Origin: Algoriphagus pacificus
GTDB lineage: Bacteria > Bacteroidota > Bacteroidia > Cytophagales > Cyclobacteriaceae
NCBI RefSeq assembly: GCF_017254845.1
Contig: NZ_JAFKCU010000003.1
Coordinates: 686,270 to 750,269, forward strand
Direction: 5' to 3'
Length of the DNA: 64,000 nt
Position numbers and translations under genes: made by a program. The notes below the pieces were generated by a model. It saw only the letters and a list, made by a program, of their open reading frames with translations. It did no database searches and was not told the origin of the DNA. Below, one piece after another: positions 1 to 64,000 of this stretch (position 1 is the stretch's first letter; each line of letters begins with the position of its first letter).

Positions 1-569
1 ATGCCTTGGGCGCTCGCTTTTATGAACTATTCAAGATACTTAAATCCGGTAGTGAAATAGAATTTTGTTTGACAGCAGAACAGAAAAACCAATTCAATCA
101 GTTTTTCGCACAAGTCCAAGATCAATACATTGCTTTGCAAGGGTTGGACTACATGGCTACTGTTCGTAGAATGGGTTTAGTTGCCTTTCGCATCAGTATG
201 ATTTTTACGGCTTTGCGAATTTTAGAAACTGGTGATACCAGCTCCCAGATGGTCTGTGAAGAGCGAGACTTTCAAGCTGCAATCAGTATGGTTAAAGTAC
301 TGGTGAAGCATTCGAGCAAAGTATTCAATGAGTTGCCGGAAGATGAAAAGCCCCCGTCTCGTAAAAACCGAAAGCAGAAGTTTTTGGAAGCTTTACCGAA
401 AAACTTCAACCGTCAGAAATACTTGGAAGTTGCCAAGGCATTGAATGTTGCCGACAAAACTGCGGAAGGTTACATCACTGAGTTCGCCAAAAAAGGATTG
501 ATCCATCGAGAAATGCAAGACCACTACATTAACCTTTCAGTAGATGACAACCCTACACCAACCAACTAG
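1..569 (+). CDS. DUF3987-family mobile-element protein, C-terminal part (5' end outside window)
   Basis: The frame is open from the window edge, so only the last 187 or so residues are visible and no start can be assigned. The segment has the all-helical look of the C-terminal half of DUF3987 proteins, which are primase/helicase-like proteins carried by Bacteroidota integrative and mobilisable elements. The last 70 residues (from about FLEALPKNF to the end) form a winged-helix-like region with a basic linker (SRKNRKQK). The gene reads toward the defence operon but is separated from it by about 160 bp with its own promoter, so it is probably a backbone gene of the element that carries the island. 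The family call rests on remembered similarity. Confidence 0.6.
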   Translation, partial: ALGARFYELFKILKSGSEIEFCLTAEQKNQFNQFFAQVQDQYIALQGLDYMATVRRMGLVAFRISMIFTALRILETGDTSSQMVCEERDFQAAISMVKVLVKHSSKVFNELPEDEKPPSRKNRKQKFLEALPKNFNRQKYLEVAKALNVADKTAEGYITEFAKKGLIHREMQDHYINLSVDDNPTPTN

Positions 570-693
570 CCAAATAAGGAAACTCAGGATTTTAAGGATG
601 TTAAGGACTTAGCTTCCTGAGTATCCCCTGTTTCCTTAATTTCCTGATTTCAAAATCTCTCAGGTAATTTCTTTTACTACACCTTTCTTTTCT

Positions 694-722
694 TATATTT
701 GACAAATATTGACAAGTCAAAT
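694..722 (+). promoter_or_regulatory. Promoter with overlapping repeat operator upstream of the XRE gene
   Basis: TATATTTG at 694-701 fits the Bacteroidota -7 consensus TAnnTTTG. It is overlapped by the inverted repeat ATTTGAC (697-703) / GTCAAAT (716-722) and by two direct TTGACAA copies at 699-705 and 709-715, exactly 10 bp apart. The XRE start codon is at 731. Such an arrangement is typical of an autoregulated promoter, with the XRE protein blocking polymerase. That the XRE protein binds here is inference. Confidence 0.5.
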
Positions 723-730
723 GAACGGCA

Positions 731-1027
731 ATGAATTATCTAGGTAATAGGGTTCGTGAGCTTCGGGAAACAAAAGGCATTCTGATGCGACAGGTAGCCG
801 CCTTCATCGAAGTGGATACTGCTTTAATTAGCAAACTGGAACGTGGAGAGAGAAAGGCGCAACGAGATCAAATCACCAAGATTGCTGAGTTCCTTGAAGC
901 GGACGAAAAGGAACTTACCCTCCTTTGGCTTGCAGATAGAATCACAGATGATATTAAGGACGAGCCACAGGCTCTTGAAGCCTTGAAGTTTGTAGAAAAA
1001 CAATTTAAAAAGAACCTAAATGGCTAA
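731..1027 (+). CDS. XRE-family helix-turn-helix regulator of the restriction/defence operon
   Basis: This 98-residue protein has a Cro/CI-type HTH in residues 4-60 (RVRELRETKG, then LISKLERGERK as the recognition helix region) and a short helical tail. Single-domain XRE proteins directly upstream of hsdM are common in Bacteroidota type I restriction loci, where they act as controller proteins that delay restriction until methylation is established. The stop overlaps the start of hsdM by 8 bp, so the two are translationally coupled. Operator-like repeats lie just upstream (694-722), suggesting autoregulation. The HTH call is firm; the controller role is inferred from position. Confidence 0.85.
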   Translation: MNYLGNRVRELRETKGILMRQVAAFIEVDTALISKLERGERKAQRDQITKIAEFLEADEKELTLLWLADRITDDIKDEPQALEALKFVEKQFKKNLNG

Positions 1028-3266
1028 AAAAGAAAAAGACATCCAAGAAGAATCAATCGAAAAGAAACTCTGGAAGTCAGCAGATAAGCTCCGTAAGAAT
1101 ATGGATGCTGCCGAATACAAGCATGTGGTGTTGGGCTTAATCTTCCTCAAATACATTTCAGATGCCTTTGAAGAATTGTACCAGAAGTTAAAGACAGGTG
1201 AAGGAGAATATGAAGGTGCTGATGCGGAAGACAAAAACGAGTATGTAGCTGAAAAGGTCTTTTATGTTCCACCACAAGCCCGTTGGTCTTTCCTGATGGG
1301 TAGAGCGAAACAACCTACTATTGGTAAAGATGTAGATGATGCGATGGAATCTTTGGAAAAAGACAATATTTCATTAAAAGGAGTTTTACCGAAGGTTTAT
1401 GCAAAAACTAATTTGGACAAACAAAGTCTTGGGTCTCTTATTGATTTAATAGGTACGATAGCACTTGGTGACAAGGTTTCACGCAGTAAGGATGTTTTAG
1501 GGCAGATTTACGAATATTTCTTAGGCCGATTTGCACTTGCGGAAGGGAAAAAGGGTGGTCAGTTTTACACCCCTCGAAATGTTGTTGAATTATTGGTAGA
1601 ACTTATTGAGCCTTACGAAGGCAGAGTCTTTGATCCTTGCTGTGGTTCTGGCGGGATGTTTGTCCAAAGTGATCGTTTTGTTCAATATCATCAAGACCAC
1701 TACAATGCTGAAAAAAATAAACTTCAATTAAATCCATCAGATAGGATTTCTATTTACGGTCAAGAAAGCAATGAGACCACATGGCGTTTATGCAAAATGA
1801 ATTTAGCAATTCGTGGAATTGATAGTTCGAACGTAAGATGGAATAATGAAGGGTCTTTCTTGAATGACGCACACAAAGATTTAAAAGCTGATTTTATAAT
1901 TGCCAATCCACCCTTTAATGATAGTGATTGGAGTGGCGAGTTGCTTAGAAATGATGGACGATGGATTTTTGGCGTGCCACCAGCATCCAATGCGAACTTT
2001 GCTTGGTTTCAACATTTTCTGTACCACCTATCACCGAATGGTGTTGCTGGAATTGTAATGCATGGTGGAGCTGCTTCCAATAAAGGCCAGCAAGAATCTT
2101 CAATAAGAAAAAAAATTGTTGAAGCTAATCTAGTTGATTGCATTATAGCACTTCCTACACAGCTGTTTTACAATACAACTTTACCTGTTCACATATGGAT
2201 TTTAAGACGAAATAAATCTTTGAACAAAAATTATGGTTTGAGACCTAACGAGATTTTAATGATAGATGCCTACAATTTGGGCACAATGATAGAAAGTACA
2301 CAAAGAGAGTTATCTGATGAAGACTTGGCGTTAATTATCAATACTTATCATGATTGGCGTAATTCATCAGAAAACTATTCTGACACACCGGGCTTCTGTA
2401 AATCTGTGTCACAAGCTGATATTACGGCAAAATCTTTCATTCTAGCCCCAAATAGATATATAGATAGAATCAAACGTCACAGAGAAATACCTTTCAAATC
2501 TGATGTTCAAGATCATTTAGCAACGTTAACAAGTTATGTCAATAAATTAGGTTCATTCTTAAATTCTTTGGACACTCAATCAGATGGCCTTAAGGAAAAT
2601 TACTTCAATGCTTTTGATGATAGCAAATATGATAAGTCAAAATGGGTTCCAACGGAGCTGAATGAAATTGTAGATACAGTGATTTCGGGCAATTGGGGAA
2701 ATGCAGAGCCTAAAAAGAATAATATTGCAGTTAAAGTAATCAGGGGTACCGATCTACCTAATATTCCATTATTTAACTTACACAAAACACCAACAAGATA
2801 TATATCTAGTGATAAAGCGGAAGAAATCTCCCTTATTCCAGGTGATATTGTTGTGGAGATGTCCGGGGGAAGTAAAGATCAGCCTACTGGAAGGATTGGA
2901 TTTATAACTCCTGAACTTTTAGATTTTTTTGGCATGCCATTGATATGCAGTAATTTCTGTAAAGTAATTCGTTTAAACCCTAGTGCAGTTAATCCTTATT
3001 GGTTCTTTTATTATTGGATGCTTTCTTATGATGATGGCTTAACAACTCGTTACGAAAACCAGCCAAGTGGGATAAAAAACTTCCAATTAGATGAATATCT
3101 AGATAGCGAAATTATTCTGCTTCCTCCTGATGATGTTCAACAAGCCATATCTAATGAATTAAGTATTCTATTCGACCTGAAAAATAAGATGAATTATACG
3201 TCAAGCCTTCTCAAAAATTTAATGCACAAAGGATTTGAAAACATCTATTATGAATTCGATAAATAA
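1020..3266 (+). CDS. hsdM: Type I restriction-modification methyltransferase HsdM fused to a half-size HsdS
   Basis: The 748-residue protein is much longer than a usual HsdM (about 500). Residues 1-150 are the HsdM N-terminal helical domain. Next comes an N6-adenine methyltransferase domain with motif I DPCCGSGGMF at 205-214 and motif IV NPPF at 296-299. From about residue 500 a helical spacer leads into one target-recognition-domain-like region (about 541-748) ending in the helix typical of HsdS conserved regions. No separate hsdS is visible between here and hsdR, so specificity is probably carried by this half-S, which would have to dimerise to read a bipartite site. It overlaps the XRE gene by 8 bp and lies 40 bp before the RT gene. 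Methylase identity is certain; the S-fusion is read from sequence character and length. Confidence 0.9.
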   Translation: MAKKEKDIQEESIEKKLWKSADKLRKNMDAAEYKHVVLGLIFLKYISDAFEELYQKLKTGEGEYEGADAEDKNEYVAEKVFYVPPQARWSFLMGRAKQPTIGKDVDDAMESLEKDNISLKGVLPKVYAKTNLDKQSLGSLIDLIGTIALGDKVSRSKDVLGQIYEYFLGRFALAEGKKGGQFYTPRNVVELLVELIEPYEGRVFDPCCGSGGMFVQSDRFVQYHQDHYNAEKNKLQLNPSDRISIYGQESNETTWRLCKMNLAIRGIDSSNVRWNNEGSFLNDAHKDLKADFIIANPPFNDSDWSGELLRNDGRWIFGVPPASNANFAWFQHFLYHLSPNGVAGIVMHGGAASNKGQQESSIRKKIVEANLVDCIIALPTQLFYNTTLPVHIWILRRNKSLNKNYGLRPNEILMIDAYNLGTMIESTQRELSDEDLALIINTYHDWRNSSENYSDTPGFCKSVSQADITAKSFILAPNRYIDRIKRHREIPFKSDVQDHLATLTSYVNKLGSFLNSLDTQSDGLKENYFNAFDDSKYDKSKWVPTELNEIVDTVISGNWGNAEPKKNNIAVKVIRGTDLPNIPLFNLHKTPTRYISSDKAEEISLIPGDIVVEMSGGSKDQPTGRIGFITPELLDFFGMPLICSNFCKVIRLNPSAVNPYWFFYYWMLSYDDGLTTRYENQPSGIKNFQLDEYLDSEIILLPPDDVQQAISNELSILFDLKNKMNYTSSLLKNLMHKGFENIYYEFDK

Positions 3267-3306
3267 AGCATTTTGAGCTAAAGTTTGATCAATACAAATA
3301 TTAATT

Positions 3307-4815
3307 ATGAGAAGACTAATTCAACTATCAGCAGAAGAAGCAAGAGCCTTTCTATTGAAACAAGAAAGCTATGTCAACTTTGACTTGCCTTTGTACTTCA
3401 CATTCCAAGATGTACTAAACAATATCCATGCTGATCTGAATGGAAGCCTTCTCTCAGATTTTAGAGCCTCCTCACCAAGAGATTTTGACGACATAAATTA
3501 TAAGCTACTAACTAACAAGGATGGTAAATATGCCTGGAGACCGTTTCAACTGATCCACCCAGCCATTTATGTGTCATTGGTGCATCGAATTACTGAACCT
3601 GATAATTGGACCCTTATCCAAGAACGATTTACAGTATTCAGTGCCAATGATAAAATAGAATGCCATAGTATTCCTGTCGTCTCAGAATCAGAAGACAAAA
3701 CGGACAAAGATGCTCAAATCTATACTTGGTGGCAGTTGATTGAACAACGCTCAATTTCGTTGGCACTGGATTATCAGTACATGCTTCAAACGGATATTTC
3801 AGACTGCTATGGTTCGATTTACACTCACTCAGTCCCTTGGGCATTGCACACCAAAGAAGTAGCCAAAAGACGTGAGAATAGAAATAGGAATGCGTTGATT
3901 GGTGTAGCTATTGATAACCACCTTCAGGACATGAGTTTCGGGCAAACAAATGGCATTCCTCAAGGTAGCAGCTTAATGGATTTTATTGCCGAAATGGTTC
4001 TGGGTTATGTTGATTCATTGCTCACAGACAAAATCAATGAAATAGGCATCACCAATTATCGCATCCTGCGCTATCGTGATGACTACCGCATTTTTTCCAA
4101 CAATCCATTTGAAGCTGACCAGATCACCAAAGCCCTTTCGGAGATACTTTCTGAAATGGGGCTGAAACTGAATGCTGATAAAACAGAAGCATCAGATAAC
4201 GTAATTAAAAGCTCAATTAAACCAGACAAAAGGTATTGGATAGCAAATAAGCGTATCACAGAAAACAAACAGAAATGGCTCATTCAAATGCACTTGCTTT
4301 CAGAGCAGTTTCCTAATTCCGGAACACTGGACACGCAAATGAGAGAGTTCCTTAAAGTGATACAAAATAGTGAGCGTGAAGACCCAAACATTCATACATT
4401 AATCAGTTTGGTGGTGGAAATCGCCTATCGAAACCCAAGGGTTTCTCCAACTGCGATTGCTATACTCACTTTTCTTCTCAATCAAATTGAAAATGAAAAT
4501 GAAAGAAAAGGTACGATAGGCCGAATAAAAAGCAAGTTTGAACAGATACCGAACTCTGGCCTATTGAAGGTATGGTTACAAAGGCTCTATCTCAAAATTG
4601 ATGATTCAATTGTGTATGAAGAAGCACTTTGCAATAAGGTACTTACTCCTACTACTTCGATTTGGAATACCGATTGGCTAAACGCCAATCTTAAAGCAGT
4701 GATTGATAACACGCCAATTGTTGATTATGCAAGTGTGGAAGCCTTACAAGCGGTAGTTACAGAAGATGAAGTGGAAAATATTGTTGAAGCCAAGGCGTAT
4801 GATTATCAAGAGTAA
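3307..4815 (+). CDS. Reverse transcriptase of the Abi/UG (defence-associated) type
   Basis: This 502-residue protein has a complete RT core. An early motif WRPFQLIHP lies at about 77-85. Motif A is QTDISDCYGSIYTHS at 161-175, with catalytic D163. Motif B is GIPQGSSLMDFIAEM at 216-230. Motif C is RYRDDY at 255-260, with D258 and D259. The 'TDIs..Y.SIYTHS' form of motif A and the YRDD variant of motif C fit the unknown-group/Abi RTs involved in phage defence better than group II intron or retron RTs. The C-terminal 200 residues are helical with no recognisable maturase domain. No retron-like msr/msd space exists: the upstream gap is 40 bp. It sits between hsdM and hsdR, where hsdS is normally found, followed by a DUF3800 gene 22 bp away. 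Exact UG class is not assigned. Confidence 0.85.
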   Translation: MRRLIQLSAEEARAFLLKQESYVNFDLPLYFTFQDVLNNIHADLNGSLLSDFRASSPRDFDDINYKLLTNKDGKYAWRPFQLIHPAIYVSLVHRITEPDNWTLIQERFTVFSANDKIECHSIPVVSESEDKTDKDAQIYTWWQLIEQRSISLALDYQYMLQTDISDCYGSIYTHSVPWALHTKEVAKRRENRNRNALIGVAIDNHLQDMSFGQTNGIPQGSSLMDFIAEMVLGYVDSLLTDKINEIGITNYRILRYRDDYRIFSNNPFEADQITKALSEILSEMGLKLNADKTEASDNVIKSSIKPDKRYWIANKRITENKQKWLIQMHLLSEQFPNSGTLDTQMREFLKVIQNSEREDPNIHTLISLVVEIAYRNPRVSPTAIAILTFLLNQIENENERKGTIGRIKSKFEQIPNSGLLKVWLQRLYLKIDDSIVYEEALCNKVLTPTTSIWNTDWLNANLKAVIDNTPIVDYASVEALQAVVTEDEVENIVEAKAYDYQE

Positions 4816-4837
4816 AATGAGATTAAAATAAAAAAGC

Positions 4838-5545
4838 ATGTTGCGTTTAGAATACAATATATATTGTGATGAAAGCTGCCATTTACCCAATGACAATAGT
4901 AAGGTAATGGTGCTCGGTGCGACTTGGTGTCCTACCGCCAAAAGGCGAGAAATATTCACCCGCATCAGAGAAATCAAAGTCAAGCATGGTTTTAAACCCG
5001 ATTTTGAAATCAAGTGGAATAAAGTATCTCCGGCTGGAGTTGCTTTTTACATGGAGATTATCAATTACTTTTTTGATGATGACGACATTCATTTCAGAGC
5101 CTTGGTAGTACCTAATAAACAAGACCTTAATCATGAAGCCTTTAACCAAGATCATGATACCTTCTATTATAAAATGTATTTCGATTTATTGAAGGTCATC
5201 CTAAGTCCCGATTGTGCATACAACATTTACATTGACATTAAGGACACGAAGAGTCAGGAAAAAGTAGAGCACCTTCAAAATGTACTGCGCAACAATCATT
5301 ATGATTATCATAAGCAGATTGTTCAAAAGATTCAACAGGTACATAGCCATGAAGTAGAGTTACTCCAAATAACAGACATGCTTACAGGAGCCATATCATA
5401 TTTACACAGGGGTTTGTCTTCAAATGCTGGTAAAATGGCACTGATTGATAGGATCAAAAAGCGATCTGGGTATTCACTTACTCAATCTACCCTCTACAAG
5501 GAGAACAAATTCAATTTATTCATCTGGAAACCAAGAGCAGTATGA
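4838..5545 (+). CDS. DUF3800-domain protein (RNase H-like fold)
   Basis: The 235-residue protein opens with the family signature YCDES (D11, E12, S13). Other family-like acidic sites are NIYIDIKD in the middle and LLQITDMLTGA near the C-terminus. DUF3800 proteins are predicted to have an RNase H/retroviral-integrase-like fold with acidic residues that could bind metal. They occur often in phage-defence and mobile loci, but their biochemical activity is mostly unknown. The gene starts 22 bp after the RT stop and shares an ATGA overlap with the next gene, so the three are very likely co-translated. A nuclease role acting on RT product or template is speculation. Confidence 0.75.
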   Translation: MLRLEYNIYCDESCHLPNDNSKVMVLGATWCPTAKRREIFTRIREIKVKHGFKPDFEIKWNKVSPAGVAFYMEIINYFFDDDDIHFRALVVPNKQDLNHEAFNQDHDTFYYKMYFDLLKVILSPDCAYNIYIDIKDTKSQEKVEHLQNVLRNNHYDYHKQIVQKIQQVHSHEVELLQITDMLTGAISYLHRGLSSNAGKMALIDRIKKRSGYSLTQSTLYKENKFNLFIWKPRAV

Positions 5546-6051
5546 GTGGAGCAGTGAACGAATTGGAACTTCCTGAAATAATCACTCTGAATGAATATGG
5601 TGGAGACTTTACTTCCTATTTGGAAGCAGTTTACGCAATTTTCAAAAGGGATTTTATTGATAGCTCCCCGAGATATGAAGGAAAAAGGTTGGCACTAAAA
5701 AAACATCCATATATAGAAGGAAAAGAGTACACTTTTTATCACTTCACACATGATGGGGATATTGAGACCGATAGATTGCCAAATTTGAGAAGATTAGAGC
5801 GAATGCCTTTTCCTAGGCCCTTGATCGATAATTCAACACATCCATATCTAAAGGTATGGCGCAACAAAAGGGGCAACAAAGAAAGGATATTGATTTACCA
5901 TGAAGCAGAAGCCTATTTGGTAGTACTGGAAGATCGGGGTGATTACATTCTGCCGTGGACAGCCTATCTGGTAGAATATAGTAATAGACAGAAAAAGCTA
6001 ATTGATGAATATGAAGCCTATATAAAAGCCAAAACCGCTCAGGGTAACTGA
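5542..6051 (+). CDS. Unknown 169-residue protein, third gene of the RT cassette (possible BECR-like RNase)
   Basis: I cannot name a family with confidence. The protein is soluble, without signal peptide or membrane segment. Its C-terminal half is the most conserved-looking part: a basic strand (KVWRNKRGNKERILIYHE), then YLVVLEDRGDYILPWTAY and a charged helix. This Arg/Trp-Thr pattern resembles phage-type Barnase-EndoU-ColicinE5-RelE (BECR) fold nucleases, but I only note the resemblance. The start ATG overlaps the DUF3800 stop (ATGA), which fixes the start and implies coupled expression. An 86-bp gap without a terminator follows before hsdR. Confidence 0.7.
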   Translation: MSGAVNELELPEIITLNEYGGDFTSYLEAVYAIFKRDFIDSSPRYEGKRLALKKHPYIEGKEYTFYHFTHDGDIETDRLPNLRRLERMPFPRPLIDNSTHPYLKVWRNKRGNKERILIYHEAEAYLVVLEDRGDYILPWTAYLVEYSNRQKKLIDEYEAYIKAKTAQGN

Positions 6052-6137
6052 ACGGTCTCTTTTCTCCTTTGACACATGGTCATTGAGATAGTGCAAATGT
6101 ATGCAATTAGAACGAATGAAACAATAGAAAAGTTTAA

Positions 6138-9100
6138 ATGAGCAAGATAACCGAATCAGAAATTGAGCTTTATGCCCTCGAAGAACTGGAAAATCAAGGT
6201 TTCCAATATCTTCATGGCCCTGCCATTGCCCATGATGGTGAAAATCCTTTACGGCAAGATTATGGGCAGGTCATATTAAGCACGAAGCTCCAGGAGATTC
6301 TTCCTGTAATAAATCCGCAGTTACCAAATGAAGCCATATTTCAGGCAATAAAAGAAGTGGAACGGATTCAATCACCTGATTTGCTCAAAAACAACGAAGA
6401 CTTTCATCGTTTTCTCACGGACGGCATCCCTGTTTCATACCGTTTAAACGGAGTTGAAAAAAACGACTATTGTTGGTTGATTGATTTTGAAAGACCAGAA
6501 AGCAACTCTTTCCTTGCTGTGAATCAATTTACCATTCTCGAAAACAACAATAACAAAAGACCTGATATACTGCTATTCATCAACGGCATTCCCTTGGTAG
6601 TAGTTGAACTCAAGAATGCAGCAGACGAAAACGCAACCGTAAGAAAGGCGTTTGACCAGATCCAAACCTATAAAGCGACCATCCCTACATTGTTTAACTA
6701 CAATGCCTTTTGTATCGTATCAGATGGTCACGAATGCAAAGCGGGAACTATCTCGGCTGGATTCAGCCGTTACATGGCTTGGAAAACAGCGGATGGCAAT
6801 AAAGAAGCATCTAAGTTCAAACCGCAACTTGAAACCATGATTAAAGGGATGCTAACCCCATCCACCTTACTTGATTTGGTTCGCAACTTTATTGTCTTTG
6901 AAAAATCAAGAAAGGAAGACGCTAAAACTGGGATCATTCAAATTGAAACAGTTAAAAAGTTAGCAGCATATCACCAATACTTTGCAGTAAACAAGGCATT
7001 GATTAGCGCAAGTATTGCTTCTCGCCCCGATGGAGATAGGAAGGGTGGTGTAGTCTGGCATACACAGGGTTCTGGTAAATCTCTGTCAATGGTGTTTTTC
7101 TCGGGCAAATTGGTTCAGGCACTAAATAATCCAACAATTCTGGTCATTACAGATCGGAACGATTTAGATGACCAACTCTTTGACACTTTTGCTTCATCCA
7201 AACAGTTACTCAGGCAAGAACCAGTTCAAGCAAAAGATCGTGACCACTTAAAGGAGTTACTAAAAGTAGCCTCTGGGGGTATTGTCTTTACGACAATTCA
7301 AAAGTTTTTACCGGATGAAATAATTGACGATGATGGAAATAAGACTGGAAGAAAGAAAGAAATTTTTGACCTGCTTTCAAATCGTACCAATATCATTGTT
7401 ATTGCTGATGAAGCCCATAGAACGCAATACGGATTTGAAGCAAAAATTATAGAAGAACGTGATAAAGAATCCAAAGAAGTAATAGGCCAACGCATAGCCT
7501 ACGGCTTTGCTAAATACATGCGTGACGCACTTCCTAAAGCTACTTATGTAGGCTTTACAGGAACACCTGTAGAAGGTGAAGACAAGAACACACCTGCGGT
7601 CTTTGGTCATTATATAGATGTATATGACATTTCTGATGCGGTGGAAGATGGTGCTACAGTACGAATCTATTATGAAAGCCGTTTAGCAAAAATCAAATTG
7701 GATGATGAAGGCAAGCGAATCATTGAAGAGTTTGACAAAGAATTAGAACAGGAAGAACTCACAGAGAAGCAAAAGTCCAAGGCTAAATGGACTAAACTGG
7801 AAGCCATAGTGGGGCATCCTGACAGACTGAAAAACCTTGCTCAGGACATAGTAACTCATTTTGAAAACCGTCAATCTGTATTTGAAGGTAAAGGGATGAT
7901 AGTGGCCATGAGTCGCAGGATTGCAGCTGCTTTATATGCGGAAATCATTAAAGTTCGTCCCACTTGGCATGATGATGATTTATCAAAAGGAATAATCAAG
8001 GTAGTCATGACAGCCTCCAGTTCTGATGGTCCAGAAATGGAAAAGCATCATACCTCAAAGAAAGAAAGACTTGCATTAGCCAACAGAATGAAAGACCCTA
8101 ATGACCCATTGCAATTGGTCATTGTTCGGGATATGTGGCTCACTGGCTTTGATGCCCCAAGTATGCATACGCTTTATGTAGATAAACCTATGCGTGGACA
8201 TAACCTAATGCAAGCGATAGCAAGAGTTAACAGGGTATTTAAAGACAAACCTGGTGGCCTAGTAGTAGATTATTTAGGAATTGCTACAGACCTCAAGAAG
8301 GCTCTTTCCTTTTATTCAGATTCAGGTGGCAAAGGAGATCCAACGGAAACGCAAGAGAGAGCTGTAGAAATGCTCATGGAGAAATTGGAAGTAGTTCAGC
8401 AAATGTTCAATGAACAGAGTAAGTCACAATCTGACATTCTGGTTGAAGAACCACTTGCCTATTATCAAAATGCCTTTAGATTTAACTACAGAAGATTTTT
8501 TACAGCATCGCCTAGCGAAAAATTGTCAATAATTCTTCAGGCCGAAGAACACATTTTAGGGCTTGACAAAGGGAAAGAACGATTCATTAGAGAAGTAACA
8601 CTTTTGAGTAAGGTTTTCGCTCTTTCTGTTCCAAATGAAGATGCATTGGCGGTAAAAGATGATGTTGCATTCTTTCAAGCTGTAAAAGCAAGATTGGTAA
8701 AGTTTGATACTCCTTCCGGTGGTGGTAGGTCAGATGCCGATATGGAATCTGCAATTAAACAGGTGGTTGATGAAGCCCTAAGTTCAGATAAGGTAATAGA
8801 TATATTTGATGCAGCAGGTCTGCAAAAACCTGAAATTTCCATATTAAGCGAAGATTTCCTAATGGAAATTAAAGGAATGAAGCATCAAAACCTTGCCCTT
8901 GAACTCCTTAAAAAACTGCTTAATGATGAGATAAAAGTCCGCACAAAGCACAATCTAGTCAAAAGCAAGGCACTTCTGGAAATGCTAGAATCAGCAATCA
9001 AGAAATATCAAAATGGTTTGTTGACCACTGCCGAAATTATCCAAGAACTAATCGACTTGGCCAAAGAGATAAAGGCAGCAGACAAACGTGGTGAACAAAT

Positions 9101-9401
9101 GGGCATGAATGAAGATGAGCTAGCTTTTTATGATGCTTTAGAAGTAAATGACAGTGCTGTTCAAGTATTAGGTGATGATGCTTTGCGAATGATCGCTAGA
9201 GAGATTACTGATAAAGTTCGCTCGAATGCTTCAATAGATTGGACTATTAAAGAAAGTGTAAGAGCAAAACTAATGGTGTTGGTTCGTAGAACATTGAACA
9301 AGTACGGTTACCCACCAGACAAACAACCTAAAGCAATAGAAACAGTTCTGAAACAAGCTGAATTATTGGCAGATCATTTCACAAAAGACAAAAGTAAATA
9401 A
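6138..9401 (+). CDS. hsdR: Type I restriction enzyme R subunit (HsdR)
   Basis: The 1087-residue protein has the usual HsdR plan and length. The N-terminal PD-(D/E)XK nuclease shows PDILLFINGIPLVVVELKN, with the acidic D near residue 142 and ELK near 157-159. The SF2 translocase follows, with Walker A TQGSGKS near 308, the DEAH box DEAHRTQYG near 422 and GFTGTP near 473. The C-terminal helical part probably docks on the methylase. All key residues are present, so the enzyme looks active. It would cut unmodified DNA after ATP-driven translocation with the HsdM-S fusion at 1020. It is displaced from hsdM by the RT cassette and followed 3 bp later by a nuclease gene. Confidence 0.95.
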   Translation: MSKITESEIELYALEELENQGFQYLHGPAIAHDGENPLRQDYGQVILSTKLQEILPVINPQLPNEAIFQAIKEVERIQSPDLLKNNEDFHRFLTDGIPVSYRLNGVEKNDYCWLIDFERPESNSFLAVNQFTILENNNNKRPDILLFINGIPLVVVELKNAADENATVRKAFDQIQTYKATIPTLFNYNAFCIVSDGHECKAGTISAGFSRYMAWKTADGNKEASKFKPQLETMIKGMLTPSTLLDLVRNFIVFEKSRKEDAKTGIIQIETVKKLAAYHQYFAVNKALISASIASRPDGDRKGGVVWHTQGSGKSLSMVFFSGKLVQALNNPTILVITDRNDLDDQLFDTFASSKQLLRQEPVQAKDRDHLKELLKVASGGIVFTTIQKFLPDEIIDDDGNKTGRKKEIFDLLSNRTNIIVIADEAHRTQYGFEAKIIEERDKESKEVIGQRIAYGFAKYMRDALPKATYVGFTGTPVEGEDKNTPAVFGHYIDVYDISDAVEDGATVRIYYESRLAKIKLDDEGKRIIEEFDKELEQEELTEKQKSKAKWTKLEAIVGHPDRLKNLAQDIVTHFENRQSVFEGKGMIVAMSRRIAAALYAEIIKVRPTWHDDDLSKGIIKVVMTASSSDGPEMEKHHTSKKERLALANRMKDPNDPLQLVIVRDMWLTGFDAPSMHTLYVDKPMRGHNLMQAIARVNRVFKDKPGGLVVDYLGIATDLKKALSFYSDSGGKGDPTETQERAVEMLMEKLEVVQQMFNEQSKSQSDILVEEPLAYYQNAFRFNYRRFFTASPSEKLSIILQAEEHILGLDKGKERFIREVTLLSKVFALSVPNEDALAVKDDVAFFQAVKARLVKFDTPSGGGRSDADMESAIKQVVDEALSSDKVIDIFDAAGLQKPEISILSEDFLMEIKGMKHQNLALELLKKLLNDEIKVRTKHNLVKSKALLEMLESAIKKYQNGLLTTAEIIQELIDLAKEIKAADKRGEQMGMNEDELAFYDALEVNDSAVQVLGDDALRMIAREITDKVRSNASIDWTIKESVRAKLMVLVRRTLNKYGYPPDKQPKAIETVLKQAELLADHFTKDKSK

Positions 9402-9404
9402 GTA

Positions 9405-10382
9405 ATGGAAAGACTTTTACAAGCTGGACAATCATACGGATACTACGAATACAATACCGAAAAGGAGTTTGAGCAAATTATTGTACAACAAGCACCGCAC
9501 ATTTTTGGTGATTCCAGTATTTATATTGACATCAAAAAGCGCATTGGTGATAGTATAATAACAATTCCGGATGGATACCTAATTGACTTTTCATTCGTAG
9601 CAGAGCCAAGGCTTTACATCATAGAAAATGAACTTTCCAGCCACGATCCCTACAAGCACATCGGTTCACAGCTACTCAAATTTGCAATCTCATATAAAGC
9701 GAGTGGGCGAAAGATAAAGTCATTCCTTTTGGAACATCTGATTGCCAATGAACAGGCATTGAAACAAGCAGAACAAGGCTTAAAGAAAGCAGGGTATCGA
9801 AATATAGATGACTTTTTGGAGAGTATCATATTTGAGAAGCCAGTAGCTGCTATTGTGGTGATCGATCAAACTACCCCAGAATTGGAAAATGTTTTAAGTC
9901 AGCTCACAATGGATACAGATATAATTGAGTTTCAGACTTTCAAAAACAACGAAGATTCGATCTACAAATTTACCCCTTTCAATGCAGAAATAAGGGCAAT
10001 ATCCGAATCAAAAAGCACCACCTTAAAACCAGAAGAACTTAACACAGTGGTAGTAGCTGCAAGAGAAGAAGGTTTTGAGAAAGAATTTTTGAATAATAAC
10101 CGTTGGTATGCCATTCGTATCAATGCTTCAATGCTGGATAAGATTAAATATATAGCAGCCTATCAAGTTGCTCCAGTATCAGCCATAACCCATTATGCAG
10201 AAGTTGCCTCAATTGAAAAATGGGAAGACACTAATAAATATGTGCTGTACTTCAAAGATTCGCCAAAAACTATATCCCCCATTACATTGGATAAAGATAA
10301 AAAAGGGCTTGCACCACAAGCACCTAGATATACTTCGATTGAAAAAATATTGAAAGCAAAAAAACTCTCCCATGTTTTTTAA
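9405..10382 (+). CDS. PD-(D/E)XK nuclease-like protein paired with Argonaute
   Basis: The 325-residue protein has a nuclease-like N-terminal half. IPDGYLIDF carries D56 and D61, and LYIIENEL carries E74 and E76, followed by a helix HDPYKHIGSQLLKFA. This D...ExE layout is a variant PD-(D/E)XK site. The C-terminal half (about residues 200-325) looks like a substrate- or partner-binding domain. The start lies 3 bp after hsdR and the gene ends 11 bp before a long Argonaute. Catalytically inactive long-B Argonautes are known to work with co-encoded nuclease effectors (called BPAN), so an effector role is the best reading. It could alternatively serve the restriction system. Confidence 0.7.
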   Translation: MERLLQAGQSYGYYEYNTEKEFEQIIVQQAPHIFGDSSIYIDIKKRIGDSIITIPDGYLIDFSFVAEPRLYIIENELSSHDPYKHIGSQLLKFAISYKASGRKIKSFLLEHLIANEQALKQAEQGLKKAGYRNIDDFLESIIFEKPVAAIVVIDQTTPELENVLSQLTMDTDIIEFQTFKNNEDSIYKFTPFNAEIRAISESKSTTLKPEELNTVVVAAREEGFEKEFLNNNRWYAIRINASMLDKIKYIAAYQVAPVSAITHYAEVASIEKWEDTNKYVLYFKDSPKTISPITLDKDKKGLAPQAPRYTSIEKILKAKKLSHVF

Positions 10383-10393
10383 AATAATAGCCT

Positions 10394-12454
10394 ATGACTG
10401 ATCAAAATCTATTTTTCAATATACTGACCTTTGAATGGCCAGAAGAGCCAGTCACACTGTATTTCTCAGATACAGATAATGGGATGTGCCAAGAACTTTA
10501 CTTTACGCTGTTCCCGAATGAAGTTGAGAAACTGTTTCCAAATATTGTGCGCAACAGCACCAATAAGCTTTATACAACCTTTGGTTATGCAGCAGATGGT
10601 TTTAAGCCGTTGGAAATAAATTTGAAAACAGATAACCCTGATTTTGCGAAACGTTACTTTAATAACCAGATAAACTATTATTTCAGAAAGGTAGCAGACA
10701 AAATTGTCCGTACTGGATTCGTCAATGAAAATCAAATTTGGCTTAAATCCAGTTCAGGAAGCAAAAGTCTTTATGATGTCTATGAAAAGTTTTCATTGAA
10801 AGTTCAAATTGCCCTTGTGAGCAATTATCCAGAGATTGTGTTGTCTTATGATGGGCAGTCTAAAATTTGCAAGCAAAGTGCGGCAGCATTAATTACCACT
10901 ATTAGCCCCAAGCATTTCAACAGGGTTCTGCACAACAAAAGCTTTTATAAATGGGAAAAGTGCCAGGAAAATGAGTTCATCGATCCTGAAAATTGCTTTC
11001 CAGTAATTAACAAAGAGCTTGAAGCTGCTTTAGGTATTCCGATAGAAGCGCCAACAAGAGAAAATCGTTATCCTATATACCTTCGCTACATTCAAGGGTT
11101 CTACTCAAAATACCTTAAAAAGGAACAGTTTGGAAGGTTCATTAAGCTGAATGATGAAGGGTTTTTGGCTGTAAATCCGTCCAGAATAGACACTACATCC
11201 GAAGAAAGTAACCAGTTATTATTTGGTAATAGTCAGCCGGACACTACACCAAAGTATGCACTAAAAAATCTAAAGCCATTCAAGAAAAGTCCATACCCAA
11301 ATATTCATCTATTTTTCATTGTCCATTCAGACGACATAAACCACACCTTCACCATAAAAGATCATTTCGAAAACGGCTTAGCTTCATTTGAAGGCATGAG
11401 AAGTTTTGTTGGTCTCCATTTCCATACAGAAGAAGGATTCAGTATAGTTTTCAAGGATAAGAACAACCCAATTCCTGAGATTGAAAAAGAGCTGATTAAA
11501 AGAAGCTTTGATCCTGAAATTCGATACATAGCCATATACATCACTCCGTACGGCAAGTTTGAGAAGGATAAACCAAAGAGAGAAATTTACTACCAACTGA
11601 AGGAACTACTTCTTAAAAGAAGAATAACCTCTCAAGCAATAGACCCTAAAAAAATGGTAGAACAGGGTCTTAATTGGAAATACAGCCTACCAAATATTGC
11701 AGTTGCTATGTTGGCAAAGCTAGATGGTATTCCGTGGCGATTAAACACTCCTATCAAAAATGAACTAGTAGTTGGTGTTGGTGCTTTTAGGCATGTGGAT
11801 ATAGGAGTTCAATATATTGGAAGTGCTTTCAGTTTTACCAATAATGGGCGTTTTAACCGATTTGAATATTTCCTAAGAGATGAAATTGACATCCTTGCTG
11901 GTTCCATCGGTGATGCAGTGAAAAATTATGCTACAGTCAACGCCTCACCTGATAGGCTCATTATTCATTTCTACAAAACAATGAGTGAGAATGAAATGGA
12001 GCCTATTATCCAACAGCTATCAGACCTTGGACTCGATATTCCGGTATTTATCATTACCATCAACAAAACAGAATCGCAAGACATTGTAGCCTTTGACAGC
12101 AGCTGGAACGGACTAATGCCCGACAGTGGCACATTCATAGGCATAGGAAGAGACAAATATTTACTATTCAACAATACAAGATACAATAGTGGTCCAGTAG
12201 CAAAAGCAGATGGATTTCCTTTTCCAATCAAACTCAAAATCCAATGTTCCAATCCAGAACTTACTAAAGACACCAAAACGGTCAATGAATTGATTGATCA
12301 GGTGTATCAGTTCAGCAGGATGTACTGGAAATCAGTGAGGCAACAGAATTTACCAGTCACAATTAAATACCCTGAAATGGTGGCGCAAATAGCTCCCCAT
12401 TTCATTGGTAATGACATACCTCCTTATGGGAAGGACAATCTTTGGTTTTTATGA
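10394..12454 (+). CDS. Prokaryotic Argonaute, long type, PIWI catalytic residues apparently lost
   Basis: This 686-residue protein has a reduced N/PAZ-like half (1-370). A MID domain follows at about 375-420, with a Y..K...Q pattern (YYQLKELL, then ITSQAI) as used for guide 5'-end binding. A PIWI domain runs to the C-terminus (YWKSVRQQNLPVTIKYPEMV). Active Argonautes carry a DEDX tetrad. Here the first strand reads LVVGVGAFR with Gly where Asp is expected, and the strand RLIIHFYKTM lacks the usual Asp, so slicing is unlikely. This fits inactive long-B Argonautes that use a guide to sense invader DNA and trigger a partner effector, here probably the nuclease 11 bp upstream. Its stop overlaps the Fur gene start (ATGA). 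The Argonaute call is strong; the long-B class is inferred. Confidence 0.85.
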   Translation: MTDQNLFFNILTFEWPEEPVTLYFSDTDNGMCQELYFTLFPNEVEKLFPNIVRNSTNKLYTTFGYAADGFKPLEINLKTDNPDFAKRYFNNQINYYFRKVADKIVRTGFVNENQIWLKSSSGSKSLYDVYEKFSLKVQIALVSNYPEIVLSYDGQSKICKQSAAALITTISPKHFNRVLHNKSFYKWEKCQENEFIDPENCFPVINKELEAALGIPIEAPTRENRYPIYLRYIQGFYSKYLKKEQFGRFIKLNDEGFLAVNPSRIDTTSEESNQLLFGNSQPDTTPKYALKNLKPFKKSPYPNIHLFFIVHSDDINHTFTIKDHFENGLASFEGMRSFVGLHFHTEEGFSIVFKDKNNPIPEIEKELIKRSFDPEIRYIAIYITPYGKFEKDKPKREIYYQLKELLLKRRITSQAIDPKKMVEQGLNWKYSLPNIAVAMLAKLDGIPWRLNTPIKNELVVGVGAFRHVDIGVQYIGSAFSFTNNGRFNRFEYFLRDEIDILAGSIGDAVKNYATVNASPDRLIIHFYKTMSENEMEPIIQQLSDLGLDIPVFIITINKTESQDIVAFDSSWNGLMPDSGTFIGIGRDKYLLFNNTRYNSGPVAKADGFPFPIKLKIQCSNPELTKDTKTVNELIDQVYQFSRMYWKSVRQQNLPVTIKYPEMVAQIAPHFIGNDIPPYGKDNLWFL

Positions 12455-12861
12455 GCACCTTACAAGAAGAAAAACTAGAAAACAAAAATATCAAACCTAC
12501 CGCTATGCGGCTATTGGTATTACAATGCTTAATGGAGCAAAATCGTGCTTTAAGTTTGAATGAAATTGAAGTACTTTTCGAGAATGCTGATAAGTCAACC
12601 ATATTCAGAACGCTCAAAACATTTCAAGAAAACTATTTGGTACACAGAATCAATGACGGTAGCGGAGCAATCAAGTATGCCCTTTGTGATGATGATTGTA
12701 TTTGCAGTTTAAAAGATAACCACATCCATTTCCTATGTACTAAATGTGAAAAAACATATTGCCTAAAGGATACCCCTATTGCAACTCCAACTTTACCGAA
12801 TGGCTTTAAAGCAAACTTTGCCAATTATCTGATTGAAGGCATTTGTTCTACTTGTACCTAA
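12451..12861 (+). CDS. Fur-family metal-responsive repressor
   Basis: The 136-residue protein has an N-terminal winged helix (PTAMRLLVLQCL, then KSTIFRTLKTF as the recognition region) and a C-terminal metal/dimer domain with HIHFLCTKC and a final CSTC. These two CxxC pairs form the structural zinc site of Fur/Zur/PerR proteins. I chose the ATG at 12451 because it makes an ATGA overlap with the Argonaute stop; an ATG three codons upstream (12442) is also in frame. The genes downstream (TonB receptor, ICMT-like methyltransferase, CDF transporter) suggest a zinc or other divalent-metal regulon. The overlap means it is translated from the defence mRNA unless it has an internal promoter. Confidence 0.85.
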   Translation: MSTLQEEKLENKNIKPTAMRLLVLQCLMEQNRALSLNEIEVLFENADKSTIFRTLKTFQENYLVHRINDGSGAIKYALCDDDCICSLKDNHIHFLCTKCEKTYCLKDTPIATPTLPNGFKANFANYLIEGICSTCT

Positions 12862-12921
12862 ACTTTGCAATGGCATTGCACTCCTTAATAGCTTGCTTTG
12901 TGTTTGAATTAAAACTTGAAC

Positions 12922-15090
12922 ATGAAGCACGCATTCCTATCACTTTTCATTCTACTTAGCGTTTCGGCTGTTGGGCAAAACAGTATTTACTTTCAGGTTA
13001 ATGATGAAGAAGGTGAAAACCTCATTGGAGCAACTATTGTTATTGACGGAACGACAAATGGTGGGATAACAGATGCGGAAGGTAAGTACCACCTTCAAAA
13101 TATTCCCAACGGCTCAATCAACTTTGTAATAAGTTATGTTGGATATGAGCCTCAATCCAAGACACTAATTTTTCCCGAATCAAACGGTAAAACAATGGTT
13201 ATTATCATGGAATCGGCTAAAGAACTTGAAGAAGTAATTGTTTCTGCCACCCGTTCTTCAAGAACAATTGAGGCCATTCCAACTCGTATAGAAGCCATTA
13301 CCTTAGAAGAGCTTGGTGAGAAAGCAGCAATGAACTCAAGAAACATAAGCATGGTACTAAGGGAGTCCCCCGGTATTATGATGCAACAAACCTCTTTGAG
13401 TTCAGGAAACATGAGCATACGCATTCAAGGACTAGACGGCAGATATACTCAAATGCTGCGCGATGGTGCACCGATATATGGCGGCTTTGCAGGCGGGCTA
13501 TCAATCTTACAGATCCCGCCACTTGACTTAAAGCAATTTGAAATCATTAAAGGAGGAAATTCAACACTCTACGGGGGTGGAGCCATTGCAGGTATTGTAA
13601 ACTTAGTTACCAAAACCCCAGAAGAAGAACCTGAACTTACCATAATGATTGACCAAACAAGTGCATTGGGAACTACAGGAAATATCTTCTATGCCCAGAA
13701 GTATGGCAAACTAGGTTTAACCATGTATGGGTCGGGAAACAATCAAAAAGCATACGATCCTGATGATGATGGTTTCTCAAACATGCCTCAATCACAGTCT
13801 ATCACTTTAAATCCACGATTGTTTTACTACCCCAACCAGAATACAGAAGTTTCGCTTGGTATAGGTGCAACCCTTGATGAAAGAACAGGTGGAGATATGA
13901 AAGTGATTGATGGCAATCCTGAGATAGAAAATGTCTTTACGGAAGTAAATAAATCCGAAAGGTATAATTCTCAGTTCCTTTTCAAGAACCAAAAGGAAAA
14001 CCGTGAGATAATTTTAAAAAACAATATAAGCCTGTTCAACCGTGAATTAACTATTCCCGAATATTTATTTGATGGACAGCAGCTATCCAGCTTTTCAGAA
14101 GCATTTCTAAAACTCGACAAATCAGATGAAAATGAATGGCACTTAGGAGTGAATCATTATTACGAATCTTTCACAGACAACAATCCCGATAGCCTTGGCG
14201 CTCAGGATTACACATTCAATACGTTTGGTGCTTTTGTCCAGAACACAAGGAATTTAGGTGAAAGATTTGTTTTTGAAGGTGGCTTACGCACTGATTACAA
14301 CATTGAACATGGCCCCTTTGTATTGCCAAGACTTGCACTACTTTACAAGCACAGTAATAAGTTTTCTTCAAGGATAAGCGGTGCAATGGGTTATAAACTT
14401 CCAACGCTATTTACAGAAGATGCGGAGCGTATTTATTATAGAGATATAGCACCGATTAGCACAAGTTCACTCAATCCCGAAACCTCCATTGGTGGGAATA
14501 TTGACTTCAACTATAAAACTATTGTACTAGACAAATTCACTTTTGCCATTAACCAACTCTTCTTTTTCACGCAGCTCAACCAAGCATTAGTCCTAAGAGA
14601 AGATGTACCAAGCAGCACATACTTTTATGAAAATGCCGATGGCCCAATTCAAAGTTCAGGCTTTGAAACTTCGATTAGAACCACATACGAAGACTTTAAA
14701 TTATTTATGTATTACACCTATACCAACACAGAACTGAAATACGACAATATAAATAAGCAGCAGCCCTTAACCCCTGAGAGTATGGCAGGTTTCATTCTGA
14801 TGTATGAATTAGAAGACAATTGGTCAGTTGGCTACGAACTCTACTACACAGGTCGGCAATTTGATAACAGCTTTGATCAAAAATCGGACTATTGGACAAT
14901 GGGTTTTATGGTGATGAAACACTTTGAACACATTACCTTATTTGCCAACTTCGAGAATTTCACCAATACAATGCAAACCAATTTTGAGCCACTTGTAAAT
15001 GCTCCAATCTCAAATCCAACCTTCAATGATATATGGGCACCAACTCCAGGCTTTGTATTTAATGGTGGCGTGAAAATTAACATTTTCTAA
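12922..15090 (+). CDS. TonB-dependent outer-membrane receptor of the metal cluster
   Basis: The 722-residue protein starts with a signal peptide (MKHAFLSLFILLSVSAVGQ). A CarboxypepD_reg-like beta domain follows (ENLIGATIVIDGTTNGGITD). Next come a plug domain with ISMVLRESPGIM and GGNSTLYGGGAIAGIVNLVTK, and a 22-strand-type barrel. An in-frame TTG two codons upstream (12916) is less likely than this ATG. It is a modest-size receptor of the type that brings metal complexes across the outer membrane using TonB energy. It follows a Fur-family gene by 60 bp and precedes an ICMT-like gene and a CDF transporter, an arrangement seen in Bacteroidota metal-homeostasis islands. The substrate is not determined. 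Confidence 0.9.
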   Translation: MKHAFLSLFILLSVSAVGQNSIYFQVNDEEGENLIGATIVIDGTTNGGITDAEGKYHLQNIPNGSINFVISYVGYEPQSKTLIFPESNGKTMVIIMESAKELEEVIVSATRSSRTIEAIPTRIEAITLEELGEKAAMNSRNISMVLRESPGIMMQQTSLSSGNMSIRIQGLDGRYTQMLRDGAPIYGGFAGGLSILQIPPLDLKQFEIIKGGNSTLYGGGAIAGIVNLVTKTPEEEPELTIMIDQTSALGTTGNIFYAQKYGKLGLTMYGSGNNQKAYDPDDDGFSNMPQSQSITLNPRLFYYPNQNTEVSLGIGATLDERTGGDMKVIDGNPEIENVFTEVNKSERYNSQFLFKNQKENREIILKNNISLFNRELTIPEYLFDGQQLSSFSEAFLKLDKSDENEWHLGVNHYYESFTDNNPDSLGAQDYTFNTFGAFVQNTRNLGERFVFEGGLRTDYNIEHGPFVLPRLALLYKHSNKFSSRISGAMGYKLPTLFTEDAERIYYRDIAPISTSSLNPETSIGGNIDFNYKTIVLDKFTFAINQLFFFTQLNQALVLREDVPSSTYFYENADGPIQSSGFETSIRTTYEDFKLFMYYTYTNTELKYDNINKQQPLTPESMAGFILMYELEDNWSVGYELYYTGRQFDNSFDQKSDYWTMGFMVMKHFEHITLFANFENFTNTMQTNFEPLVNAPISNPTFNDIWAPTPGFVFNGGVKINIF

Positions 15091-15093
15091 ACC

Positions 15094-15693
15094 ATGGACT
15101 TTTACCAAATCATAACTCCTATTATAACCGTTGCATATTTGCTCATAGTGTTTGTGCTTCGCTCAATCATAGTATGGCGGCAATCGGGTGTTAATCCTTT
15201 TGTTTTCAGTTCAACCGAGAAAGCACATGACTACCTCGGTTTCATTTACAAAATGGCTGTTCTTTTTATGGCTGTAACTATTGTCTGCTACTCTTATCTA
15301 CCAGCTGTTTATTATTTTTTGAATCCTATCACTATTTTATCATGGAACTCAATACAAATGGTCGGTGTAGCCCTATTGCTAATCTCATTTCTTTGGACAT
15401 TAATCGCCCAAGTTCAAATGTCAGATTCTTGGCGTATTGGCATTGATTATGACGAAAAGACCAAGCTAGTGGATAAAGGGGTATTTACTATCTCAAGGAA
15501 CCCAGTATTCCTAGGCGTAGTGGTATTTTACATTGGAATTTTTCTCATACTTCCAAATACACTAAGCTTTACATTGGCAGTAGTAATGTTAATAATCGTA
15601 CAAGTTCAAGTAAGGTTAGAAGAAGAGTATTTACTTGAAACACATGGTAAAGCATACCAAATATATAAAAATAGTGTGAGACGATGGATTTGA
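15094..15693 (+). CDS. Isoprenylcysteine carboxyl methyltransferase (ICMT)/PEMT-like membrane protein
   Basis: The 199-residue integral membrane protein has about five hydrophobic helices. It carries the ICMT/PEMT signature near the C-terminus: GVFTISRNPVFLG, followed about 45 residues later by LEEEYLLETHGKAYQIYKNS. This motif binds S-adenosylmethionine in small membrane methyltransferases. Bacterial substrates are mostly unknown. It starts 3 bp after the TonB-receptor stop and overlaps the CDF gene, so it belongs to the metal operon. Confidence 0.8.
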   Translation: MDFYQIITPIITVAYLLIVFVLRSIIVWRQSGVNPFVFSSTEKAHDYLGFIYKMAVLFMAVTIVCYSYLPAVYYFLNPITILSWNSIQMVGVALLLISFLWTLIAQVQMSDSWRIGIDYDEKTKLVDKGVFTISRNPVFLGVVVFYIGIFLILPNTLSFTLAVVMLIIVQVQVRLEEEYLLETHGKAYQIYKNSVRRWI

Positions 15694-16490
15694 TGCGAAA
15701 AACAATATTCCATATTTCTAAAATGGACTGCCCTTCGGAAGAGCAAATGATTCGCATGAAGCTATCCGATTATGATTCCATAAAGCAGCTTGATTTTGAA
15801 ATTCCAGACAGAAAACTAACAGTAATACACCATGGCAATTCAACTGAAATATTGAATCTGCTAGAAGATCTCAAATTGGATACAAAGTTAGTTTCCGAAT
15901 CAAAAACGACACAGTCAATAAACTACTCAACAGACTCCAAAAAAGAACGAAAACTATTATGGGCAGTACTTCTGATTAATTTCTCATTTTTTGTAATTGA
16001 GATGCTATTTGGTTGGATTTCAAAGTCAATGGGGTTAGTGGCTGATTCATTAGATATGTTGGCTGATTCCATTGTGTATGCACTCAGTTTAATGGCAGTC
16101 GGGCAATCTGCTATTCGCAAAAAGAACGTTGCGAAATGGAGTGGATATTTTCAATTACTTCTAGCCATAATAGGATTAATTGAAGTAATAAGACGTTTTA
16201 TAGGTTCAGAAGAAATGCCTGTATTTCAAACCATGATTCTAATCTCATTTCTTGCCTTAATAGCCAATGGTTTATCATTATACCTCATTCAAAAATCCAA
16301 AAGCAAAGAAGCCCACATGCAGGCTTCAGCGATTTTTACTTCCAATGATATTATTATAAATTTTGGTGTGATAATAGCCGGTACACTTGTCTATTTTACG
16401 GGCAGTCAAATTCCTGACCTTGCAATTGGTTCAATAGTCTTTTTGATAGTCATTCGGGGTGCATTTCGAATACTCAAATTAGCAAGGTAA
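15684..16490 (+). CDS. Cation diffusion facilitator (CDF) transporter with N-terminal HMA-like region
   Basis: The 268-residue protein starts with an HMA-like segment (TIFHISKMDCPSEEQ, with one Cys where two are usual). Five to six membrane helices follow. CDF metal-site features are SMGLVADSLDMLADS in helix 2 and FTSNDIIINFGVI in helix 5. CDF proteins export Zn, Cd, Co or Fe from the cytoplasm in exchange for protons. The usual cytoplasmic C-terminal domain is nearly absent, as in short Bacteroidota CDFs. An alternative start at 15693 forms a TGATG junction with the preceding stop and gives 265 residues; either start keeps it coupled to the ICMT-like gene. Confidence 0.85.
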   Translation: MDLMRKTIFHISKMDCPSEEQMIRMKLSDYDSIKQLDFEIPDRKLTVIHHGNSTEILNLLEDLKLDTKLVSESKTTQSINYSTDSKKERKLLWAVLLINFSFFVIEMLFGWISKSMGLVADSLDMLADSIVYALSLMAVGQSAIRKKNVAKWSGYFQLLLAIIGLIEVIRRFIGSEEMPVFQTMILISFLALIANGLSLYLIQKSKSKEAHMQASAIFTSNDIIINFGVIIAGTLVYFTGSQIPDLAIGSIVFLIVIRGAFRILKLAR

Positions 16491-17508
16491 CCCCTCCCAC
16501 GGCCTTGTGCCTACGGTAGGTGCATTTCATTCGTGCCTCATTCCATTTACCAACCGTCTGCACCACACAGCAAGAGTAGCACGTTATTCCATTGCGCTGC
16601 GCTACATTCCATACCGTGCCACACTTGCTTTTCCCAACGCACCCCCCAACGCAGGTAAAGCGGTGTTCGTCAGTCGTTCCGTTTTGTTCCGCAAAAACAT
16701 ATCTGCAAGGGTTATAAAATGAACTCCCTTCGGTCGCCCTTGCATATACCGTTCACTTACCAGCTCGTTTGCGCTCCAGTAGGTGCTCACTCACTGCCGT
16801 TCACTTGTTTTGCTTCACACACTCTCTCCTTCCTCACTCGCAGCTATTTCATCCCCCCAAACCCCTTCTAAGGTGTTCGCTACACTCACAATATTTTTAA
16901 TTGGGGGTCTGCCGCTGCTTATTGTTTTTGCTCGCCTGCGGGTCGCTGCGGGCTGATCGGGCTGTCATGTTTTTTGCTTTCCCCAATGTGCTTTCAGTCG
17001 CTTCGTTTCAGTCATTCGTTCCTCATTCCTTCAACTCAGCCACTTTCAGCACCGCTCACAAGAATAGCTCTTTCACTTCACTACACGAGCCAACGCACCG
17101 TCATTCCGCAATCTGCCTGCAATCCTCCTCCAATGGGTTTGTACTCCAATCAAAAAATACAAACCCTACCAAAGCTATTGCAGGCAGTTATTGCTCCATT
17201 GCTTTCCAACAATCATTTCGTTCCGTTCAGTCGCTACCCTTGCCTTTGCCGACCCTGATGCAAAAAAACACGCCAGCCCTGCCGTAAACGGTAGGCGTCT
17301 GCCGCCCTCATTCTTCGGGCTTTTGCAGCCACCACCCTTGCTCCGCTCGCAGGCGGCTCGCACACACAGCTACAGGTTTCCATTCCGTTTCTCTCCATTC
17401 CAACCTTCCGCTTGGCCAACGCTAGCTCAAGGCTGTTTTACCTGCGTTTCCGCACAAGATTCAATACCCATTTATAAAACCACCCTCATTACTTTTTATC
17501 ATCTGCTA
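16491..17508 (+). other. Strand-asymmetric non-coding block with scattered short repeats
   Basis: About 1 kb without a credible gene: the open frames here have no start context or family character, and they overlap each other on both strands. The plus strand is markedly pyrimidine-rich (many CATTCC, CTCACTC and TTCGCTAC words). A 17-bp word recurs with one mismatch at 16528-16544 and 17013-17029 (CATTCGTGCCTCATTCC / CATTCGTTCCTCATTCC). GTTCACTTxC and GGTAGGTGC are other recurring words. Similar islands occur between cargo genes of Bacteroidota conjugative elements; function is unknown. Confidence 0.5.
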
Positions 17509-17540
17509 TTTGTACCTAATCTACAGAGTTATTAAATTTG
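17509..17540 (+). promoter_or_regulatory. Candidate promoter of the erm gene
   Basis: TTTG at 17509-17512 and TAAATTTG at 17533-17540 are 20 bp apart, matching the Bacteroidota -33/-7 consensus. The predicted transcript start is near 17546, leaving a leader of about 230 nt before the methylase start at 17777. Confidence 0.45.
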
Positions 17541-17545
17541 CAATT

Positions 17546-17596
17546 ATGTTCAAAGCAAATAGAATGTACTACAGTAGACCATGGACTGCTATCTAA
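17546..17596 (+). CDS. Possible 16-codon leader peptide upstream of erm
   Basis: A short frame, MFKANRMYYSRPWTAI, begins almost at the predicted transcript start and ends 180 nt before erm. An imperfect hairpin centred on CCATGG (17573-17590) lies inside it. Inducible erm genes elsewhere use ribosome stalling on such leaders. The classic stalling motifs are not obvious here, so this is a weak candidate. Confidence 0.2.
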   Translation: MFKANRMYYSRPWTAI

Positions 17597-17776
17597 GTGA
17601 TAGGCAGTTGATAATCTATTTATAAATTCACTTTTCCTCCATTCAGAAACTGATCTCATTGAGGTTCTACTCGCTTTAGTGATTAGTCCTAAATGTCATT
17701 TTTGAAAGTTTGGAGAATACTGCCTTGTCACTTCCTCGTGATCCGGTTCAAAGTATTCATCCAAATTTCATTTCAA

Positions 17777-18574
17777 ATGACAAAAAGAAAAACGCCCATT
17801 CGTTTTACTGGGCAACACTTCACTATTGATAAAAATTTAATTTCTGATACTATCAAATTTGCAAATCTTCAGGATTCAGATATTGTGCTAGACATTGGTG
17901 CAGGTAAAGGCTTTCTCACTGTTCACCTTTTGAAGCATACTAACAATTTAATTGCAATTGAAAAAGACTCAGACTTAGCCTTATATCTGAAACAAAAATT
18001 CAGACAATGCCCGGACTTGACTATTTTTAATATTGATTTCCTTAAATTCAAACTTCCAAGCACCCCATTCAAAGTAGTCTCTAATATTCCATACAGCATA
18101 ACCTCTGAGATTCTTAAGGTCTTAATGTTTGATAATGTTGAGAATTTTAATGGAGGTTCTATTGTAATGCAACTCGCACCAGCCAAAAAATTGGTATCTG
18201 ATTCATTTTACAATGCCTATGTAGTGTTTTACAGAACATTCTTTAGCTTGAAACTAAAATATGAAATCAACCCAAGTAGTTTTATGCCCCCCCCAACAGT
18301 ACAATCAGCCTTATTGTGCATTGAACCATATACCGACAATATCATTAATTTTGACAAGGCAAAGTATCTGAGATTCATTCAGTTTTTTTTGAAGTCACCT
18401 GATTCAACTTTTAGGAAAGAGCTAAAAGCTATTTTCAGAAAGTCACAAATTAAGTCAATTTGCATACGGCATTCTCTTGATCTTGAAATACCTCTGAATA
18501 AAGTGAATCCTTCAATTTGGAAAATTTGCTACAACGAGATGATTAAAATGGTACCAGAAAAATTTCATCCATAA
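17777..18574 (+). CDS. erm: 23S rRNA (adenine-N6) dimethyltransferase, Erm(F)-like
   Basis: The 265-residue protein matches Erm(F)-class length and layout. It begins MTKRKTPIRFTGQHFTIDK. The SAM-binding loop DIGAGKGFL starts at residue 39, and the catalytic motif SNIPYSIT has its Asn at 103. It ends MVPEKFHP. It should dimethylate A2058 of 23S rRNA and give resistance to macrolides, lincosamides and streptogramin B. An in-frame ATG at 17693 would add 28 residues with no family counterpart, so I use the internal ATG that aligns with Erm(F). Many residues differ from the Erm(F) I remember, so this may be a distinct variant. It lies alone between two non-coding blocks, as a resistance cargo gene. 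Confidence 0.9.
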   Translation: MTKRKTPIRFTGQHFTIDKNLISDTIKFANLQDSDIVLDIGAGKGFLTVHLLKHTNNLIAIEKDSDLALYLKQKFRQCPDLTIFNIDFLKFKLPSTPFKVVSNIPYSITSEILKVLMFDNVENFNGGSIVMQLAPAKKLVSDSFYNAYVVFYRTFFSLKLKYEINPSSFMPPPTVQSALLCIEPYTDNIINFDKAKYLRFIQFFLKSPDSTFRKELKAIFRKSQIKSICIRHSLDLEIPLNKVNPSIWKICYNEMIKMVPEKFHP

Positions 18575-18670
18575 TATTCTTTTAGTAAAAGATGAAAGAA
18601 AATAACTCAAACATAAAGCAAAGTTACAGGCGTGCGGATGCGAGAGCTGCAAGGGTTCGCTACGCCTGTT

Positions 18671-18712
18671 TGGAAAAAAAATCTCCACCCTACGGGTAGT
18701 ATTTTTTTTCCA
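18671..18712. repeat. Stem-loop repeat, copy 1
   Basis: GGAAAAAAAAT (18672-18682) and ATTTTTTTTCC (18701-18711) are perfect complements, extended by T18671-A18712 to a 12-bp stem. The 18-nt loop contains ACCC/GGGT. The loop sequence is nearly identical in copy 2 at 19031-19080, so this is a repeated element and not a chance hairpin. Confidence 0.7.
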
Positions 18713-19030
18713 CAGCCCTTGCTGCAATCGCACCGTCCTGTAGTGTGAGGGCATTATGTTCAAGTTATTATTCAGAGTCCGTTTCGGCAGCCGGTGGTTG
18801 TTGGCGGGCGTTCGCACCTCAGGTCATCCGTTCCATGCAGGCATTCAGCGTTGTGGCATCACAGATTATACGCTGCGTGTCTTTTGGTTCGAGTTGTGCC
18901 TTTCAGAGCTTCCTTTTTAGGGGGCTCTTTTTTTTACTCGTCAAGGGAAAATTTTAAAAAGAGAAAAGCAAAGATAGGCGGGTTCGCACATGCCCACCGC
19001 ACTTTCGGACAGTCAAGGTAAAGCCCTACG

Positions 19031-19080
19031 GGTTTTGAAAAAAATCTCCACCCTTCGGGTAGTATTTTTTCCAAAAACCT
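19031..19080. repeat. Stem-loop repeat, copy 2
   Basis: Related to copy 1: arms GGTTTTGAAAAAAAT (19031-19045) and ATTTTTTCCAAAAACC (19064-19079) pair with one gap and one mismatch. The loop CTCCACCCTTCGGGTAGT differs from copy 1 by one base. The element lies 360 bp from copy 1 in the same orientation. Confidence 0.65.
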
Positions 19081-19201
19081 TGACAGCCGAGCCTCACCCG
19101 CCTAAAAGTCAGCTTTCTCTTTTCTTTTTTTCCCTTTTTTCTTTTCTCTTTTGAAAAAATATATGCGAAGCGCAGCGAGCAAAACTTTAATGGCTCACTG
19201 T

Positions 19202-19636
19202 ATGAAATCGTTTCGTATCAAAACACACCGACTGGAAAGCAGCTACCAACAGCCGCACTTCTTTATCCTGAATAAAGGATTGAACAGCGGGAAACCGCTC
19301 AACAACGCTTGCCCAAATTGCTTTGTTTGCCTCACAGAATGTGACGAGCACAGAGAATTTCTCTACTGGCTTTGCTTCGGATTATGGAAATCAAAATCAT
19401 TTCACTATCTCCTGAAAGGCTCTGTAATTCCATTTGTGACTATTGATGAAAGCCGAAAGCTGATCCGAGAAAGCTCTACCAAAGCAAGCTGCAAATCCCA
19501 GGCATTTGAAAAGGCAATTCAAGCCCTTCAACTACTCGATACCAACGAGCAAAAAATCAAAGTCACACTAAAGATGATTGATACTGCCAGACAAGCCATA
19601 TTTTATGACTTGATGAAAGAAGCAGATGCAGGGTAA
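19202..19636 (+). CDS. DUF6943-like mobile-element protein
   Basis: The 144-residue protein opens MKSFRIKTHRL. It has a Cys-containing segment (NACPNCFVCLTECDEH) and then a helical C-terminus. It resembles the DUF6943 family, small proteins carried on Bacteroidota conjugative and mobilisable elements with no known function. I chose the ATG at 19202 because the 17 codons upstream to the ATG at 19151 run back into the pyrimidine-rich non-coding block. A hairpin GCCCTG/CAGGGC (19643-19663) lies just after the stop. Confidence 0.55.
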   Translation: MKSFRIKTHRLESSYQQPHFFILNKGLNSGKPLNNACPNCFVCLTECDEHREFLYWLCFGLWKSKSFHYLLKGSVIPFVTIDESRKLIRESSTKASCKSQAFEKAIQALQLLDTNEQKIKVTLKMIDTARQAIFYDLMKEADAG

Positions 19637-19814
19637 CTTCCTGCCCTGCCAAAAAAACAGGGCGACAAAAGCAAAATAAAGCACACCACCGCAACAGCAC
19701 CCAAGAGAGAACTACCGCCTAATTCTTGAAGTAATTTAGTTGGCGAAGGGCAAATCCATGGTAAGTCCGTGTCAAGTCCAAGCAAATGTTTAACCCCTAA
19801 AAAATCGTAAAGAG

Positions 19815-20456
19815 ATGGGAAAAATTAGTCAAGGTATTCTCGGTGGTGTCTCAGGACAGGTCGGGAATGTAATCGGTGGAACTTGGAAGGGCATCGATTA
19901 CCTGCGCATCAAACCTTCCAGTGTAGCGAACCCAAGAACAGAAGGTCAGGTTGACCAGCGTTCGAAATTCTCAACTGTCTTGCAGTTCTTGCAACCAATG
20001 ACAGATTTCCTGAGAGTCGGTTTCAAGTTATATGCAAACCGTATGACCCAATTCAATGCGGCTATGTCTTACAACCTGAACAATGCAGTTACCGGAGCTT
20101 ATCCAACCTTCATGATTGACTATGCAAGTGCATTGGTTTCTCGTGGAAACTTGACAGGTGTAGCCAACGGTGCAGCCACTTCTCCAACTGCTGGAAACGT
20201 AGAAGCAACCTGGACAGACAACTCCGATAGTGGAAGTGCAAGAGCGACAGACAAAGCTCTGATTGTTCTTTTGAACACTACCCGAGGGGAAGCAGTGTTC
20301 ACCACTGCGGGACCAGCAAGGTCTGCCGGATCAGCGACCATTCCAGTGCCTTCTGAGTACTCAGGAGAAGACGTTGAAGTCTTCTTAGGTTTTGTATCAG
20401 AAGACGGAACTAAAGTCGCCAACAGCGTTTATTTAGGCTCTGTAACAGTTGCGTAA
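19815..20456 (+). CDS. DUF6266-family protein
   Basis: The 213-residue protein opens MGKISQGILGGVSGQVGNVIGG and has the conserved N-terminal core of DUF6266, a family widespread in Cytophagales and Sphingobacteria with unknown function. The second half looks beta-rich and immunoglobulin-like (from about SPTAGNVEATW). There is no signal peptide. A strong terminator follows within 20 bp, so it is a single-gene unit. Its codon use looks smoother and more G+C-rich than the neighbouring mobile genes, which may mean it is host chromosome next to the element end. Confidence 0.7.
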   Translation: MGKISQGILGGVSGQVGNVIGGTWKGIDYLRIKPSSVANPRTEGQVDQRSKFSTVLQFLQPMTDFLRVGFKLYANRMTQFNAAMSYNLNNAVTGAYPTFMIDYASALVSRGNLTGVANGAATSPTAGNVEATWTDNSDSGSARATDKALIVLLNTTRGEAVFTTAGPARSAGSATIPVPSEYSGEDVEVFLGFVSEDGTKVANSVYLGSVTVA

Positions 20457-20475
20457 AGCGATTGGTGTTTTCCTT

Positions 20476-20505
20476 AAAAACCGCTTCCTTTGTGGAGCGG
20501 TTTTT
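20476..20505 (+). terminator. Terminator after the DUF6266 gene
   Basis: AAAAACCGCT (20476-20485) pairs with AGCGGTTTTT (20496-20505) and is followed by further T residues, a classic intrinsic terminator. Confidence 0.85.
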
Positions 20506-20684
20506 TTATGCCCGCACACTTCATTTTTCCTTTCTTTAGCCCTTAATTAGCCTAATATCAACACTTCTTGTTGCTAATCTGTTGCTAATGAGATGTAACT
20601 ACCTGATATACAGGTATTGAAAAGATATTGTATCGGCAAGTAGGCAATTAAAATAAGCCAAAACAACTACAAATAAGTACAATT

Positions 20685-20717
20685 AAAACCCTCTAAACAC
20701 CTCGTTTAGAGGGTTTT
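20685..20717. terminator. 14-bp perfect inverted repeat, bidirectional terminator
   Basis: AAAACCCTCTAAAC (20685-20698) and GTTTAGAGGGTTTT (20704-20717) flank a 5-nt loop. A/T tracts on both sides fit a bidirectional terminator. Its place between the DUF6266 gene and the integrase module also makes it a possible element-end structure. Confidence 0.65.
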
Positions 20718-20763
20718 ATGTTTTTGGGTATTTAGGGTTGTTTCCATATGTTTGGGCTGTATT

Positions 20764-20801
20764 TGTACCTTTTTTGTACCTCAAAAGACGAGGTACAAAA
20801 A
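20764..20801. promoter_or_regulatory. GTACC direct and inverted repeats upstream of the recombination genes
   Basis: TTGTACCT occurs twice in tandem (20763-20770 and 20774-20781). TTTTTGTACCTC (20771-20782) is a perfect inverted match to GAGGTACAAAAA (20790-20801), with 7 bp between. This could be an operator or a recombinase arm site; I cannot tell which. Confidence 0.45.
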
Positions 20802-20820
20802 TTTTCAAAGCATGGGGAGA

Positions 20821-20890
20821 TTATGAAACATCAGGACACAAACTGAAACAAGCTGAAACAGACTGAAACAAGTAGAAACCTGGAGAAACA
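20821..20890. repeat. Seven phased 10-bp iteron-like repeats (consensus NNCTGAAACA)
   Basis: The segment divides exactly into seven decamers, each ending GAAACA or a close variant (copy 2 GGACACA, copy 6 GAAACC). The exact 10-bp period puts all sites on the same helix face. They lie 50 bp before the HTH/excisionase-like gene and 400 bp before the recombinase, so binding by one of these proteins is likely. They could be arm-type integrase sites or operator iterons. Confidence 0.75.
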
Positions 20891-20939
20891 TTGACCCTTC
20901 CCTAGCCTAAACCTCTTTTAAACGCCATAGAAATCAATC

Positions 20940-21296
20940 ATGAGTTCCAATATCAGAATTCAACGCGTGTGTGAAAATTGCTCCAAAACCTTTGTTGCTA
21001 GAACAACAGTGACCCGCTTTTGCGGAGATGATTGCGCCAAAAAAGCCTACAAAAAACGGAAGCGAACCACCCAGGTAATCCAAAGCCATCAGGAAACCGC
21101 TCAAAAGCTAAATCAGGACTGGCACCGTGCCCAACAGAAAGAATACCTCACTGTACAGGAAACTTGTGTACTAATCGGAATCAGTAGGTCTACTTTATGG
21201 AGAATTACCCGGCTGTGTCGAATTGAGCCCAAAATGATCGGTTCCCGATTGATCTATTCCAAAAAAGAAATTGAACGATTTATGAACGAATATTGA
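20940..21296 (+). CDS. HTH-domain protein with Cys-rich N-terminus, excisionase/integrase accessory type
   Basis: The 118-residue protein has an N-terminal zinc-ribbon-like segment (CENC, then CGDDC) followed by basic residues. The C-terminal winged HTH of the helix_turn_helix_17 type reads YLTVQETCVLIGISRSTLWRI and ends YSKKEIERFMNEY. It sits 1 bp before the recombinase gene. Proteins of this size and place usually act as recombination directionality factors or as regulators of the integrase. The phased repeats at 20821-20890 are a natural target. Confidence 0.75.
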   Translation: MSSNIRIQRVCENCSKTFVARTTVTRFCGDDCAKKAYKKRKRTTQVIQSHQETAQKLNQDWHRAQQKEYLTVQETCVLIGISRSTLWRITRLCRIEPKMIGSRLIYSKKEIERFMNEY

Positions 21297-21297
21297 A

Positions 21298-22428
21298 ATG
21301 AGCCAGATACACGTTACCCTTCGAAGCAAACCTTTACGCAATAACAAATTAAGCCTTTACCTTGATTTTTATCCACCTGTTTATGACCCGGTCAGAAAGA
21401 TCAAAACTAGAAGAGAATTCCTTCAGCTTCATATATATGAATCTCCTACCACTTCCCATGAATTTGAAATCAACCAAATTACTCTGTTGAAGGCAGATAA
21501 AATCCGGTTGGAAAGGGAGTTGCAGTTTTTGAGGAACGAGTTTGGAATATTGGACAAATCGACCCAGAAAATGGATTTCCTGGAATATTTCAGGTCAAGA
21601 ATCCATGAACATTCCGATTCAGATAGTAATGTAGGCAACTGGAAGTCCGCACTTGAGCATTTAAAGATTTACAGTTTTGGCAAATGTCAGTTTAAAGATG
21701 TCACAGAAGAATTCTGTAAAGGTTTTCAGGAATTCTTGAAAACCGCCAGATCAATTCGGAATGATAAAAAACTGTCTGTCAATACCCAGTTAAGCTATTA
21801 TGCAAAACTCAAAGCCTGTCTCAAAGATGCCGTCAGAGATAAACTTCTGGCCGAAGATCCATCTTTCAGAATAAAGGGAATCAAATCTTCAGATAGCTCC
21901 AGGGAGTACCTTCTGTTATCCGAACTCAAGGCAGCCTTCAATACCCCCTTTCCAGAAAATGAGCATTTGAAAAAAGCGGCTCTTTTTTCCGCTCTTACGG
22001 GTTTGAGGTGGTCAGACATTGAAAAATTGATCTGGGCAGAAATAGCGGAGGACCCCGAAACAAATTCAATTACAATCCGGTACAGACAAAAGAAAACCAA
22101 AGGCTTTGAGTATCTGCCGATTTCTCGTGAAAGCAGAAATCTTCTGGGTGAAAGAAGGGATCCTCTGGATAAAGTCTTCCCGCGCCTAAGGTATTCCGAC
22201 AAGGTCTCCTCGGATTTAAAGCTTTGGCTTCAACGGGCAGGAATCTATAAACACATCACATTTCATTGCTTCAGACATACTTATGCTACGCTTCAACTTT
22301 CTCTGGGAACAGATATCTACACAGTTTCGAAAACCTTGGGCCACAAGTTCCTGAAGACTACAGAAATCTATGCCAAGGTCGTGGATTCCAAAAAAGTAGA
22401 TGCTGCCAATAGAATTTCACTCTTATGA
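21298..22428 (+). CDS. Tyrosine recombinase (phage/ICE integrase)
   Basis: The 376-residue protein has an N-terminal arm-binding/SAM-like region and a C-terminal catalytic domain. The catalytic residues seen are R237 in LTGLRWSDI, H323 and R326 in HCFRHTYAT, the LGHK box, and nucleophile Y358 in TTEIYAKV. All are intact, so it should be active. It belongs to the Bacteroidota integrase group found in integrative elements. It probably integrates the element whose end lies near 20.5-20.9 kb, with the conjugation genes at 60-64 kb as possible members of the same element. It is convergent with the HTH gene at 22432. Confidence 0.92.
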   Translation: MSQIHVTLRSKPLRNNKLSLYLDFYPPVYDPVRKIKTRREFLQLHIYESPTTSHEFEINQITLLKADKIRLERELQFLRNEFGILDKSTQKMDFLEYFRSRIHEHSDSDSNVGNWKSALEHLKIYSFGKCQFKDVTEEFCKGFQEFLKTARSIRNDKKLSVNTQLSYYAKLKACLKDAVRDKLLAEDPSFRIKGIKSSDSSREYLLLSELKAAFNTPFPENEHLKKAALFSALTGLRWSDIEKLIWAEIAEDPETNSITIRYRQKKTKGFEYLPISRESRNLLGERRDPLDKVFPRLRYSDKVSSDLKLWLQRAGIYKHITFHCFRHTYATLQLSLGTDIYTVSKTLGHKFLKTTEIYAKVVDSKKVDAANRISLL

Positions 22429-22431
22429 AAA

Positions 22432-22770
22432 TCAAACTCGATATGCTTTCCTTTTTCGCACAGGAAAATGAAGCAATGAATGCTCAATTTCCAAAGCAGT
22501 GGATTTTCGTGAGTCCCTTAACCATTCAATTAGATCATTCTTAAAAAAATACAGGTATTTACCCCGCTTAAAATGGGGAATCAGACCTTTTGAAGTCATG
22601 TAATAAATGGAGTTCTTCTTCAGGTTCAAAAAATCTGCTGCTTGACCTACGGTCAAAGGGTCTTCCTTATCTGGTACAGAGGCTTTGGATTCCAATGCAT
22701 TGGTAACCCGGTCAAACTTCTTTTCCAGGTTATCGAGTCTGTTCATAATTGATTCAAAAGGGTTGTCCAT
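22432..22770 (-). CDS. HTH-domain protein (excisionase-like), convergent to the integrase
   Basis: The 112-residue protein has a coiled N-terminus (MNRLDNLEKKFDRV) and a MerR/excisionase-type HTH (LTVGQAADFLNLKKNSIYYMTSKGLIPHFKRG) followed by basic residues. I use the ATG at 22770, since the extra 12 residues from 22806 look unlike the family. Such proteins often control excision of Bacteroidota elements. Its stop lies 3 bp from the integrase stop on the other strand. Confidence 0.7.
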   Translation of the reverse strand: MDNPFESIMNRLDNLEKKFDRVTNALESKASVPDKEDPLTVGQAADFLNLKKNSIYYMTSKGLIPHFKRGKYLYFFKNDLIEWLRDSRKSTALEIEHSLLHFPVRKRKAYRV

Positions 22771-22969
22771 TAGATTTTGATTAAGGTTCACTAGGTAAGC
22801 TATCAAACAGAACTATAAAAAACACACCAGTTAATCTGAGTTCAGGTACTATTCCTAAGAAAGTAATGCGCTAATCCATTCTTATTAACACATTAAAAAT
22901 CAATTATATAAAAGGCCTTTAATAGAAAAACCAAAAAAAGTATAACCCCAAATGATCTAAAAGCACCAA

Positions 22970-23296
22970 ATGAACAATCAAATCGAAATTTATTAAAGTC
23001 CAAACGGCCAGACCCAAATTGAAGTTAAATTTGAGCAGGAAACTGTCTGGCTAAATCAAAAGCAAATGGCTGAACTTTTTGAAATAGATTCAGATACCAT
23101 TAGTCTTCACCTAAAAAATATTTACAAAGATGAAGAATTGGATGAAAGTTCAACTACCGAGAATTCCTTAGTAGTTCAGCAGAAAGGGGGCATTTTTTAT
23201 GTTTCTGGATTTTGGGTGATCTTTTTTCTTTTTGATGTGAAATTAGAAGACGAACCTATTTATGGTAGGATCAAAAATAGAAAATGTTCCTATTAA
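22970..23296 (+). pseudogene. RhuM-family protein remnant
   Basis: From the ATG at 22970 the frame reads MNNQIEIY, then a TAA at 22994-22996 where the family has a Gln codon. It continues SPNGQTQIEVKFEQETVWLNQKQMAELF...NIYKDEELDESSTTEN, typical of the RhuM N-terminal DNA-binding domain. Homology fades after about 23200 and the rest of the gene is missing. A second, longer remnant of the same family is at 42104-42863. Confidence 0.7.
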
Positions 23297-23713
23297 ATTT
23301 CTGATGAATTGAAGGTTTTTACTTGATTTGGAATTGAATTCTTTTGAATATTCTTGAATCTTAAATCTATCTCGTATTTTTCGTACGGTACGAGGGGTAC
23401 GAGCCGTACGAGGTGTACGAATTTGAAGTTTTCTCTTTTTTGTAACTGATTACTCATTTGAATCTCGGAAGCTACCTTTAGTTTCATATTTTTCAAAATT
23501 GCCTATTAACAGTCATGGTAAATGGCATGAGAGATGAATCAAACATTTCCTACCTTTTGATTTAGGAAAAAAGACTTTAAAAATGATATTGCTTTTCAAA
23601 TATCCCGTACCATTTTTTCTACTGTGGGTATTGCCTTTTAATAAAACTTTAGTGAGTTTGAATTAGGTTATACATATGTTGTTTAGCTTTTTCAAACCCG
23701 GTTAACTATGTTT
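23297..23713. other. Gene-free interval with short tandem repeat
   Basis: No gene is visible in these 417 bp. They are AT-rich apart from the GTACGAG tandem repeat at 23383-23420. The open frame on the minus strand through the repeat (LVRLVPLVPYEKYE) is a by-product of the 9-bp repeat. Confidence 0.5.
23383..23420. repeat. 9-bp GTACGAGSS tandem repeat
   Basis: GTAC recurs at 23388, 23397, 23406 and 23415, exactly 9 bp apart, with the unit GTACGAGgg/cc/gt. A partial unit precedes at 23383. The local G+C is far above its surroundings. Confidence 0.7.
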
Positions 23714-23938
23714 CTATTTTTTTGAACAACATGAGTTTCCATTATCCTGTTGAATTGGAGGACAAGGAATTGAACCATAGCTGCAATACACACAACAGTC
23801 ACCTGATTTAGGTTTTAAAACCGAATGGCATTTTTCACATTCATAAAAATACTGACAGGCATCGGTAGGCATAGTTTCTACCTTATGATACCCACATATT
23901 GGACAAGTGATTGTTGATTCAATTATTACGTCACTCAT
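23714..23938 (-). CDS. GDCCVxC-type cysteine-rich protein of mercury loci
   Basis: The 74-residue protein has the signature GDCCVYCSYGSIPCPPIQ, an upstream CPICGYH pair and CEKC, ending SCCSKK. Small proteins with this signature are regularly found beside merTP in Bacteroidota and other phyla and probably bind thiophilic metal. It is the last gene of the arsR-merTP operon, overlapping merTP by 4 bp (ATGA). The biochemical role is unproven. Confidence 0.8.
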   Translation of the reverse strand: MSDVIIESTITCPICGYHKVETMPTDACQYFYECEKCHSVLKPKSGDCCVYCSYGSIPCPPIQQDNGNSCCSKK

Positions 23939-24546
23939 TTGGTTTTATTTACTGATTCTACTTTATATCCTGTTTTATCTACAGCAGCCTTAACCGCCTC
24001 AATGTTTGTCTTTGATTCATCAAATGTCACTACTGCATTTGCATTATCGTAAGAAACTTCTAACCTAGAAATACCGGGGAGTTGCCCGATTTCATGCTTT
24101 ACATGTTCCTCACAACCAGTACAGGTCATTCCAGCAATATTGATTTCATATGTCGACTCAATATTAGTGTTAGCGGTAATTGAAAGCTGGGTTTCGGGAA
24201 AAAAAGCATCAGCATAATACGGAAAGGCAAGCATGACCGCTGCAAACACTGTTACTAAAGCTAAAAACTTCTTAGAATGCCATAAAGATAGCTTTGTATC
24301 ATCCTCACAGGCACAAGCGATTTCTTCAGCTGATTTTGGCTTTAAATTCTGAAACCAAGCAAATCCCAAAACAAGAATAGTAAAACCTATTAACCAAGGA
24401 CGAAAAGGCTCTAACCAAGAAAATGTAGCAGCTATACCAGAAGAACCGGCAAGTAAAGCAAGAACAGGAGTAATGCAACAAAGAGAAGCACCAACAGCTG
24501 TTAATAAACTTGTCAATGCCAGTGAGTTTGATTTTCTAACTATCAT
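23935..24546 (-). CDS. merTP: Mercuric ion transporter, MerT-MerP fusion
   Basis: The 203-residue protein combines a MerT-like membrane part with a C-terminal MerP/HMA domain. Helix 1 carries the vicinal Cys pair ASLCCITPV. A cytoplasmic CAC motif (IACACEDD) and a further helix follow. The HMA domain, from about residue 130, has GMTCTGCEEHV. The fusion passes Hg(II) from periplasm-side thiols to the cytoplasm. No merA reductase or merB is visible nearby, so detoxification must rely on another locus or the role is different. Start and stop overlap both neighbours by 4 bp. Confidence 0.88.
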   Translation of the reverse strand: MIVRKSNSLALTSLLTAVGASLCCITPVLALLAGSSGIAATFSWLEPFRPWLIGFTILVLGFAWFQNLKPKSAEEIACACEDDTKLSLWHSKKFLALVTVFAAVMLAFPYYADAFFPETQLSITANTNIESTYEINIAGMTCTGCEEHVKHEIGQLPGISRLEVSYDNANAVVTFDESKTNIEAVKAAVDKTGYKVESVNKTK

Positions 24547-24836
24547 GAGAATAGCAAATTTTCAGAATGTAAAAACTTAAAAATTGGACTTAAGACTGGA
24601 TTCTTTGACTCAAAAATCGAATAGAAAATCGTTTGACCAACTTTATTGGTTTCAACCAAACCAGCATCTTTTAATTTCCTTAAATGCTGTGAAATGGCCG
24701 GAACTGCCATGGCCAAAATGTCACTCAAGTCGCAGGGACACATTTTGGATTCCTTTTTCAATAGATAAAGAATTCTTAAACGCACTTTATTCCCAGCAAG
24801 GCTGAGTACTTGTGCTAATCGGCATAACGATTCCAT
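24543..24836 (-). CDS. ArsR/SmtB-family metalloregulator
   Basis: The 97-residue winged-helix protein has the ArsR fold pattern: LAGNKVRLRILYLLKKE, then CPCDLSDILAMAVPAISQHLRKLKDAGLV as the recognition region, and a wing NKVGQTIFYSI. The CPCDL cysteines sit where ArsR/CadC-type sensors bind soft metals. It is the first gene of the merTP operon and probably represses it. The GTTTAATATGTTCAAAC segment upstream (24863-24879) is an operator candidate. Confidence 0.85.
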   Translation of the reverse strand: MESLCRLAQVLSLAGNKVRLRILYLLKKESKMCPCDLSDILAMAVPAISQHLRKLKDAGLVETNKVGQTIFYSIFESKNPVLSPIFKFLHSENLLFS

Positions 24837-24862
24837 TACCTTTTCAATATCTTGCTTACAAT

Positions 24863-24879
24863 GTTTAATATGTTCAAAC
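24863..24879 (-). promoter_or_regulatory. Candidate ArsR operator
   Basis: GTTTAATATGTTCAAAC is an imperfect palindrome (GTTT...AAAC arms) 27 bp before the arsR start codon. It matches the general form of ArsR-family operators. Confidence 0.35.
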
Positions 24880-24974
24880 TTTAATACAAATTTTGGTCAC
24901 ATCAAGATGTATTTAAGTAATGACTATAACAGTTCCTAAGTAATGGAAAATAAATTAAAGTGTGAGCAAATAAT

Positions 24975-25535
24975 GATATAAACACTAAAAAACAATCAAC
25001 CATCCTTCCATTTTCACCAATATGGATGGGATAGAATTGACCGGCCATTTGTAAGCTTAAGGGATCCTTGGGAAAATTTGACAGTGTAAAGACGCAACCA
25101 AATGGGCGCAACCCCATTTCCTTGGTATTTCTTAGTCCTGCTTAAATTTCCAGATACTTCATCAATCTTATTTTATAATTCCCATTTCTATCCACAGGAA
25201 AAAAATGGATGGAATGAAATAAGTCTCATCATAATGAGCAAAGTATTCATTATTTGAGGGATAAGACGGTAAACTTTGATCTAGGTAAATCTGATTCCTT
25301 TTTTATGCAGCTCAAAAACCTCTATGACTTAATCGTAAGAAGAATTGCACGTAAAATATGCACCTGAGAAAGCCATAATACCTAATGGAAAGAAGAAGGA
25401 AAATCCCAGGACTTTATCCAAATCATAATTAAAAAATCTTTTAGGCGAATCCTATTTCAGCTTAAATCCACTTGAAACCTTCTTTCCATAGTTAACCCAC
25501 CAAATGTTCAATCCAGACATTAATTTAAATCAAGA
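24975..25535 (-). pseudogene. Decayed duplicate of the PepSY gene at 34266-35345
   Basis: This stretch runs collinear with about 34342-34893 for over 500 bp at high nucleotide similarity by eye. Examples shared by both are ACCGGCCATTTGTAAGCTTA, the AAAATATGCACCTGAGAAAG stretch and TTCAATCCAGACATTAA. Several stops and frameshifts break the frame; only a 71-codon fragment (24902-25117) is left open. The C-terminal end is replaced by unrelated sequence. It is a relic of a duplicated siderophore-uptake gene. Confidence 0.8.
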
Positions 25536-26103
25536 ATCTTGAATTAAACTGGTTTTATAGATTTATTGCAAATATGCCCTCAGCAAATAGCCTAAAATGA
25601 TTTAAGCTACTTTATACAAATCAATTTTTCTTCTCAGCCTCACCCTAATTTTTTTCGTTTTGTAGTACCATGAAACATGAAGTATCTTAAGTCTCTGGCT
25701 GATAATGTCCAAAAGAAAAATGAATCTAATACGAAGTTAGATTGAGCTGCTTTATTCCTAAAGCTGCTGATTATCAATAGCCTTTAGAGCTTACTATCGA
25801 ATCAAAACTTTGGACAATAAATAGTTTTCGGAAATGAACCCAAGTAAACCAAAAAATCTATAACAATATTCTTTTGATACCAGTAAAGAATTGAGCCGTT
25901 CTGCCGTCATTATTTGGGTTACGTTTTCCTTCTGAAAAAAACTCAAAATAATCTAAAGTAAATTTTGAAATCTCCAAAAAAACCAGAGCAATTTCATCTA
26001 ATTTACTTGTCTTAATTCTACCAATAAACGACAATTGAAGTTTTAACTTTTATAAAGGGAGCCAATTCCCCAGAAGTTTTTGATTGATTGAAACAAAAAA
26101 ATG
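25536..26103. other. Gene-free AT-rich interval
   Basis: No gene, RNA or clear repeat is visible in these 570 bp between the PepSY relic and the terminator of the lipoprotein gene. It is probably decayed sequence. Confidence 0.4.
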
Positions 26104-26130
26104 AAACAGGCCGGAAAATCCGGCCTGTTT
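26104..26130 (-). terminator. Terminator of the 26154-26921 lipoprotein gene
   Basis: AAACAGGCCGGA (26104-26115) and TCCGGCCTGTTT (26119-26130) form a perfect 12-bp stem with a 3-nt loop. On the minus strand it is followed by a seven-T run. Confidence 0.9.
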
Positions 26131-26153
26131 ACAAAAGAATAAATTTTATAAAC

Positions 26154-26921
26154 TTAATTTCTATTTTTCATAATTACTGATCCATCCAAATTATTCATAA
26201 TTTTAGAATAAATAAGAGTGTTTCCATCAATTCCACCAGGACCGATTTCGATTGTTCCATCTAAATTTCCATCAATAGCCAAGGAGAGGTCTACCTCAGA
26301 AAAAAGTTTTTCCAAATCAAAATCCAATACTATTTCACTTTTGTTTTCAACTTCTATACCATTGTCAGAATCGGAGGTTGACTGAATTGTTTTTTCAGTA
26401 TCTGACCAGATAATTGTCATGGCACCGTTGACTTCGCCCTGAAGCCAAAAGGATTTATTGTATCTTTCATCTGAATTTGAAATGCTAGTATTTTTTTTCA
26501 GTTTAAATTCGGCCTGAGAATAAATTCCTTCCGGGGTTTCACCCTCTGCCATTAAAACAAATTTCTCATCCCCATTTTCAATGAGTTCAATAGATTTGGA
26601 TTGAGAACCAGAAGTATATAAACTAGAATTTAGGTTGGTTTTTAAATTGATATTTCCCAAACTGATTCCAGTTTTCAAATCAGCTTTGGTCGCATAATAG
26701 AATTGTAGGTCCGTAGTGGATACTGTAAATTCTGAAGTTGAAAAACCATTTGAGGCCATCCTTGAATTTGTTCCCTTTGTTGATTCCTGACTAGAAGTGG
26801 CATAGACTTCCATTTTGGAATTACCGACGCCCGGCATTGAATCTTCCTTTTCGGAACAAGAGCTCAATAAAGAGCCAGTTGAGAATATTAGTAGGGCAAT
26901 TAGTACTTTTTTATTTAACAT
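26154..26921 (-). CDS. Exported lipoprotein of unknown function
   Basis: The 255-residue protein has a lipoprotein signal peptide with lipobox LLSSC at about residues 18-22, then a low-complexity Ser/Thr linker and a beta-rich body. The C-terminal part has acidic repeats (DGNLDGTIEIGPGG). The overall form resembles Bacteroidota surface lipoproteins of the DUF4382 kind, but I do not assign a family. It is a single-gene unit with its own terminator. Confidence 0.65.
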   Translation of the reverse strand: MLNKKVLIALLIFSTGSLLSSCSEKEDSMPGVGNSKMEVYATSSQESTKGTNSRMASNGFSTSEFTVSTTDLQFYYATKADLKTGISLGNINLKTNLNSSLYTSGSQSKSIELIENGDEKFVLMAEGETPEGIYSQAEFKLKKNTSISNSDERYNKSFWLQGEVNGAMTIIWSDTEKTIQSTSDSDNGIEVENKSEIVLDFDLEKLFSEVDLSLAIDGNLDGTIEIGPGGIDGNTLIYSKIMNNLDGSVIMKNRN

Positions 26922-27364
26922 AAATTTTAGATTTTGGTTGAAATGCCAATTCCAAAGGAAATGCCATTAAATCGCAGCTTTTCCTCTGGATTAAATTAAA
27001 AGACTCCCTAGAAGGCAAAATCCCATCTCATACTCGAATGAAACAAAGCATAGATTCCTTTTTGCAATTAGGAGCAATTCAACTTAAAAGTCCTCTAATT
27101 CTGTTTTTCAGGACTTCTACTTCATTTTTTTTTGAAAACAATCCTTGTAGCAACTTTATACATTTTAGAGGACCAAAAATCTTCTTAATTTCAAATCTCA
27201 CTGAAGGATAACTTTGAAACCTTATTTTTCACTAAAAATATCTTCTTAATTAACCGTGTAACCAGACTTCACTTTGTTGAATTTTGAAACAAACTGAAAT
27301 TAGCATCTAACTTTATTCTACTTTGGAAATAACAATCAATTTTTCTAAAAATTTACTTTAAGAA
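26922..27364. other. Gene-free interval upstream of the lipoprotein gene
   Basis: About 440 bp of AT-rich sequence with no gene. It must contain the minus-strand promoter of the lipoprotein gene, but I cannot pick one with confidence. Confidence 0.35.
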
Positions 27365-27507
27365 TTAGGATCTCATTTGAAAGCTAAGATAAAATCCTCT
27401 TCCTTCAGATGGCAATGTCCCAGAGCTAGGATTGACTGTAGCACGACGGGTAAAATAGGCGGTGTTTTCCAATTTGTTTATTGATCCTTCCAGCTTAATT
27501 CTTTAAG
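27365..27507 (-). pseudogene. C-terminal remnant of a TonB-dependent receptor
   Basis: The minus strand reads KLENTAYFTRRATVNP, then LPSEGRGFYLSFQMRS and a stop at 27365-27367. This is the usual last two beta-strands of an outer-membrane receptor. No other part of the receptor is present. The remnant begins where the truncated P-type ATPase ends, in another frame, so a deletion has joined the two genes. Confidence 0.6.
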
Positions 27508-27884
27508 GCGGTTTTTGGTGCAAGAGTTGCAAGTGATTCAATTGACTTATGCGCTTTTCCCATAGCAAAATGTTCCAATGAATGCCCAAGACGAAATAGA
27601 AACAGCAACAATGCATCTTCTGCCCATTCTCCCAGGATCGCAGCACCTATGGCTGCGACCAACATGAGAAAATCAATTTCAAAACCTCCCTTTAAGATGG
27701 TTTCTATCGCCTCTTTGGCGATATAGAAGCCCCCAAAAAAATAGGCCACTCTATAGATGGAAATACTTACCCATTGAGGCACATCTTCTAAAAAACTCAG
27801 GCCAAACCCAATTCCCAAAAGAGCTCCACAGCAAATGGAGAAAATCAATTCACTATTCTTTCCGAATATCCCTGAGTGTTCCAC
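27495..27884 (-). pseudogene. Truncated heavy-metal P-type ATPase, N-terminal membrane part only
   Basis: The 129 residues match the first transmembrane segments of Zn/Cd/Pb-type P1B ATPases (DFLMLVAAIGAAILGEWAEDALLLFLFRLGHSLEHFAMG...LAPKTAL) and then stop. The actuator, the CPC membrane site and the DKTGT phosphorylation domain are all absent, so it cannot pump metal. A deletion fused it to the tail of a TonB receptor. Confidence 0.8.
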
Positions 27885-27949
27885 ATTTTCCTTTTCAATA
27901 GGTTTTCTATTTTCATAAGTTTCACCTTTGAAGTTTTATCACAAAATGA

Positions 27950-29140
27950 TTAATGATCTCCGCCTTCATCTTCACTATTCTTAGCCTTAGAAAGTAAGGC
28001 AAATGCTCCCTTTGTCACCAGTTTAATATCATGATAGACAAGACTGGAATCCAAAAGGGTTACCTGAGTAAATCCATCTTCCTTATTACCAATTTCAACT
28101 TCTATCATTTCATAGTCGTAGGCGGGCTCTCCATTCTCGTCCCGTTGCCCCAAGTAAGAAAAAATGAAATGCTTCTCCCCAAATCTTACCACCGCATCAT
28201 CTGGTGCTACCAAGACTTCTTCACTTGCAGTTTCTATTTTTGCTGTCACATACATTCCAGGAAGCAAATCGGTGTTTTTACTATCAAAATGCCCATGAAC
28301 AGTCACCGACCTATCTTTTCGAACTCCCTTACCCACCAAAAACACATGGGCTTCTCTCCATTCATCATTCGTATTGGCAAGATTGAATTTGATGCGCTGA
28401 TCTTTCTTGATTTTTGGGATATCATTTTCATAGACAGAAAGCTCCACATGGAGATCATCTGAATTCGTTAAATCCATGATTACATCCTGCGGGTTCACAT
28501 ATTTGCCAATATTGGTATATACATCCAGTACCGCTCCAGTCACAGGAGAGTAAATATTCACGACAGATTTGATTTCCCCGGACTCCACTTTTTCCGGATC
28601 AAAGCCAATCATGGTCAACTTGGCTTTGGAGGTTCTGATTCTAGCTTCATTGGCCAGAAAATTACTTTTGGATTCTTCAAATGTCTTTCCTGATGCCACT
28701 TGCTCACCGTACAGTTTCTCCTGGCGTTCATATTCAGACTTCAGATAAGTACTGTTTGCCAGGCTTTCCAAATAATCCTGTTGAAACTGAATGAATTCAG
28801 GATTTTCTATTGTCACGAGTAGTTGGCCTTTTTTCACTTCATCCCCAGGAAGGAGTGTAGTATTTTTCACAAATCCCCCATAAGGCATTGTGATGGAAAT
28901 ATTATTTTGAGGCGGAACGTCAATCACCCCGTTGACCATCAGTTCGCTTCCAATTTCCCTAAATTCCAGCCTACCTAGCTCGATCCCGGTGACATCAAAT
29001 TGTGCCTGACTCAGTTCTACCCTGGATTCATTTTCCTCATGATCCCCTATAATTTCAATGGTGTCAACCTTAGATCCACAGGAAGTGGCTATTCCAAAAA
29101 CAAGTAATGTGAATAGACTATTTATAATATATTTTTTCAT
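27950..29140 (-). CDS. RND efflux periplasmic adaptor (CusB/CzcB family)
   Basis: The 396-residue protein has a lipoprotein signal (MKKYIINSLFTLLVFGIATSC), a barrel-sandwich hybrid split around a helical hairpin (QFQQDYLESLANSTYLKSEYERQEKLY), and beta-barrel and membrane-proximal domains. It links the inner-membrane pump to the outer-membrane channel for export of metal ions such as Cu, Ag, Co, Zn or Cd. I use the ATG at 29140; the upstream extension to 29182 lacks signal character. It lies 107 bp downstream of the CusA-TolC gene on the same strand. Confidence 0.9.
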   Translation of the reverse strand: MKKYIINSLFTLLVFGIATSCGSKVDTIEIIGDHEENESRVELSQAQFDVTGIELGRLEFREIGSELMVNGVIDVPPQNNISITMPYGGFVKNTTLLPGDEVKKGQLLVTIENPEFIQFQQDYLESLANSTYLKSEYERQEKLYGEQVASGKTFEESKSNFLANEARIRTSKAKLTMIGFDPEKVESGEIKSVVNIYSPVTGAVLDVYTNIGKYVNPQDVIMDLTNSDDLHVELSVYENDIPKIKKDQRIKFNLANTNDEWREAHVFLVGKGVRKDRSVTVHGHFDSKNTDLLPGMYVTAKIETASEEVLVAPDDAVVRFGEKHFIFSYLGQRDENGEPAYDYEMIEVEIGNKEDGFTQVTLLDSSLVYHDIKLVTKGAFALLSKAKNSEDEGGDH

Positions 29141-29247
29141 CTGTTTATAGTTTGATTTGCTATGGTTATATGAATCTCGCATTACTTAATTATCCTAGAA
29201 TCTGACTTATTAATGCTTGATTTCATATTATTTCCGTTTGATCGGTT

Positions 29248-32200
29248 TTAGTTGATACCCGATAAGAATTCGATTTGAATAAGTGTTTGATTGGATTTGT
29301 CCAGTAAATCCAGATAGTTGAAATAAACGCTCAAGCTTCTATTGAGTCCTTGTGTGTATTCCACATAACCAATTTCACCGCTTTGGAAACCTCTCTGGGA
29401 TTGTTTTAGGATAAGCTCTGCTTGAGGAAGAGCACTTTCTTTATAAAAATCCAAACTGGTCTGGAATTTTTGGTACTCGAGAAGTAAAGAGTTGAATCGG
29501 TTTTCAAGCTCATTGGTGAATGCTGTTTCGTGTTCCTCTGCTTCAGCAATCCGAATTGATTTCGATTTAATAATCGCTGATTGTGACTTCAAATTGAAAA
29601 TAGGAATGGCCAAACCCAACTGAAATCCATCAAAACGGTCTTTTGAGCTGTAAACTACAGGATCTCCAGACATCGTTTGACCTGGCCCATTGAAGGACTG
29701 ATTAAAATAACCGAGTTTGATGTCCGGCATTAACCGAGATTTTTCAACTGACTTTTCCTTTTCTGCAATAGCAATTTGCTGTTGAACCCAGGCTAATGCA
29801 GGGTTGTCGGCGATACTATTCTGGTCCAAAGAAAGCTGAGGTGAAATTTCCTTCAATTTTCCCATTTCAGGCTCAATCGTAACTTCTGCATTGAGAAGCA
29901 TTGTCAACCGTTTGGTATTGATCTCCACATCGGCATTGTTCTGTGCTATCATAGCCTGGATCTCAGCCACCTGAGTCTCTGCGGTTGCCTTTTCCAAAAG
30001 ATTGGTTTCACCAGACTCAAACCTTAATGAAGCTGCAGATGCAAATCGGTCATAGATACTGTCTTGCCTGGCAAGTAATTTCCCTTTTTCCCTTGCAGAC
30101 CACAATGCATACCAAGTGGATTTCACGGATCTGATCAATTCATTTTTACTCATCTCCACTGCCAACTCACCAGAAACTATTTTAGATTGAGCCAAACTAT
30201 TTTGTCGGCTATAGGTGGTCGGAAACTCAAAAGTCTGGGAAACCGAAAACCGGCTGTCATTGGTGAAAGCACTGTTTGTCTGGCCATATTCCATGTCCAC
30301 AGTTGTTTTACCCATATTCCAGCTTGCCCCTTTTAATGCCTGCTGCTGTTCCAATCTAAGTCCTTCAGCTTTGACATTTGGATTGTTTTCCAAAGCCAGT
30401 GCTATTGCCTGATCCAGGGATGTAACATGCATTGGAGTTTGTGCATAGGAAGATAAATTTCCCAAAGCCAAGAATCCAATCACCAATAAACCAACAGAGC
30501 CTTTGGGTCTTCTCAAACCTCTTTCGAAATAATAGTAAAATATAGGTAAGACGACCAAAGTCAGGATGGTTGCCGTAATCAGTCCCCCGATCACCACGGT
30601 AGCCAGAGGTTTTTGAACTTCCGCTCCACTTGAAGATGAAAGAGCCATTGGCAAAAAGCCCAAAGATGCCACGGAAGCAGTCATAATTACTGGTCTTAAC
30701 CGGGTTCTAGTTCCCGAATAGATCCTTTCAAATATGTCGGTGACCCCTTCCTTTTTCAGGTGGTTAAATTCAGCAATCAGAACTATACCATTAAGTACTG
30801 CTACGCCAAACAGAGCAATAAACCCAATTCCTGCAGATATACTAAAAGGCATTCCCCGTAAGGTCAAAGCGAAAATCCCTCCGATGGCGGAAAGAGGGAT
30901 AGCCGTAAAGATCAAAATACTCTGTTTGATAGAACCGAATGTGAAGAACAGCAAGATAAAAATCAATAATAAAGCCAGTGGAACTGCGATTCCCAGTCGG
31001 GCTTTTGCCTCAACCAAATTTTCGAATTGGCCTCCGAATGTTACATAATAACCCGTTTCAAATGTTACAGTATTTTCAATTTTTGACTCTATTTCATTAA
31101 CTATGCTTTCTACATCCCTATTTCTCACATTGAATGCAACTACAATTCTCCGCTGGGTATCATCCCGCTGAATTTGGTAGGGTCCTTCTTTTACTGAAAC
31201 TTCAGCTACTTGGTATAGCGGGATCTGCTCTCCGTTAGCCCGGGCGATAAAAAGATTCTGAACATCCTCAATATCATTTCTTTTTGTCTGGTCGAGTCTT
31301 ATTATCAGATCAAACCGCTTTTCCCCCTCATATACCTTCCCCGCTGAAGAGCCTGCAAAGGCTGCTTGAATAGACCGGTTCACTTCTTTTATATTAAGTC
31401 CATATTTTGCCAGTTGATCCCTTTTGAAGTCAATGACTATTTGTGGCACTCCCGTCACTTCCTCTATATAAATATCTTCCGCTCCTTCTACTCCTCGTGC
31501 TATCTGTCCTATCTGGCTGGCATATTCAGATAGTTTCTCTAAATCTTCTCCATAAATTTTGACAGCCACATCCTGCCTCACCCCTGTCATTAATTCATTA
31601 AATCTCATTTGTATTGGCTGTTGGAACCCAAAACTCACTCCGGGAATTGCTGATAATGCATTTGACATTTTATTTGCCAAATCTTCTCGGTTGTTAGCTG
31701 AAGTCCAATTATTCTTATTTTTAAGTACAATCATTAAATCAGCCCCTTCAATTGGCATTGGATCGGTTGGAATTTCACCTGCACCAATTTTAGATACAAC
31801 TTCCACTACCTCTGGAAACTGGTCCAATAGGATCTTCTCTGCCTGGGTAGTAGCATTCATGGTATTCTGAAGGGAAGACCCTGTGACCACACGCGTTTCC
31901 ACAGCAAAATCCCCCTCTTCCAGAGTAGGAATAAATTCTCCACCCATACGGGAAAAAACCCAACCTGAAACAATCAATAAAATCAAGGCTATACTAATTA
32001 CTATTCCCCTATGATGCATAGCCCATCGAATGGAAGGGTCGTAGGAGCGATTGAAAAATCCCATGATTTTATCAGAAATATTTGACTTGTCACTGATCTT
32101 CTTGCTTAGAAAAAGTGTAGAGATCATGGGCACGTAAGTAAGCGAGAGTATAAAAGCACCAAGAATAGCAAAAGCCACGGTCTGTGCCATTGGTCTGAAC

Positions 32201-33618
32201 ATTTTTCCCTCGGTTCCAACCAATGCTAAAATTGGTAGATATACGATAAGAATTATTATCTCACCAAAAGCAGCTGAATTTCGAATTTTACTTGCAGAAA
32301 GAAACACCTCTTCATCCATCTCATCCTGTGTCAGCTTTCTTTTCCTTTTTACCAAACCTAGATGATGCATGGTTGCCTCAACTATAATGACGGCTCCATC
32401 TACAATCAACCCAAAATCAATAGCCCCTAAACTCATCAGGTTTCCAGACACCCCAAATAAATTCATTAATGAGAAAGCAAATAGCAGGGCAAGTGGAATT
32501 ACCGAAGCCACTATCAGCCCTGCTCTCAAATTGCCGAGCAAAAGCAGCAAAACAAAAATGACAATCAAGGCGCCCTCAATCAGATTTTTACTAACTGTGC
32601 CAATAGCATTGTCCACAAGTTTGGATCGATCCAAAAAGGGCTCCAATGTCACTCCTTCTGGTAGGGTTTTCTTGATTTCTTTAATTTTTGATTTGACATT
32701 ATCAATAACTTCTGCCGAATTTTCCCCTTTCAGCATCATTACAATCGCACTGACTACTTCACCTTCACCATTCCTGGTGGTAGCCCCATAGCGCACTGCA
32801 TTTCCAAGCTGTACTTTTGCGACATCTTTAATAAGAACTGGAATCCCATTTTCATTGACCCGTACAGGGATATTATTGATATCCTCAAAAGAACCTACCA
32901 AGCCTTCACTTCGAATAAATAAAGCAGTTAGATCCTTCTCAATATAGGCTCCACCGGTATTTTCATTATTATCTTGAAGCGCATTGAAAATATCAGCAAT
33001 TGAAACATTCAAAGATTTGAGCCGATCAGGCGCTATGGCGATTTCATATTGTTTGAGATAACCTCCAAAGCTACTCACTTCAGCTACCCCTGGCGTACCA
33101 AGTAGCTGCCTTCTAACTATCCAATCCTGTATAGTTCTAAGTTCACGAGCATCATATTTGTCTTCATAGCCAGGTTCAACACCTACTACATATTGATAAA
33201 TTTCCCCTAACCCAGTGGTAATCGGAGCCATCCCCGGAGCTCCTATCCCCGGAGGTATTTGTTCTTTGACTTCGGACATGCGTTCATTTACCTGTTGTCT
33301 GGCCCAATAGACATCCACATTCTCCTTAAACACAATGGTAACAACTGACAACCCGAAACGCGAAAAGCTTCTGATCTCTTCGATGTCAGGAATAGTGGCC
33401 ATCGTGATTTCGATGGGAAATGTGATTAAACGCTCTACTTCTTCAGCTGCCAACGAAGGGGAAGTAGTAATTACTTGTACTTGATTATTGGTTATATCAG
33501 GAACTGCATCAATGGGAAGTTGGGTAAGTGAATACCCTCCCACAATGACTAATCCTATGGTAAGTAGCCCGATTATCAGTTTATTCTTAACTGAGAACCG
33601 GATAATATTATCCAACAT
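29248..33618 (-). CDS. Heavy-metal RND pump CusA/CzcA fused to a TolC-type outer-membrane channel protein
   Basis: At 1456 residues it is about 400 longer than a normal CusA. Residues 1-1040 are a complete HAE1/HME-type RND permease: N-terminal FSVKNKLIIGLLTIGLVIVGG, and helix 4 GAIDFGLIVDGAVIIVE with the proton-relay acidic residues. After the last membrane helix and a basic loop (RRPKG) there is another signal-like hydrophobic segment ending AQTP. A TolC/OEP domain follows, with two helical repeats (LDQAIALALENNPNVKAEG; AEAEEHETAFTNELENRF). Such fusions are known in Bacteroidota metal pumps. The channel part must be released or threaded to the outer membrane. With the adaptor at 27950 it makes a complete tripartite exporter. 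Confidence 0.93.
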   Translation of the reverse strand: MLDNIIRFSVKNKLIIGLLTIGLVIVGGYSLTQLPIDAVPDITNNQVQVITTSPSLAAEEVERLITFPIEITMATIPDIEEIRSFSRFGLSVVTIVFKENVDVYWARQQVNERMSEVKEQIPPGIGAPGMAPITTGLGEIYQYVVGVEPGYEDKYDARELRTIQDWIVRRQLLGTPGVAEVSSFGGYLKQYEIAIAPDRLKSLNVSIADIFNALQDNNENTGGAYIEKDLTALFIRSEGLVGSFEDINNIPVRVNENGIPVLIKDVAKVQLGNAVRYGATTRNGEGEVVSAIVMMLKGENSAEVIDNVKSKIKEIKKTLPEGVTLEPFLDRSKLVDNAIGTVSKNLIEGALIVIFVLLLLLGNLRAGLIVASVIPLALLFAFSLMNLFGVSGNLMSLGAIDFGLIVDGAVIIVEATMHHLGLVKRKRKLTQDEMDEEVFLSASKIRNSAAFGEIIILIVYLPILALVGTEGKMFRPMAQTVAFAILGAFILSLTYVPMISTLFLSKKISDKSNISDKIMGFFNRSYDPSIRWAMHHRGIVISIALILLIVSGWVFSRMGGEFIPTLEEGDFAVETRVVTGSSLQNTMNATTQAEKILLDQFPEVVEVVSKIGAGEIPTDPMPIEGADLMIVLKNKNNWTSANNREDLANKMSNALSAIPGVSFGFQQPIQMRFNELMTGVRQDVAVKIYGEDLEKLSEYASQIGQIARGVEGAEDIYIEEVTGVPQIVIDFKRDQLAKYGLNIKEVNRSIQAAFAGSSAGKVYEGEKRFDLIIRLDQTKRNDIEDVQNLFIARANGEQIPLYQVAEVSVKEGPYQIQRDDTQRRIVVAFNVRNRDVESIVNEIESKIENTVTFETGYYVTFGGQFENLVEAKARLGIAVPLALLLIFILLFFTFGSIKQSILIFTAIPLSAIGGIFALTLRGMPFSISAGIGFIALFGVAVLNGIVLIAEFNHLKKEGVTDIFERIYSGTRTRLRPVIMTASVASLGFLPMALSSSSGAEVQKPLATVVIGGLITATILTLVVLPIFYYYFERGLRRPKGSVGLLVIGFLALGNLSSYAQTPMHVTSLDQAIALALENNPNVKAEGLRLEQQQALKGASWNMGKTTVDMEYGQTNSAFTNDSRFSVSQTFEFPTTYSRQNSLAQSKIVSGELAVEMSKNELIRSVKSTWYALWSAREKGKLLARQDSIYDRFASAASLRFESGETNLLEKATAETQVAEIQAMIAQNNADVEINTKRLTMLLNAEVTIEPEMGKLKEISPQLSLDQNSIADNPALAWVQQQIAIAEKEKSVEKSRLMPDIKLGYFNQSFNGPGQTMSGDPVVYSSKDRFDGFQLGLAIPIFNLKSQSAIIKSKSIRIAEAEEHETAFTNELENRFNSLLLEYQKFQTSLDFYKESALPQAELILKQSQRGFQSGEIGYVEYTQGLNRSLSVYFNYLDLLDKSNQTLIQIEFLSGIN

Positions 33619-33750
33619 AAGGAATTAATTTTTATGTAATAAAATGGAATAGAGCAGTATTGCTCAAAGAAAAAAGCACTCAAAGCAATGCTAAACAGAA
33701 ATATCGAGTATCCTGATTAGGGTAAATTGCTAAGAAAAGAACCGATGGAT

Positions 33751-34143
33751 TTAGATTCGAGGAGGCTGGAAAAGTTCATCTAAAACTGGTGAAGTGAAAT
33801 GGAAATTATAATAGCTTTCAAGCTCTCCTAAAAATGAAAATGATTGAGGTAAGATAAAATCATTTATTGTGGAAAAATAAATTGGTGCATGAGAACAAGT
33901 ATGACTACCATGAAAAGGTAATTTCTCATGACCCTTTTCGTTGTGATGATTTTCTCCAGAACCGTGGTCTATATAATCTTCTATAAAAAATTCAATAATC
34001 GTATCACCATCTAGAGCTTTGTGCTCCTCAAAATGAGAAATTAAAAAGGGAACTTTTTCAATCTGACAGCATAAATCTAAATTCATCGACAACATCCCCA
34101 AAAGGAGTAGCACAATAAATGAATTATTTCCAAGCCGTTTCAT
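33751..34143 (-). CDS. Small exported His-rich protein of the metal-efflux locus
   Basis: The 130-residue protein has an N-terminal hydrophobic segment (NSFIVLLLLGMLSMNLDLCC) and a His/Glu-rich middle (GSGENHHNEKGHEKLPFHGSHTCSH) suited to metal binding. Similar short proteins often precede cusA-type pumps in this phylum. It is 133 bp upstream of the pump gene and likely in the same operon. The role, perhaps metal buffering or sensing, is inferred. Confidence 0.6.
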   Translation of the reverse strand: MKRLGNNSFIVLLLLGMLSMNLDLCCQIEKVPFLISHFEEHKALDGDTIIEFFIEDYIDHGSGENHHNEKGHEKLPFHGSHTCSHAPIYFSTINDFILPQSFSFLGELESYYNFHFTSPVLDELFQPPRI

Positions 34144-34265
34144 ATTTACAAAGCTATAAAATAAAGTTGTGCAAGGCTATTGCAGGAAAGACTTACTATT
34201 ACTTACAAAATCAATTTGAGGTTAGATTTACAATAATTGGAGAAAATTAAATTCTAAACTTTTTA

Positions 34266-35345
34266 TTAGTGAAATATCCATTCTCTATTTTTTGACTTAT
34301 GAATTTTCCAACCAGAAACCAGCAAAACTAAAGGGATAAATCCTGATATAAACACTAAAAAACGACCAACTATCCCTCCGATTTCACCAATATGAATGGG
34401 ATAGAATTGACCGGCCATTTGTAAGCTTAAGGGATCATTAGGAAAATCTGATAGTGTAAGGACGCTTCCATTTTGATGCAACTCCATTTCCTTGGTTTTT
34501 CTTAGTCCTGTTTGAATTTCCCGACGCTCTATCAATCTTATTTTATATTTCCCATTTCCATCTACAGGAAAATATATGGCTCGAATGAAGTAAGTTTCAT
34601 CATAATGAGCTAAGTATTCACCAATTGAATGATAAGACGTTAGGCTATGATCTACGTAATTTTGATTCACTTTTTTAGGCAAATCAAAAACCTGCATGAC
34701 TTCTTTGTAAGAAGAATTGAAGGTAAAATATGCACCTGAGAAAGCCATAAAACCTAATGGAAGGATGAAGAAAATTCCCAGGACTTTATGCAAATCATAA
34801 TTAAAAAGTCTTTTTGGCGAATTACATTTCAGCTTAAATCCATTTGACACCTTCTTTCCATAGATATCCCACCAAATTTTCAATCCAGACATTAAAAGGA
34901 GGAACACAAAAATCAAGGCGCTGGTACCGATGATATATTTACCATAATCGGCTATTCCCAAGGTCCTGTGGTAAATCAACAATTTTTCGAAAAATTTAAT
35001 TGAATTCGATTTTTCACCGAGATATGTACCCGAATAAGGATGAAAATACTCCGTTTTTCCATCTTTATAATCGATTGAAATAGTTTGCTGCTCTCTATAA
35101 GGCAAATGGATTTGACTGATTTCCCCTCCCCTTTCTTCAATCAGGGACTTCACCGTATTCAACAGCCAACTCTTATCAAATTCCTCCTTTTGCTGGATTT
35201 CCAATAAATCAGAATTTAAAAATGCGGAAATTTCGGGCTGCCATACATACATGGAACCTGTTAAACCCGAGAATGATGCAATCAATCCGCAAGTTATTCC
35301 TAACCAGTGATGGAGTTTTCTATTGAATTTCTGGAAGCGTGTCAA
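34266..35345 (-). CDS. PepSY-associated transmembrane protein (siderophore/iron reductase type)
   Basis: The 359-residue protein has four membrane helices in the PepSY_TM arrangement (LHHWLGITCGLIASFSGLTGSMYVW; the HKVLGIFFILPLGFMAFSGAYF helix; a C-terminal helix near VFISGFIPLVLLVSGW) and PepSY-like periplasmic loops. Conserved His residues at helix ends (LHHWLG, IYHRTLG, DLHKVLG) could bind haem. These proteins sit beside siderophore receptors and are thought to help reduce or release iron. It is 81 bp after the TonB receptor gene. A broken duplicate lies at 24975-25535. Confidence 0.85.
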   Translation of the reverse strand: MTRFQKFNRKLHHWLGITCGLIASFSGLTGSMYVWQPEISAFLNSDLLEIQQKEEFDKSWLLNTVKSLIEERGGEISQIHLPYREQQTISIDYKDGKTEYFHPYSGTYLGEKSNSIKFFEKLLIYHRTLGIADYGKYIIGTSALIFVFLLLMSGLKIWWDIYGKKVSNGFKLKCNSPKRLFNYDLHKVLGIFFILPLGFMAFSGAYFTFNSSYKEVMQVFDLPKKVNQNYVDHSLTSYHSIGEYLAHYDETYFIRAIYFPVDGNGKYKIRLIERREIQTGLRKTKEMELHQNGSVLTLSDFPNDPLSLQMAGQFYPIHIGEIGGIVGRFLVFISGFIPLVLLVSGWKIHKSKNREWIFH

Positions 35346-35426
35346 TCTGATTTCTTAATAACAAAACCCAAAGCTTAATAGGCTCTGGGTTGAATTAAAA
35401 CATAGTTGTTGTTAATCAATTTCTGT

Positions 35427-37808
35427 TTAGAAATTGTATTGCAGGCTTAACTTCGCATTGATTCCTTCCCCTGTTCCAGAAAAAGTCTTTAAAGGAGCTG
35501 CCCATTGTGATCTGGCTGGCAAATAAAACTCATTCAACAAATTATTGATAGCCAAAGAAAGGCCTAGATTTTCTAGCATTTGATAGCCAGCAGACCAATT
35601 TACAAGAGTATATCCTTCTACTGGAAACTGGGTATGTCTATAGGTATAATTTCCTGCTCCATCCAGATATGGATCAAATCGATCTCTATCTCCCAAAGAG
35701 GTCATACGAAGTGAGGTACTGATTTTATCACTATGGTTGTAAGTAATATAGGCTGTCAATTTGGGAGCGTTAATGACATCACCGCCAAGGTAGGTTAAGG
35801 TGCTTCCACTGTCAGTACTTTTGTTGACCCCTTCAACATAAGAATAGCTCATTCCCAAAAGTAGTTTACTGGCAAATGCTCTATAGTCCAATGCAACTTC
35901 AGCCCCATAGATATTCTGTGGCTGTTTTGAGGGAACAAAGGAATTAATGGATTCGTCAAATATCACACCGGTACCCAAATTTGATGTACTATAATATCCC
36001 ACTGCCTCCAGTTTGAAATTATTGAACATGGATGTAAACCCAAATTCAAAATTCTCAGTCACGGCCGGCTCGAGCTGAATATCGTTGATATTGGATGCGG
36101 TAGCAGATCTCAAAACAGAACCTAAATCAGAGATAGAGAAACCCTGGGAATAACTAACATATGGAATAAATTCCTGATGCTTAATAAATCTAAGCCCTGC
36201 GTTAATTGATAGGTTATTAAACCCAATGACTCCTCCTTCAACTGCTACTGAAGGAGTAAAATTACCGTCGCTAAGGGCAGAATATGGAAGGGTATTATAA
36301 TCATCAATATTCAATCGCATATCATCATACCTCATCCCAACTTTAAGCACCCAATTTTGGTCAAATTTGACGGTAGATTGCAAATACGGAGCCCAACTGA
36401 ACATATCAATATTGGGAACCCATAATCTACCATCGAGAAGTCCTTGGTTCGTTTTGTCATTCAATAAATCCAGACCATAAATCAAAGTAATGTTTGTGGA
36501 GCCTTTGGTTGGGATATTGGAGGTGAAATTTGGTCTGATACCGAATTTTTCTGCATTGATCACAGATTGCCCTCCATTCTCGAATTTGTCTGAATAAAAG
36601 AACACATTTTTGGTGTTCTGATAATATAGATCGGTGGCAAAATCGGTGGAACCTCTAAAAATCGAGTAATAGTTATACGTTAACTGTCCATTGATCAATT
36701 TTGAGCCAGTTGGTTCCTCTCCTTCAATGGATCCCTCGACTCCGTATCCTGGAGTTAAGGTATAATCACCATTCTCCTGTACCTCAAAACTCGCTGGAAC
36801 AGGTATAAAAGGAGTGTCCTGACGTGAATTATAAATATTCCCTCCCAAAGTAATTGACTGTTTATTTGATAGCTGATAGTCAATTTTCGCTAATCCGGTT
36901 ACGATTTTGGTATTATCCAATCCATAAGTTGGAAGGATCACATCACCATTTGCATCGTATTTATTTCCAGTTTGTTCAAAACTACCACTTACTAAATAGC
37001 TGAATTTATCCAATTTTCCTTTTAGGGATTGGTAAACCCCATATCCCAATGCATCCTTGGTTCTAGCTAAATTGGACGTGCCCCACAGACTTGTGGTGCC
37101 TTCGATTTTTCCCGAAGCATTCGGACTTTTGGTAATGTAGTTGATAAACCCTCCGTTTCCTCCGTTACCAAAAATTGAAGTAGCTCCTTTGATCACTTCT
37201 ACTCTGCTTATATCCAAAGGACTGACAGATTTGATTCCGAGTTGCCCATTTCTCAAAGGTGAAGATTGAGGAATCCCATCGACCATTACCAAGAGGGAAC
37301 GGCCTCTCAATGTTTGTCCCCAATTGGAAAAAGTACCTGTGGAAACACCCAAACCTGGAACTGCAAATTCCAGAATTTCACTGATATTACTTGTAGATTG
37401 ACTCAGGTCTTCCAACTGTTTTTCATTCACAACAGTAACGGAAGCGGGGATTTCCGAAAGAAATTCTGAATGCCTGCTCGCAGACACGACTATTTCATTT
37501 AGGTTGGCTTGATCTTCCTTAAGAACCTGAAACCATTCTAACTTTCCTTCACCATCAACTGTAATTTCCACTACTTCTGTCAAATAACCGATCATACTGA
37601 AAGAAACCTTGTACGGTCCTTTGTCCAATCCGGCAATTTCAAATTTACCAGTATGATCCGAGACTGCTCCTTTTTGCAAAGATTGGACATAAACACTAAC
37701 TCCAATAAGTGGCTGGTCCTTTTGATCGGTGACTTTTCCAGTTAAGGAAGATTGTGAGAATGCGCTAATTGAGAATAATATCGCAACTATTGTTAAACAA
37801 TATTTCAT
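35427..37808 (-). CDS. TonB-dependent siderophore-type receptor
   Basis: The 793-residue protein starts with a signal peptide (MKYCLTIVAILFSISAFSQ). A CarboxypepD_reg-like domain (KDQPLIGVSVYVQSLQKG), a plug (GIPQSSPLRNGQLG; VIKGATSIFGNGGNGGFIN) and a barrel ending NAKLSLQYNF follow. It is of the FecA/FhuA-like siderophore class. The PepSY gene downstream and the divergently spaced AraC regulator upstream support ferric-siderophore uptake. A good promoter lies at 37838-37868. Confidence 0.92.
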   Translation of the reverse strand: MKYCLTIVAILFSISAFSQSSLTGKVTDQKDQPLIGVSVYVQSLQKGAVSDHTGKFEIAGLDKGPYKVSFSMIGYLTEVVEITVDGEGKLEWFQVLKEDQANLNEIVVSASRHSEFLSEIPASVTVVNEKQLEDLSQSTSNISEILEFAVPGLGVSTGTFSNWGQTLRGRSLLVMVDGIPQSSPLRNGQLGIKSVSPLDISRVEVIKGATSIFGNGGNGGFINYITKSPNASGKIEGTTSLWGTSNLARTKDALGYGVYQSLKGKLDKFSYLVSGSFEQTGNKYDANGDVILPTYGLDNTKIVTGLAKIDYQLSNKQSITLGGNIYNSRQDTPFIPVPASFEVQENGDYTLTPGYGVEGSIEGEEPTGSKLINGQLTYNYYSIFRGSTDFATDLYYQNTKNVFFYSDKFENGGQSVINAEKFGIRPNFTSNIPTKGSTNITLIYGLDLLNDKTNQGLLDGRLWVPNIDMFSWAPYLQSTVKFDQNWVLKVGMRYDDMRLNIDDYNTLPYSALSDGNFTPSVAVEGGVIGFNNLSINAGLRFIKHQEFIPYVSYSQGFSISDLGSVLRSATASNINDIQLEPAVTENFEFGFTSMFNNFKLEAVGYYSTSNLGTGVIFDESINSFVPSKQPQNIYGAEVALDYRAFASKLLLGMSYSYVEGVNKSTDSGSTLTYLGGDVINAPKLTAYITYNHSDKISTSLRMTSLGDRDRFDPYLDGAGNYTYRHTQFPVEGYTLVNWSAGYQMLENLGLSLAINNLLNEFYLPARSQWAAPLKTFSGTGEGINAKLSLQYNF

Positions 37809-37837
37809 TTTTATTTAGATTAATTACAAATACTACG

Positions 37838-37868
37838 CAAATCTAGCCTTGAGAAGGAAATTAACAAA
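37838..37868 (-). promoter_or_regulatory. Promoter of the siderophore receptor gene
   Basis: On the minus strand TTTG (37868-37865) and TAGATTTG (37845-37838) are 19 bp apart, matching the Bacteroidota -33/-7 consensus, 30 bp before the start codon. Confidence 0.6.
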
Positions 37869-37962
37869 CATTAATTTAGATTAAGTTTAAACAAAGCGCA
37901 TAAATAACTATGAATCAATATTTTGAAATTTCCATAGAAATTAAAAGTTGGTAAATTTTAAA

Positions 37963-38862
37963 TCAATTGAGATTTTGATATTCCTGCGGAGTTTTACCGG
38001 TATATCTTTTAAACAACCTTGAAAAATGTTGCGGGTGTTTGAATCCGATTTGATAGGCCACGTCACTTACTGAATTCGAGTTATCCAGAAGCAAATCTTT
38101 TGAAATCTCAATGATTCGATCTTGAATGAATTCACGTGCGGACTTACCTGTTTGCTTTTTGATTAAATCCCCAAAATAATTGGATGACAGATGTAATTCA
38201 TTGGCGAAAAATCCGACAGTAGGCAACCCGTCTTTTTCAACCGAATCAGAGTGATAATAATCAAAAAGACTTTTTTCGAATTTTTCAAGAATCCCAATTG
38301 AAACATGTTCCCTGGTTATGAATTGTCTTTCATAAAACCTGCTGGAATAATTCAACAGCAATTCAACATTATTAGCAACAAGTTTCTTACTATGAGTGTC
38401 AATGTTTTGGGACAACTCATTCAGAATATTTCGAAAGCAGGTAAAAATAACTTCACTTTCCATCTCCGAAAGATGAAGTGCTTCATTTACCTGATAGGAA
38501 AAGAAGCCATATCCAGAAATCTGTTTGTTAAGTGAAGTACCTAATAGAAAATCAGGGTGAAAAGCCAAAGCCCACCCGTTGGGTTGATACAATCCATCCT
38601 CCTCAATCCCCATTATCTGACCTGGGGAAATAAACATCATGGTTCCATCCTGATAATCGTAATGCTGCCTTCCATATTTGACTTCACTACACTTTTTGTC
38701 CTTGTAAAAAATAATGTATAATTCAGAGAGCCATTGAGTTGGTTTAAGCAAAGAAGATTTGGATTGATCCAATACCGTAATTAGAGGATGCAATGTTTTT
38801 TGACCTCTTTCCTCATTGAATTGGCTTACCGTTCTTAACCTGACATTTTCTTGCTTTTCCAT
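37963..38862 (-). CDS. AraC-family transcriptional regulator
   Basis: The 299-residue protein has an N-terminal cupin-like sensor (residues 20-160) and a C-terminal double HTH: LPTVGFFANELHLSSNYFGDLIKKQTG, then SVSDVAYQIGFKHPQHFSRLFKRYTGKTPQEY. I use the ATG at 38862, which follows a purine-rich stretch and lies 22 bp after the metallo-hydrolase stop; the longer frame to 38934 would overlap that gene. It probably controls the siderophore receptor and PepSY genes just downstream. Its co-transcription with the hydrolase genes upstream suggests one regulon. Confidence 0.88.
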   Translation of the reverse strand: MEKQENVRLRTVSQFNEERGQKTLHPLITVLDQSKSSLLKPTQWLSELYIIFYKDKKCSEVKYGRQHYDYQDGTMMFISPGQIMGIEEDGLYQPNGWALAFHPDFLLGTSLNKQISGYGFFSYQVNEALHLSEMESEVIFTCFRNILNELSQNIDTHSKKLVANNVELLLNYSSRFYERQFITREHVSIGILEKFEKSLFDYYHSDSVEKDGLPTVGFFANELHLSSNYFGDLIKKQTGKSAREFIQDRIIEISKDLLLDNSNSVSDVAYQIGFKHPQHFSRLFKRYTGKTPQEYQNLN

Positions 38863-38884
38863 GGCTTCACCTTCTTTTTTTAAA

Positions 38885-40078
38885 TTAATGAATTCTTTTG
38901 AGTACAAATGGTTCACCTGGAGCCAACACCACAATTCGATTGGGATTCACAATAGCCTTTTTTAGTTTTTCCGGATCACCATTAAAAGGTGAAAAGTCAG
39001 GAGCATCAATCGTCCCCCAATGATGTAAAATAAGAGGAGTTTCAGGATAAGCATTAGCCAATTTCACAGCTCCCTCAAATGTAAAATGCCATTCACTATC
39101 AGAAAAATCAAAAAGAATAGCGTCGGGAGTATCCATAGCTAAATGCTCCTCAAGTAATCTTGAATCTCCTGGCATCCATATAGTCCCATCCTTGGTCTTT
39201 ATCCAAAAACCTGCTGAATCCTCTTTCTTGAAAATTCTATCAGAAGCCCCTTCCACATAATTCTGCCAATCATGATCTGCAGGAGTCAATTTTACTTCAA
39301 CGTCATTGATTTGAAACTCTTCGCCAATCTGGTGCCCCTCTGAGCCAAACCCTAAATTATTCATTAAAGAATCAACGTATACTGTTGAATGGAAAATCTT
39401 GGTTTTAGGATTTAATACATTCAAAGTAGGAATGCTGAAATGGTCATTGTCCGAATGGGTAATTAATACAGCATCCAAGGACGGCACATTTTGTGGAGAT
39501 ATCGGAATATCAATCATAATTGGCATATCAAATCCCTGCATCAATGGATCAATCATAAAGGTTGTTCCTCGACTATTGATTAAGAACCCAGCATTACCAA
39601 GCCACCTAATCACCGTCAGGTCAGTGGCTTTAAAAGCTTCCTTTCCAAAAGGAATCGAAGCAGCAGGACGGGCCTGAATATTTTTTTTGCCTACCAAACC
39701 AAGTTGGAGTTTCGAAGCCAGGGAAAAAGGAACTACCTCATTACTCTGTATGTCTAAAATCATCCCTTCAGCAATTTCCATGAACCTAAGGTAATGTGAA
39801 GAAGTTTGATGGGACGCATGGGCATCTTTGGAAGTAAAAGTCTCTATAACCGTAATTTTTGTTGAATCGATCTGATCCTGCACAACATAAATTTCCAAAA
39901 CTCCCGGTTCTTTTTCGATAGCAGTATTGATATCCTCAAGTAATTCCTGTTTGAATTTCGATAAGTCACCAGCATCAACCTTTAGGTTAATAATCCTCAT
40001 AAAAACTGGAATCTCTTGGGAAAGCCCTGTTGAAACGACTCCCAAATTCAATAGTAAAACGATCACAAACTTACTCAT
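38885..40078 (-). CDS. Exported monooxygenase-like domain fused to a metallo-beta-lactamase-fold hydrolase
   Basis: The 397-residue protein has a signal peptide (to about LSQ, residue 21). Next is an antibiotic-biosynthesis-monooxygenase (ABM) ferredoxin-like domain (residues 25-110; IEKEPGVLEIYVV, SHYLRFME). From about 155 an UlaG-like metallo-hydrolase has THSDNDHFS (the HxDxDH variant of HxHxDH), ADHDW, MPGDSR and LILHHWG. The metal ligands look complete apart from the His-to-Asp change in the first motif. The neighbouring gene encodes a second ABM domain. The substrate is unknown; removal of a reactive quinone or oxidised siderophore-like compound is only a guess. Confidence 0.8.
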   Translation of the reverse strand: MSKFVIVLLLNLGVVSTGLSQEIPVFMRIINLKVDAGDLSKFKQELLEDINTAIEKEPGVLEIYVVQDQIDSTKITVIETFTSKDAHASHQTSSHYLRFMEIAEGMILDIQSNEVVPFSLASKLQLGLVGKKNIQARPAASIPFGKEAFKATDLTVIRWLGNAGFLINSRGTTFMIDPLMQGFDMPIMIDIPISPQNVPSLDAVLITHSDNDHFSIPTLNVLNPKTKIFHSTVYVDSLMNNLGFGSEGHQIGEEFQINDVEVKLTPADHDWQNYVEGASDRIFKKEDSAGFWIKTKDGTIWMPGDSRLLEEHLAMDTPDAILFDFSDSEWHFTFEGAVKLANAYPETPLILHHWGTIDAPDFSPFNGDPEKLKKAIVNPNRIVVLAPGEPFVLKRIH

Positions 40079-40084
40079 CTATTA

Positions 40085-40546
40085 TTATTTCAATTTTTGA
40101 AAAATAAGAGACATCGCCGATGGATCTATCACATTCATATCGACAAGCTTCAGCTCTTTCACCATATGTAAAGTGCTTTTTTTGTAATACTGAAAATGCT
40201 CGGAAGCAATATGAGATTGATAGGCTTCTTGATTTTGGTAGAATTCCAGAATCCTGATTTGAGTTGGGTTTTCTTTTTGGACTAATGGAAATATTGAAAT
40301 TACTCCAGGCTCATTATTTACCGATGCATTGGATTCTTCTTTTAAGATCGAGATATATTCGTCAAGGAATTCAGGGAAAATTTCAATCTCTGAAATCCGT
40401 ATCAAATGTTTTTCAGCTGGATGAGGGCTATTAAAGGTGGAGTCTATATTCGACTTCTCCTCAGGTATTTGGTCTACGTTATCTTGTGAGTAAACCGCAA
40501 CGTGCTGGACCATAAGCATAAATATCAGAAGTGAGAAAACTTTCAT
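40085..40546 (-). CDS. Exported antibiotic-biosynthesis-monooxygenase (ABM)-domain protein
   Basis: The 153-residue protein has a signal peptide (MKVFSLLIFMLMVQHVAVYSQ) and one ABM domain: LIRISEIEIFPEFLDEYISILKE, VNNEPGVISIFPL, SHIASEHFQYY. ABM proteins form dimers and often act on quinones or small aromatic compounds without cofactor. Its domain closely parallels the N-terminal domain of the next gene (6 bp away), pointing to duplication. Both are exported, which is unusual for this fold. Confidence 0.75.
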   Translation of the reverse strand: MKVFSLLIFMLMVQHVAVYSQDNVDQIPEEKSNIDSTFNSPHPAEKHLIRISEIEIFPEFLDEYISILKEESNASVNNEPGVISIFPLVQKENPTQIRILEFYQNQEAYQSHIASEHFQYYKKSTLHMVKELKLVDMNVIDPSAMSLIFQKLK

Positions 40547-40713
40547 GGTTTATAAATCAATATAATCTTTCACAAATCTCTGATAATCAAACCTAATTCA
40601 ACCAACCCAAATTACAGGATTTCAAACCCGAAAGACTGATTTTTCGGTAAAAAAAAATTGAGGGAAATTAGGATCTCCCTCTAGTCTAGATTTTATCAAA
40701 AAGAAATCAGCTT

Positions 40714-41261
40714 TTATTTCTTTAACTTTTCCGCAACCGAATCATAGTATTCTTGAGAAAGAACCTCGGTCCAAGTAGTGGAAGTATTTCCTCCATATAA
40801 AGCTAGATATGTAACATCACTATCTGCATTGGATCTTTACGAACTCTGTAACCTCCAATGGTTTCCAAATCAATCCTTCTATTCATCAGAATTTGATGCC
40901 AGAAGAATATACGCTATCGAACAATGGGCTCACTGTAACTTTTGTAGAGATCCACCATCATACGGGAAGCCCATGTTCCCCTAGGGCCAGGCCTTCTTCC
41001 ATCAGTCTGCAATCCGAGCTGGCCACGTATGGATGACTTGACGGAATCCCTGTCGAATATTTCCCCTTCGATTTTTTAGGTATCCAAAGCTTCATTACTC
41101 AACAAAGTGACCCGCAATTCATCCATATCATCAGAAGACATACCACTAAACGAACCTAAAATCAATCCTGTATTTCGATGAAATTCACGTTCCAAATGTG
41201 TGAATGCGGCTACGTCAAATGTAAAGTTTGGCCAATCCGGCCTCTCCCAAATCCATTTCAT
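40714..41261 (-). pseudogene. Fic-family (DUF4172) pseudogene with unassigned tail
   Basis: The minus strand from 41261 reads the DUF4172 N-terminus (MKWIWERPDWPNFTFDV) to ALDT and then a stop at the codon after. It continues in frame with KIEGEIFDRDSVKSSIRGQLGL, MMVDLYKSYSEPI, then a stop, and after a frame change IDLETIGGYRVRKDPMQIV near 40840. The catalytic Fic motif is missing. The last part (40714-40830; YLALYGGNTSTTW...EYYDSVAEKLKK) looks like the tail of another, unrecognised protein. At least three disabling changes are visible. Confidence 0.75.
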
Positions 41262-41380
41262 GAGCTATTGAAATTATTTCTATAGCTCAATAATACGAGG
41301 AGTATGAGTTATTGAATTGCTTTCTATCTCTCACAATTAAATTAAGAAAGAAGTACATGGAAATCTTATTGGAACACCTA

Positions 41381-41953
41381 CTAATTTGTTATTGGAAAAA
41401 CAGGTCCTGAAAAGTAAAACAAATAGTCGATTTCAGTTTCGACATATTCTTCTGTAAAAAAGTCATACACCTGTTGGCGAGTCTCCATCCGGATGGATTT
41501 ATCCTCAGGAAAATAGTCCAAGCTTAATACTTCGAATTGACTAAGGAAACTTTTTGGGTTTGTTGAATAAGCTCCTTCGCCCCCGTAAAACATTAATTCC
41601 AAATCGCCATTTTCTTTCTGATTCACAATCCTACGCGAAAAACCACATCCCTTAATAATTTCCCACTCCTCTGTTTTTGGGTTGAACCAATCCCAAAACA
41701 TGAATGTATCAAAATCCATAATTGGAGTTTGTTTATTCAGACGCCATTCTATTGAAAATTCTCCTGGTCCACACATTAAAAAACTAGCAGCATGCTCGGT
41801 AATTTGCTCACCTGTATCGCTGAAATCTACTGGAATAGAAGAAACCATTGATTCTACAGTATATATGCCATACGGATCCATGAGGGGTTTTTCTAGTTCC
41901 ATACTACATCCAATCAAGGAGAATAAACCAAAAAGAAATGTAATTTTTCTCAT
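41381..41953 (-). CDS. Predicted lipoprotein of unknown function
   Basis: The 190-residue protein has a lipoprotein signal MRKITFLFGLFSLIGC, with the lipidated Cys at residue 16. A beta-rich body ends in YFSGPVF. I use the ATG at 41953 because it places the signal peptide at the N-terminus; the longer frame to 42016 does not. No family is recognised. It stands alone between two Fic-type relics. Confidence 0.6.
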   Translation of the reverse strand: MRKITFLFGLFSLIGCSMELEKPLMDPYGIYTVESMVSSIPVDFSDTGEQITEHAASFLMCGPGEFSIEWRLNKQTPIMDFDTFMFWDWFNPKTEEWEIIKGCGFSRRIVNQKENGDLELMFYGGEGAYSTNPKSFLSQFEVLSLDYFPEDKSIRMETRQQVYDFFTEEYVETEIDYLFYFSGPVFPITN

Positions 41954-42103
41954 AGATAAATTTAAAAAATTAATTTCACTTTTATCATTATCGGAAATCA
42001 TGCAAGTAAGGATCATTTTAAGGTAAAATTGAACTTAAAAACGGATTAAATCAGAACCAGATTTAATGAGCATTCCGAATTGATTGTAGGGTAAAATTTT
42101 ATA

Positions 42104-42863
42104 ATTGAAAACCATATCGAAATATATCAGGGAATTGATTGCAAAACTCAAATTGAAGAAAAGTTTGAAAAAGAAACAGTATGGTTTTCTTAGGAGCAAT
42201 TTGTAGAACTTTTTCAAAGAGACCAATCGGTTATATCTTGGCAGCTTAAGAAAATATTTAAAGAAGGTGAGTTGGATGAAAAAAGCAAAATGCAAAAAAT
42301 GCATATTGCTTCTTCAGACAAACCTGTAGCATTTTTTAATCTAGCGATAATCCTATCAGTGGGTTACAGAGTCAAATCTCATAAGGGTACACAATTCCGC
42401 CAATGGGCAACCGGATTAACAAAAAGGCAGGTAATATTTCCCGAATTGAAGTACTATCAAGAAGTGATTCAGGCTATGATATCTTATTTTGAATCCGGGG
42501 TATTTGGAAAGAAAACGATGGAAGTTTTGAAAGCGAAGTTTCACAGATCAGCAAAGGCTAGGGTGAGAAGGACTTCTATCCTACCTTTGAGGAAAAAGCG
42601 GCCACACTCCTATATTTAATTGTAAAGAATCATGCATTTGTTGATGGAAACAAACGAATTGCTGCTGCCTGTTTTCTACTCTTTTTACAATCCAATGAAT
42701 TGCTGAATGACAAGAAAGGAATTTCAATAATCAGCAATGATGGGTTTGCAAGCTTGAGATTATTCATCGCTTCCAGTAAACCTGAAAGCCTGTCCCTGCG
42801 AATGTCGGGAAAATGGAAACGGTAAAGAAATTGGTGATTAGTGTTTTAAATAGAAATAATTAG
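42104..42863 (+). pseudogene. RhuM-Fic/Doc fusion pseudogene
   Basis: The frame reads HIEIYQGIDCKTQIEEKFEKETVWFS, then an in-frame TAG. It resumes EQFVELFQRDQSVISWQLKKIFKEGELDEKS and ILSVGYRVKSHKGTQFRQWA, all typical of RhuM. A frameshift near 42550 is followed by the Fic/Doc core HAFVDGNKRIAAACFLLF, which matches HxFxDGNKRxxA. Near the C-terminus a short repeat insertion (42787-42810) breaks the frame again before METVKKLVISVLNRNN and the stop. It was once a full toxin-like RhuM-Fic protein. Confidence 0.8.
42787..42810. repeat. Short inserted repeat (AGCCTGTCCC family), copy 1
   Basis: About 24 bp beginning AGCCTGTCCC and ending TCGGGA interrupt the RhuM-Fic reading frame between SSKPE and METVKKL. 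A second insertion with the same start and a GCGAA core is at 45243-45272. Both lie in genes that are otherwise readable on either side. Confidence 0.5.
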
Positions 42864-42915
42864 AATCAATCAGTAAACTATGAACCCATGGTTTAAAAAG
42901 AAAAAAATTTATCTA

Positions 42916-42938
42916 ATGGGGAGCTCAAAGCTCCCCAT
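42916..42938 (-). terminator. Hairpin at the end of the first RadC-like gene
   Basis: ATGGGGAGCT (42916-42925) and AGCTCCCCAT (42929-42938) form a perfect 10-bp stem with a CAA loop, enclosing the stop codon of the minus-strand gene. The following T-rich tract is interrupted, so termination strength is uncertain. Confidence 0.6.
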
Positions 42939-43395
42939 CGTCTGCGAAAGAGAAATATCCTTCGGAAGTAACGATTACATGATCCAGTACAGGAAGATCG
43001 AGTGCCTTGCCAACTTCCACTAATCTTCTGGTCAATCTTTTATCCTGTTCTGAAGGCATCAGATTACCGGAAGGATGGTTATGGCTGACAATGATCGATT
43101 GGGCACAGGCTTTTAGTGCAGTGGCAAAAACCAGTTTACAATCTACTACGGTACCGGTAGTTCCTCCCTTTGAAAGGGTACAGACTCCCAATACCCTATT
43201 GGCACGGTTCAGAAGCATCACTTTGAAGTGCTCGACAAAGTCCAAGCTTCCTTTATCCCAGGATTCAACCAAGACTTCATACACCTGTCTGGAACAGGCC
43301 ACCTTGGGTTTTTGACTTGCTTTAACCGTGTTACTGTAGCTCAACTGTATTTCAGCTACGATACCTAAATCAATTTTTCTTTCGGAAGTCTCCAT
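42925..43395 (-). CDS. RadC-like JAB/MPN-domain protein, copy 1
   Basis: The 156-residue protein is the RadC (UPF0758) MPN domain without the N-terminal HhH region. The JAMM-type metal site is SHNHPSGNLMPSEQD. Short RadC proteins of this type are carried by mobile elements; the predicted metalloprotease/nuclease activity is unproven. A near-identical copy lies at 54531-55001, and about 640 bp including the upstream region are duplicated. The two copies flank the RHS toxin locus. Confidence 0.85.
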   Translation of the reverse strand: METSERKIDLGIVAEIQLSYSNTVKASQKPKVACSRQVYEVLVESWDKGSLDFVEHFKVMLLNRANRVLGVCTLSKGGTTGTVVDCKLVFATALKACAQSIIVSHNHPSGNLMPSEQDKRLTRRLVEVGKALDLPVLDHVIVTSEGYFSFADDGEL

Positions 43396-43577
43396 AATCT
43401 TTTTCGTTTTTGTGGAACAATGAATTATGAAGCATCCCCAGATCTAGGGCGACAAAGACCTGAAGGAAAAGGAATAAAAAGTGAAGCGAAGCAAACGGCT
43501 TTATGCCGGAAGCTTCAGGTTGCTCAGAGCCCTCGATCTAATTTTCTGAGGAATTCAAAGGACCAGAAAAGGAATAA
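42940..43577. repeat. Direct repeat, left copy (RadC gene plus leader)
   Basis: This segment matches 54546-55182 at high identity in the same orientation, including about 180 bp upstream of the RadC-like start codon. The leader holds an inverted repeat ACCTGAAG (43458-43465) / CTTCAGGT (43513-43520) enclosing a CGGC-TTTAT-GCCG hairpin (43496-43508). Confidence 0.85.
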
Positions 43578-43981
43578 CCCAGAATTAGAATTTTCTTGTA
43601 ATAAATTTGAACTGGGTAGAACAAGATTGAACACTTGTTTATAGTGTTTTATTGAAGGAAAACCAAACAAGAAAAGTAAAGGTTTATTTTGAATTAATTT
43701 CAATAGTTTCGAGGAATTTAAAATTCATTCATATTTGCCCTTAGGGGCCAATTAAACATCTATGGTGTTTAAAATTTTTGATGGGATTTTTATATCCTTA
43801 AAATGAAAAAAACTGCGGAAACCGCAGTATTTTAAACAACCCAACTTCTTTAATTATGTTTCATTCATCACTTGAAGTTGCCCCAACTGGATTAACTATA
43901 TTTTAAGATAATTTAGATCCATTCAAAATGTTAATCATGAATTGTTGTTGATTTGTGTACCCATTAATAATCTTTATCAGA
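43578..43981. other. Gene-free interval with terminator
   Basis: About 400 bp of AT-rich sequence between the left RadC repeat and the displaced toxin-tip locus. The only clear structure is the terminator at 43812-43828. Confidence 0.4.
43812..43828 (-). terminator. Terminator of the displaced RHS tip/immunity unit
   Basis: ACTGCGG (43812-43818) and CCGCAGT (43822-43828) pair with a 3-nt loop. On the minus strand a seven-T run follows. It lies about 150 bp beyond the 43982-44398 stop. Confidence 0.75.
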
Positions 43982-44398
43982 TCAAAAAATATTCTCGTAC
44001 TTCTCCAATACACACTCCTTTCTGTCAAAACAAATTTTTAATAGTTTACCTGTACTCACCTTTACATACAATTGTAGTATTGGAATAGAATCATGAAACA
44101 TATAATCTCCAAAAAACTTTCTATTTGTTAGTAATATTATATTTTCTTTAGAATCAAATGTCCATTGACCTTGCTCAACTATTGGATTTTCAATTTCACT
44201 TCCATAGCAATCATTTAGTATAGAGTAATTTCCATTTTTGTTCAATACCAAAAGGTCAGGACATTCAATCTCCTCTTTTTTTATTTCCTCTGTCCCTATA
44301 TACAACCAATGGCCTATTAAATCTTTTTTAATATTTTGGGAGCAAGTTCTATTATTAAATAGAAATATCAATAAAATCAAATTAAAACTTATCTTCAT
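43982..44398 (-). CDS. Exported lipocalin-like protein, candidate immunity to the M23 tip
   Basis: The 138-residue protein has a signal peptide (MKISFNLILLIFLFNNRTCS) and a beta-rich body of the lipocalin-like kind (LIGHWLYIGTEE, GQWTFDSKENIILLTN) with four cysteines. It lies 14 bp after the M23-peptidase tip gene on the same strand, the usual place for an immunity gene. A periplasmic protein is what one would expect to block a cell-wall peptidase. The immunity role is inferred from position only. Confidence 0.55.
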   Translation of the reverse strand: MKISFNLILLIFLFNNRTCSQNIKKDLIGHWLYIGTEEIKKEEIECPDLLVLNKNGNYSILNDCYGSEIENPIVEQGQWTFDSKENIILLTNRKFFGDYMFHDSIPILQLYVKVSTGKLLKICFDRKECVLEKYENIF

Positions 44399-44412
44399 AG
44401 TTAAATTATAAA

Positions 44413-45129
44413 TTATCGTCCAAAGAAATATGGAGTTGGATCAACCCAATTCCCTTTTACCATTATCTGTAGATGAATGTGTGGAGTTATACCTTTAGAG
44501 TAACCTAATGTACCTAAATTAGCAGCTGTACCAATTATTGTTTGCCCATCTGTAACATTATATTTTTTCCATGGATTCTCACCGGAAGGAATATTAACAT
44601 ATAATATTCGTACCTTATCAATACCTACGGTCGAGTTAGAAGGTGTGATATCGATCATAGGCGTTCCAGAGGTAGCCCCAGTATAATTCACAGCACTACC
44701 TGTAACCGGGGACACCAAATTTTGCCCCACTGTAGTTAATATATCAATACCCATATGCTTCCTGCCACCTCCATCTCGAGAGGCTCCAAAGTGTCCACTC
44801 CCATAAGCATCCTGCCCTCTTAATGCTCCACCGCTTGGATTTATTAAATCACTTCCATGGTTTTGAGCTCTTTCCTCTAGCATTAAATTTGGTAGAGATC
44901 TTTCTGGAAGGGTCATACTTGAAGCTATATTTTCATTTATCCTCAGACCTGCCTTTTGCCGTATTTCATTATTTACTCTATTTCTTAAATCTTGTTGTTG
45001 TTTTGCTCGTTCGGCATTTCTTCTCTGGATTTCTTTCCCTCCGCCATTTGGGGAAATTGGCATGTTTACGTCTTCAGGGGCTAAATACCCATCAACATTA
45101 ATTCCGCCCATCACTGAATACGCCTCCAT
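44413..45129 (-). CDS. Displaced RHS C-terminal tip with M23 (LytM-like) peptidase domain
   Basis: The 238 residues correspond to the variable tip of an RHS protein: just upstream (45130-45530) is a broken RHS core that runs into it ([27 protein letters not shown]). Residues 1-110 are a charged linker. The rest is an M23 metallopeptidase domain with the zinc motifs HMGIDILT (HxxxD) and HIHLQIMV (HxH). M23 enzymes cut peptidoglycan cross-bridges, fitting an antibacterial toxin. With no intact core or secretion signal it cannot be delivered as it stands. Such orphan tips are known reservoirs for toxin exchange. The ATG at 45129 may not be a true start. Confidence 0.75.
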
Positions 45130-45535
45130 CCCATCCAGATCTATAAATATTAAAGGATTATTCAGTGCATAATTATAAGGGCTCTGTCTTCTAGCCTTTT
45201 CTGTAAGTGGATCCGATACAAACCACCTACCAATCGCAGGATTCCGGATACGCTTCGCTATCGGGACAGGCTATAAATCCTGGCTCCAAAATCATATAAA
45301 TTAACGCCTGGCCGTTTGATTCCCGTACTCCATGCTGGCTCTATGCTAAAATGATCAAAAGGGATCATTTCTTAACGCTCAGTCTTTATTATTAAGACAT
45401 GGATTCACTTTGATACCATCATATTTGTAACCCAGCCTTGAAAGTTTCACTCCTTAAGGATCAAAATGTGTCTCCCTGATGATCTATTGAACTATGCTTG
45501 TTACGACAAATTGATCTAATCATACATTTTCACTA
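45130..45535 (-). pseudogene. RHS core remnant leading into the orphan tip
   Basis: On the minus strand, shifting among frames, one can read LDQF, RETHFDP, GVKLSRLGYKYDGIKVNP, YDFGAR and [25 protein letters not shown]. These match the RHS protein at 46014-50234 (VWFDQF, QETHYDPWG, GLGYQYGGIKVNP, YDFGARMYDP, GRWFVLDPMAEK). Several stops and a short repeat insertion (45243-45272) break the frame. It marks the join of an earlier tip exchange. Confidence 0.8.
45243..45272. repeat. Short inserted repeat (AGCCTGTCCC family), copy 2
   Basis: Compared with the intact RHS gene, about 30 bp replace three bases between the YDFGAR(I/M)Y and CCTGCGATTGG parts. Read on the minus strand the insert begins AGCCTGTCCC, has a GCGAAGCG core and ends TCCGGAAT, like copy 1 at 42787-42810. 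Confidence 0.5.
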
Positions 45536-45601
45536 GTTTTTTGACAACAAAGCCTAAATATACTCATCTTTATTTATGTCTATTTTTAAATTTAATAAAT
45601 A

Positions 45602-46003
45602 TTAAAATATATAATATACCCAAATAATCCACAGAACTATTAAAGGTCCAAATATAGAAAGTAAGGTATATTTTAATATATAACTCCCATTAAAAGCACT
45701 ATTTTTAATACTAATTTTTAAATTATCTATATTATAATATAAATATATTAAATTAACCATTAATGCTGGTAAAAAATACAATATAATCAACATTAAAATA
45801 TAATTAACGAAATCTGAAAAATAAGTAAAATTGATTTCATAGAAAAAAATATCGAAGAATTTTTGAATTAACATCATAATTACAAAAAAATTACATGCCA
45901 ACAAAAAGCTCATAATAATCAAAGATGTTCTTATGACCTTATTCTCATTATTTTCTTTTAAGCTGACTCTTTTTATGCAATCTGCCCAAATATTATAAAA
46001 CAT
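45602..46003 (-). CDS. Membrane protein, candidate immunity to the RHS tip at 46014
   Basis: The 133-residue protein has about three strongly hydrophobic segments (TSLIIMSFLLACNFFVIMMLI; FVNYILMLIILYFLPALMVNLIYLY; the C-terminal YTLLSIFGPLIVLWIIWVYYIF) and very high A+T. It begins 10 bp after the RHS stop on the same strand. A polytopic immunity protein suggests that the RHS tip acts at the membrane. The role is inferred from position and topology. Confidence 0.6.
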   Translation of the reverse strand: MFYNIWADCIKRVSLKENNENKVIRTSLIIMSFLLACNFFVIMMLIQKFFDIFFYEINFTYFSDFVNYILMLIILYFLPALMVNLIYLYYNIDNLKISIKNSAFNGSYILKYTLLSIFGPLIVLWIIWVYYIF

Positions 46004-46013
46004 AGTTATTCAA

Positions 46014-49000
46014 TTAAAAATCTTCATCCCAATTAAACTCATTATTTCCATAATAAGGTATTCCATTTTGATCTATATAATTTGGAGCATACTTCAAATC
46101 ATTCATAGATTTGTAGAAAGAATATTGAATATCTAAGGATTGATAACCAAGTCCAGCCCACCCTGCTATTCTACCTACAACCCCTGTACCGAAACCCAAT
46201 CTTTGAAGTATTGTTGAAGAAATTCCGGTAAAACCTAGTGTAAAACCAGTAATATTTTCAACACTTATATTTCTAACTCCTCCATCCCTATACTCGTTAT
46301 AAGCATCATAGCCAGTTAATGTTGTAGCAGCAAGCGAAAGTCTTAAACCAAATCCTTTTAAATTATTTGAACTTGATTTCATCCCATCTAAAGAATTGTT
46401 AAATGCGCTATCCGTTGCTTTAACAATTGAAGATATTACCTCATAATTAGATTCAATTTTGGATGCAGTTACTGTAACTTCAGGCAAGGTACTTCCTTCA
46501 TATAGCTTGCTTTTATCTGAATCTTGACAAATGCATCTAATCAGATCCTCATCTGGATTAGGCTTATCAAACTTTTTATATTCATCATCAAATAAACTCA
46601 TACTCTCACCAGATGGTACAATGCCACCTAGGATAGAATAAGGTTCCGTTCCATCTGGATCTATAAATCTGATAGGGTTGTCAAAAGCGTAATTATAGGG
46701 AGAATGTCGAGTCATTTTTTCAGCCATCGGATCCAAAACAAACCACCTACCAATCGCAGGGTCATACATTCTGGCTCCAAAATCATATAAATTTACACCT
46801 AAGTGGCCGTTTGCCTCCTTACCATTATAAAGGTATGGATTCACTTTGATACCACCATATTGATAGCCCAGCCCTGAAAGTTCCACTCCCCAAGGGTCAT
46901 AATGAGTTTCCTGGACAATCAGAGGCCCTGTACTTAGTATTCTAAACTGGTCAAACCATACATTATCATTAGTTTCATTGACCAAATAAGCCTCTATATA
47001 ACCGTCTTTCTTGACAGCTATTTTCTGGACCAGTTCCTCATGTTTGTTTCTTGACTTCTTACTTAGTAAAACTTTTCCCTGTTCATATAAATTGCTATCT
47101 GCGTCATACAAAGCATAGCCCATATACGCCTCTGGAACAGGTTTTTGTTTGAGATTGGTAACTACTAAGGCAATGATATTAGCAATCGCAACTTCATTGG
47201 GACCAGAGGACAAGTTCTGTCCATATTCAGTCAATTGCTGGATCAATTTCTTGTCCATTCCAGTCTTGACGAAGGTAGCGGGACTCAGTCTGAACCGTCT
47301 TGGGTCTACATATTTACCAAATACACCCAATTCTATACTATCTCCTAGCTGTACCTCTTGGCTTCTGGATGGCCCCAAAATCCTACCTCTATCAGCATTT
47401 AGCCAAGCTGTAGCATACCCCCCCGGAGTTTTGTTATGCTCAGCCGAACCTTGCCTTGATTCCTTGATGTTTTTGAATAATTTCTCCTCATCTTCGGCAT
47501 TCTCTGGTTCCATAGTTGCTATTCTGGCTCCAGATAGTGGAGCCCTAACTACCTGTCTCACATTCCCCAGGTGATCTTTGATAAAGAATTCATACTGAAA
47601 AGCTGAACTTTCATAGGATGCGCGGCCTTCTTCGTGTATCAAATAAGAAATAGCACTGTTTTCAAATACGAATTCCCCTAGGTAATCGATCGTTTTTATG
47701 GTTGCCCCATCTGTATTGACCTGACGAACCTTTACACCTTCAGCGTTATACCAGTAGTCAATCTTTTTATTGGTACCGGAAAAAGTAATGGTTTTAGGAA
47801 GGTTGAGATGATTATAAGAAACAGATGTAATGTCCTTATCCGAATTTGCTGTCAGATTTCCATTATTATCATAAGAATAACTAGTAGTACCAAGGTTTTT
47901 GAAATCTTTTGAAATATAAGTGTTGGTAGGTTGATTATCATTGACATTGCTAAGTTTGTTGCTATGCGTCGCATAAGTATATGCCAGATTATCCACAAGT
48001 GCCCAGATACTCGCAGTTTGTTGGTTGACTCTCTGCAAAGTTGTAATGTTACCATTAGCATCATAGTTAATATAACCTAGATTATATCGTCCGTTTTGAG
48101 AAGTGATAGTTGGCACGGTATAATTCGCTGTCTTAATTCTATTGGCAGCATCATATGTATAATCATATATTCTTTTGGTATCATCTTGCCCTCTCCATTC
48201 AGCCCTTGATATATTTCCATTGTATTGTGGAGAAGTACCTCCAGATTCATAAAATAACTCCTGAGCAAATACTTTATCTGAGCCATTGCTAGTTTGAGGA
48301 TTGTTAATTCGCTTTAGCCATCCTCTGATATTATAGGTATAACTCATAGCTGCATTACCAGCTATAGGAAATGTTTTATTAGTCAGCATACCTAATTGAT
48401 CATATTGGAAATTAACCAAAGTAACCGCTGGATCTGAATTGATTTTATGGGTAATGGAGGTCAATAAGCCTGCATTGTTATATGTGTAATTTCTGGTAAT
48501 AGTCTGGCTACCCGGTGAAGTTAATAGTGTAATTGTCTCAATTGGCTTGTTTTCAAAGTCATATCGAGAAGATGCCCTTATAGTCCCACTTAAATGATGA
48601 TCTTCATAAGTTTGAATCAATCTTCCCAAATCATCATAATATATGGCTGTTTCATACAAAGTGTTGTTTTCAAGATTACGAACCAGTTTCCCAGTAAGTA
48701 ATCCATGGGTTTTGGTCGTTTGATCGTGGTATGACGCATTTGGTTTAGAATAAGTCAGCGTACCCTTTCTGAAATTGTAATTATCAAAATAATTCACAGT
48801 CAACACTTGTCCTTCACCTCCATCTACAGTTCTAGGAAAACCCCCTGCATTGGTAGTTCCCGTTTTACCAGAGGTAGCATTGATTACAGCATTATTGCCT
48901 CCCAATGTATTGATTGTAGCTTGTAGTGAAGCAAGGGTTGCAGAATTCGTAACCAGCCCGGTCATTACTTCCCTTCCCAAAGCATCGTATTTGGAATAAA

Positions 49001-50234
49001 GCCATTTTCCCTGAGCCATTAAATTGGCATCCCGATAAGCTACCAAACGATCCTGGAGATCATAAACCATTTCCTCTATCCCTTTGTCTGGAAGCTTTTT
49101 ACTAATTTGTCTTCCTCGCTCATCGTAAGCATAGAGGTAATACAAACCATCACGTATTGTGGTAGCGGTTGAACTTTGACCATTTGTAATTATTTCATAA
49201 ACAGCTTTAGGAGGCATTACCACGCGTAAACGTCCAAAGGAATCATATATATAATAGGTGCATAGCCAGCCTGTATGGGTAATAGATGGGCTCCCTGATT
49301 CCTGAACTTTCTTTAAAATCAATCTTCCCAGTTTGTCTTTGTATTCAATTACCCGACGCAGGTCTTCATCAAAAACCTCTGTTTTTGTCAAAGTTCCTGT
49401 TGCATAATTGGCTGAGGTAACCGGTAAACCGGATCCATCCAGAGTCCAGATTCGCACCTCTTCGGTTGCCGAATTGGTCATCTCATTGATTTGGATATCC
49501 TTTCCTGTCCAGGCGGTTCCTGGAACACCCTGTTTGATCACGCGGTTTAAAGGAGAGGACTCAAAGGTTTTATCTGCATAGCCTTTGGAATCACTGTATG
49601 CAGATGTATAGTAGGTAGAGTTTAAAGAAGCTGCATTGGTCCGGAATTTTCCTTTGGTCCCAGAGTCGTTATTTGGGAATGGCAAATAATCCCGATATTG
49701 TCTACCTAGGGCATCAAAAGCTAGGCTTCCGATTACATCAGATCCATCAGTCGAAGCAGAAAGTTGGACTGTCTGAACTGATCTACCCAACCCATCGTGA
49801 TAATTGGTGGATTTATAGGAAATCTTTTGTAAAGAACCTCTCAGTGAAAAGCCATTTGTCAGTGTATCTCTTGAATTGTACTCCCTAACCCAATTCAGGT
49901 TTTCCGGATATAAATATACCCATACAGGCACCTTTGTCGTGAGACAGCCAGTTGAAGTATGATAATATGCCAAATAAAACAAGCGAGAAGAAGTAATTAT
50001 AGGTGTACTTAATATCTGGCTGCTGGACATAAGAGAAACACCGTCGGTATCAAACCATCTGTATGTAAAACCAGAAGGCGCCACCTTTGCAGTCAAGTTT
50101 ACAGAGTTGCTCGAAGTTAGGGTCTCCGATGCCGCAGAAGGGATAACAGTAGTGCAGGCAGATGAGGAAACTATCTGTGCCTGTACTGTCTGAAAGTAAA
50201 TTAGGACAATTAGTAGTGTAAAAAATGGCTTCAT
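46014..50234 (-). CDS. RHS/YD-repeat polymorphic toxin protein with DUF6443 domain
   Basis: The 1406-residue protein has a signal peptide (to about VQA, residue 19). Residues 25-100 are Ig-like, then a DUF6443-type domain (YHDGLGRSVQTVQLSAS) follows and many YD repeats (YDSFGRLRVV, YDALGREVMT, YDQLGML). The RHS core consensus is near 1200-1270 ([53 protein letters not shown]). The last 140 residues are a variable tip, Gly-rich and partly hydrophobic (GFTLGFTGISSTILQRLGFGTGVVGRI), of unknown toxin type. It follows a small gene with an ATGA overlap and is followed 10 bp later by a membrane immunity candidate. The C-terminal tip makes it a likely contact-dependent or secreted antibacterial toxin. 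Confidence 0.9.
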   Translation of the reverse strand: MKPFFTLLIVLIYFQTVQAQIVSSSACTTVIPSAASETLTSSNSVNLTAKVAPSGFTYRWFDTDGVSLMSSSQILSTPIITSSRLFYLAYYHTSTGCLTTKVPVWVYLYPENLNWVREYNSRDTLTNGFSLRGSLQKISYKSTNYHDGLGRSVQTVQLSASTDGSDVIGSLAFDALGRQYRDYLPFPNNDSGTKGKFRTNAASLNSTYYTSAYSDSKGYADKTFESSPLNRVIKQGVPGTAWTGKDIQINEMTNSATEEVRIWTLDGSGLPVTSANYATGTLTKTEVFDEDLRRVIEYKDKLGRLILKKVQESGSPSITHTGWLCTYYIYDSFGRLRVVMPPKAVYEIITNGQSSTATTIRDGLYYLYAYDERGRQISKKLPDKGIEEMVYDLQDRLVAYRDANLMAQGKWLYSKYDALGREVMTGLVTNSATLASLQATINTLGGNNAVINATSGKTGTTNAGGFPRTVDGGEGQVLTVNYFDNYNFRKGTLTYSKPNASYHDQTTKTHGLLTGKLVRNLENNTLYETAIYYDDLGRLIQTYEDHHLSGTIRASSRYDFENKPIETITLLTSPGSQTITRNYTYNNAGLLTSITHKINSDPAVTLVNFQYDQLGMLTNKTFPIAGNAAMSYTYNIRGWLKRINNPQTSNGSDKVFAQELFYESGGTSPQYNGNISRAEWRGQDDTKRIYDYTYDAANRIKTANYTVPTITSQNGRYNLGYINYDANGNITTLQRVNQQTASIWALVDNLAYTYATHSNKLSNVNDNQPTNTYISKDFKNLGTTSYSYDNNGNLTANSDKDITSVSYNHLNLPKTITFSGTNKKIDYWYNAEGVKVRQVNTDGATIKTIDYLGEFVFENSAISYLIHEEGRASYESSAFQYEFFIKDHLGNVRQVVRAPLSGARIATMEPENAEDEEKLFKNIKESRQGSAEHNKTPGGYATAWLNADRGRILGPSRSQEVQLGDSIELGVFGKYVDPRRFRLSPATFVKTGMDKKLIQQLTEYGQNLSSGPNEVAIANIIALVVTNLKQKPVPEAYMGYALYDADSNLYEQGKVLLSKKSRNKHEELVQKIAVKKDGYIEAYLVNETNDNVWFDQFRILSTGPLIVQETHYDPWGVELSGLGYQYGGIKVNPYLYNGKEANGHLGVNLYDFGARMYDPAIGRWFVLDPMAEKMTRHSPYNYAFDNPIRFIDPDGTEPYSILGGIVPSGESMSLFDDEYKKFDKPNPDEDLIRCICQDSDKSKLYEGSTLPEVTVTASKIESNYEVISSIVKATDSAFNNSLDGMKSSSNNLKGFGLRLSLAATTLTGYDAYNEYRDGGVRNISVENITGFTLGFTGISSTILQRLGFGTGVVGRIAGWAGLGYQSLDIQYSFYKSMNDLKYAPNYIDQNGIPYYGNNEFNWDEDF

Positions 50235-50692
50235 GATCCTAAAAGTTTTAAGAATAATACATTAAAATCTTCTTGATCTTTATTCAGTGGCCTCCATAGT
50301 TGTCCTTGCTCTTTAAAGGTAATCTCATATAAAATATCTCTATTCTCAAAATTTAGCGTTAATGTCATGGCATTTTCATCAAAGAACCATGTACCCACCT
50401 GTTGATTTATAATTCCACTCTCGTACCAAACCTTCAAATAGCTTTTATCTTCTCTGAGGTGGCAAATCCAGGATTCTGTTTTTTTCCAAAACTGCTTCTC
50501 CTCCTTAATCCCAGCTTCATCTGGTTGAAAACTTTTTCCGATAGGCCCTTCTAGTTTTTGGTTGGGAAGGTCATATTTCCAAATACCAAACATTTTTTGG
50601 TCTCCTTTAAATAGACTATCACTTTGAGTGATTACCTGGGCAAAACTTGGTATGGTAAATCCCAGTAGAATTAGTAGTATAAAGTATTTCAT
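50231..50692 (-). CDS. Small exported protein of the RHS operon
   Basis: The 153-residue protein has a signal peptide (MKYFILLILLGFTIPSFA) and a beta-rich body (FGIWKYDLPNQ, VGTWFFDENAMTLTLNF) that looks lipocalin-like. It sits between the two large YD-repeat proteins, 11 bp after one and overlapping the other by ATGA, so all three are co-expressed. It may be an accessory or an older immunity protein; the function is unknown. Confidence 0.65.
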   Translation of the reverse strand: MKYFILLILLGFTIPSFAQVITQSDSLFKGDQKMFGIWKYDLPNQKLEGPIGKSFQPDEAGIKEEKQFWKKTESWICHLREDKSYLKVWYESGIINQQVGTWFFDENAMTLTLNFENRDILYEITFKEQGQLWRPLNKDQEDFNVLFLKLLGS

Positions 50693-50703
50693 TGCAGTTC
50701 GGA

Positions 50704-53700
50704 TTAATATTTGACGAAGGTGTATTCGTAATGCTTTAAAACATGTCCAAGATCATTGGACACCGTTTCCAACCTTCCGTATGGATCATATTTGTAGAAT
50801 ATCCCCTGGTTTCTTGGGTCTAATTGAGATCCTATTCCTACTAAAGGACGGTGAGTATAAGTAGTCATTTGACTCATGGTAGGATGAACCCTTAACTCAT
50901 CTACAATTGTCCCAGACCCACTGATAGTTATACTTCCTGTTCCACTTACTTCAACCAGTCGCCATGTATTGTCAATTGTTCCTGTATATGCGGTGCCATT
51001 GATTGTCAGAGTACCTGCTGTTCCTGAATTCCTCCTCATCCAAAAACTAAGCTTATAAGTTCCAGTTACCGATTTGCTGATCTGACCGTTATTTAGAAGA
51101 TATACTTTATTGCCCGATTTAGCCTCACCCGGCATAACCGGAGATTCTACCCCTGCATAAGTCCATCCTCCTTTTTCTGATGTCTCAAATGAGGTGTAGG
51201 CAATATTTCCAAAAGTGGTATTACTGGCTTCAGCAACAACATATTCTCCCTCATACCCATAAAGAATAGCATGAGTGCTTCCATCTGAAAGGTTGTATTG
51301 TATAAGATTTCCTCTTGAGTCATATCCAGTCATGGACATCCTAAGTTTATATCTTGAGTCCCTCGTCAGAGAATTGGTACCAGAAGTGGCAACTACGGAA
51401 TAGGCTGAGGTTAGAATTGGAGAAGCAGTTTCCAAAAAGTATGCTTGTGAAGGCAGGTACCAGTTTGTACCTGAAACAAGACTATAGTTAGTAACCTGAC
51501 CGGCCACAATAACATTGGATTTAGAAACCTCACGTACTTGAGTATACTGCTCAACAGGTGTCAGAATATTTTTCAACAGCAACTGGCGAAGCGCTTCAGG
51601 ATAACCTGTATAAGTTGTATTTACATTTACAATATCATAGTTATATCTGGTTACATTCCTTATTGATTGGGGATTGGGCAAGGTGCTGTTTTCCTCATAA
51701 CTGGTTTTGAGATATGTCGGGTGAAAATCGCGAGTAGTTAGGTTTTCAACAGAGTCAGATCCATAATAAAGCGTCTGTTTGGAAGAAGTTTCGAGATAGA
51801 CCCCAGCATTCTGAGTAAGTGTAGCAATCATATATCTATGTCCATCGTATGGATACCCCCCTCCTGTACCCGGGCAATAGTAAAAAAAGCCTCCAATTTC
51901 CTCTCCAATAATGACCTGAGCCCCAGCCTGCTCGATATTTAAGGTCTGCCCTTTAAACTTCGTGTAGGTTTTAGTAGTCACCTCCTTCAAGGCATTGAGG
52001 TTGTCATATTTTAGGACTTTGGTCAACTTTCCCCTCTCCCAACTTTTCCTGTTTCTCCAGGTTTTATTTGAATATTGGACAGTAAATACACCGTCAGGAA
52101 TCAAGGTATTGTTATCAAATTCATAGATTGTTTTCCCGTTTGCAGTTGTACCATTAGCATATTCAGATATCCTGGTATAAACCACAGGACTGTCATCATA
52201 GCCGGGACCAACAACAGAATTAGAAACCCAGGATCTAACCCTAAACTGTCTTTGACTTTGTCCACCACTGGTTAAGTCTCTTTTATATTGGGTAGTTAAA
52301 TAATGGAAGTTTCGAACATCAAAGTTTTTATGTCCAAACCCGTCGTCATTGTTTCCATACCTGTATAAGGTACTGTAGCTGTTTTGCCCATCATTCTTGA
52401 TAATTTTCTTGATTCTAAGACCAGCACCATATTTCGTGACTCCACCATCTGAATATTTATGTGGCTCAAACTCAAACTCTGTATATCCGCCAGTGGGAAA
52501 TGTAATTCTCTTAAGTACTCCCTGTTTATAAAAGGTAGTATCTGTATCCCTATTAGCCCCTCCAATTGGGATGGTAGTCAAACCTGTTCCACTGTTTGCC
52601 TGGTATTGTACAGTCTCGAATGGAATTAAATTTGAATTGTTGAATTTCCCATTGAAAAACCCAAAGTGATCTCTTTGATTAGAACCCTGGACAGCATCCC
52701 AAGAAAAAGTTGTAGTCTGATAGGTGAAATTATATTTATTAATTAAGGTATTAGAAGCATCCCGAACTTCCAGTCCATCCAACTTTAGGCGTACATCAGA
52801 ATTATTGGATGCCAATTTGAAATTCCCTGAATTGAGCAAGACGAATGTTTTTTCCAAAGAATATTGTCCATTGAGTTTTGAATAAATTTCAATCTTACTT
52901 AATCGCTCCACATTAGGGCTTCCTGGCAAATCGGTTCGTGCAGCTCCCAAAACAAATCGCACCATACCAGTTTTGAAAAAAATCGTGTCCAAAGCCAGTT
53001 GGGAAATTGAGCTTGAAGTTGAAACAAATGTAGTGACTGGGCTGTAGGAACTGCATGGAAGTAAAGTAGCATCACCTGTATTGCATTCATCCATCAAGGT
53101 TATGTTGGTTTCAATCTCTGATGTATTGATGGTCCCCAAATCTTGGTAATTAAACGTCACATAATCATCAGAATTCTGGGTTTTTATCTCTTGAAGATAC
53201 CAAGTCGAAATAGCTGATGTATAAATAGAACCCGATGAGCTACTTAATAACTCCTGATTTCCACTTTGACCGTTCCAATCAGCCCCAAAACGGTACATCA
53301 ACCCCTCGGTATCCGTGATGTCAAAGTAATTTGGATTCCTTACAAGTTTGATTGCACTTTCTGGAAATAGCAATGGAGCTTGCCCACCCTGTCTTAAAAC
53401 AAACCTTCCACTTGCCCCTGGATAATTATAGGAAAAAAGATCCGGCTCTCTGTCATTGGTTCCTGTGGCAGTAAGTTCCTTGTAGTTAAAATTTGCGCAA
53501 AAATTAAACGGATCTACATTGTAATCATTGGTAATGGACAAAAAATTCAATTCATCTGGCTTACCGTTAACTGTTCTGGTTACCTGTCCTCCTGCTTGAA
53601 TGGACCATCCTAAGCCTACCCAAGAAGCTTTGTCTGTGTATCTTATACCTCCTGCATGATAGGTTAATACAATTGGAACCTTTATTGATCCTGCATCTAT

Positions 53701-53931
53701 TTCAAAAATAGGAATGCTGATGTCTGGAATTCCTGTATAAAGATTCACATTAAAATCACCATACTTCTGAATTCCTGCAGCGTTGGGTGAATTTTGGGCT
53801 GACTTAGGTGTATTCTTTTGAACCTGCGCTGCGACATCTGAAGGCAGCTGGGCCAAGCAAGTTTGGAAATGAAAAAAATTCAATAAAAACACTAAAATCA
53901 GACTACGAAATAGAAGTAAAGATTTTCTCAT
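50704..53931 (-). CDS. Large exported YD/RHS-like partner protein
   Basis: The 1075-residue protein has a signal peptide (ending CLAQ). The N-terminal module is typical of Bacteroidota RHS partners (YGDFNVNLYTGIPDISIPIFEI; TYHAGGIRYTDKASWVGLGW). A long beta-rich middle follows, then a lectin-like sandwich at about 905-1010 (SGNKVYLLNNG, YKLSFWMRR), and finally one YD unit (YDPYGRLETVSNDLGH). It is the first gene of the toxin operon and likely forms the shell or delivery partner of the 46014 RHS protein. A palindrome at 53980-53999 lies in its upstream region. Confidence 0.82.
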   Translation of the reverse strand: MRKSLLLFRSLILVFLLNFFHFQTCLAQLPSDVAAQVQKNTPKSAQNSPNAAGIQKYGDFNVNLYTGIPDISIPIFEIDAGSIKVPIVLTYHAGGIRYTDKASWVGLGWSIQAGGQVTRTVNGKPDELNFLSITNDYNVDPFNFCANFNYKELTATGTNDREPDLFSYNYPGASGRFVLRQGGQAPLLFPESAIKLVRNPNYFDITDTEGLMYRFGADWNGQSGNQELLSSSSGSIYTSAISTWYLQEIKTQNSDDYVTFNYQDLGTINTSEIETNITLMDECNTGDATLLPCSSYSPVTTFVSTSSSISQLALDTIFFKTGMVRFVLGAARTDLPGSPNVERLSKIEIYSKLNGQYSLEKTFVLLNSGNFKLASNNSDVRLKLDGLEVRDASNTLINKYNFTYQTTTFSWDAVQGSNQRDHFGFFNGKFNNSNLIPFETVQYQANSGTGLTTIPIGGANRDTDTTFYKQGVLKRITFPTGGYTEFEFEPHKYSDGGVTKYGAGLRIKKIIKNDGQNSYSTLYRYGNNDDGFGHKNFDVRNFHYLTTQYKRDLTSGGQSQRQFRVRSWVSNSVVGPGYDDSPVVYTRISEYANGTTANGKTIYEFDNNTLIPDGVFTVQYSNKTWRNRKSWERGKLTKVLKYDNLNALKEVTTKTYTKFKGQTLNIEQAGAQVIIGEEIGGFFYYCPGTGGGYPYDGHRYMIATLTQNAGVYLETSSKQTLYYGSDSVENLTTRDFHPTYLKTSYEENSTLPNPQSIRNVTRYNYDIVNVNTTYTGYPEALRQLLLKNILTPVEQYTQVREVSKSNVIVAGQVTNYSLVSGTNWYLPSQAYFLETASPILTSAYSVVATSGTNSLTRDSRYKLRMSMTGYDSRGNLIQYNLSDGSTHAILYGYEGEYVVAEASNTTFGNIAYTSFETSEKGGWTYAGVESPVMPGEAKSGNKVYLLNNGQISKSVTGTYKLSFWMRRNSGTAGTLTINGTAYTGTIDNTWRLVEVSGTGSITISGSGTIVDELRVHPTMSQMTTYTHRPLVGIGSQLDPRNQGIFYKYDPYGRLETVSNDLGHVLKHYEYTFVKY

Positions 53932-53979
53932 TTGGGCTACAAAATTTCCACAAATGAGAATTTTTTAAATATTCCGAAC

Positions 53980-53999
53980 AATACCCAATACTGGGTATT
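53980..53999 (-). promoter_or_regulatory. Palindromic operator candidate upstream of the RHS operon
   Basis: AATACCCA (53980-53987) and TGGGTATT (53992-53999) are perfect complements with 4 bp between, about 50 bp before the first start codon of the operon. It has no T-tract suited to termination, so a regulator site is likelier. Confidence 0.45.
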
Positions 54000-54524
54000 T
54001 CATTATTCATTTTTATTGATTATCAAAATATTATTTTGTTATAAAGTGTTTACAAAGAATATATGAAATACAAAATTTTATCTACTTTCTCAATTTCATA
54101 TTAAGAATTTGACCTATTTGATAGTAAAAAATTAAAAAAATCAGTTTAGGATTTAACTATCTCAAACTGGAAAGAAACCGCTAAAAAAAGCCTCAAATTG
54201 ACCAGATTTTGAACTATTAAATGTATACACAACCAAATAAAATATGGAAATGGTTTTTTGATGAAATCAAAAAAAATTATGTTTCAACAAAAAAATTTTA
54301 AAATAAATTTCAAATCCAATTCCCTCAAAAAATATTTCAACAAAATTTGAGGTTTTTTGAATCTTTTAGGGAGTGATTAACTGAAAATCCATTTCATTTT
54401 TAGGCATCATAAATCCAGTTTTTTGAATTGATTCTCAAAAAAAATTAATTAAAAAATCAGCATTCTGATTGATTGCAACCAATTATAATTCAAGTGATTA
54501 TTAATTTCTGAAATTATAAAAAAA
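54000..54524. other. Gene-free AT-rich interval
   Basis: No gene or clear repeat is visible between the RHS operon promoter region and the terminator of the second RadC-like gene. The sequence is exceptionally A+T-rich with many A and T runs. Confidence 0.4.
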
Positions 54525-54541
54525 GAGTCCCTATAGGACTC
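54525..54541 (-). terminator. Terminator at the end of the second RadC-like gene
   Basis: GAGTCC (54525-54530) and GGACTC (54536-54541) form a stem whose loop holds the gene's TAG stop. A seven-T run follows on the minus strand. Confidence 0.75.
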
Positions 54542-55001
54542 CTTCATCAGCAAAGGAAAAGTATCCTTCTGAGGTAACGATCACATGATCCAATACCGGA
54601 ATATCCAGTAGTTTACCGGCATCTTTAACTCGATTGGTTAATCTTTTATCCTGTTCTGAAGGCATCAGATTACCGGAAGGATGGTTATGGCTTAAAATCA
54701 TTGAAGAAGCATTTGCCTTGATGGCAGTAGCAAGGATCAACTTGATATCCACCACGGTACCGGCAGTTCCACCCGTTGAGATGGTCACCATTCCCAAAAC
54801 CCTATTGGCACGGTTCAATAGCATCACTTTGAAGTGCTCGACAAAGTCCAAGCTTCCTTTATCCCAGGATTCTACCAATACTTCATATACCTGTCTGGAA
54901 CAGGTCACCTTGGGTCTTTGACTTGTTTTAACCCTGTTACTGTAGCTCAACTGTATTTCAGCTACGATACCTAAATCAATTTTTCTTTCGGTAGTCTCCA
55001 T
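54531..55001 (-). CDS. RadC-like JAB/MPN-domain protein, copy 2
   Basis: The 156-residue protein is nearly the same as the one at 42925-43395, including the metal site SHNHPSGNLMPSEQD. Differences cluster in the middle (MVTISTGGTAGTVVDIKLILATAIKANASSMI). I use the ATG at 55001, which aligns with copy 1; the frame open to 55100 runs into the duplicated leader. It lies just upstream (in coordinates) of the RHS operon and forms the right arm of the direct-repeat pair. Confidence 0.85.
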   Translation of the reverse strand: METTERKIDLGIVAEIQLSYSNRVKTSQRPKVTCSRQVYEVLVESWDKGSLDFVEHFKVMLLNRANRVLGMVTISTGGTAGTVVDIKLILATAIKANASSMILSHNHPSGNLMPSEQDKRLTNRVKDAGKLLDIPVLDHVIVTSEGYFSFADEGVL

Positions 55002-55182
55002 AATCTTTTTCGTTTTTGTGGAACAATGAATTATGAAGCATCTCCAGATCTGGGGCGACAAAGACCTGAAGGAAAAGGAATAAAAAGTGAGGCGAAGCAA
55101 ACGGCTTTATGCCGGAAGCTTCAGGTTGCCCAGAGCCCCTTGATCTATTTTTCTGAGGAATTCAAAGGACCAGAACAGGAAT
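54546..55182. repeat. Direct repeat, right copy (RadC gene plus leader)
   Basis: Homologous to 42940-43577 in the same orientation. The non-coding leader (55002-55182) is as well conserved as the coding part, including the hairpin-forming region. Homology stops abruptly at both ends. Confidence 0.85.
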
Positions 55183-55780
55183 AAATTTTATGACGATCAA
55201 CCGATTATAAACAGTATTCAGTTTTAACAAACCAGAATTAATGGATGACACTAATTCAAAAAATCAATTTAAATCAAACTCGGGTAGGTAACCTGATTTC
55301 GAGTCGCCTTTATCAATGGAGGACTGGTTAAAGGCTTTTCTTTATTATTTTGTAAAATTTTAAGGATTTGCCTTAATAGCTAATCCTGACTTAATCTTAA
55401 TTTCAATAAAATGGGCTTCATTCATTAGAAATTAAAGGAAAATCAAAGTTAAAATAGCAAGGTATATTGGATTTGAAATTCAAAAAACCCAAACCTTCTG
55501 AAGGGTAATCCCAAGAAATATACACGAGCCAATTATTCTACAATTCATTGGAGGTTCTCTACAGATAATTGAAAATCAAACACTTTATCAGGAACCTCAT
55601 AGCCTAAGAGAAAACATCTTCTACTTATTGAATAACATTAAATCCAGGACATCTTACAGCCCCTTTGTTTTTTAATGAGTTCTTTGGTCAGATTATTGTC
55701 TAAAAATTATAGGCTCTTTTATTTATGTTTGCAACCATGATATATTAGATCGCCCAGATTTAGAACAACATTAACCTTAT
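55183..55780. other. Gene-free interval before the acyltransferase gene
   Basis: About 600 bp with no gene; both strands are full of stops. It must hold the promoter of the MBOAT gene, which I cannot identify firmly. It ends at an 11-C run. Confidence 0.4.
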
Positions 55781-55791
55781 CCCCCCCCCCC
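55781..55791 (+). repeat. Homopolymer of eleven C directly before the MBOAT start codon
   Basis: C11 directly abuts the TTG start at 55792. No in-frame ATG lies upstream (a TGA at 55738-55740 closes the frame). Runs of this length slip readily, so changes would alter spacing of the leader rather than the reading frame. Confidence 0.8.
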
Positions 55792-57246
55792 TTGCTGTTC
55801 AATTCCTTAGATTTTGCAATATTCTTACCAGCGGTATTTATTCTATACTGGTTTATTTTCAATAAAAACCTCAAAGCACAGAATTTACTGGTTTTAGTTG
55901 CAAGCTATGTTTTTTATGGTTGGTGGGATTGGAGATTTCTTGGACTCATTGCATTCAGTACCGCCATTGATTTTCTAGTTGGTATTCAACTGGATAAATC
56001 TGAAAAGCCAGGTAACCGAAAAATCCTGTTAGGAATCAGTCTATTAGTGAATATTGGCCTGCTTGGTTTTTTTAAATATTACAATTTTTTTCTGGACAAC
56101 TTTATTTCCGCATTTACCATCTTGGGGATGCCTATCAAAGCCAATTCCCTGCATTTGATATTACCGGTGGGTATCAGTTTTTATACTTTTCAGACCATGA
56201 GTTATTCTATCGATATCTATCGGAAGAAACTCAAAGCCACCAAAGATTGGGTTGCTTTTTCAGCATTTGTAAGCTTTTTCCCTCAACTGGTTGCAGGACC
56301 GATAGAAAGAGCCTCTAACTTGTTGCCCCAATTCTTTAAAAGGAGAAAATTCAACTATTCCTTGGCTAAAGATGGCTTGAGACAAATCCTGTGGGGGCTT
56401 TTCAAAAAAATAGTCATTGCGGATAACTGTGCTGAATTTGCAAATACCATCTTCTCCAATTCTGAAAATTACCAAGGAAGCATTTTATTCCTTGGAGCTG
56501 TATTCTTTGCATTCCAGATCTATGGTGACTTTTCAGGTTATTCTGATATTGCCATAGGTACCTCCAGGCTCTTTGGTTTTGGACTGATGAAAAACTTTGC
56601 CTTTCCATATTTTTCCAGGGATATCGCGGAATTTTGGAGAAGGTGGCACATCTCCCTGTCCACATGGTTCCGTGATTATGTTTACATTCCGTTAGGTGGT
56701 AGTCAGTGCAGTAAAAGCAGGCAGATCAGAAATGTACTGGTCATTTTTCTTCTAAGCGGTTTCTGGCATGGGGCCAACTGGACCTTTATTGTTTGGGGAG
56801 CATTAAATGCCCTCTACTTTATTCCTTTGTTGCTTAGGGATAAAAACCGAAGGAATCTGGAAACTGTGGCATCTCAAAAATCATTGCCGTCATTCAGAGA
56901 ATTCATTGCGATGGCAGGAACGTTCTTGCTCATTTTATTCTCCTGGATATTTTTTAGGGCAGAAAATATGGGACATGCCATCCAGTATTTGACCAATTTA
57001 TTTACCCCACAATTATTTGCAGTTCCTGATTTCTCAGGATTTCCTGGGATGGGCACACTTTTGGTACTTCTATTCGTCTTTATTCTAGTGGAATGGAAAG
57101 GTAGGTTCGGGGATTATGGCATTTCTCAGATTCAATTCCACCCCAATAAAATCTACAGATGGTCCATGTATTTGTTGATCATTTTTATCATTGACATTTT
57201 CGGTAATACCAATGAACAAATTGAATTCATTTACTTCCAGTTTTGA
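55792..57246 (+). CDS. MBOAT-family O-acyltransferase (AlgI/DltB type)
   Basis: The 484-residue polytopic membrane protein has about ten helices and the MBOAT signature WRRWHISLSTWFRDYVYIPLGG, with the active-site region SGFWHGANWTFIVWG containing the conserved His. It opens LFNSLDFAIFLPAVFILYWF like AlgI-type proteins. MBOAT proteins of this group move acyl groups across the membrane to extracellular glycans. The start appears to be TTG at 55792, straight after a C11 run, with no ATG available. The partner gene follows 1 bp later. Confidence 0.9.
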   Translation: MLFNSLDFAIFLPAVFILYWFIFNKNLKAQNLLVLVASYVFYGWWDWRFLGLIAFSTAIDFLVGIQLDKSEKPGNRKILLGISLLVNIGLLGFFKYYNFFLDNFISAFTILGMPIKANSLHLILPVGISFYTFQTMSYSIDIYRKKLKATKDWVAFSAFVSFFPQLVAGPIERASNLLPQFFKRRKFNYSLAKDGLRQILWGLFKKIVIADNCAEFANTIFSNSENYQGSILFLGAVFFAFQIYGDFSGYSDIAIGTSRLFGFGLMKNFAFPYFSRDIAEFWRRWHISLSTWFRDYVYIPLGGSQCSKSRQIRNVLVIFLLSGFWHGANWTFIVWGALNALYFIPLLLRDKNRRNLETVASQKSLPSFREFIAMAGTFLLILFSWIFFRAENMGHAIQYLTNLFTPQLFAVPDFSGFPGMGTLLVLLFVFILVEWKGRFGDYGISQIQFHPNKIYRWSMYLLIIFIIDIFGNTNEQIEFIYFQF

Positions 57247-57247
57247 T

Positions 57248-58180
57248 ATGAATACCATCCTCAAATTCCTCCGGCAGATTTCTTTATTTACGCTCATTTT
57301 GACCCTCTTCAATGTGGGCCTATTTTTCCTGATCAGTGGATTCTATATCAAAGATTATGATGAAGTGGATCTGGATTATTCCCAATATATCCTTGCAGAT
57401 TCCCATGGAATTCCTTTGGGAGACCATACTGAAGATCATCAAGTCCACAATTTCTCTAATCACAGCGATTCTTATCTGGATATGGAGCGGAAACTTAAAT
57501 TCCTGATCAGAAATGCTGAAGTGAAACGAATATACCTTAGTGTGGATGACCACACCCTTTCCCCTACCCGAGAAAAACAAAATAACCTGGATCGTTCTGC
57601 TTACTATGCTGATGAAAATGATTTTTCCAGCTTCGAATCATTCCTTCGAAATAAATACCTGAATTACTATTGTGTCTTTTTAAATGACCGGTACAGCCTG
57701 ATCATTAAAAATTTTATGGAAGAAGAGTTGTTTGATTTTTCCAAATGGGGCGGCAGTAGATCCAAAAGTGCATGGGAAAAATTATCCGACAAAGAAAAAC
57801 TACAAATCAGCCAAGAAAGAATCAATCATTATTTTGATTACCAAGATCCCTCTCAGAATATGGCTCATGCTCTGGAAAGAATTATTTTACTCTGCAAGGA
57901 AAAGCATATAGAGTTGATCGGAATTAAATTTCCGTTGACAAGAACCTATGTGGATTTAATGAATGAGGAAAGCTATAAGGCAGACAGCATCTTCAGAAGT
58001 CACCAATTACCAATTGTGGACTTTGACAGCTTGTTCCTGGAACAGGATTCCTTATTCAGGGACATGGATCATTTGGATAATGGTGGCGGGGTCAAATTCG
58101 TCGAAATTTTATTTGACAGTCTTGACAATCAAGGAATGGTCCAACAAATTCAATCTAGTACCAAAACAACTTTCGAATAA
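57248..58180 (+). CDS. SGNH-like acyl-transfer partner of the MBOAT protein
   Basis: The 310-residue protein has one N-terminal membrane anchor (ISLFTLILTLFNVGLFFLISGF) and an extracytoplasmic domain. ILADSHGIPL places the nucleophilic Ser in the block-I position, and DMDHLDNGGG near residue 280 supplies the Asp-His pair. This matches the DltD/AlgJ/PatB kind of partner that completes O-acetylation started by MBOAT proteins. I use the ATG at 57248; the longer frame from 57191 would overlap the MBOAT gene. The polymer that is modified is unknown. Confidence 0.8.
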   Translation: MNTILKFLRQISLFTLILTLFNVGLFFLISGFYIKDYDEVDLDYSQYILADSHGIPLGDHTEDHQVHNFSNHSDSYLDMERKLKFLIRNAEVKRIYLSVDDHTLSPTREKQNNLDRSAYYADENDFSSFESFLRNKYLNYYCVFLNDRYSLIIKNFMEEELFDFSKWGGSRSKSAWEKLSDKEKLQISQERINHYFDYQDPSQNMAHALERIILLCKEKHIELIGIKFPLTRTYVDLMNEESYKADSIFRSHQLPIVDFDSLFLEQDSLFRDMDHLDNGGGVKFVEILFDSLDNQGMVQQIQSSTKTTFE

Positions 58181-58453
58181 CCGAATGCACCGAAACAAAC
58201 TCTAAGCATACTTTCATGTTCAGTATTATGAGTTTGGATTCCTTAAAACCAGACAAAACCCAATTATTTAGCTAATCCTTTTTTTTCCATACCCCTTGTC
58301 AAACTAGTTCGAAAGTGAAGTTAATTTCCAATCTATTTCCAAAGAATCCAGGTGGTTAATTAATATTTCTTTAAAAGAAACTTATCAATAAAAATTCCAT
58401 CCGCCTGATTGTTTATATATTTTCCGAATTAAACCAAAACTAACTACCATTCA

Positions 58454-59398
58454 ATGGTCTGGATTTTATTCATTGCATGTATTCTGGTCTTTCTTGCGCT
58501 TGATTTAGGCGTATTCAACAGAGAAGCCCATGTCATCAAAACAAAAGAAGCTGCAATTTGGACAGGCATATGGGTTTTGGTAGCTACCCTGTTTTCCGGA
58601 GTGATCTGGTGGGTTTTCTCAAATGATTTGATTGCCAATCCAACAGGTCTGACTCCAGAAAACGCCACCCTAAAATATATTACCGGATATCTGATTGAGC
58701 TTTCCTTAAGTATTGACAATGTCTTTGTAATCGCAGTTATTTTCCGGGCATTTAACATTCCTGACATTCACCAACACAGGGTCCTGTTCTGGGGAATATT
58801 AGGTGCCATATTTTTCAGAGCAGTGATGATATTATTCGGAGTAGCCCTGATCAACCAATTTGAATGGGTCATTTATCTCTTCGGAGCCTTCCTGATTTTT
58901 ACCGCCTATAAAATGTACCGATCAGATGAGGAAGAATTTAACCCCAAAGAATCATTTGTATTCCGCAAAATCAGAAAAATCCTCCCTTTTACTGCATTTA
59001 TGGACGGGGATAAATTCCTGATAAAAAGGAGAAACATCATTATTGCCACCCCTCTTTTCATGGCATTGATTATCATAGAACTCACCGATATTTTGTTTGC
59101 ACTAGACAGCATTCCTGCTATTTTGGCCATTACCTCCAGCCCATTTATCGTATTCAGTTCAAATATATTGGCCATACTGGGACTGAGATCCATGTACTTT
59201 ATGATATCCAGAATGCTTAACAAGTTCCGTTTCATCAATTATAGCCTGATGATTATTCTGACTTTTGTAGGACTCAAAATGATTTTCACCCACTTTGTTG
59301 AAATCCCTGAATGGATCTCACTTTCCGTGATTTTCTTTTCCTTACTTGGAGGCATCCTGGCCTCAATGTACATCAAAGAGAAAACTGAAATCCAGTAA
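58454..59398 (+). CDS. TerC/Alx-family integral membrane protein
   Basis: The 314-residue protein has about nine membrane helices. The family's acidic intramembrane motifs are ELSLSIDNVFVIAVIF and ELTDILFALDSIPAILAI. TerC/Alx proteins are linked with tellurite resistance, alkaline response and manganese export for metalating exported enzymes. It is a single gene; 274 bp separate it from the acyl-transfer pair. A hairpin (59503-59522) lies about 100 bp downstream. Confidence 0.9.
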   Translation: MVWILFIACILVFLALDLGVFNREAHVIKTKEAAIWTGIWVLVATLFSGVIWWVFSNDLIANPTGLTPENATLKYITGYLIELSLSIDNVFVIAVIFRAFNIPDIHQHRVLFWGILGAIFFRAVMILFGVALINQFEWVIYLFGAFLIFTAYKMYRSDEEEFNPKESFVFRKIRKILPFTAFMDGDKFLIKRRNIIIATPLFMALIIIELTDILFALDSIPAILAITSSPFIVFSSNILAILGLRSMYFMISRMLNKFRFINYSLMIILTFVGLKMIFTHFVEIPEWISLSVIFFSLLGGILASMYIKEKTEIQ

Positions 59399-59502
59399 GG
59401 ATCAATCCATATCCGAATTATTGAAAATTAACATTAGCCTTTCCTTGATTTCATGAAGTGAATGGCATCTATCAAAATGGTTTAAAAGAGCTAAAAAAAT
59501 AA

Positions 59503-59522
59503 CCCAAAGCATTTGCTTTGGG
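59503..59522. terminator. Hairpin terminator downstream of terC
   Basis: CCCAAAGCA (59503-59511) and TGCTTTGGG (59514-59522) pair with a 2-nt gap. The T-run is better on the minus strand (seven T), so it may act mainly against transcription coming from the tra operon. Confidence 0.6.
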
Positions 59523-59923
59523 CTAATTAATAAATTGTTAAGCTATTAACTATATAAATCTTTTACGATTTATAATTCTAAAATTAAACTAAATTCTTTT
59601 GAGTAACAAACAAAGCTTCCATAATCCCAAAATAAGATAATCATTTGACCATTAAGTCATTCCCGATTCACTTTAATCCTAAACTTAGCTCTTATAAATA
59701 AGAAACTTACCAGCGGACCATCCTTCAAAAAAACCTGTTTCCTTCCCCATACAAAAAACCAGCGTATCCAAGCTACCGATAAGTTTTCCTTTCATAGGCA
59801 ATAGGTATGCTCCAATCCCTTCCTGATTTTCAATAGACCTCACCGAGTAGGAAAAGAAAAAATGACTGACTAAATCAGTCTTAATGCAGATTTTTAGATG
59901 GTCCGGAATTCCAGCATAAAAAA
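59523..59923. other. Interval between terC and the tra operon, no supported gene
   Basis: About 400 bp. An 82-codon minus-strand frame (59685-59933) starts inside the next terminator and has no family character, so I do not call it a gene. Confidence 0.4.
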
Positions 59924-59942
59924 ACCCGGCCAAAAGCCGGGT
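59924..59942 (-). terminator. Terminator of the tra operon
   Basis: ACCCGGC (59924-59930) and GCCGGGT (59936-59942) pair with a 5-nt loop. T-tracts flank both sides. It lies 44 bp after the stop of the last tra-operon gene. Confidence 0.85.
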
Positions 59943-59985
59943 CTTTTTCCAAAAACATATAATCTAATAGGTCCTGCAAAGATGG

Positions 59986-60828
59986 TCAAATTTTAGGTGA
60001 TTTCCTTGTCTTGGGAACCTGCGGACTTTTTGGGAGCTTATTCCCCTGGGATTCCGTCATCACTTTTTTTTTATCGTCCTTGGTAGTTGATTCCTTTGAT
60101 ATCCCTTCCCCTTTGGAAATGTTTTTTCCTGAATCCAGCTCCTCTTTCTTCTCCTTGCTTGGTAGCAAAAGGTCCTTGGTTTTTACCGAACTCATGCTAG
60201 CATCATAAACATTGATGGATTTGAATTTAGGATTCGCCTCTACAAACATGATTTCTTCCAGACCATTTCTTTCCATACTCACCGGATATTGATTTCCCTT
60301 TTGCAAGGATTTCAGCATCCATCCTTTTTTGGTTTCATCCTCCAGTTCTTTGATAGGAAGCTCTTTCAATTTTGCCTCTAGATCAAATCCATACTTTTCA
60401 TGGAACTGTTGGACAGGAAAATTATTCCTTTCATCTTTTTTGCTAAGGTCCAATTGGATCCAGGCATTGTACTGCTCCTTGTCCGCATCTAAAAAGGTCT
60501 TAAATACAGGCCTTCCTTCCAAGAGGTTAAAAGATTCCTTGGCTGTGATTCCCTGGTTTTGGTAGAAGCTGTGGCTTTTGCCTTCCAATTCCGGGTTATT
60601 GTTCTGAACGGTTACATCGACTTTGTTATAGAAATACCTGTCATTGATTTCAGATTTCTTGAAATGAAGCTGAAAATCAACCTTCTTCCCATCTATTTCC
60701 ATTTGATGCGCCAAGGTAAAAGCAGGGTTTTTGGCCTTGATCTGCTTTTCCAATTCCTTGTTAAGTTTATCCTCAAAACCTGTGTATTTGAGTCTTTCTG
60801 TTAGATAATCAAAATTCTCCTGATCCAT
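59986..60828 (-). CDS. Conjugative-element protein downstream of traN (DUF3945-like)
   Basis: The 280-residue protein is charged and soluble. The body resembles DUF3945-type proteins of conjugative transposons (RNNFPVQQFHEKYGFDLEAKLKELPIKE; KKGWMLKSLQKGNQYPVSMERNGLEEIMF). The C-terminal 60 residues are a Lys/Ser/Pro-rich tail. Its start overlaps the traN stop by 20 bp and a terminator follows, so it is the last gene of the transfer operon. The function is unknown. Confidence 0.65.
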   Translation of the reverse strand: MDQENFDYLTERLKYTGFEDKLNKELEKQIKAKNPAFTLAHQMEIDGKKVDFQLHFKKSEINDRYFYNKVDVTVQNNNPELEGKSHSFYQNQGITAKESFNLLEGRPVFKTFLDADKEQYNAWIQLDLSKKDERNNFPVQQFHEKYGFDLEAKLKELPIKELEDETKKGWMLKSLQKGNQYPVSMERNGLEEIMFVEANPKFKSINVYDASMSSVKTKDLLLPSKEKKEELDSGKNISKGEGISKESTTKDDKKKVMTESQGNKLPKSPQVPKTRKSPKI

Positions 60829-61657
60829 AAGTAGTAGTAGTTAGTAAGTTAGAAATCGGTAAATCAGCTGCTTTTAACAGTCGTTTACCCGGTATTTTGA
60901 GTTGAAGCTGCCTGTCCCCTTTCCGTTCCGAAACAGTGAACTTCAATATTTTATTTTCTGCAATCGTAAAAACCGGAAAGGCCAAAAGGAGCGATTGATT
61001 TGCTTCTAAAATGAAGGGCTTTTGGCTATTTGCTGAATTAAAATCCGGAACAATCGCTACAGCTCTGCTGCTGGATCTTTTACCGGATTTCTTATCAGCT
61101 ATCAGCACTTCCACCTGATCTAATTCAAAAGGAATCAAGGACTTGTTTTCCAATCTTAAATCAAAAAACAGCTGATCCTCATAAAAGTAGATTCCCTTTA
61201 AAGCCATGCTCATCTGATACCCCTCTACCTGCTTTATTTTGGTTCCTTCCGTTTCAGAAAGTGATTGATAGATCTTCTGGTAATCCTTGCTGGATAATCC
61301 GGAAGCGAAGAGCGCCTTGTCCGTTTCTTTGGAGTTTTTACTCCGAAAATCGTGAGTCAGGGTTAAGGGATTTTCAGAAAAAGAAACTGTAAAATCATGG
61401 AGTTGACCATCAGCAGTCAAAACATGTAGATTAGTAGCCTCCATCTCACGTTTGCCTGCCTTTAGCTTGAGCATGTTTAATCCTGCCTCATCCACCTGGC
61501 TCAAAAGATGTACTGACCCTCTGTCAACAGATTTTACAGGTGCGTCAAACACCAGAAATGTTGTCTTGTTCCAAGCTACCTCCAGTGGCTGTTGCCCAAA
61601 ACACAACAAGCCATACAAGCAGAAAGCCCATCCTAGGAATAGTTTTTTTACACTCAT
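60809..61657 (-). CDS. traN: Conjugative transposon protein TraN
   Basis: The 282-residue protein has a signal peptide (MSVKKLFLGWAFCLYGLLCFG) and the TraN body (NKTTFLVFDAPVKSVDRGSVHLL; TNLHVLTADGQLHDFTVSF). It is the outer-membrane-associated VirB9-like part of the Bacteroidota type IV-like transfer channel. The start overlaps the traM stop by 1 bp (TAATG), so translation is coupled. Confidence 0.88.
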   Translation of the reverse strand: MSVKKLFLGWAFCLYGLLCFGQQPLEVAWNKTTFLVFDAPVKSVDRGSVHLLSQVDEAGLNMLKLKAGKREMEATNLHVLTADGQLHDFTVSFSENPLTLTHDFRSKNSKETDKALFASGLSSKDYQKIYQSLSETEGTKIKQVEGYQMSMALKGIYFYEDQLFFDLRLENKSLIPFELDQVEVLIADKKSGKRSSSRAVAIVPDFNSANSQKPFILEANQSLLLAFPVFTIAENKILKFTVSERKGDRQLQLKIPGKRLLKAADLPISNLLTTTTYGSGEF

Positions 61658-62946
61658 TACTTGATGGTTTTTTCAGCCGTGTTGATCAAAAAAATCGGAT
61701 GGCCTGCCTTCACAGAAATCTGCTTTGCATTGGATTTTGACTTCAGCAAGCCTTTGGTTGCCTGCAAGCCTGTGTTGGCCAGTTGTCCCTGCCAATCCAT
61801 TCCGACACCCATCATTCCCAATCCCTGCAGCTCATTGAAGCCATTTCCGCTAAGTTCCGAACCCACAGATTTACTGTTTACAGGAATACCTGGAACTGCA
61901 TCAGCCCCATATACCACCATTGCTAAAGGGAAAAGCTCTTCTTCCCAGATAATCCCGGAAATTTTCACGCTTAGCCTATCTCCTGATAATGCTGTCTTCC
62001 CAAAAAGTGGGGTTCCGGCTGGAATTTCCTTATCCTGAATCCAGATGGATTCCTCCAACTTGATTTCCAGTGTTTCACCGGGAAACAAGGCTTGGGTGCG
62101 AGGAATAATTGCTGCGATGGTGCTTTTGGCATTTCTCTCAGCAGTAAGATTCCCGTTGTCAGACAAGCCATAAAATCCATTTTGACTTTCATTCAACGTC
62201 TCCTCCTCTAAAGAAGCAATCATAGATTCCCCAACTAAGACTGATGGTTCCTTGAGAGCCGGAAAACTGCGTTCATCTACCAAAATCGGGGATTCTTCCT
62301 TTCTGATTATTCTCTCTGGATCCTGCAAAAGCAAGAGCTTATCCATGATTTCAGAGAGCTGTTCCAATTGCATGTCAGGTTTCGAAGTCCCTGATTCCAA
62401 TTCCCGCATCAATTCTTCCATCTGAATCAGATCTGCCTCAACTGTACTTCCCAGCTCCGGTCTAGAGCTGGGCTCCTCGGTTAATTCTTTGTCCTGTTTC
62501 AAAGAAACCCTTGATTCGGCATCAGAAATCAATTGATCCAAGTCAGCCAGTTTTTTATGGATTTGCTTTTCCTGATCGTCTGATTCAAATGGGTCAATAG
62601 ACCTATCTCTCTGGAACTTTGCGGGAATCCCCAATTCAATATCCCCATCCCATAAAAGCCGATCTGATTCTTCCCCTATCAAGGGTTTCGGAACCGCTAA
62701 AGGCTCTGCCTTTTCTTTCCCTTTCTTTTCCTGAAAAGCATAGGCCGCAGCCTTTGTCTCTTGTTCCAGCGGAATGATGGGAGCAGGAAGCGTATTGTTC
62801 AATTGGACCAAGGATTGGCTTTGTTTCGCCTGAACGGGAAAAAACATCCAATTGAGTCCCATTAAAACGGGAATGACCAACAGGGGTAACAAGAGGAAGA
62901 AAATCCCCTTCCTTTTCATATGCGTCTGGTTTTCTGAATTTTTCAT
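61657..62946 (-). CDS. traM: Conjugative transposon protein TraM
   Basis: The 429-residue protein has one N-terminal membrane helix (GIFFLLLPLLVIPVLMGLNWMFF), a long charged periplasmic linker (residues 60-300) and a C-terminal VirB10/TrbI-like beta domain (ALFPGETLEIKLEE; GTPLFGKTALSGDRLSVKI; GHPIFLINTAEKTIK). It spans the envelope as the VirB10-like scaffold of the transfer channel. The upstream gene's frame overlaps its first 311 bases. Confidence 0.88.
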   Translation of the reverse strand: MKNSENQTHMKRKGIFFLLLPLLVIPVLMGLNWMFFPVQAKQSQSLVQLNNTLPAPIIPLEQETKAAAYAFQEKKGKEKAEPLAVPKPLIGEESDRLLWDGDIELGIPAKFQRDRSIDPFESDDQEKQIHKKLADLDQLISDAESRVSLKQDKELTEEPSSRPELGSTVEADLIQMEELMRELESGTSKPDMQLEQLSEIMDKLLLLQDPERIIRKEESPILVDERSFPALKEPSVLVGESMIASLEEETLNESQNGFYGLSDNGNLTAERNAKSTIAAIIPRTQALFPGETLEIKLEESIWIQDKEIPAGTPLFGKTALSGDRLSVKISGIIWEEELFPLAMVVYGADAVPGIPVNSKSVGSELSGNGFNELQGLGMMGVGMDWQGQLANTGLQATKGLLKSKSNAKQISVKAGHPIFLINTAEKTIK

Positions 62947-63316
62947 TTGCTTTGTTTTGAAGTGAAATTGATTGAATTAAAGTGTCTGGAGCCATAATCA
63001 AATCGGTTTTTGGCCCCATTACTGGGATTGTCATAGTATTGAAGCTGACCCAATTGCCCGGGATGGAATTACTTCCCAGCAAGGGTTGGATTGCTTTCCA
63101 AGCCAAAGCAGAAAGCAAAAGACCATAGAGAAGAAGCCGTTGGCTCCGGCTTAGCTTTGAATCCAAGCCAGAAGCCTTTTCGCAGCATCGTTTTTCTATT
63201 TTCTGATAGCCTGAGGCCAGTATCATAAAAAGGACTTCCACCAAATTGGCTTTGGGAGCAGATTTTTCTGAAGGCCTGCCCGACCCTATCCATGATGGTA
63301 TCACAAATCTTTTCAT
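62636..63316 (-). CDS. TraL-position protein with unusually long overlap into traM
   Basis: The first 125 residues look real: a basic amphipathic start, then one membrane helix (LLLYGLLLSALAWKAIQPLLG) and a short tail, as in TraL, which lies between traK and traM. The frame then stays open for another 100 codons inside traM, giving Cys/Gly-rich residues that look like translation of a coding region in the wrong frame. Either the overlap is genuine or the true stop has been lost by mutation or sequence error near 62946. The start overlaps traK by 4 bp (ATGA). Confidence 0.55.
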   Translation of the reverse strand: MKRFVIPSWIGSGRPSEKSAPKANLVEVLFMILASGYQKIEKRCCEKASGLDSKLSRSQRLLLYGLLLSALAWKAIQPLLGSNSIPGNWVSFNTMTIPVMGPKTDLIMAPDTLIQSISLQNKANEKFRKPDAYEKEGDFLPLVTPVGHSRFNGTQLDVFSRSGETKPILGPIEQYASCSHHSAGTRDKGCGLCFSGKERERKGRAFSGSETLDRGRIRSAFMGWGY

Positions 63317-63942
63317 CGGCTGCTGTGGTTCAGGTCCCTATTTTCCAGGATTTCCCAATTCTCCACCAAGAATCCATGGGGATTATGATGGGAGCGCTGT
63401 ACCTCACGTAGCTTTCCCTGTGTGATCAGAGACCTGGTGATTTTACTGGAAGAGCGGATGATTTCCTGCCTTCCATAAAACAGAAATGGGAAACCCTCTT
63501 TTTCCAAATCCACCCGGATGCTGTCTACTACCAAGCGCTGGCTGATATTTGCAGCCAGTACCTGCTTGTAGTACCCTGATTCCCGAAGGTTATCTACATG
63601 AAATTTGATGCTACCATCTCCTAGATAAAAAGCCTCCTCCAATTGTTCCTGAATCAGTTTTTCATCCGGTGAATAAGTAAAAAGCAGGTCATGTAGCTGC
63701 TTGATATGAGCCCGGGATTCCACAGAAGCCATTTCTCCACGGATGGTCGAAGAAGCTTTCAAGAGCTGGTTTTCGTTTAAGAGGTAGATTTCCTTTCTGC
63801 CTTTCTCCAAGCTTATCATGGAATAGTATAGGGTACCAAAGACAGCTATAAGACAGGCGCATACGATTCCTAAACTCCACCATTTGACCAGCTGAAATGC
63901 AGTGTCCAATTGTGTCAGTTGTTTGATCATTGTTCTTTTCAT
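63313..63942 (-). CDS. traK: Conjugative transposon protein TraK
   Basis: The 209-residue protein has one N-terminal membrane helix (WWSLGIVCACLIAVFGTLYY) and a VirB8-like periplasmic domain (YLGDGSIKFHVDNLRESGYYKQVLAANISQR). TraK is the inner-membrane assembly factor of the transfer channel. It is followed with a 4-bp overlap by the TraL-position gene and preceded by traJ. Confidence 0.88.
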   Translation of the reverse strand: MKRTMIKQLTQLDTAFQLVKWWSLGIVCACLIAVFGTLYYSMISLEKGRKEIYLLNENQLLKASSTIRGEMASVESRAHIKQLHDLLFTYSPDEKLIQEQLEEAFYLGDGSIKFHVDNLRESGYYKQVLAANISQRLVVDSIRVDLEKEGFPFLFYGRQEIIRSSSKITRSLITQGKLREVQRSHHNPHGFLVENWEILENRDLNHSSR

Positions 63943-63951
63943 GCCATGGAA

Positions 63952-64000
63952 TTATTTGAGGTACTTGGTTGCCATTCCAACTCCTCCGCTCATGAGATTA
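63952..64000 (-). CDS. traJ: Conjugative transposon protein TraJ, C-terminal end only
   Basis: Only the last 15 codons are in the window (NLMSGGVGMATKYLK, stop at 63952-63954). The Gly/Ala-rich tail and the position 9 bp before traK fit TraJ, the VirB6-like polytopic protein. Confidence 0.6.
   Translation of the reverse strand, partial: NLMSGGVGMATKYLK

Follow-up and report, generated by a model that had tools for sequence, protein, structure and literature searches.

A probable exchangeable R-M slot before a long-B Argonaute gene on a mobile island at mnmE of Algoriphagus pacificus

Genes of the block and ends of the island

Near the left end of the window (the whole stretch of 64,000 nucleotides analysed here) lies a block of eight co-directional genes that ends with an Argonaute (pAgo) gene (Table 1). 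An earlier note had described this block, at 731-12454, as a stacked defence operon; its open reading frames, strands, gaps of 40, 22, 86, 3 and 11 bp and overlaps of 8 and 4 bp were all verified. The Fur gene, which had been counted in the stack as well, is no defence gene and does not belong to it: it opens the metal arm of the island, and a 90%-identical Fur gene adjoins a different slot in locus L048.

Table 1. Features of the gene block and its surroundings (positions refer to the window unless marked L115, the stretch to its left)
Feature	Position	Strand	Remarks
PF08800 (BT4734-like primase) gene	L115:17818-18738		PF08800 E 2.1e-21
DUF3987 protein, C-terminal part	3..569	+	PF13148; 584 aa, starts at L115:18815; ORF unbroken across L115 and window; island backbone
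Conserved promoter/operator-like element	692..720	+	-7-like TATATTTG, then TTGACAAGTCAA, before XRE
XRE regulator (HTH_31/HTH_3)	731..1027	+	Pfam; left edge of cargo slot
HsdM fused to single-TRD HsdS (type I R-M)	1020..3266	+	N6_Mtase, HsdM_N, Methylase_S; PADLOC MTase_I
AbiP2-type reverse transcriptase (RT), nested in hsd operon	3307..4815	+	PADLOC AbiP2 E 1.7e-197; PDB 7r08 322 bits, 5.2e-95
DUF3800 protein, PDC-M04A	4838..5545	+	Family searches (Pfam, PADLOC)
PDC-M04B, 169 aa	5542..6051	+	PADLOC
HsdR	6138..9401	+	HSDR_N, SWI2_SNF2, T1RH-like_C; NCBIfam hsdR
325-aa putative PD-(D/E)XK nuclease, slot accessory	9405..10382	+	PD...ExE motif
Long-B type pAgo	10394..12454	+	Family searches (Pfam, PADLOC); right edge of slot and backbone gene
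Fur-family regulator	12448..12861	+	Pfam; first gene of right (metal) arm, outside slot
Island right arm	12916..20456	+	TonB-receptor-like, methyltransferase-like, cation-efflux-like, Erm-like rRNA methyltransferase, DUF6266 (the last by search, the others named from reading the sequence only)
attR	20628..20642	+	TTGTATCGGCAAGTA, copy of mnmE 3' end TTCTGTATCGGAAAGTA

Family searches found HsdM, HsdS and HsdR domains encoded together, that is, a type I R-M system. The usual two-TRD HsdS is absent and, because the fused HsdM-S contains only one Methylase_S stretch (540-721), we filed it as a single-TRD variant. Half-S forms of HsdS are known, and in the three closest HsdM relatives (L037, L083 and L088) HsdM and HsdS are separate genes. 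By its sequence match, the RT is assigned to the AbiP2 family; its relatives at 52-54% in two other genomes (L118 and L119) have no M04 neighbours. M04A and M04B are adjacent and form the PDC-M04 candidate system, and similar adjacent pairs are found in L061, L088 and L098. The 325-aa protein had no match at E 0.001 in Pfam, PADLOC or NCBIfam. Its residues P55-D56 and E74xE76 are invariant in an alignment of five sequences, window included, and its structure model (mean pLDDT 45.5) is too poor for use. A fragment of a relative of this protein, ending at a contig edge, is present in the pAgo-bearing genome G042.

The island is about 26.3 kb long and sits at the 3' end of mnmE, with its left end outside the window. 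In L115 the order is MnmE, a 117-aa excisionase-like protein, a tyrosine integrase of 364 aa, DUF6617 (p341), two HTH-like proteins, PF08800 (BT4734-like_N, formerly VirE_N) and DUF3987, where the MnmE, excisionase-like and HTH-like names come from reading the sequence. The overall layout is integrase ... BT4734-like primase, DUF3987, XRE, slot, pAgo, metal arm and att. The integrase adjoins the 3' end of mnmE and an att repeat lies at both ends, which marks an mnmE-integrating island. A search for exact repeats of 12-14 bases missed the att copy, and an inexact repeat scan recovered it; for the copies at mnmE and at position 20628 of the window, 0.02 matches are expected in shuffles, with a pattern that was fixed after the site had been seen. 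Shortly past the att copy there is a second integrase gene (21298-22428).

The same anatomy is seen in other genomes. Twelve loci have an integrase of at least 56% identity, and 10 of them extend far enough to the left to show the position of MnmE. In every one of these 10, MnmE is the immediate left neighbour of the excisionase-like gene. In L060, L065, L070 and L095 the integrase is only 21-27% alike and no MnmE is in view, so that a part of the wider island family sits elsewhere. Right of pAgo, the att motif was found in 12 of 80 loci (window included; best 80 of the 176 relatives found), many stretches ending earlier; the homologous site of L048 has two mismatches and was missed by the pattern. 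The genomes G010, G004 and G008 have mnmE and no integrase match. The genes natively right of mnmE in such empty genomes were sought in the own genome up to C23:808000, the window being C23:686270-750269, without success.

Integrases of at least 67% identity occur in 10 of 146 genomes (own included), and in nine of these ten the pAgo gene follows 5-17 kb downstream, sharing contig and strand with the integrase. In the exception, G084, the integrase is interrupted by a stop; the island start and an HsdM are present, and pAgo gave no match. Furthermore, we traced 11 of the 31 loci without a visible left end upstream and found DUF3987 in 10 of these 11 further genomes, where it precedes pAgo by 10-23 kb and has the contig and strand in common with it; DUF3987 is a short piece with stops in G155 and a short piece in G152, and no DUF3987 was found upstream of pAgo in the remaining traced locus, L068. 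G156 has a second pAgo, and DUF3987 lies about 10 kb upstream of that copy too.

Contents and turnover of the slot

We compared the best 80 of the 176 relatives found. The resulting table has 81 slots: L081 was left out, its pAgo ORF being unrecognised, and L120 and the window were added. The left anchor is visible in 50 of the 81 (XRE in 36, DUF3987 only in 14) and the other 31 are partly in view. A longest-ORF script supplied the slot genes, and their classes were assigned by BLAST clustering, for which one member of each main cluster was searched. Note that the loci are related and slot counts are not independent events.

Among the 50 anchored loci, window included (best 80 of 176), 10 slots are empty, 20 hold a type I or type I-like R-M system, 12 a type III system and 8 something else; the distance between anchor and pAgo reaches 9.8 kb. 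In seven of the empty slots the XRE gene is directly before pAgo, with a gap of -4 to 22 bp, and the other three have DUF3987 without a recognised XRE. HsdR is present in 16 of the 20 type I or type I-like slots, L039, L047, L055 and L076 being classed by their methyltransferase cluster only, and both subunits are present in 11 of the 12 type III slots.

Near-identical pAgo genes face different contents. In nine of 11 groups of pAgo genes at 91-98% nucleotide identity, clearly different slots are faced (best 80 of 176); of the remaining two, L034 and L035 differ by one gene, and the other includes L096, which has no upstream sequence.

A second slot lies inside the type I operons, between hsdS and hsdR. 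It is filled in 16 of the 21 loci with HsdM/S before HsdR (best 80 of 176 relatives), counting L046, which has only a 77-aa ORF there. In the window it holds the AbiP2 RT and PDC-M04A/B, and M04A/B also occupy it in L061, L088 and L098. Other cargo includes an AAA_15 gene with a partner, a HigB-like gene (named from reading the sequence) with an XRE-M78 gene, RhuM, Abi_C and FRG proteins.

The earlier note had proposed R-M, RT and Argonaute as a dedicated unit. This was not borne out: across the 81 slots, 31 of them partly in view (best 80 of 176 relatives), the RT occurs in one and the 325-aa family in three, R-M systems are exchanged for one another or missing, and Fur is not part of the slot. 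The note would have given up its reading had a survey shown the order to be unique to one strain. This is half the case: no other locus in this set has the exact gene combination, and the frame XRE-[R-M]-pAgo recurs. The arrangement is real, non-random and recurrent, and we take it for a mobile defence slot and not for a newly fused system. Judged from the sequences, the gene block is very probably the exchangeable cargo slot of an integrative mobile island at mnmE, and not a fixed RM-RT-Ago system.

Promoter element and XRE regulator

The consensus 5' of the XRE gene reads TATATT[T/A]G.CAA....TGACAAGTCA. With at most one mismatch, TTGACAAGTCA occurs in 23 of the 36 XRE loci (from the best 80 of 176 relatives), which are kin and not independent, versus 42 of 2000 random 310-nt windows, which may themselves contain true sites. 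The operator co-varies with the XRE helix. For example, the variant TGTCAAGT accompanies six of the six XREs with the helix DTSM..SKFE, i.e. DTSM(I/V)SKFE(N/K)G (L042, L044, L045, L046, L050 and L059, several of them nearly identical), and TGGCAAGT is found in two loci with an XRE helix of another type. TGGCAAGTCA is present in L070 and L076, and TGACAAGTCA in most other XRE loci. There are exceptions: L069 has TGTCAAGTCA despite an ordinary XRE helix, the sites of L039 and L085 are poor, and among the XRE loci scanned no site was found in L074, L082, L086 and L088. Since the operator is conserved and co-varies with the helix, one XRE-controlled promoter for the block is plausible.

The packing of the genes recurs too: among 286 slot genes with 90 aa or more, all but one (285) are on the pAgo strand, and the median gap is 8 bp over 348 gaps (best 80 of 176 relatives). 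As to the earlier statement that no terminator-like hairpins separate the genes, 6 terminator-like sites were found against 8.4 expected in shuffles, which is no excess; the M04B-HsdR junction has an imperfect hairpin (6031-6059) that is, as RNA, no stronger than shuffles (z -0.80). Matches to sigma-70-like promoters are at chance level (39 versus 36.9). The scan, in which Bacteroidota promoters are not represented, therefore speaks neither for nor against internal promoters. Of the shared operon and promoter that had been suggested, the packing and the conserved operator stand, but the dedicated RM+RT+Ago unit does not.

The distances of XRE and Ago are weakly correlated (0.27), so XRE may itself be exchanged. 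Short XRE regulators often precede R-M genes, and both points would suit an XRE that acts as control (C) protein for the R-M genes and travels with them. We regard this as unlikely, given that in the seven minimal loci XRE stands directly before pAgo without any R-M.

The Argonaute and its possible role

The closest full-length solved relative of the pAgo is RsAgo, which we take to be of the long-B class. We located the tetrad positions with the help of known motifs and of alignments to RsAgo and AfAgo. In the pAgo alignment these positions are G463 (75 of 75), Y527 (73 of 75) and E661 (73 of 75), and the YKQK pocket of MID for the guide 5' end is intact in 75 of 75. By this alignment the pAgo is of the long-B type, with its PIWI catalytic tetrad lost and its guide pocket intact. 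L015-L019, relatives chosen as controls that might be active, show no obvious tetrad either, so that the tetrad reading rests on the known motif positions and the RsAgo and AfAgo alignments.

Over locus sets that differ from pair to pair, Ago distances correlate with those of p341 (0.91, n=19), the primase (0.77, n=23), DUF3987 (0.76, n=37) and the integrase (0.52, n=15). The values for HsdR (0.29, n=24; reached in 5 of 2000 permutations) and HsdM (0.44; 4 of 2000) are weak, not zero, and HsdR-HsdM gives 0.99. The host MnmE gives 0.67 with DUF3987 and 0.39 with Ago (n=10 each). To go by these distances, pAgo is a backbone gene of the island and not part of R-M, diverging more with the primase and DUF3987 than with HsdR. 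No constant effector gene follows it: the right neighbours vary and include Fur, other metal or RND genes and many others, with RND genes in the right arm of 20 of 80 loci (best 80 of 176 relatives; two of the 20 were checked by search).

The tight packing and the single promoter/operator-like element could be taken to mean that R-M, RT and Argonaute are one functionally integrated, co-selected defence system. We find this highly improbable in view of the single RT among 81 slots (31 partly in view), the 10 empty slots among 50 anchored loci, the near-identical pAgo genes beside different slots, and the AbiP2 relatives that lack these neighbours in L118 and L119. Not much better are the prospects of the 325-aa protein as the pAgo effector, like bAgaN in BPAN systems. 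It is adjacent to pAgo (11 bp), has a PD-(D/E)XK-like motif, and inactive pAgos are, in the available parts of two papers, frequently paired with nucleases (PMC2743648, PMC10620215). Its family is nevertheless confined to the three slots mentioned (31 of 81 partly in view), its relatives in G085 and G132 occur without a match to this pAgo, and it lies upstream of pAgo, whereas the og_15 effectors lie downstream in the part of the source at hand (PMC10620215).

A further reading, somewhat less doubtful and still rather unlikely, is that pAgo works with the replication and maintenance genes of the island (BT4734-like primase, DUF3987), for example with guides from replicating DNA against competitors, or in island upkeep, the R-M slot being unrelated cargo. 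The closer tracking of Ago with DUF3987, primase and p341 than with HsdR, the lack of a constant effector and the seven slots reduced to XRE-pAgo all speak for it. On the other hand, co-inheritance on one island yields the same correlation without contact, the integrase-Ago value is only 0.52, and MnmE also correlates with DUF3987 and, less strongly, with Ago.

For the exchangeable slot we propose the following working. A tyrosine integrase probably inserted the island at the 3' end of mnmE, and each end carries a copy of the last mnmE bases. Its constant genes include the BT4734-like primase, DUF3987, in most members an XRE-type regulator, and the long-B pAgo. The space between regulator and pAgo typically holds a single R-M system, which is of type I here, with a nested set between hsdS and hsdR and optional accessory genes after HsdR, here the putative nuclease. 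XRE may bind TTGACAAGTCAA at its own promoter and keep one long transcript, from XRE through R-M and the nested systems to pAgo, at a low level that would rise on entry or attack. R-M would then be the first line, RT and M04 would act independently, and the cleavage-dead, guide-binding pAgo would recognise invader nucleic acid. More speculatively, such a pAgo group resident on one island family might be the guide-based partner of primase and DUF3987 against rival DNA, and the XRE promoter the landing and expression platform for swapped R-M and nested systems. The data suggest that an XRE-controlled promoter is a platform on which defence systems, nested two deep, are exchanged. Natural experiments are available in near-identical pAgo genes whose slots are empty or filled with a type I or a type III system.

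The earlier note knew of no described system with such co-regulation. A co-regulated nested R-M island is already known, but it is, in the text describing it, one in which we found no Argonaute: the RptR-controlled RRDM island of EPEC, the nearest analogue, with the order RptR-HsdM-HsdS-DarTG2-HsdR (PMC12255303). As far as that partial text goes, both islands have a small regulator gene first, a type I R-M system and a defence system nested between hsdS and hsdR (DarTG2 there, AbiP2 and M04A/B here). In RRDM the first gene encodes a small repressor, RptR, with palindromes (TAGCTA sites) at its own promoter and repression shown; here it encodes an XRE (HTH_31/HTH_3) with TTGACAAGTCAA, for which repression would be expected (PMC12255303).

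Several features of long-B pAgos in the literature fit this island. In the sections available, the og_54 long-B pAgos of Song et al. likewise have an inactive PIWI and a PF08800 gene 2-8 genes upstream, and this VirE-N group was deferred to future work (PMC10620215). Here PF08800 is a backbone gene of the island, the ninth upstream of pAgo in the window and the third in most empty-slot islands. BPAN, BPAS and BPAM have a constant effector downstream of pAgo, whereas here the right neighbours vary. Ryazansky et al. report, in the portion at hand, HTH_3, AlbA_2, HsdS and RND genes near long-B pAgos and type III restriction genes in pAgo operons, with no consensus operon and RND (14% of long-B operons) unexplained; in our set the R-M genes belong to the slot on the left, the RND genes to the arm on the right (20 of 80 loci, best 80 of 176) (PMC6299218). 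One mobile-element anatomy may thus replace the puzzling list of VirE-N, HTH, HsdS, type III restriction and RND neighbours, and the island may explain those left unexplained in the seen parts of two papers (VirE-N, PMC10620215; RND, PMC6299218). A literature search at the level of titles and abstract openings found, among the papers listed, no description of pAgo in mnmE islands or of an R-M slot before pAgo.

SGI1-type islands, going by partial sources, are likewise inserted at the 3' end of trmE/mnmE, but they are gammaproteobacterial and the likeness is one of insertion site only. PrrC/EcoprrI is reportedly a defence gene linked to a type I R-M enzyme and silenced by it; from what the sources at hand contain, the linkage is the likeness, and silencing by R-M is a feature of PrrC/EcoprrI.

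As a minor observation, a 90% blastn block starting at 11683 had pointed to a crossover inside pAgo. We rejected this because identity in windows is mostly 57-72% along the final third of the gene; on these alignments the rise to high identity has to be close to the 3' end of pAgo or beyond it.

Tandem element past the island's right end

Past attR, the copy of the mnmE 3' end that closes the island on the right, a further gene pair encoding a 118-aa protein and an integrase is a tandem element; its integrase shares 45% identity with the island's own. A related integrase gene starts 170 bp past mnmE in genome G009. Judging from how their products read, the metal-transport-like genes to its right may perhaps be cargo of this element.

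Features of the window
Feature	Position	Location or relation	Naming
Fused HsdM-HsdS gene	1020-3266		
Putative Erm-family rRNA methyltransferase	17693-18574	within island right arm	sequence reading
Second 118-aa protein/integrase pair	20940-22428	just past attR	
Metal-transport-like genes, incl. 1456-aa RND/CzcA-like protein	23935-33618	right of att	sequence reading
Two RadC-like genes	42925-43395; 54531-55100	alike	sequence reading
Large RHS-repeat-like proteins	46014-53931	RadC-like gene on each side	sequence reading

Apparently decayed copies and deviating islands

At mnmE in G084 we find an island (L122) whose integrase gene is interrupted by a stop and which has an HsdM gene downstream of DUF3987; a pAgo match is absent from this genome. 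The short, stop-containing pAgo remnants L126 (G041) and L127 (G037) are apparently decayed copies. In four members (L060, L065, L070 and L095) the integrase is only distantly related and mnmE does not come into view; these loci represent the common pAgo/DUF3987 (or XRE) frame at a different insertion site.

Single genes of the island

The window's HsdM is fused to a single-TRD HsdS, which is a separate gene in all three closest HsdM relatives; insertion of the RT cassette (the AbiP2-type reverse transcriptase with PDC-M04A/B) could have given rise to this fusion. A gene similar to the Erm-like one (cluster R35) is carried by locus L067.
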